Origin: a virus
IMG/VR virus record: IMGVR_UViG_3300024255_000191
Location: 1 to 21,346 of that record
Reading direction: 5' to 3' (one strand)
DNA length: 21,346 nt
Within the stretch, counting starts at the first letter, position 1. Each line of letters begins with the position of its first letter. Both the position numbers and the translations under genes were made by a program. The notes beneath the pieces were generated by a model. It was given only the letters and a program-made list of their open reading frames with translations. It was not told the origin of the DNA and did not search any database. Shown here piece by piece: positions 1 through 21,346 of the stretch.

Positions 1-1
1 A

Positions 2-499
2 AAAAATGATGATGATGATGAGGACACTTGGTTGCAGTTCTTGTCATGTCACCTCATTGAATATCATTATGCTAAAACTTATGGGAAAGTTGATGAGGGT
101 AGTTGGGGAGGATACTTACATGCTTTAGGAAAATTGAAGGCTATGACATGGATTCATAATAATGATAAAGATGAGTATGATACTAGAAGTATTGTGAACA
201 GATTTATTTGTAATAATGTTGGTAAGTATGCTGACTGGGGATTTGCTACGGCAGAAGAATATGATCATGGTAATTATGAGTATGATCATATCTTTGTTTG
301 CCTATCTCCACAATATTTTCCACACAGTCAATGGGATATCTTTAGTGTCTTTCTAGGAATCTATGAAGATTTTACAGGTAAAGACTGTAAGTTAGATGAG
401 TTTTGGTATAAGAGAACTATTAATACGATGGCATATAGAAATGTATACGATACTTTAAAACCTGCATTAGAGGACATCAAAAGAAGTTTAGCTAAATAA
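2..499 (+). CDS. Unrecognised protein, 5' end outside window
   Basis: The reading frame is open from the first bases of the window and ends at a TAA at 497-499, so at least 165 C-terminal residues are present and the start is missing. The visible part opens with a short Asp/Glu tract encoded by a GAT repeat, then an aromatic-rich, acidic globular sequence (many Tyr, Trp, Phe and Asp) with no motif I recognise. In T4 the gene just upstream of regA is 62, the small clamp-loader subunit. I compared this sequence from memory with T4 gp62 and saw no resemblance, so I do not assign that function. It lies 22 bases before the chosen regA start and is probably cotranscribed with it. That it is a real gene is likely from its length and position; its function is unknown. 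Confidence 0.75.
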   Translation, partial: KNDDDDEDTWLQFLSCHLIEYHYAKTYGKVDEGSWGGYLHALGKLKAMTWIHNNDKDEYDTRSIVNRFICNNVGKYADWGFATAEEYDHGNYEYDHIFVCLSPQYFPHSQWDIFSVFLGIYEDFTGKDCKLDEFWYKRTINTMAYRNVYDTLKPALEDIKRSLAK

Positions 500-521
500 T
501 AAAAAGTTTTTGTTTTGTGAC

Positions 522-962
522 ATGAGCGTCGTTATTGAGCCGACCGTTGAGTGGTCGCCTGAGAACATGATTGAGGTTGTCCTAGGAGAACCTGACGATT
601 TTTTAAAAGTGCGAGAAACTCTGACTAGAATCGGTGTTGCATCTCGTAAAGAAAAAAAATTATATCAGTCTTGTCATATCTTACATAAGCAAGGTAGATA
701 TTTCATTGTTCACTTTAAAGAATTGTTTGCTCTTGATGGCAAGAAAGCAAATCTTACTGTTAATGATGTTCAACGCCGTAATAGAATTACACAACTCCTT
801 GCTGATTGGGGATTAATTTCTGTAGTTGTGGCTGAAATGATTCAGGATATTGCTCCTTTGAATCAGATTAAAGTTTTATCCTACAAAGATAAAGGGAATT
901 GGGCTTTAGAGACTAAGTATAACATTGGTCGTAAGGTTAAAGTTGAAGGCGAAGAAGGTTAA
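522..962 (+). CDS. regA: RegA translational repressor of early genes
   Basis: RegA is the T4 RNA-binding protein that represses translation of many early mRNAs, including its own, by binding near their start codons. The match to T4 RegA is clear: EPDDFLKVRETLTRIG near the N-terminus, then LYQSCHILHKQG, YFIVHFKELF, and DWGLI towards the C-terminus, in the T4 order. Starting at ATG 522 gives 146 residues, longer than T4 RegA (about 122), with a 15-residue N-terminal extension. The internal ATG at 567 (MIEVVL) aligns exactly with the T4 start (MIEITL) and is a serious alternative. Neither start has a good Shine-Dalgarno sequence. The gene is followed by a folded region and a strong terminator. 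In T4, regA is adjacent to gene 43; here a ParB-like gene, hsp20 and two small genes lie between them. Confidence 0.95.
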   Translation: MSVVIEPTVEWSPENMIEVVLGEPDDFLKVRETLTRIGVASRKEKKLYQSCHILHKQGRYFIVHFKELFALDGKKANLTVNDVQRRNRITQLLADWGLISVVVAEMIQDIAPLNQIKVLSYKDKGNWALETKYNIGRKVKVEGEEG

Positions 963-968
963 TAAATA
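961..968 (+). promoter_or_regulatory. Possible T4-type late promoter (AATAAATA)
   Basis: Seven of eight bases match the T4 late consensus TATAAATA. The motif overlaps the regA stop codon, and no gene start follows for 245 bases. A transcript from here would end at the terminator at 1026-1046, giving an RNA of about 70 nt. Seven-of-eight matches also occur inside coding sequence (for example near 5072 and 17232), so this one is weak on its own. Confidence 0.25.
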
Positions 969-1025
969 GATCGTCGCTCTTTCGTGCGCGACTCTCTACG
1001 ACGGATTCGCTACCAAAGTAGATAG

Positions 1026-1046
1026 GGGGCTTGACGCCCCTTTTTT
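1026..1046 (+). terminator. Rho-independent terminator after regA
   Basis: GGGGC at 1026-1030 pairs with GCCCC at 1036-1040 around the loop TTGAC, and is followed by six T at 1041-1046. It ends the regA transcript. The loop bases and the first base of the 3' arm also form the -35 box of the next promoter. Confidence 0.88.
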
Positions 1047-1059
1047 AATGGTGTATAAT
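1031..1059 (+). promoter_or_regulatory. Sigma70-type promoter nested in the regA terminator
   Basis: TTGACG at 1031-1036 (5/6 of the -35 consensus) is followed by a 17-base spacer and TATAAT at 1054-1059 (6/6). The expected start is near 1066. The -35 box lies in the loop and 3' arm of the preceding terminator, so one 34-bp segment ends one transcript and begins the next. It would drive the ParB-like gene through a 148-nt leader. T4-like phages of cyanobacteria use host-type promoters for early genes, so an early role is the natural reading. Confidence 0.8.
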
Positions 1060-1065
1060 ATGGAG

Positions 1066-1213
1066 GTCAGGGAGGGAGACCACCTTGACTGCGGTACTCC
1101 CCTTAGTAGGTTCAGGAGTAGCGGCGATAGGAACCTACTAAATATAATGTCTCAGCAGTTTTTGCTATCGAGACACCTAACGGTACAACCGTAGATTTTT
1201 ATCTAAAGAATTA
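1066..1213 (+). promoter_or_regulatory. Structured 5' leader or small RNA
   Basis: This is the stretch between the predicted transcription start and the ATG at 1214. It holds a perfect 11-bp stem (TTAGTAGGTTC at 1103-1113 with GAACCTACTAA at 1131-1141) around a 17-nt loop. A second hairpin follows (TGTCTC 1149-1154 with GAGACA 1170-1175, plus inner AGCA/TGCT), then a small CGGT-aca-ACCG hairpin at 1181-1191. Upstream, GGGAG at 1070-1074 can pair with CTCCC at 1097-1101. The two other sigma70-type promoters in the window have leaders of only about 17-18 nt, so this length and folding stand out. I recognise no known riboswitch or tRNA fold in it. Confidence 0.55.
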
Positions 1214-2248
1214 ATGACTAACACAGAACAGACCAGAAAAGGTTTTGGCGATATCCTGGATCTCGAAAATCCACAGTTAAAGAACCTACCCAAGCCTAAG
1301 CAAAAAAACGCAACATTCATCAAGTTTTCTTTCCTTGATCTCGATACCGTCGATGAAGAGGATGAGTATTATTGGAACCTTGCTGTCCGGGATGATCAGA
1401 ACAATACCTCTCGGATTGAAGCAATGCAAGTTTCATATATTAACTATGGATGGCTTTATAACGATTTCCCCCCTTGTATTGGTACTGACAATCGTCCTAG
1501 AGACGGTAGGACTCGTATCCTTGCAGCAAAGCGTGCTGGAGAGAGGTGGATTATTGTTGCTATCTTCTCATACGATGACGACGGTAGTCCAATCACTAGC
1601 TACATTTCCAATTCTCTTGCCTGTCAGCAGCGTCCTGCATCCACTGGTGTATGCATTAACGATTTTATTATGGCAGGGATTGCTTGTGTTAATGCTGGAG
1701 AATGCTTGCCAGAGAGATCTGCAGTAGAAGACCTCGTTTACAATGAACTGCAAGCTGAGAGCTTCTTCTCTCCTCGTGGAGGTGCCATAACCAAGATTGT
1801 CAACAAAATCCTTGATGATGTCTTGGAAGAAGGTACATCTGGTGGAATCACTGTTGTTAGGAGTCGTGAAGATTGGCAAACTTGGTTGGCAAAAGCCGGT
1901 TATGTAAAGGGAGATTATATTCTCCTATCGGTTGACAATCCAACTTATGCTATGAGGGCATGGTGTCAGCACTTGCTTCCACACTTTTCTAAGAACAAGT
2001 CCACAGCAACCATCATCCTTTACACCAACGCTAAGACTGGTACTAAAGCTCGGAGGTATATTTCTGAATTTGCAGTAAACCTCCAGTATTACTACACATC
2101 TTCATTTGCTATGGTAAATAGGGCACAGTCTGCTGTAGAGATCAAAGTAGCTGATCCTGCACCATACACTATTGCTGGAGCGATCCCTCAGATCCATGAC
2201 AATCACAACATTAATTCTTTTAAATTGGTAGATATCTCGGACTACTGA
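1214..2248 (+). CDS. Protein with ParB-like motif, function unknown
   Basis: A 344-residue soluble protein. Residues 97-110 (DGRTRILAAKRAGE), followed by a hydrophobic strand, resemble the core motif of the ParB/sulfiredoxin-like fold, in which a DGxxRxxAA segment binds nucleotide or phosphate. The rest, including a region around residues 200-330 with alternating strands and helices, is not recognised. No helix-turn-helix can be confirmed by eye, so a role in partition is not supported; phage ParB-like proteins are often nucleases or NTP-binding proteins. The gene stands alone between its own promoter (1031-1059) and terminator (2266-2289), with a folded leader and no clear Shine-Dalgarno, so its expression is probably controlled separately from its neighbours. 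The ParB-like call is inferred from one motif. Confidence 0.6.
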   Translation: MTNTEQTRKGFGDILDLENPQLKNLPKPKQKNATFIKFSFLDLDTVDEEDEYYWNLAVRDDQNNTSRIEAMQVSYINYGWLYNDFPPCIGTDNRPRDGRTRILAAKRAGERWIIVAIFSYDDDGSPITSYISNSLACQQRPASTGVCINDFIMAGIACVNAGECLPERSAVEDLVYNELQAESFFSPRGGAITKIVNKILDDVLEEGTSGGITVVRSREDWQTWLAKAGYVKGDYILLSVDNPTYAMRAWCQHLLPHFSKNKSTATIILYTNAKTGTKARRYISEFAVNLQYYYTSSFAMVNRAQSAVEIKVADPAPYTIAGAIPQIHDNHNINSFKLVDISDY

Positions 2249-2265
2249 TAACCGAATAAAAAATT

Positions 2266-2289
2266 ACGGGGTTCGCTACCCCGTTTTTT
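2266..2289 (+). terminator. Rho-independent terminator after the ParB-like gene
   Basis: ACGGGGT at 2266-2272 pairs with ACCCCGT at 2278-2284 around a TCGCT loop, giving a perfect 7-bp stem that runs into a T-run ending at 2289. Confidence 0.9.
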
Positions 2290-2299
2290 AATGTCGTCT

Positions 2300-2307
2300 A
2301 ATAAATA
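2300..2307 (+). promoter_or_regulatory. Possible late promoter before hsp20 (AATAAATA)
   Basis: Seven of eight bases match TATAAATA. The motif lies in the gap between the preceding terminator and hsp20, 64 bases before the ATG. I see no good sigma70 -35/-10 pair in this gap, so this is the best promoter candidate for hsp20, but the match is imperfect. Confidence 0.4.
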
Positions 2308-2350
2308 TTGATGGATGCCTTCGGGGTCCACACAACATAAACTCGCTTTT

Positions 2351-2357
2351 AAAGGAG
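2351..2357 (+). promoter_or_regulatory. Strong Shine-Dalgarno of hsp20
   Basis: AAAGGAG lies six bases before ATG 2364. It is the clearest ribosome-binding site in the window, where most genes have weak or no Shine-Dalgarno sequences. It fixes the hsp20 start and suggests high translation. Confidence 0.8.
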
Positions 2358-2363
2358 CTAAAA

Positions 2364-2798
2364 ATGACCGACCTTACTAAGTATGGTGCGTCTAACATTG
2401 ACCAATTTTTGGATCGTGTTCATCGCAACAGCATTGGTATGAACGAATACTTTGATCGTTTATACTCACTACATGAGACCACTACTAACTATCCTCCCTA
2501 CAACCTAGTATCCATAAATTCTGTAGAGTCCAGGCTAGAGATCGCCCTGGCAGGGTTTAAAAAGGCAGAGTTGTTTGTCTACACACAGGATGGCAAACTC
2601 TTTGTAGAGGGTCAGAAAGAGGACAAGGAGACCGAGACTACCTATCAGCATAAGGGACTAGCACAGAGGTCCTTTACGAGGGTATGGACGCTCTCTGAGG
2701 ATGTAGAAGTGAAGAGTGTAGAATTTGAGGATGGACTCCTTTCAATATGTCTAGCTAGGATAGTTCCAGAGCATCATCAACGCAAGGATTGGTTCTAA
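2364..2798 (+). CDS. hsp20: Hsp20 / small heat-shock protein
   Basis: A small heat-shock protein of 144 residues, an ATP-independent holdase chaperone of the IbpA type found in nearly all T4-like cyanophages. The alpha-crystallin domain runs from about residue 46 to 133. It starts with YPPYNLV, continues through ALAGFKKAEL (61-70) and the GKLFVEG strand, and ends with the G-L-L-S-I strand near 124-128. The N-terminal arm of about 45 residues has the DRVHRNSIGMNEYFDRL type sequence usual for IbpA-like proteins. The C-terminal tail is short, and I do not see a clear I-x-I motif, the element that normally links subunits into larger oligomers. Located between two terminators, it is probably its own transcription unit. 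Confidence 0.95.
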   Translation: MTDLTKYGASNIDQFLDRVHRNSIGMNEYFDRLYSLHETTTNYPPYNLVSINSVESRLEIALAGFKKAELFVYTQDGKLFVEGQKEDKETETTYQHKGLAQRSFTRVWTLSEDVEVKSVEFEDGLLSICLARIVPEHHQRKDWF

Positions 2799-2803
2799 AT
2801 ATC

Positions 2804-2828
2804 GGGGGGGTTGTTCACCCCCCATTTT
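2804..2828 (+). terminator. Rho-independent terminator after hsp20
   Basis: GGGGGGT at 2805-2811 pairs with ACCCCCC at 2817-2823 around the loop TGTTC, followed by ATTTTT. It ends the hsp20 unit and overlaps the next promoter in the same way as the terminator at 1026-1046. Confidence 0.82.
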
Positions 2829-2839
2829 TGTGGTATAAT
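2811..2839 (+). promoter_or_regulatory. Extended -10 promoter nested in the hsp20 terminator
   Basis: TATAAT at 2834-2839 is preceded by TGG, forming an extended -10 element (TGnTATAAT). Exactly 17 bases upstream is TTGTTC at 2811-2816, a weak -35 (3/6) that falls in the loop region of the hsp20 terminator. The expected start near 2846 leaves a leader of only about 16 nt before ATG 2862. It would drive the gp43-uvsX-gp41-mazG operon; the next terminator I find is at 10201. Confidence 0.75.
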
Positions 2840-2861
2840 ACCAAGAGGTAAAAAGCATACT

Positions 2862-3176
2862 ATGTCTGTTAGAGTAGCCATTATCGGTAATGATCAAATC
2901 ATTGCTGACATCAAAGAGTTGATTGATCCTGAAGACAAGGCTCGTCAATATATGTTCAACAATCCATATCGTGTTATCATGCAACCCACCATGTTGCTGA
3001 GTGAAGATGCAGGAGAGACCGCAGAAAATACATCCCAAGTATCTCTTGCTACTTGGCAACCACTCACGCAAGAGACAACCTTTATTGTCAACCCAAACTC
3101 GGTTCAAACTATCTTTGAACCAGTTGCTGATCTCAAGTCAATGTACCTGGAGCTAATCGATAATGTCACAAATTAA
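2862..3176 (+). CDS. Small conserved-type protein, paralog of the next gene
   Basis: A 104-residue acidic protein. The frame extends upstream, but the start chosen is ATG 2862 (MSVRVAII), because the predicted transcription start near 2846 lies just before it. The first strand, the central NPYRVIM segment, a T/L-x-x-W segment, a late I/V-rich segment and a final Y-L-E-L helix also occur in the same order in the following gene, which suggests tandem duplication. The predicted secondary structure is mainly strands with a C-terminal helix. I do not recognise the family. It is the first gene of the replication operon and its last 14 bases overlap the next gene. Confidence 0.8.
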   Translation: MSVRVAIIGNDQIIADIKELIDPEDKARQYMFNNPYRVIMQPTMLLSEDAGETAENTSQVSLATWQPLTQETTFIVNPNSVQTIFEPVADLKSMYLELIDNVTN

Positions 3177-3453
3177 AGTCATTGTATTTAAAGAAGACTA
3201 CAAGTGTATTATCGCTGGAATTGAGGAAGTTGGTGCTGACATTGGTGAGCCTGACTGTGAATTAGAAAACCCTTATGAGTTTGTAATTCAAGATGACGAT
3301 TTTGATGGAGACTACAAGGATCGTTTGACACCTTGGAAAGTGCTGAATATTTCCTCCGATAAGAAGTGTAGAATTCAAAGCGATACTATTCTAACTCTAG
3401 TTAACCCAGAGACATTTATTCTCGAAGCATACACCGAACTTACCAGTGAATGA
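3163..3453 (+). CDS. Small conserved-type protein, paralog of the previous gene
   Basis: A 96-residue, strongly acidic protein. Its order of motifs (IKVIVFKEDY, then NPYEFVIQ, LTPWKVL, and a final EAYTEL helix) parallels the upstream gene, so the two are probably diverged tandem copies. Residues about 45-57 are an Asp-rich stretch (DDDFDGD) that is absent from the sister protein. The start overlaps the upstream gene by 14 bases, and the stop forms an ATGA overlap with gp43, pointing to translational coupling. A possible role with the polymerase is suggested only by position. Confidence 0.82.
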   Translation: MSQIKVIVFKEDYKCIIAGIEEVGADIGEPDCELENPYEFVIQDDDFDGDYKDRLTPWKVLNISSDKKCRIQSDTILTLVNPETFILEAYTELTSE

Positions 3454-5945
3454 AATTTTACACTAATGTACAAATGATCGGGGACCAGTTCCTCGTTCGT
3501 GCTTATGATAATGGTGAGTACATTCAGTTTCGTGAAAAATACAAACCCACATTATTTGTTCCTGCCAAAAAGAAAACATACCATAAAACTCTCGATGGTG
3601 ATTATGTCGAACCAATTAAACCTGGTTTCGTCTCTGACTGTAGGGAGTTTTTAAAAAGCTATGGTGAGATAGACAACTTTAAGGTCTATGGTAATGAAAG
3701 GTATATCTATCAGTATATTTCTGATAAGTATCCTCAAGATGAAATTAAATTTGACGCTAGTAAGATTCGTCTTATTACTGTTGACATTGAAACTCGTGCT
3801 GAAAATGGATTTCCTGATGTTGAAGCAGCAGACCAAGAGATTCTGCTGATTACAATCCAGGATTATAATACAAAGGAGATCACAACTTGGGGGCAAGGTC
3901 CATTTAAGATCAAGCAAGATAATGTTCGCTATATTCAATTCAATAACGAGCGAGATCTTCTAAGTTCTTTCATCAACTGGTGGATGGAAAATACACCTGA
4001 TGTTGTTACCGGTTGGAATATTCAGCTTTTCGATATTCCATTTATTGCAAAGCGTATTGATCGTGTTCTTGGAGAGAAGATTGCTAAAAGGTTATCTCCT
4101 TGGGGATTAGTATCGCAAAAAGAAGTTTATATTAAGGGTCGTAGACAAGTCTTCTATGATATTGGTGGTATTACTCAGTTAGATTATCTTGATCTGTATA
4201 AGAAATTTACTTATACTAATCAGGAATCATATCGTCTTGATCATATTGCTAATGTAGAACTCGGTCAGAAAAAACTTGACCACTCTGAGTATGATACCTT
4301 TAAAGATTTCTATACACATGGTTGGCAGAAATTTGTAGAATACAACATTATCGATGTCGAGCTCGTAGACCGTCTTGAGGACAAGATGAAGTTGATCGAG
4401 CTAGCATTAACTATGGCATATGATGCCAAGGTAAATTATAATGATGTCTTCTATCAGGTAAGGATGTGGGATACTATAATCTACAACTACCTGAAGAAAA
4501 AAGGTATTGTTATTCCTCCCAAAGAAAAAACTGATAAGGATGAGAAGTATGCAGGTGCATATGTTAAGGAACCGATTCCGGGAGTTTATGATTGGGTTGT
4601 GTCTTTTGACCTTAACTCTCTTTACCCTCACCTTATTATGCAGTACAACATCTCTCCAGAGACCCTCCTCGACGAGAAACATCCAACAGCAACTGTTGAT
4701 AAGATTCTTAATGAGGAAATAAACTTTGAGTTGTATAAGGACAATGCCGTCTGTGCAAACGGTGCTATGTTCCGTAAAAATAAGAAGGGATTTTTGCCAG
4801 AGTTGATGGAGAAGATGTATGGTGAGCGGGTCATCTTTAAAAAGCGTATGCTCAAAGCCAAGCAGGAGTATGAGAAGACGCCTACTGAAGCACTTAAAAA
4901 GGAAATCGCTAGATGTAACAACATTCAAATGGCGAAGAAGATTTCTCTTAACTCTGCTTATGGTGCTATTGGTAATCAATATTTCAGGTACTTCAAATTA
5001 GCGAACGCAGAAGCTATTACTCTGTCTGGTCAGGTCTCTATTCGCTGGATTGAGACCAAGATGAATCAGTATCTAAATAAACTTTTGTCTACAGATGGTG
5101 AAGACTATGTTATCGCATCTGACACCGACTCAATTTATCTTAATCTCGGACCTCTTGTTACTAAATTTCTTGGTAATAAGTCTGGTGATAAAGCAGCAGT
5201 TGTGGCGTTACTTGACAAGATCTGTCAAGACAAGCTGGAGCCATACATCGATAAGTCGTATGAAAATCTGGCGAATTATGTCTCAGCATACGAACAAAAA
5301 ATGCAAATGAAGCGGGAGAATATCGCTGATCGCGGTATCTGGACTGCTAAGAAGAGATATATTCTAAATGTATGGAACAGTGAGGGCGTTCAGTACTCTG
5401 AACCAAAATTAAAAGTGATGGGTATCGAGGCTGTCAAGTCATCGACACCTGCACCCTGCCGTCAAATGCTTAAAGATTCTTTTAAGATTATGATGTCAGG
5501 ATCAGAAGATAATATGATAGACTACATAGATGACTGCCGTAAGAAATTCAAGCAACTAACTCCAGAGGACATTTCTTTCCCAAGATCTGTCAGTGATGTT
5601 GCAAAATATAAATCCTCTTCGGACATTTATTCTAAGGGAACACCAATCCACTGTCGTGGAGCTCTTCTATACAATCATTATATTAAGAAAGCGAATCTCA
5701 CTAACAAGTATTCGCTCATTCAAAATGGTGAAAAGATTAAATTCTGCTATTTGAAGAAACCGAATATCATTCATGAGAATGTTATTTCATTCATTCAAGA
5801 TTTTCCCAAGGAATTAAATATTACTAGATATGTTGACTACGATCTTCAATTTAGCAAGGCATTCTTAGAACCTTTGAGGACAATTCTAGATGCTATTGGG
5901 TGGTCTGTAGAAAAAACTGCAACTTTAGAGGACTTCTTCTCATGA
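3450..5945 (+). CDS. 43: DNA polymerase gp43, family B
   Basis: The replicative polymerase with 3'-5' proofreading, acting with the sliding clamp, helicase and primase. All family B signatures are present: Exo I (TVDIET, D112/E114), Exo II (GWNIQLFDIPF, N190/D195), Exo III (Y298-x3-D302), motif A (FDLNSLYPHL, D387), motif B (K497-x3-NSAYG), motif C (SDTDSIY, D558/D560) and KKRY at 634-637. All expected catalytic acids are intact. The C-terminal LEDFFS resembles the short hydrophobic peptide by which T4/RB69 polymerases bind the gp45 clamp. At 831 residues it is somewhat shorter than T4 gp43 (898). It starts in an ATGA overlap with the gene before and ends in another with the gene after. In T4 the polymerase mRNA is also autoregulated; I do not see a clear T4-like operator hairpin here. 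Confidence 0.99.
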   Translation: MKFYTNVQMIGDQFLVRAYDNGEYIQFREKYKPTLFVPAKKKTYHKTLDGDYVEPIKPGFVSDCREFLKSYGEIDNFKVYGNERYIYQYISDKYPQDEIKFDASKIRLITVDIETRAENGFPDVEAADQEILLITIQDYNTKEITTWGQGPFKIKQDNVRYIQFNNERDLLSSFINWWMENTPDVVTGWNIQLFDIPFIAKRIDRVLGEKIAKRLSPWGLVSQKEVYIKGRRQVFYDIGGITQLDYLDLYKKFTYTNQESYRLDHIANVELGQKKLDHSEYDTFKDFYTHGWQKFVEYNIIDVELVDRLEDKMKLIELALTMAYDAKVNYNDVFYQVRMWDTIIYNYLKKKGIVIPPKEKTDKDEKYAGAYVKEPIPGVYDWVVSFDLNSLYPHLIMQYNISPETLLDEKHPTATVDKILNEEINFELYKDNAVCANGAMFRKNKKGFLPELMEKMYGERVIFKKRMLKAKQEYEKTPTEALKKEIARCNNIQMAKKISLNSAYGAIGNQYFRYFKLANAEAITLSGQVSIRWIETKMNQYLNKLLSTDGEDYVIASDTDSIYLNLGPLVTKFLGNKSGDKAAVVALLDKICQDKLEPYIDKSYENLANYVSAYEQKMQMKRENIADRGIWTAKKRYILNVWNSEGVQYSEPKLKVMGIEAVKSSTPAPCRQMLKDSFKIMMSGSEDNMIDYIDDCRKKFKQLTPEDISFPRSVSDVAKYKSSSDIYSKGTPIHCRGALLYNHYIKKANLTNKYSLIQNGEKIKFCYLKKPNIIHENVISFIQDFPKELNITRYVDYDLQFSKAFLEPLRTILDAIGWSVEKTATLEDFFS

Positions 5946-6109
5946 ACGATCAAGAAAAGTGGAATAGAGGACTTGATCTTTTTATTGAGTCCGTTCATAA
6001 GCCAGATCAAGAACTTAGATCCTGTGCTCATAACCAAAAATGCTTTAATGAATTGCTGTCAGTGCGTGAAAATGTGCTAGAATACTTGAAAACATTGAGA
6101 TGGAGTTGA
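5942..6109 (+). CDS. Small 55-residue protein between gp43 and uvsX
   Basis: Starts in an ATGA overlap with the gp43 stop and ends with TGA directly abutting the uvsX ATG, so it is almost certainly translated as part of the operon. It is mainly helical and charged, with a C28-x-H30-x3-C34 cluster near the middle that could be structural or chance. I do not recognise a family. An upstream frame extension into gp43 exists but lacks operon-style spacing, so the ATG at 5942 is preferred. Confidence 0.75.
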   Translation: MNDQEKWNRGLDLFIESVHKPDQELRSCAHNQKCFNELLSVRENVLEYLKTLRWS

Positions 6110-7114
6110 ATGGATTTTCTTAAAGAGATTGTAAAAGAGATTGGAGATGACTATACTCAACTGGCAAAAGATATTGACGACACTGAAACTTATGTGGACA
6201 CGGGTTCTTACATTTTTAATTCACTGGTCTCAGGTAGCATATTTGGTGGTTGTTCTGGGAATAAGATTACTGCCATTGCTGGGGAGTCTAGCACTGGCAA
6301 AACTTTCTTTAGCCTCGCCGTCGTTCAAAATTTCCTTAACGCTAATCCTGACGGTTATTGTCTCTACTTTGACACTGAGGCAGCAATTAATAAGTCTCTT
6401 CTGGAGAGCCGTGGACTACCTCTTGATCGCTTGGTAGTTGTCAATGTTGTAACTATCGAAGAGTTTCGTAGTAAAGCATTGAAAGCAGTTGATTTGTATC
6501 TAAAGAAACCCGAAGGAGAGCGCAAACCATGTATGTTTGTATTAGATTCTCTTGGTATGCTCTCAACTGAGAAAGAGATCCGTGATGCTCTTGACGAGAA
6601 GCAGGTTCGTGATATGACAAAATCACAACTGGTCAAAGGTGCCTTCAGGATGTTGACATTGAAGTTGGGACAGGCTAAAATACCTATGATCGTTACCAAT
6701 CACACTTACGATGTCATCGGCGCATATGTACCTACAAAAGAAATGGGAGGAGGTAGTGGGCTCAAGTACGCTGCATCCACCATCATTTATTTGTCCAAGA
6801 AAAAAGAAAAAGACGGCACCGATGTCGTTGGAAACCTTATCAAGGCAAAGACTGCTAAGTCTCGTCTGAGTAAGGAGAACAAGGATGTCACTATTCGTTT
6901 ATACTATGATGAGCGTGGACTTGATCGTCATTATGGATTGCTTGAATTAGGAGAACTTGGGGGTCTCTGGAAGAATGTTGCGGGTCGTTATGAGATTGAT
7001 GGTAAGAAAGTCTATGCCAAGCAAGTCTACAAGGAACCTGAAAAGTATTTTACTGAAGAAGTAATGCAACAACTTGACGAGATTGCTCGCAAAGAATTTA
7101 GCTATGGCGAATGA
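6110..7114 (+). CDS. uvsX: UvsX RecA-like recombinase
   Basis: The T4-type strand-exchange protein for recombination-dependent replication and repair. Of 334 residues, the Walker A loop is GESSTGKT (58-65), a catalytic-type Glu is in YFDTEAA (E90), and Walker B is CMFVLDSLG (D146). The segment EMGGGSGLKYAAS (about 211-223) corresponds to the RecA/UvsX DNA-binding loop 2 region, and the following strand leads into the KAKTAKSR segment typical of UvsX. It is shorter than T4 UvsX (391), mainly because of compact termini. It lies directly between the 55-residue gene and gp41, with a 4-base overlap into the latter. Confidence 0.98.
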   Translation: MDFLKEIVKEIGDDYTQLAKDIDDTETYVDTGSYIFNSLVSGSIFGGCSGNKITAIAGESSTGKTFFSLAVVQNFLNANPDGYCLYFDTEAAINKSLLESRGLPLDRLVVVNVVTIEEFRSKALKAVDLYLKKPEGERKPCMFVLDSLGMLSTEKEIRDALDEKQVRDMTKSQLVKGAFRMLTLKLGQAKIPMIVTNHTYDVIGAYVPTKEMGGGSGLKYAASTIIYLSKKKEKDGTDVVGNLIKAKTAKSRLSKENKDVTIRLYYDERGLDRHYGLLELGELGGLWKNVAGRYEIDGKKVYAKQVYKEPEKYFTEEVMQQLDEIARKEFSYGE

Positions 7115-8493
7115 TGAGTGACCGCATTGAATTGACTATTCTGAGGAACCTCATCCATGATGAAGAGTTTCTCAGAAAGGTTCTTCCTTTTATAGAACCT
7201 GATTATTATGATGATCGTGCTGAAAAAATTATTTTTGAGGAGATAAGTTCTTTTGTAAATGAGTATGATAAGATTCTCACTCCAGAGATTCTTAGTATTG
7301 AGGTTCAGAATCGTGATGATCTTTCTGAACAGGAATGCAGAGATACCTTAAATTTGGTTGAGGTTCTAACTCAAAGCGATACTCATACTCAGTGGTTACT
7401 TGATGCTACTGAGAAGTGGTGTCGCGACCGTGCAATCTATTTGGCTCTGATGGAGTCCATTCAAATTGCTGACGGGCAAGATTCTAAAAAGACTAGAGAT
7501 GCTATTCCCAGTATCTTGTCGGATGCTCTTGCAGTCTCTTTTGATAATCATATCGGACATGATTATCTTGCGGACTATGAAGAACGCTACGAATCATACC
7601 ATCGTAAAGAAAATAAGATTCCATTTGATCTCGAATACTTTAATAAAATCACAAAAGGTGGTCTACCTAATAAAACACTTACTATTGGTTTAGCTGGTAC
7701 TGGTGTTGGTAAGTCTCTCTTTATGTGTCATGTTGCAAGTTCTGTACTTCTTCAGGGAAAGAATGTCCTTTACATAACTATGGAGATGTCCGAGGAAAAG
7801 ATTGCTGAGAGAATCGACGCCAATCTTCTTGATGTTAACATTAGAGATTTGAGTGAGTTGCCTCGTCATCTTTTCGAGACAAAAGTATCTAAGGTTGCTG
7901 CAAAAACTCAGGGAACTCTTATAATTAAAGAATATCCAACAGCAAGTGCCCATAGTGGCCATTTTAAATCTCTTCTCAACGATCTGGCACTTAAGAAATC
8001 TTTTCGCCCTGATATTATTTTCATTGACTACCTTAATATTTGTGCTTCCGCTAGGTATCGCGGAGCAGTCGGTGTCAATTCTTATAGTTATATCAAGGCT
8101 ATTGCTGAAGAACTTAGAGGATTGGCTGTCGAAGCCCAGGTCCCTATCGTATCTGCCACCCAGACCACTCGTTCTGGTTATAGTAGCAGTGATGTTGACA
8201 TTACTGACACTAGCGAGTCCTTTGGTCTCCCTGCTACTGCTGATCTTATGTTTGCCCTTATTTCATCTGAAGATCTTGAAGGACTCGGGCAGATCATGGT
8301 GAAGCAATTGAAGAATAGATACGGTGATCCAACAATGAATAAGAGGTTTGTGGTAGGAATAGATCGCGCTAAGATGAGGTTATATGATTGTGAACAATCG
8401 GATGGTGGATCTCTACTTGGTTCTGGAGATGAAAACAATGTAGCTGATTCTTTTACAAAAGAGAATAAGTTTGAGGGATTTAAATTTGATTAA
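7111..8493 (+). CDS. 41: Replicative DNA helicase gp41, DnaB-like
   Basis: The hexameric 5'-3' helicase of the T4-type replisome, working with primase gp61. The N-terminal helical domain spans about 1-145. The RecA-like motor begins with IPFDLEYFN and contains Walker A GLAGTGVGKS (193-202), the H1a motif TMEMSEEKIAERI (Glu at about 225), Walker B IIFIDYLN (D306) and the H3 motif SATQTTRSG (Q351). A basic KNRYGDP segment near 401 matches the late DnaB-family motif. At 460 residues it is close to T4 gp41 (475). Two ATG codons, at 7111 and 7114, overlap the uvsX stop and either could be used. Confidence 0.98.
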   Translation: MMSDRIELTILRNLIHDEEFLRKVLPFIEPDYYDDRAEKIIFEEISSFVNEYDKILTPEILSIEVQNRDDLSEQECRDTLNLVEVLTQSDTHTQWLLDATEKWCRDRAIYLALMESIQIADGQDSKKTRDAIPSILSDALAVSFDNHIGHDYLADYEERYESYHRKENKIPFDLEYFNKITKGGLPNKTLTIGLAGTGVGKSLFMCHVASSVLLQGKNVLYITMEMSEEKIAERIDANLLDVNIRDLSELPRHLFETKVSKVAAKTQGTLIIKEYPTASAHSGHFKSLLNDLALKKSFRPDIIFIDYLNICASARYRGAVGVNSYSYIKAIAEELRGLAVEAQVPIVSATQTTRSGYSSSDVDITDTSESFGLPATADLMFALISSEDLEGLGQIMVKQLKNRYGDPTMNKRFVVGIDRAKMRLYDCEQSDGGSLLGSGDENNVADSFTKENKFEGFKFD

Positions 8494-9346
8494 CTCATCA
8501 ACAAAAATTTGGAAAGAAATCTCAGAGGTAAATAACCTTGAGTTTGAATATCATTTACTGCCTGGTAATGTTCCAATCCTTATTGCAAATAATGTTTTTC
8601 TTTATCCAGACAAAGTGCAAGAGTTTTTAGAAAGTCTTGACTACTGGGAGACTAAAGACTTTGATGATAGTGATATTGTTCGTCCTGGAATGACACACCA
8701 ATTCACTCCAAATCTTTTCTCTATGCTTGGACATCAACTTACTCAAAAATTTAAGAAAATTTTTGGTGTTAATGACATGTCAATAATTGATATGTACACT
8801 CAAGCTACGAGCGGTACAATGGGATTAGATGTTACTGGGGGACTTTGTTGTTATCCTCATATGGATTCAGATCCATTTGATAGTATTGAGACTGAGAGAC
8901 CATGCATTGTTGCAAACATCAATCTCTCAAAAAGTTCTGACCCTGTAACTACTGGATTTTGGTCTTGGAGGGGTAAGAACAATGTCTTAGACTTTAATAG
9001 GGAGGATAAAAATACCTTAATCAACTTCTATGATCGTCATGAGGAACAGTCAATAGATAAATGGTTTCAAGTTCATGACTATGAGGATTTTAAATTTGAA
9101 AGTTCTGCTACTATGATGTATAATAGCCTTGTGGTCTATCCCACAGGGTGTATTCATAATCCTTACATCAAACCTAACTGGTTTTCTGATAAGGAAAGAA
9201 TAGTATTATCTGCTTTTTATTCTATTCAACCAGAAAATTTAGACTTTGAAGAAAAAAATGCTGATATTGTTTCTTATACCTGGGAGCATTTCCGACTAGA
9301 TACATTATTCAATTATCACCCACAATTCACTTCTCCACAATCATAA
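8486..9346 (+). CDS. Fe(II)/2-oxoglutarate oxygenase-like protein
   Basis: The frame has no ATG near its beginning. The preferred start is TTG 8486, because GAGGG at 8473-8477 sits eight bases upstream; TTG 8471 is the other option. This gives 286 residues. The residues expected of a double-stranded beta-helix dioxygenase are visible: H125-x-D127 (YPHMDSD), a distal His in CIHNPY (H224) and a following Arg in KERIVLSAFYS (R238), the usual 2-oxoglutarate contact. The layout resembles the DUF6445-type putative oxygenases. The substrate is unknown. It overlaps the end of gp41 and is two bases from mazG. The fold assignment is inferred from the ligand pattern. Confidence 0.75.
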   Translation: MINSSTKIWKEISEVNNLEFEYHLLPGNVPILIANNVFLYPDKVQEFLESLDYWETKDFDDSDIVRPGMTHQFTPNLFSMLGHQLTQKFKKIFGVNDMSIIDMYTQATSGTMGLDVTGGLCCYPHMDSDPFDSIETERPCIVANINLSKSSDPVTTGFWSWRGKNNVLDFNREDKNTLINFYDRHEEQSIDKWFQVHDYEDFKFESSATMMYNSLVVYPTGCIHNPYIKPNWFSDKERIVLSAFYSIQPENLDFEEKNADIVSYTWEHFRLDTLFNYHPQFTSPQS

Positions 9347-9348
9347 TT

Positions 9349-10014
9349 ATGCCTACTTATTCTAATGCAATCGCTGATGGGACACCCGATCCACAGCGTC
9401 CTACTGCTACTCCTCCTCGCCGTCCTCGTGCCAAGGAGTTTTGGGAGGTAGAACCTGGTGATCCTGGTACTGAGGGTTGGTCTGATAATCCAGAAGATCC
9501 TAAGGGTGCTCAACTTGGTAACCCAGCTATTGAAAATCCACCCACTCCTGTTCCTCCTACTCCTCCTGCTCCCCCTGAACCTACCATTCCGGTAGTCTTG
9601 ACTTCTTCTCAAACCCCTCCCAAGGATGGTTACCTTGAGTTTGTCGATCAAGTAACCAGTGCTCCCTCTAAAGATCCCTCACAATTTATTGCTAGAATTG
9701 CTGCTCTTCAAGCAGGTGGTTGTGAGATTCAGCGTCTTCTAACTGCTGCTGTAGGTATCTCTGCTGAAGGTGGTGAGTTCATGGAGATTGTTAAGAAGAT
9801 CATTTTCCAAGGAAAGCCTTGGGAAGAAGATAACATTGAGCATCTAAAGATTGAATTGGGCGATGTTATGTGGTATGTTGCTCAGGCATGCATGGCACTT
9901 GATATTTCTCTTGAAGAAGTTCTTGATCGTAATATTGATAAATTGTCAAAGCGTTATCCCACGGGAACCTTTGATGCTTACTATTCAGAAAATCGTAAAT
10001 CTGGCGACAGATAA
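9349..10014 (+). CDS. mazG: MazG nucleotide pyrophosphohydrolase with Pro-rich extension
   Basis: All-alpha NTP pyrophosphatase of the MazG family, common in T4-like cyanophages, hydrolysing (d)NTPs to monophosphates. Residues about 94-210 form the catalytic unit: E140, E143 and E146 in SAEGGEFMEIVKK, and E169-LGD172 in LKIELGDVMWYV, the metal-binding helices. The phage protein would act on host or viral nucleotide pools; the substrate cannot be read from sequence. Unusual is the N-terminal extension of about 93 residues, low in complexity and rich in Pro, Asp and Glu, with a PPTPVPPTPPAPPEP tract at 64-78. No internal ATG would remove it. It follows the oxygenase by two bases and its TAA overlaps the next ATG (TAATG). 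Confidence 0.93.
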   Translation: MPTYSNAIADGTPDPQRPTATPPRRPRAKEFWEVEPGDPGTEGWSDNPEDPKGAQLGNPAIENPPTPVPPTPPAPPEPTIPVVLTSSQTPPKDGYLEFVDQVTSAPSKDPSQFIARIAALQAGGCEIQRLLTAAVGISAEGGEFMEIVKKIIFQGKPWEEDNIEHLKIELGDVMWYVAQACMALDISLEEVLDRNIDKLSKRYPTGTFDAYYSENRKSGDR

Positions 10015-10208
10015 TGTTCAGTCTCTGGATCCACCTACGAGCATTCTTTTCTGTTGTAGTGGTGAGTTGTGCTCACCCTGTCAACTGGGAGCATTGTGTT
10101 CGTGTGGACCAGTGGCTTTTGCCAGAAGTTAAGGAAGGGTATAGACTGTGGACAGGTGAGATAACACCGTATCAGTCTGAAAATGACTATCTAAATAACA
10201 GGGAGTAG
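10014..10208 (+). CDS. Small lipoprotein-like or membrane protein
   Basis: A 64-residue protein starting in a TAATG overlap with mazG. The N-terminus has a short basic/polar lead and a hydrophobic core (residues 10-18), ending in VVSC at 16-19. This fits a lipobox (small residue before Cys) and would make Cys19 the lipidated first residue of a mature protein of about 46 residues. A single-pass membrane protein is the alternative. The mature part is acidic with several Trp/Tyr. Its stop codon TAG at 10206-10208 lies in the loop of the terminator hairpin that closes this operon. Function unknown; an envelope role in infected cells is a guess. Confidence 0.65.
   Translation: MFSLWIHLRAFFSVVVVSCAHPVNWEHCVRVDQWLLPEVKEGYRLWTGEITPYQSENDYLNNRE
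10190..10197 (+). promoter_or_regulatory. Possible late promoter (TCTAAATA) just before a terminator hairpin
   Basis: Seven of eight bases match TATAAATA. It lies 34 bases before ATG 10224, the same distance as the perfect motif at 20300 before its gene. The expected start, about six bases after the motif, is near 10203, inside the 5' arm of the terminator at 10201-10222. One identical match inside gp43 (near 5072) shows that the motif can occur by chance. Confidence 0.4.
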
Positions 10209-10222
10209 TACTCCCTTTTTTT
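10201..10222 (+). terminator. Terminator ending the gp43-mazG operon
   Basis: GGGAG at 10201-10205 pairs with CTCCC at 10211-10215 around the loop TAGTA, followed by seven T at 10216-10222. The next gene's ATG begins two bases later, at 10224. It is the first convincing terminator downstream of the promoter at 2811-2839. Confidence 0.82.
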
Positions 10223-10223
10223 A

Positions 10224-11558
10224 ATGGCCGAACCGTCTGAAGGATTTTTTGCTGGTTGTGCATTATGCAGCAATCTAGAAATGGATGCTGCTGTCAAAGA
10301 TGAGACAAGCCTTCAAAACTTTTACAACACCATGTATCAGAGGTATACGGGTCCCTCTGTTATTGGTGCTGGTAGTGTAAAAAAAGATTTTGAGAAAGCA
10401 GTAACCTTAACTCCATCAACAAAAAAAGATAAGTTTTATTCTGATCTTGTTGTAGGTATCTCTGCAGTAAAAGCAGTCAGATCTTTTCTTGCTACAAATT
10501 CTGCAATGAAGGGTATATCAGGGAATGCAACTCCTAATGCGGTATACTTAACAGGTACACAATGGCCTAAAGAAGTTCAGCAATTTAAGTTTGCTGCTTT
10601 TGGTATGGCAGACTTTAACTCTTCTGATTTGATTCTTCAGTATGGATCTAATTATGTTGGGGTATCTTTAAAGAAAAAACCAAAAGGAACTGCACCGGAC
10701 CCGACTCTAATCAATAAAGCATTTGATACTGTATTGAATGGACCTCAATTTGCTCCCATAAAAGCACAGTTGCAGCAAGCTAGACAGAATTTTTTTGCTG
10801 GAGTAATTAGGGACGCATTAACTAGTGGTCCTTTAGTTGGACTTGCTCAACTTCCTGATGGATCTAATCCTAGAAATGCTCCACCGGAAAAACTTTGGAG
10901 CACTAGGATTGGCATCTATAAAAATGGTAAGATTCAAACAGTTCCTTTAATTAATCTAAAAGATGTATCTGCTATTGGTGATCCAGCTCTTTTGAATACT
11001 AAAGAGGTTGATCGCAAAACAACTAATGCGATGCGTGATTATGTAAACATGAGGCTTGGTAAAGTCGGCAACCAACCCAATACTTTATATAAACAGTTTC
11101 TATCTATCATCAAAACGAATCAGCAATTGTTTGCTGATACCTTAATCAATCTTATCCTTAAGAAACAATTAATGGATGAGATGAGTGAGTATACTAGAAA
11201 TAACTTTGAATTTATCTTGACCACTGGGGTAGGACAGGTTACAATATCTAAGTCTACCGGCATGAATATTCAGGAAGGTAGTGGTAATTGTATTGGTATT
11301 GATAGCGTTGCACTTGCTCTTGCTTATCTTAAAAGACAACCTAAGACCATTGATATAGATACTGCAAAAACAGAGTCATCAAATGCGGCTAAGTTATTTT
11401 TCAAAGTTAGAGCAGGTACACTAGATCTCTTAGAACTTGAGTTAAGATATAAGGGTGACTTTAAATCTCAACCTCAGTTCCAAGCATTTCTTTCCCCCCA
11501 GTTTAAATCATTACTTAAAGGTGATTTTGGAAACGCACGAAACATTATTTTTGGTTAA
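10224..11558 (+). CDS. Unrecognised 444-residue protein, possible nuclease-like segment
   Basis: A soluble protein with C12-x2-C15 near the N-terminus and long helical stretches. Residues 126-151 read as FGMADFNSSD, then LILQYG, then VGVSLKKK: an Asp at the start of a strand (D130 or D135) followed by a strand ending S-x-K (S148/K150). This recalls the D...(E/Q/S)-x-K active site of PD-(D/E)XK phosphodiesterases, but it is only a pattern by eye. There is no Shine-Dalgarno, and the start codon follows directly on a terminator T-run. Position in the virion-type block and a possible late promoter suggest late expression. A structural role is equally possible. Confidence 0.8.
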   Translation: MAEPSEGFFAGCALCSNLEMDAAVKDETSLQNFYNTMYQRYTGPSVIGAGSVKKDFEKAVTLTPSTKKDKFYSDLVVGISAVKAVRSFLATNSAMKGISGNATPNAVYLTGTQWPKEVQQFKFAAFGMADFNSSDLILQYGSNYVGVSLKKKPKGTAPDPTLINKAFDTVLNGPQFAPIKAQLQQARQNFFAGVIRDALTSGPLVGLAQLPDGSNPRNAPPEKLWSTRIGIYKNGKIQTVPLINLKDVSAIGDPALLNTKEVDRKTTNAMRDYVNMRLGKVGNQPNTLYKQFLSIIKTNQQLFADTLINLILKKQLMDEMSEYTRNNFEFILTTGVGQVTISKSTGMNIQEGSGNCIGIDSVALALAYLKRQPKTIDIDTAKTESSNAAKLFFKVRAGTLDLLELELRYKGDFKSQPQFQAFLSPQFKSLLKGDFGNARNIIFG

Positions 11559-12164
11559 ATGTACACTGATTTATTTCCAACTCGATTATACAAATACAAT
11601 TTACAGGCACCTGATCTAAGACAAAGTATGCTGGATAGGTATGCATCTTGGAAAGATCATTCAATGAATGGAACTCCCGAAGGATGGAGTTGTGATGTTA
11701 GAACAGAATTTCAAGGAGCTTTCCCTCAAGAGATTAAGAAGCGTTATGATGATGTTCTAAGAGAATGGAGAGATGAATTTGGATTATTTGATCGTCCATA
11801 TATTGATGAGATTTGGATGAACGCCTATGAGCAATCTCAATTTCAAGAATCTCATTCTCATCTACCTGGATTTTTTTCTGGAATTCATTATCTAGTATAT
11901 GATCCTGAAGAGCATGAAGCTACTACATTTCAAAACCCACAGGACTCTATACATTCTTTTATGTTTGATGACGAGTTCCTGGATGGAGATATTAATAAGC
12001 ACCTATGTGAGAATCATACCCCTAAGGTTGAGGAGGGTGATATTATTTTATTCCCATCTCATTTGAAACATTTTGTTAAAAAGAATGACAGCAAAAATCT
12101 TCGTATAACTATATCCTTTAACATAAATAGAATTGCGGAGTCTACTCGACGGGTTTTTTCGTAG
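11559..12164 (+). CDS. Putative 2OG-Fe(II) oxygenase (phage family)
   Basis: A 201-residue protein starting right after the previous TAA. It matches the pattern of the 2OG-FeII_Oxy_5-type phage oxygenases. WMNAYEQSQFQESHSH gives the first ligand pair (H99/H101), followed by FFSGIHYLVYDP. EEGDIILFPSHLKHFV supplies the distal His (H171), and LRITISFNI the Arg (R182). Such genes are abundant in T4-like cyanophages and are thought to hydroxylate protein or nucleic-acid targets; the substrate is unknown here. It is a different subfamily from the oxygenase at 8486. Its 3' end contains a CATAAATA late-promoter-like motif. Confidence 0.85.
   Translation: MYTDLFPTRLYKYNLQAPDLRQSMLDRYASWKDHSMNGTPEGWSCDVRTEFQGAFPQEIKKRYDDVLREWRDEFGLFDRPYIDEIWMNAYEQSQFQESHSHLPGFFSGIHYLVYDPEEHEATTFQNPQDSIHSFMFDDEFLDGDINKHLCENHTPKVEEGDIILFPSHLKHFVKKNDSKNLRITISFNINRIAESTRRVFS
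12122..12129 (+). promoter_or_regulatory. Possible late promoter (CATAAATA) for the nucleotidyltransferase
   Basis: Seven of eight bases match TATAAATA, at 45 bases before ATG 12167 and inside the end of the oxygenase gene. It is weaker evidence than the perfect copies ahead of the next genes, but it fits the same spacing pattern. Confidence 0.4.
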
Positions 12165-12166
12165 TA

Positions 12167-13363
12167 ATGAAGAATTTTTTCCAATTCTTAAATGAGGCGC
12201 AGACAAACGCTGCAAAGCAAGCGAAGAAGCTTGGTTTAAAGGGTGATGGTCATGGGTCATGGGTAGATCCAACTGGAAAAATTGTTGGTAGAACCATAGA
12301 AGGTGAGTTAGTTTTTTCTAGTGGTAGAAAACCATCACAAGAAACTGATCCAACAAAACCTGGACGGGCAGCAAGAGCTTTACCCCCAGAAAATCCTCCT
12401 CCTTCAGCACAACAAAGTGGTGGAGTTGGTGAACCAGAAGAGCAGGAAGAGGTAGAAAAGACTCGCGGCGCTGTTACTATTGGGTTTGGTAGATTTAATC
12501 CTCCTACAGCAGGTCACGAAAAATTACTTGATACTATTAAAGATACTGCGGAGGGTGGGTCTTATATGATATATCCATCCCACTCAGTAGATCCACAGAA
12601 AAATCCTCTTGATTCTGAGACTAAAGTTCTCTTTATGAAGAAGATGTTTCCTACACATGCGAATGCGATCATATATGATCCTAGCATTCGTACCATACTA
12701 GACGCACTGAAGCAAGCCGATGTCGAAGGATATAGTAGCGTCAACATCGTGGTTGGTGCTGACAGACAAAAAGAGTTTGAGGGGCTCGCGAACAAATACA
12801 ACGGGCAACTCTATAATTTTGATGCGATTAATGTCATCTCTGCAGGAGAACGGGATCCCGATGCTGAAGGGGTTGAGGGTATGTCTGCTTCCAAATTACG
12901 AGCCTTAGCTGCTGATGGTGACTTTGAGTCTTTCAAGAAAGGACTACCCAAGTCTGCTAAAGGAATGGTTGCAAGAGAACTATTCAATACAGTACAGAGA
13001 TCTATGGGTGCTGCAGCTGTAACAGAGGGCGTAGAGTTGTGGCAAATTGCTCCTAAGTTTGATGAAAAAACTTTGAGAGAGCATTATATTATTGGCAATA
13101 TGTTTGATCTGGGATCTCTTGTAGAATCTTTAAATACCGGACTTGTTGGTAGGATTATTAGACGCGGTGCAAATCATGTTATCGCAGTTACATCTGAGGG
13201 TATTATGTTCAAATCTTGGATTAGAGATTTGACTGAATATGTTTCTAGAATTCCTTCTGGAGTTCCTGCAAATAAGAGAGAAGTTGGAACAGATACTTAT
13301 AGAGAATATGTTCAGAAACTTACTCCATTAGAAAAGGTTAAGTCCTTTATAAATAAAAGATAG
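12167..13363 (+). CDS. Cytidylyltransferase-fold nucleotidyltransferase, likely virion protein
   Basis: 398 residues in several modules. Residues 1-11 (MKNFFQFLNEA) resemble the T4 capsid-targeting peptide of internal head proteins, with an L-x-E cleavage site for the gp21 protease after E10. Residues 15-51 form a GDGHGSWVDPTGK-type module that I have seen in other marine T4-like virion proteins. A Pro/Glu-rich linker follows (about 55-98). The catalytic domain has GRFNPPTAGH (108-117, the T/HxGH nucleotide-binding motif), VVGADR (195-200) and MSASKLR (239-245, the ISSTxxR-like motif), as in NMN or phosphopantetheine adenylyltransferases. The C-terminal part (about 290-398) contains a RRGANHVIAV...FKSWIRDL module. 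The transferase fold is clear; substrate and packaging are inferred. Confidence 0.88.
   Translation: MKNFFQFLNEAQTNAAKQAKKLGLKGDGHGSWVDPTGKIVGRTIEGELVFSSGRKPSQETDPTKPGRAARALPPENPPPSAQQSGGVGEPEEQEEVEKTRGAVTIGFGRFNPPTAGHEKLLDTIKDTAEGGSYMIYPSHSVDPQKNPLDSETKVLFMKKMFPTHANAIIYDPSIRTILDALKQADVEGYSSVNIVVGADRQKEFEGLANKYNGQLYNFDAINVISAGERDPDAEGVEGMSASKLRALAADGDFESFKKGLPKSAKGMVARELFNTVQRSMGAAAVTEGVELWQIAPKFDEKTLREHYIIGNMFDLGSLVESLNTGLVGRIIRRGANHVIAVTSEGIMFKSWIRDLTEYVSRIPSGVPANKREVGTDTYREYVQKLTPLEKVKSFINKR
13348..13355 (+). promoter_or_regulatory. T4-type late promoter TATAAATA (perfect)
   Basis: Eight of eight bases match the late consensus. It lies in the last codons of the nucleotidyltransferase gene, 40 bases before ATG 13388. 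In T4 this motif is read by the gp55 sigma-like factor with gp33 and the clamp. Confidence 0.7.
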
Positions 13364-13387
13364 GAGACTGCTGAGCTTTCAGGATCG

Positions 13388-14071
13388 ATGAAAAATTTTA
13401 TTGAAGATACAGCCGATCAGATCATGCTTAATAGCATGGCAAATGTTTTTATGGAAAAACTTGATCCCGTAGGTCAGGAAGATGATGATATTGATAATGA
13501 TGGCAAGAAAAATACTAAGTCAGATTCTTATCTAAGAAACCGTCGTAAGTCTGTCGGTGCTGCTATTGCTGCTGATAAGGCAAAGATCGTAAAGAAAGAG
13601 CAGGTTGAATTATCTCTCCGTGAGAGAGTAGCGGAATTGACCGAAAAAAAGCTTTATAAGTCTGAGAAAGCTACGACCTCAGATGAAAAAGAAGTAGAAA
13701 TTTCAGAGAAGTCTGTAAAAAATAAAGTAACTATTAATCCTGACATTCAAGAAGGTAAGAAAGGTCTCTGGGATAATATCCATGCCAAGCGCAAGCGTGG
13801 CGAAAAACCTGCTAAGAAGGGTGATAAGGATTATCCTAAAACATTAAATATTGAGCAGACTGAAGATTCTCTGAGAGACCGTCGCATGGAGCGCGGTGGG
13901 GTTGATGGCAACAACCGTTACAATAAGGCATCAGGTAAACCTAATACCTTTGGTAAGAAGAAGAGTTCTTCTGATGGACCTTCTGCCTTGGATGTTGTGA
14001 AAGCAAAGATCCGTGCTAAGTACGGTGATAAAGCAATCGTGGATACTAAGAAGAAAAAAGAAAAAGATTAA
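13388..14071 (+). CDS. Lys/Asp-rich virion-type protein
   Basis: A 227-residue, very charged, probably largely disordered protein with lysine clusters at both middle and end. Residues 30-47 (QEDDDIDNDGKKNTKSDS) contain a D-x-D-x-D-G pattern like calcium-binding loops. They are followed by YLRNRRK, a combination I associate with other marine T4-like phage structural proteins. Residues 126-150 (GLWDNIHAKRKRGEKPAKKG and following) are a second recurrent module of that kind. The sequence begins MKNF like the upstream gene, but no L/I-x-E site follows at once. A perfect late promoter precedes it. Its specific role, whether head-internal or tail-associated, is unknown. Confidence 0.82.
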   Translation: MKNFIEDTADQIMLNSMANVFMEKLDPVGQEDDDIDNDGKKNTKSDSYLRNRRKSVGAAIAADKAKIVKKEQVELSLRERVAELTEKKLYKSEKATTSDEKEVEISEKSVKNKVTINPDIQEGKKGLWDNIHAKRKRGEKPAKKGDKDYPKTLNIEQTEDSLRDRRMERGGVDGNNRYNKASGKPNTFGKKKSSSDGPSALDVVKAKIRAKYGDKAIVDTKKKKEKD

Positions 14072-14081
14072 GCCTATATAA

Positions 14082-14097
14082 GAGAAGTTCACTTCTC
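14082..14097 (+). other. Short hairpin before the next gene
   Basis: GAGAAG at 14082-14087 pairs with CTTCTC at 14092-14097 around a four-base loop, between the Lys-rich gene and ATG 14103. There is no T-run after it, so it is not a terminator. It could protect or regulate an mRNA end. Confidence 0.4.
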
Positions 14098-14102
14098 AAA
14101 TA

Positions 14103-14306
14103 ATGCTTTCTTTTTTACTTCCACTAGCATCCAAAATTATTTCTGATGCTGTTAATAAAATTCCAGATAATGAAGAACTCGGTGAGAAGATGGTTGAGAT
14201 CTGTCTTGTTATTCTTGCTAAAGCGGTTAAGCTAACCAAGACTGATATGGATGATCAACTTCTTGAAGTTGTCACCAAGGCTATCAAAACCCGCGAGGAT
14301 GCGTAG
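14103..14306 (+). CDS. Small helical protein, unknown
   Basis: 67 residues, with an N-terminal amphipathic or hydrophobic segment (MLSFLLPLASKIISDAVNKIP) followed by charged helices. The N-terminus recalls the start of some small phage holin-like proteins, but the remaining transmembrane segments of such proteins are absent, so this is either a shortened relative or unrelated. Spacing to both neighbours (31 and 43 bases) and codon-like sequence support it as a gene. Confidence 0.62.
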   Translation: MLSFLLPLASKIISDAVNKIPDNEELGEKMVEICLVILAKAVKLTKTDMDDQLLEVVTKAIKTREDA

Positions 14307-14308
14307 GT

Positions 14309-14316
14309 TATAAATA
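14309..14316 (+). promoter_or_regulatory. T4-type late promoter TATAAATA (perfect)
   Basis: Eight of eight bases match, in a short intergenic gap 41 bases before ATG 14350, which starts a structural-type gene. Confidence 0.78.
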
Positions 14317-14349
14317 ATTGTATGAAAACTGTAGTTCGGGTGTAAGAAC

Positions 14350-14853
14350 ATGGCTCTCTGGGGTCTTAACGACAATATTCAAACCTTTGGTACTGTTGCA
14401 GTTAGTGGTAATACTGTAACTGGCACGGGGACCACTTTTACAACCGATGTTGAAGTTGGTCAAGTAATTCGGGTTGGAACCCGTGGTGGTGCGGGCACAT
14501 ATTATGGTGACGCTGTTATCAGTGGTATCACCAGTGACCGAATTCTTACCATCGATTCTACCGCTGGACTTAGTACAGTTAGCATTGCCGCTACTGCTTA
14601 TGGTATCAGTGAATTACCAATGTATACTGTTAAGGACAGTGTATATCAAGAAGAAAGATCTGAAGCAGATTCTTTAGTCTATGGTATTTCTACAGATACT
14701 TCTGGTTCATATGCTGTTGCTCATCATGGATGGGTTGGTGTTACCACTTATATTGATATGCACGGTAATCTGAGAGTCAAGAGCGAAGTTCTTGTTGCTC
14801 AGTCTGGTATTCAAACTGGTGCTAACGGAATTGCTTATCCTACAGATGAATAA
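14350..14853 (+). CDS. Beta-rich virion structural protein
   Basis: 167 residues beginning MALWGLNDN, rich in Gly, Thr, Val and Ser with regularly alternating strands. The pattern is VSGNTVTGTGTTFTTDVEVGQVIR, then TYYGDAVISGITSDRILTI, then TAGLSTVSI, then the conserved-looking ISELPMYTV. I recognise this arrangement as a structural protein common in T4-like cyanophages, of tail or baseplate-associated type, but cannot say which part of the virion. The perfect late promoter 41 bases upstream supports late expression. Confidence 0.82.
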   Translation: MALWGLNDNIQTFGTVAVSGNTVTGTGTTFTTDVEVGQVIRVGTRGGAGTYYGDAVISGITSDRILTIDSTAGLSTVSIAATAYGISELPMYTVKDSVYQEERSEADSLVYGISTDTSGSYAVAHHGWVGVTTYIDMHGNLRVKSEVLVAQSGIQTGANGIAYPTDE

Positions 14854-14861
14854 TTGAGTGA

Positions 14862-15233
14862 ATGAAATTCCATGAATTGAACGATAGCAACTATCTCCTT
14901 TTTGCAATTAAGAATTATGATAATCCTCAAGCAGTCACTGAGGATGATTTCTATGATGATCTTAAAAGAATTAAGTACATAAAAAGACTATTGAAAAGGT
15001 ATAAGAATAGTGGTGAGCTCAGAACTCACCTCATTCTAAACCACTTCATAGTCCTTTTTAATGTTTTTGGTGATGCTGGAGTTCCCCTCTTATATTTTAA
15101 ATTAGATAAAGAACTTTGGTCGTGTACCAAAAGTTTTTTGACATACCTTGGTAGAGTTCCTGAGTTTCCTCGCACGGAACTAAATAGTATTATTGATGAT
15201 GATTACTGTCTAGAACAGCTAAGAGCAGTCTAA
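14862..15233 (+). CDS. Conserved phage protein, unknown function
   Basis: 123 residues. A short acidic N-terminus leads to YDNPQAVTEDDFYDDLKRIKYIKRLLKRY, then LILNHFIVLFNVFG and a C-terminal region containing FLTYLGRVPE. It is mostly helical. The NYDNP...DDLKRIKYIKRLL pattern is one I associate with small conserved proteins in T4-like marine phage virion-gene clusters (possibly DUF7207). It starts eight bases after the structural gene and its TAA overlaps the next ATG (TAATG). Confidence 0.8.
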   Translation: MKFHELNDSNYLLFAIKNYDNPQAVTEDDFYDDLKRIKYIKRLLKRYKNSGELRTHLILNHFIVLFNVFGDAGVPLLYFKLDKELWSCTKSFLTYLGRVPEFPRTELNSIIDDDYCLEQLRAV

Positions 15234-15424
15234 TGGATCGCCGCTTAAAAAAAATCATTAATATAGTAGAAGAAATGATGGCTGCAAATGCAGTCGGAAA
15301 ATCTGGTGGATTTTCTGATACTTCCGATCCTAAAGGTCCGGTTGCTGGAAAGCATGTTTACTTGGGCAGAGGCTCAAGAAAGAGGTGGATGAAAGATCGC
15401 GCTAAGAAAAATGGAAATGGATAA
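15233..15424 (+). CDS. Small basic protein, unknown
   Basis: 63 residues. An N-terminal helix (DRRLKKIINIVEEMMAANA) is followed by a Gly/Pro-rich middle and a basic C-terminus (GRGSRKRWMKDRAKK). It starts in a TAATG overlap with the previous gene and overlaps the next gene by 14 bases, which supports real translation. The helix + GPVAG + basic tail layout resembles other small proteins next to cyanophage structural genes. Function unknown. Confidence 0.72.
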   Translation: MDRRLKKIINIVEEMMAANAVGKSGGFSDTSDPKGPVAGKHVYLGRGSRKRWMKDRAKKNGNG

Positions 15425-15800
15425 CCAAATTAACGCTGCAATCCTAGAAAGATTAGAAAAAGTAGTTGACTCACTTCAGGATAATTCTATCCAGATGGGT
15501 AAACTTCTTGCTGTCCATAATGAGAAATTAGATACACAAGATAGAGTTGACGCAATTCTGTTTGAAAAGTTGGACAGATTGTCTGCAGATCTTAATAGAG
15601 AGACTGCTGCAATTAAGAAAGGATGTGAAAGGGACATCCGTCTTATTGATGAGAGACTTAGAGTCTTAGAAAAGAAGATGTGGAGTATTGCAGGAGCTCT
15701 TGCTGTCATCAGTGTCTTGATATCGCCAATTGGAAGTAGAGTTGTTGGAAATATGTTGACGGATGGAGAACCACCTGCTAGAATGGCACCAGGCAACTAG
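15411..15800 (+). CDS. Coiled-coil protein with C-terminal membrane segment
   Basis: 129 residues (ATG 15411; ATG 15417 is also possible). Residues about 5-88 show heptad-like spacing of Leu/Ile/Val with many Glu, Lys and Asp, predicting a long coiled coil. Residues 91-107 (WSIAGALAVISVLISPI) form one membrane segment, followed by a short tail. This layout is like that of XhlA-type phage proteins that assist holins in lysis, and also of some tail-associated proteins; sequence alone does not decide. The promoter for gp61 lies within its last 50 bases. Confidence 0.75.
   Translation: MEMDNQINAAILERLEKVVDSLQDNSIQMGKLLAVHNEKLDTQDRVDAILFEKLDRLSADLNRETAAIKKGCERDIRLIDERLRVLEKKMWSIAGALAVISVLISPIGSRVVGNMLTDGEPPARMAPGN
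15756..15784 (+). promoter_or_regulatory. Sigma70-type promoter for gp61-nrdA-nrdB
   Basis: TTGACG at 15756-15761 (5/6) is followed by a 17-base spacer and TAGAAT at 15779-15784 (5/6), with TG at 15776-15777 giving an extended -10. It has the same -35 and spacing as the promoter at 1031-1059. The predicted start near 15791 leaves about 18 nt before ATG 15809. It lies inside the end of a virion-type gene and would allow early expression of the primase and reductase genes. Confidence 0.68.
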
Positions 15801-15808
15801 TCTGATGA

Positions 15809-16777
15809 ATGGACCTAATTGATTCTAAGTATATTGGTCTAGTATCAGCGAGACTTGGTAAGTTCAAGAGGGTAAAGTCAGACCTCTATAACTTTCGTTG
15901 CCCTATCTGTGGAGATTCTCAACGCTATAAGAATAAAGCGCGTGGGTATATCTATTCAGTAAAGAACAACACTAATTTTAAGTGCCACAATTGTGGTGCT
16001 TCGATGTCGTTTAATAACTTTTTGAAGAAGATCGATACGACTCTTCAAAAGAAGTATGCCATAGAAAAATTCAAAGAAGGATTTACTGGAAAAACTTTTA
16101 CCACTGAGGAACCTACATTCGTTTTTGAAAAACCTACATTCCAATCCAGCATCACTCTTCCTCTTTGTAGTGAGGTAGAAGTTGGTAGAACCTATTTACA
16201 AAAGCGTGGAATTGACCCCACCAAATTTTACTTTGCGGAAAAGTTTAAGTCCTTTGCTAATTCATATAAGCAAGTTTTTACAAGCACTGCTAATGAAGAG
16301 TCTCGCATTATAATTCCTTTGTTTTATAATCGTAACTTAATTGGGTTTCAGGGCAGAGCTCTAGGTTCTAGTAAGGTTAAATATATCACTGTAATGCTCG
16401 ATGACAATGCACCCAAAATTTATGGAATTGACACAATCGATAAAGACCTACCAGTCTATGTGGTCGAAGGACCCTTTGACAGCACTTTCCTCAACAATAG
16501 TGTGGCTTTATGTGGCGCTGACGGTAACCTTAGTTGTCTTGAGGGAAGCGATTGCGTTTATACTTTTGATAACGAGCCCCGTAATGGCGAGATTGTTGGA
16601 CGCATCGGAAGAGCTATATCTAGAGGCGAGAAAGTCGTCATCTGGCCAAGCAGAATTAAAGAGAAAGACTTGAATGATATGTCATTGAGTGGCATTAATG
16701 TAAAGGATGTGGTAGAATCACATACATACTCAGGTCTAGAAGCACAAGTTAAATTTACAGAGTGGAAGAAGGTATGA
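15809..16777 (+). CDS. 61: DNA primase gp61
   Basis: The T4-type primase makes short RNA primers and works with helicase gp41. Of 322 residues, the N-terminal zinc ribbon uses C31-x2-C34 and C59-x2-C62. The Toprim catalytic domain follows: VVEGPFDS gives E220, TFDNEPRN gives D254, and KEKDLNDM gives D287/D290, the expected metal-binding acids. The region 168-200 (IIPLFYNRNLIGFQGRA) is the strand-turn stretch typical of gp61-like primases. The stop overlaps the nrdA start as ATGA. Confidence 0.97.
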   Translation: MDLIDSKYIGLVSARLGKFKRVKSDLYNFRCPICGDSQRYKNKARGYIYSVKNNTNFKCHNCGASMSFNNFLKKIDTTLQKKYAIEKFKEGFTGKTFTTEEPTFVFEKPTFQSSITLPLCSEVEVGRTYLQKRGIDPTKFYFAEKFKSFANSYKQVFTSTANEESRIIIPLFYNRNLIGFQGRALGSSKVKYITVMLDDNAPKIYGIDTIDKDLPVYVVEGPFDSTFLNNSVALCGADGNLSCLEGSDCVYTFDNEPRNGEIVGRIGRAISRGEKVVIWPSRIKEKDLNDMSLSGINVKDVVESHTYSGLEAQVKFTEWKKV

Positions 16778-19065
16778 CCAACGGAACTAAGGTTCGTAAG
16801 AGATCAGGAGCGTTAGAGGTTCTTGATCTAAACAAGATGCATAAGATGGTAGAAGAGGCATGTAAGGATCTTGCCAGTGTTTCTGCGTCTCAGATTGAAA
16901 TCAATTCTGGTATTCAATTCTATGACGGCATAACAACAGCAGAGATTCAGGAGATCCTAATTCGCTCTGCTTCCGATCTTATTGATCTAGACAACCCCAA
17001 CTATCAATTCGTCGCAGCTAGACTGCTTCTGTTCGCTCTGAGGAAGCAATTGTGGGGTCGTATGCATGAGCATCCTTCCCTGGGTGATCATGCCCAGCAA
17101 TGTGTCCGTAGAGGAATCTACGACAAATATTTCTTCATTCACTATAGTGATGAGGAGATTGAAAAGATGGACTCCTTCATCGACCATGAACGGGACATGT
17201 TATTTACATATGCTGGACTTAGGCAGGTTGTGGATAAATACCTAGTGCAAGATCGTAGTGCTGGGGAAGTTTATGAAACTCCTCAATTCATGTACATGAT
17301 GATTGCTGCAACTGTGTTTGCTGAATACCCCAAGGATGTACGGTTAGATTATGTCAGAAGATACTACGAAGCAATCAGCAAGCACAAGATCAACATCCCA
17401 ACACCAATCATGGGAGGAGTGCGGACACCCCTGCGTCAATTTGCATCTTGTGTTCTCGTTGATGTTGATGACACCCTCGATAGCATCTTTAGCAGCGATA
17501 TGGCTATTGGTAAATATGTCGCACAAAGGGCTGGTATCGGTATTAACGCAGGCAGAATTCGTGGCATCAATTCTAAGATTAGAGACGGCGAGGTACAACA
17601 CACAGGTGTTGTCCCCTTCCTTAAAAAGTTTGAATCAACTGTCAGATGCTGTACACAAAACGGTATCAGAGGTGGTTCTGCTACAGTTCACTTTCCTATC
17701 TGGCATAAAGAAATCCAAGACATAATTGTCTTGAAAAATAATAAAGGCACTGAAGATAATCGTGTTCGTAAACTGGATTATAGTATTCAGATTAGTAAAC
17801 TTTTCTACGAGAGATTCATCTCTAATGGACAAATCACACTCTTCAGCCCTCATGATGTTCCGGGTCTGTATGATGCTTTTGGTACTGATTCATTTGACGC
17901 TCGCTATGTGGACTATGAATCAGATAGAACTATTCCGAGACAAACTATATCGGCTCAAGAGCTATTCTTAAGTCTTCTCAAGGAGAGAGCAGAGACGGGT
18001 CGTATTTACATTATGAATATCGATCACTGCAACTCTCACTCATCCTTCAAAGACAAGGTAGAGATGAGTAATTTATGTCAGGAAATTACTCTCCCAACCA
18101 AACCTCTTCAGCACATTGATGATCCTAATGGAGAGATTGCTCTTTGTATTCTTTCTGCTATTAACATTGGCAAGCTTCGTAACTTAGATGAATTGGAAGA
18201 ACTGTGTGATCTTTCTGTTCGTGGATTGGATGCACTGATTGATTTCCAAGGTTATCCTGTTAAGGCTGCTGAAATTGGTACTAAGAATCGTCGTTCTTTG
18301 GGTGTTGGATTTATTGGTCTCGCACATTATCTTGCACGGAATAAGGTAGGGTATGATAGTCCTGAAGCATGGAGTCTTGTCCACGACCTTACAGAAGCTT
18401 TCCAATACTATCTACTGAAATCATCTAACCAGTTGGCTAAAGAACTAGAACCTTGTGGATATTTTGATAGGACTAAGTATTCTTCTGGTATTCTTCCAAT
18501 TGATACATATAAGACAGAAGTAGATGGTATTGTACCTCATAACCTGAAGTATGATTGGGAAAGTCTTAGAGAATCTATCGTATCCTACGGACTTAGGAAC
18601 TCAACACTGTCCGCACAGATGCCTTCGGAGAGTAGTTCCGTTGTGTCAAACGCAACCAATGGAATCGAGCCTCCTCGTGGATACCTGTCCGTTAAGAAGT
18701 CCAAGAAAGGACCTCTTAAGCAGATTGTCCCCCAGTACAATACTCACAAATCCCATTATACCCTTCTCTGGGATATGGAATCTAATGAGGGGTATATTAA
18801 GATTGTCGCCGTGATGCAGAAATTCTTTGATCAGGCAATTTCTGGTAACTGGAGCTACAATCCAGAGAACTATAAGGACAACGAGGTCCCCGTTTCTGTG
18901 ATGGCAAATGATCTCCTGACTACATATAAGTACGGTTGGAAGACTAGCTATTATCAGAACACTTACGACAACAAGAATGATGATGTAGAAGAAGAGAAAC
19001 CAGATCTCAATACGCTATTAAACAGTCTAACTAAAGAAGAGGAGTGTGACGCCTGTGCAATTTAG
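16774..19065 (+). CDS. nrdA: Ribonucleotide reductase large subunit, class Ia
   Basis: NrdA reduces ribonucleotides to deoxyribonucleotides using a radical supplied by NrdB. The ATG 16774, in an ATGA overlap with gp61, is preferred over GTG 16762. Of 763 residues, an N-terminal ATP-cone (about 5-92) closely resembles the E. coli and T4 type. Active-site residues are C226 (RQFASC), N433/C435/E437 (SNLCQE) and C458 (ALCILSAIN). The radical-transfer pair Y726-Y727 lies in KTSYYQNT. The C-terminal CDAC (C758/C761) is the redox pair that passes electrons from a thioredoxin- or glutaredoxin-type donor. All key residues are present. Confidence 0.98.
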   Translation: MTNGTKVRKRSGALEVLDLNKMHKMVEEACKDLASVSASQIEINSGIQFYDGITTAEIQEILIRSASDLIDLDNPNYQFVAARLLLFALRKQLWGRMHEHPSLGDHAQQCVRRGIYDKYFFIHYSDEEIEKMDSFIDHERDMLFTYAGLRQVVDKYLVQDRSAGEVYETPQFMYMMIAATVFAEYPKDVRLDYVRRYYEAISKHKINIPTPIMGGVRTPLRQFASCVLVDVDDTLDSIFSSDMAIGKYVAQRAGIGINAGRIRGINSKIRDGEVQHTGVVPFLKKFESTVRCCTQNGIRGGSATVHFPIWHKEIQDIIVLKNNKGTEDNRVRKLDYSIQISKLFYERFISNGQITLFSPHDVPGLYDAFGTDSFDARYVDYESDRTIPRQTISAQELFLSLLKERAETGRIYIMNIDHCNSHSSFKDKVEMSNLCQEITLPTKPLQHIDDPNGEIALCILSAINIGKLRNLDELEELCDLSVRGLDALIDFQGYPVKAAEIGTKNRRSLGVGFIGLAHYLARNKVGYDSPEAWSLVHDLTEAFQYYLLKSSNQLAKELEPCGYFDRTKYSSGILPIDTYKTEVDGIVPHNLKYDWESLRESIVSYGLRNSTLSAQMPSESSSVVSNATNGIEPPRGYLSVKKSKKGPLKQIVPQYNTHKSHYTLLWDMESNEGYIKIVAVMQKFFDQAISGNWSYNPENYKDNEVPVSVMANDLLTTYKYGWKTSYYQNTYDNKNDDVEEEKPDLNTLLNSLTKEEECDACAI

Positions 19066-19105
19066 AACTAACGCTGACACCATGCCTAAAACAAGTGTGC
19101 AAGGA

Positions 19106-20236
19106 ATGACAGTTTTTAATACGAACGATCATGAAACCAAAAAACAACCAATGTTTTTTGGTTCTCCTCTTGGAATTCAGAGATATGATTCGTATAAGTA
19201 TCCTGTATTTGATCGCCTGACTACTCAACAACTGGGATACTTTTGGAGACCTGAGGAGATTTCTTTACAAAAAGATCGTGGTGATTATCAACTACTTCGT
19301 CCAGAACAAAAGCATATCTATACTTCTAACTTAAAGTATCAGATCATGCTTGATTCTATTCAAGGTCGTGGTCCTGGTATGGCGTTCAGTCCTTACTGTT
19401 CTCTTCCTGAATTGGAAGCATGTATGAATGCTTGGCAGTTCATGGAGATGATTCATAGTAGATCTTACACATATATTATCAAGAATGTTTATAGTGATCC
19501 CTCAGAGATCTTTGATACTATCATTCATGATGAAAGGATTTTAGAACGGGCTAGGTCGATCACACAAGCATATGATGACTTCATCAATGCTGCTCAACAG
19601 TATGGTGGTACTAATGAATGGCAACATGCACAAGAAGGTGCTGGATCATTTAGAGAAAATCGTTATGAACTTAAAAGAAAACTTTTCCGTGCGGTAGCAA
19701 ATGTCAATATTCTCGAAGGTATCAGGTTCTATGTCTCGTTCGCTTGCTCGTTTGCGTTTGGTGAACTCAAGCTTATGGAAGGATCCGCTAAAATTATCTC
19801 TCTCATCGCAAGAGACGAAAACCTCCATCTTGTCATTACTCAAAACATCCTCAACAACTGGGCGAAAGGTGATGACCCAGACATGCAACAAATTGCTAGG
19901 GAAGAAAGACCCTGGTTGATTAATACCTTTAAGGAAGCTGTTGGACAAGAGAAGCAATGGGCAGAGTATCTGTTCAAAGACGGATCTATGATTGGTCTGA
20001 ATGAAAAACTTTTATCCCAGTATGTTGAGTGGGTAGCTAACCGTCGTATGAAAGCGATTGGTCTTGACCCTATCTATGACATTGCTGCTAAGAATAACCC
20101 ACTGCCCTGGACCACTCATTGGACATCCTCTAAGGGTCTTCAGGTAGCACCTCAGGAGACAGAGGTTGAGTCTTATATCGTTGGTGGTATCAAGCAGGAT
20201 GTGAAGAAGGATACCTTCGCCGGGTTCCAACTATAA
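19106..20236 (+). CDS. nrdB: Ribonucleotide reductase small subunit, class Ia
   Basis: The di-iron subunit that generates the tyrosyl radical for NrdA. The iron ligands D83, E114, H117, E204, E238 and H241 and the radical Y121 are all present, numbered almost as in E. coli. The C-terminal TFAGFQL corresponds to the tail that docks into NrdA. The start is chosen at ATG 19106 (MTVFNTN...QPMFFG) because it aligns with T4 NrdB. The frame is open upstream to GTG 19046 inside the end of nrdA, with ATG 19082 and GTG 19055 as alternatives; AGGAG at 19040-19044 is well spaced only for GTG 19055. The gene gives 376 residues and is followed by a strong terminator. Confidence 0.96.
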   Translation: MTVFNTNDHETKKQPMFFGSPLGIQRYDSYKYPVFDRLTTQQLGYFWRPEEISLQKDRGDYQLLRPEQKHIYTSNLKYQIMLDSIQGRGPGMAFSPYCSLPELEACMNAWQFMEMIHSRSYTYIIKNVYSDPSEIFDTIIHDERILERARSITQAYDDFINAAQQYGGTNEWQHAQEGAGSFRENRYELKRKLFRAVANVNILEGIRFYVSFACSFAFGELKLMEGSAKIISLIARDENLHLVITQNILNNWAKGDDPDMQQIAREERPWLINTFKEAVGQEKQWAEYLFKDGSMIGLNEKLLSQYVEWVANRRMKAIGLDPIYDIAAKNNPLPWTTHWTSSKGLQVAPQETEVESYIVGGIKQDVKKDTFAGFQL

Positions 20237-20239
20237 ATA
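20232..20239 (+). promoter_or_regulatory. T4-type late promoter motif TATAAATA at the nrdB end
   Basis: Eight of eight bases match; the motif overlaps the nrdB stop codon. The terminator hairpin starts 18 bases later, so a transcript from here would be about 50 nt unless the terminator is read through. ATCGTCGC at 20246-20253 also occurs after the late-like motif at 961-968. Confidence 0.45.
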
Positions 20240-20256
20240 AAGTATATCGTCGCCGC

Positions 20257-20294
20257 AGAGGGTCCTGGTCACAGTCAGGTAACCCTCTTTTTTT
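20257..20294 (+). terminator. Terminator after nrdB
   Basis: AGAGGGT at 20257-20263 pairs with ACCCTCT at 20282-20288. An inner stem of CCTG at 20264-20267 with CAGG at 20276-20279 sits around an eight-base loop, with a two-base bulge between the stems. Seven T follow, ending at 20294. It closes the gp61-nrdA-nrdB unit. Confidence 0.93.
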
Positions 20295-20299
20295 ATGCT

Positions 20300-20307
20300 T
20301 ATAAATA
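20300..20307 (+). promoter_or_regulatory. T4-type late promoter TATAAATA (perfect)
   Basis: Eight of eight bases match, six bases after the nrdB terminator T-run and 34 bases before ATG 20334. It is well placed to drive the following virion-type gene. Confidence 0.82.
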
Positions 20308-20333
20308 ATTCTACTGGAATATGTTGAAGAGAA

Positions 20334-21346
20334 ATGCTTTCCTCTGATCTTAACAAACTTGCGGCTTCTTATGCTCAGATTACTTCTGAGGCAATTGATC
20401 CAAAAGGCGCAGCTCGTATGGACGCTGCTAAAGGCAAGAAAAAAGAGACGCAAGACCAAATTGATAAGCGTCTAATGCTAGGTAAGTATTCTCCTGGTAG
20501 TAAGAAGAAGAAAACAGATAAGTGTACATCCGAGTCTTTCTATCTGAAGAGACTGCAGGCTATGAATCCTGTATTTGCCGAACAGTACCTTGCTATTGCA
20601 GAGATTCTAATCGAAGAAGGATATGAGAACTCTAGACTTATTGATAATATTGTAGAAGCATTTCCTCCTGAGGTGGTTGGGTATGAGTTTATCTCTGCTC
20701 TGAAGGCAGTAAACCCCCGCTTGCATGAGAACCTTCAGTCTACTGAGAAGAGGCAAGCGAAGGCGATTGTAATGCATTTTTCTGAAGGACCAGAACTTCG
20801 CAAGCTTGGTACAGCGATCAAAAATCTGTTTACCAGGAAAAATACTCCATCAAAAACAACAAAAACAATCCCTGCTAAAGACCGTCCTGCTGACATGCAG
20901 AAAGGTAAGGTCTACGGAGACGCATCACTTCCAACTATCCCTGCTTCTAAGCGTCCAAAAGACATGCAGAAAGGTGTTGTCTACGGTGATGCATCTTCAC
21001 CAGCACCTAAAAATCCACCAGCATCTACACCTAAAGCAAAACCTACTGGTCCTATCACAAGTAGAGCAGCTATTGCTGCTGGTAGTAAGGAAGGTCAAGG
21101 TCCTAAGTCAGCGGCTTCTACTTACAGAGATCCTAAAGATACGAAAGGAACTTCTATCGGTAGGCATAGAACCTTAGCACAACATCGTGCTGCTGTTGCT
21201 GCTAATAAGAAGTCAATGTCTGAGGGCAATGTCTCTGAAAGTTTAAAGAAAGCTCGCAAGAATGTTGGTGCTTCCACCTGCTGGGATGGTTACAAGGCGA
21301 AGGGAACCAAGAAAAAGAATGGTAAGGAAGTTCCTAACTGTGTAAA
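20334..21346 (+). CDS. Virion-type protein, 3' end outside window
   Basis: Open from ATG 20334 to the last base of the window (337 complete codons, no stop), so the C-terminus is missing. An N-terminal helical region of about 150 residues is followed by a Lys/Pro/Ala/Ser-rich, low-complexity region. This holds two copies of a 23-residue repeat (R-P-x-D-M-Q-K-G-x-V-Y-G-D-A-S, residues 184-198 and 207-221). Near the window end is KKARKNVGASTCWDGYKAKG followed by a KNGKEVPNC segment, a module I associate with structural proteins of marine T4-like phages. AAG/AGAG just before the ATG offers only a weak Shine-Dalgarno. The late promoter at 20300 supports a virion role; the exact location is unknown. 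Confidence 0.85.
   Translation, partial: MLSSDLNKLAASYAQITSEAIDPKGAARMDAAKGKKKETQDQIDKRLMLGKYSPGSKKKKTDKCTSESFYLKRLQAMNPVFAEQYLAIAEILIEEGYENSRLIDNIVEAFPPEVVGYEFISALKAVNPRLHENLQSTEKRQAKAIVMHFSEGPELRKLGTAIKNLFTRKNTPSKTTKTIPAKDRPADMQKGKVYGDASLPTIPASKRPKDMQKGVVYGDASSPAPKNPPASTPKAKPTGPITSRAAIAAGSKEGQGPKSAASTYRDPKDTKGTSIGRHRTLAQHRAAVAANKKSMSEGNVSESLKKARKNVGASTCWDGYKAKGTKKKNGKEVPNCV
20883..20996 (+). repeat. Two in-frame 69-bp-period repeats
   Basis: Copies of 45 bases at 20883-20927 and 20952-20996 encode RPADMQKGKVYGDAS and RPKDMQKGVVYGDAS. The central GACATGCAGAAAGGT is identical, while many third positions elsewhere differ. This suggests an old duplication kept by selection on the protein. Confidence 0.85.

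Follow-up and report, generated by a model that had tools for sequence, protein, structure and literature searches.

Terminator and promoter share the same bases downstream of regA in a T4-like cyanophage, and the predicted start of this promoter coincides with the first base of a conserved RNA, built from a 5'-terminal hairpin and an H-type pseudoknot. The site was studied within a window of 21,346 nt, i.e., the whole stretch of an IMG/VR virus record that was analysed, which carries regA, hsp20 and a DNA polymerase gene. Judged from sequence, we give the overall explanation, i.e., a terminator-promoter hybrid and a pseudoknot RNA that is started at its +1 as an RNA gene, a probability of about 0.8.

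Layout and recurrence of the terminator-promoter hybrid

The gene of the translation repressor regA (519-962, plus strand; phrog_242, E 3e-63) lies upstream of the terminator and ends with the stop codon TAA at 960-962. The intrinsic terminator (1024-1046, plus strand) reads A1024, GGGGGC 1025-1030, TTGAC 1031-1035, GCCCC 1036-1040 and TTTTTT 1041-1046. That is, the stem 1024-1030/1036-1042 encloses the loop TTGAC, and its outer pairs (to 1024/1042) use the two leading T of the T-run 1041-1046. The first-pass annotation had placed the hairpin at 1026-1040; its loop and the T-run to 1046 hold, while the real stem extends over 1024-1042. The sigma70-type promoter (1031-1059, plus strand) consists of TTGACG (1031-1036), a 17-nt spacer (1037-1053) and TATAAT (1054-1059), with its predicted +1 at 1066. 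Direct reading of the bases confirms that TTGACG stands exactly 17 nt before a perfect TATAAT and that, as had been claimed, both signals share DNA, an overlap that recurs in cyanophages: the loop of the terminator, extended by one base of the stem, forms the -35 box, and the T-run falls within the promoter spacer.

Both signals were also picked up by independent scans, the promoter with 11/12 matches at spacing 17 (-35 and -10 boxes 16-18 nt apart) and the terminator as a GC hairpin with T-run (7 pairs, 5 of them G-C, 6 T). The RNA of 1010-1050 folds into the terminator hairpin with -13.8 kcal/mol (z -2.75). Terminator-like hairpins occur at about twice the shuffle level in window positions 1-20000 (25 vs. 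11.9). Taken alone, promoter-like sites are no more frequent in the window than chance predicts (55 against 56 expected). The composite hybrid site is found once in the window, compared to 0.01 per dinucleotide shuffle (3/300 whole-window shuffles with one).

Recurrence was assessed on distinct TTGAC..TTTTT..TATAAT sites in phage DNA that were collected without regard to hairpins. Among the matches listed, TTGAC lies in a hairpin of at least 5 bp in 64/159 sites; frequencies from such collection-wide scans are those of samples, and the counts apply among the matches listed. The respective value is 4.0% when the 20 upstream bases are shuffled and 6/71 for sites with TTGAC and T-run but without a -10 box. 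All 64 hairpin sites show a promoter spacing of 16-18, and 56 distinct stems are found among them. A second sample comprised 45 terminators picked by a conserved upstream hairpin, blind to promoters. Here, a -10 box (at least 5/6 match) follows at 16-17 nt in 10/14 terminators with -35-like loops (at least 5/6 match) but only in 3/31 with other loops (p 6.4e-5 for the difference). Finally, the hybrid pattern was found 17 times in 24 whole phage records (in 13 of them, nearly always in clear hairpins), with 0 occurrences of the reversed pattern in the same records. In ACG-2014f, S-SKS1, P-SSM2, S-SM2, Bellamy and S-CREM1, the sequence around the pattern can be seen to form hairpins. One copy each in S-SM2, S-B43 and RB11-B carries TTGAC not in a terminal loop but in an internal loop of a more extended hairpin. 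The first-pass annotation had suggested a search for this arrangement in related genomes, where it does recur, with unrelated stems and above the shuffle and pattern controls. Because the hybrid recurs with unrelated stems and the loop/-10 association is found in an independent set, comparative sequence evidence indicates that terminator and promoter are co-selected in cyanophages, their spacing of 16-17 nt being kept while the stem sequence changes. The hybrid very probably serves as both terminator and promoter.

A universal hybrid 3' of regA was rejected, with 5/77 diverse regA loci showing it under the criteria used, plus the family of the window. Both signals are present in 10/77 regA loci, and at many loci the -10 box sits farther from the terminator. 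P-SSM2 carries the hybrid directly after regA (AY939844.2:142801-142828; L409). There, TTGACA is located in the terminator loop and contains the regA stop TGA, such that three signals fall on common bases; this reading rests on the annotated regA end at 142804. Two close relatives of the window (L005, L006) keep the hybrid with another stem, GACCCCTG-CTTGA-CAGGGGTC, and a -10 box TATAAA(TA) that is compatible with the late motif, too. Among 15 bacterial genomes (~60 Mb), a count at the level of the sequence pattern gave 38 matches, 23 of them in two genomes and mostly AT-rich; on this count, the hybrid was rejected as a general bacterial feature. A full-text search of the open literature found nothing relevant on promoter/terminator overlap of this kind, the single match concerning chromosomal rearrangements.

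On the upstream side, the regA stop overlaps a late promoter motif AATAAATA (961-968, plus strand), which fits the late promoter motif NATAAATA of cyanomyoviruses (PMC2984593). It is followed by the conserved hairpin GTCGC-TC-TTTCGTGC-GCGAC (973-992, plus strand) with loop UUUCGUGC, the probable 5' hairpin of a late small RNA. Hairpins with this loop, which is invariant by search design, were found at ~58 distinct sites, also away from regA, with covarying stems (among them GTCGC/GCGAC, GAGACC/GGTCTC, GCGATC/GGTCGC and GTCAC/GTGAC). Since the order of AAATA motif, covarying-stem hairpin and terminator recurs in 45 non-redundant units, the hybrid terminator is probably the end of a late small RNA as well. 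Its earlier designation as the regA terminator is therefore correct in that it ends regA but incomplete. The layout of the probable late-RNA unit, i.e., NATAAATA-like motif, UUUCGUGC hairpin, CGGAA stretch and terminator, covers 961-1046 in the window, and such units are also present at L005-L010, L043, L067, L352, L458, L490 and others. Farther downstream (2311-2330), a GGATGCC-TTCG-GGGTCC hairpin precedes hsp20, and a similar sequence follows many regA-region terminators in other cyanophages.

A pseudoknot RNA registered to the promoter

A BLAST search with the region downstream of the hybrid revealed similarity from the TATAAT box onward to unannotated DNA of other cyanophages, and reading these matched sequences led to the recognition of a hairpin P1 and an H-type pseudoknot, an RNA that the first-pass annotation had overlooked. 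In the window, the RNA covers 1066-1139 (~75 nt, plus strand). P1, its 5'-terminal hairpin (1066-1089), pairs 1066-1072 with 1083-1089, as given by folding and covariation. The pseudoknot (1092-1139) combines helix S1 (1092-1100 with 1115-1123, including a G1094xG1121 mismatch) with helix S2 (1105-1113 with 1131-1139), both supported by covariation, and has the loops L1 (1101-1104) and L3 (1124-1130).

A core-pattern scan of IMG/VR provided at least 120 members, and the RNA is found in more than 100 cyanophage contigs. The scan imposed the letters TTCAGG....G.GGC.ATAGGAA, the conservation of which is not claimed; the S-SM2 and Bellamy members, found by a covariance model that leaves out helix S1, differ at these positions. 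The pattern used for searching constrained the loop side only in part, and the pairing partners were free to vary. Within 53 diverse members, 99.8% of the cells of the 17 pseudoknot pairs are paired and double-sided changes are observed for 11/17 pairs. The covariation score is 0.524, compared to 0.195 for shuffled and at most 0.13 for slid alignments, and P1 covaries as well. The element thus shows the two interleaved, covarying helices of an H-type pseudoknot.

In Rfam 15, no family matches the RNA; an E limit as high as 10 gave only snoRNA/lncRNA noise, and weak matches (SNORD39, snoR101, others) were dismissed as such. A bacterial origin was rejected, as the 15 exact-core matches in bacterial genome contigs belong to unrelated taxa, come without flanking similarity and are attributed to chance; a host counterpart was not found in these contigs either. 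From these searches, the pseudoknot RNA is a previously uncatalogued element that is widespread in cyanophages, and it is almost certainly real and expressed.

We also related the 5' end of the RNA to the promoter, using 91 non-redundant members that bear one (at least 9/12 match, spacing 16-18). In 85/91 members, P1 begins with the 7th base downstream of the -10 box, always a G. P1 starts at position 6 in one member and at 8 in another, while the remaining four failed the strict stem rule but show a similar sequence at position 7. For the window, the first P1 base is G1066, i.e., the start that the first-pass annotation had predicted. As a strong independent mark, such a registration of a conserved RNA 5' end to +1 suggests that the promoter is used. 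Given that P1 begins at the predicted +1 in 85/91 members, transcription should yield a pseudoknot RNA whose 5' nucleotide is part of a helix from the outset.

Genomic context, proposed explanation and alternatives

With the covariance model, 17 records were positive, each with exactly one strong copy of the RNA, and no copy was obtained for S-PM2, Syn9, P-SSM4, S-CREM1, S-CRM01 and T4. Out of 109 non-redundant members, 58 have a tRNA within 4 nt downstream, either tRNA-Arg (48) or tRNA-Pro (10), and the others lie upstream of unrelated ORFs, including purM in P-SSM2. The downstream ORF of the window (1214-2248, plus strand; 344 aa) has no PHROG and no Pfam match above the cut-off; weak sub-threshold Pfam matches and six relatives in IMG/VR were observed.

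Individual loci vary around this arrangement. L005 and L006, which represent the same locus as window positions 1060-1160, keep the hybrid and a TGTCTCAACAG 5' UTR hairpin while the pseudoknot RNA is missing, i.e., they differ from the window by a clean presence/absence between -10 box and 5' UTR. In L089, L115, L127 and L206, a second consensus promoter 0-30 nt past the RNA separates it from the next gene. Several members in tRNA-Arg contexts (L099-L119, L207, L211) apparently have their promoter (TTGACG-17-TATGAT) and the 5' arm of P1 within the end of the preceding ORF. At two loci (L087:2662-2872, L090:2633-2843), the tRNA-Arg downstream of the pseudoknot RNA is immediately followed by a manA RNA (RF01745), which is flanked by tRNAs.

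We propose that the short hybrid stretch would end the upstream transcripts, i.e., regA and the probable late small RNA, while its bases would double as parts of a host-sigma70-type promoter, the loop as -35 box and the stem arm with the T-run as spacer. Termination and initiation in vivo would be carried out by unmodified host polymerase, the use of which has been argued for cyanomyoviruses (PMC2984593). Launched exactly at +1, the ~75-nt RNA with its 5'-terminal hairpin and subsequent H-type pseudoknot would constitute a self-contained phage RNA gene whose transcription reads on into whatever adjoins. Before tRNAs, it may be freed via RNase P cleavage, whereas elsewhere it would remain the 5' end of an mRNA. 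The paired 5'-terminal G and the pseudoknot may shield it from 5'-end-dependent decay. Finally, the RNA would function as its own product instead of switching one particular gene downstream.

This last step is close to an even bet. A role mainly as own product is favoured because the RNA occurs as a single copy with a constant 5' end and is followed by differing genes; that is, we infer its leading role from copy number and context. The RNA may also act in cis on its own transcript, as a stability cap, a put-like antiterminator to which its own transcribing polymerase binds, or a ligand-binding switch, and we consider this a real possibility at somewhat below even odds. Where a promoter is present, the RNA is always at the extreme 5' end, which is paired. 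The transcripts headed by it are diverse, and their start codons often lie 12-34 nt past the GGAA core of the RNA. Such a role fits less well with only one copy per genome, with the unrelated nature of the genes that follow (tRNAs in about half of the members) and with a promoter right after the RNA in some members; furthermore, inspection revealed neither a terminator attached to the RNA nor sequestration of a ribosome site. For a riboswitch in particular, the diversity of the downstream genes, including tRNAs, argues against this identity.

The hybrid itself could couple termination with initiation, for which the first-pass annotation had named polymerase stalling in the T-run or a roadblock by promoter-bound polymerase. 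An RNAP that ends in the T-run would stay and re-initiate, or a promoter-bound RNAP would help the upstream one to stop, such that re-initiation would become more frequent, or termination tighter, through the overlap. After intrinsic termination, E. coli RNAP usually stays on the DNA, slides and can re-initiate nearby, an effect said to depend on the terminator-promoter distance (PMC6978380). This recycling makes coupling plausible, and the recurring hybrid sets the distance near zero. Nevertheless, we regard coupling as unlikely, since compactness alone can explain the overlap in a dense phage genome and the -10 box is farther from the terminator at many loci. It is also rather improbable that the site is a dual early/late promoter, with the terminator limiting readthrough from the late promoter at 961-968. 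The NATAAATA motif 60 nt upstream, TATAAATA at the -10 position of L005 and L006 and the precedent of overlapping early and late promoters proposed for cyanomyoviruses (PMC2984593) would fit, but the -10 box of the window is TATAAT and not TATAAATA, and positions 1054-1059 show TATAATAT instead of the T4-type late promoter motif NATAAATA. That terminator and promoter fell together once by coincidence, as the chance frequency of promoter-like sites in the window might suggest, is already contradicted by the comparative tests (56 distinct stems with promoter-type spacing, the loop/-10 association in independently chosen terminators, no reversed patterns, few shuffles with a hybrid) and can be set aside.

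Under the proposed hybrid and RNA gene, selection in compact phage genomes could act on terminator and promoter as a unit, and hybrids provide natural constructs for asking whether polymerase re-initiates directly after termination. In viruses that infect the main photosynthetic organisms of the ocean, the pseudoknot RNA represents a widespread, so far uncatalogued phage RNA that covaries strongly and whose 5' end is fixed. Its presence in the cultured phages P-SSM2, S-SM2 and S-SKS1 makes expression and role directly testable.

Relation to known systems

Adjacent intrinsic terminators and sigma70 promoters are general phage punctuation, with which the hybrid has the GC hairpin, the T-run and TTGACA-17-TATAAT in common. 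The difference is that the hairpin loop of the cyanophage hybrid is the -35 box and its T-run the spacer.

With manA, wcaG, PhotoRC-II, the glnA/glutamine riboswitch and CfrI, T4-like cyanophages likewise carry structured RNAs, some of which are located in 5' UTRs or near tRNAs like the pseudoknot RNA. In ACG-2014f and S-B43, manA is even directly downstream of the tRNA that follows it. In contrast to these, the pseudoknot RNA has no Rfam family (covariance models of manA, wcaG, PhotoRC-II and glnA do not match it) and its 5' end is locked to the promoter's +1.

The put RNA antiterminators of phage HK022 are small RNA structures near the start of phage transcripts, a position shared by the pseudoknot RNA, which differs from them by being single-copy and by its pseudoknot.

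H-type pseudoknots are also formed by ToxI-type antitoxins and their phage mimics. A type III antitoxin (ToxI-like) was rejected, as the cyanophage RNA is a single unit with one copy per genome and diverse downstream genes, i.e., it has neither tandem repeats nor an adjoining toxin gene. Like these, it could act on a host protein. Tentatively, we picture a single-copy RNA gene with promoter-locked 5' end that would work as its own product and have a factor of the host as its target, be it a ribonuclease, RNA polymerase or a defence protein, often with a tRNA as 3' processing signal and, in some lineages, launched from a terminator that doubles as promoter.
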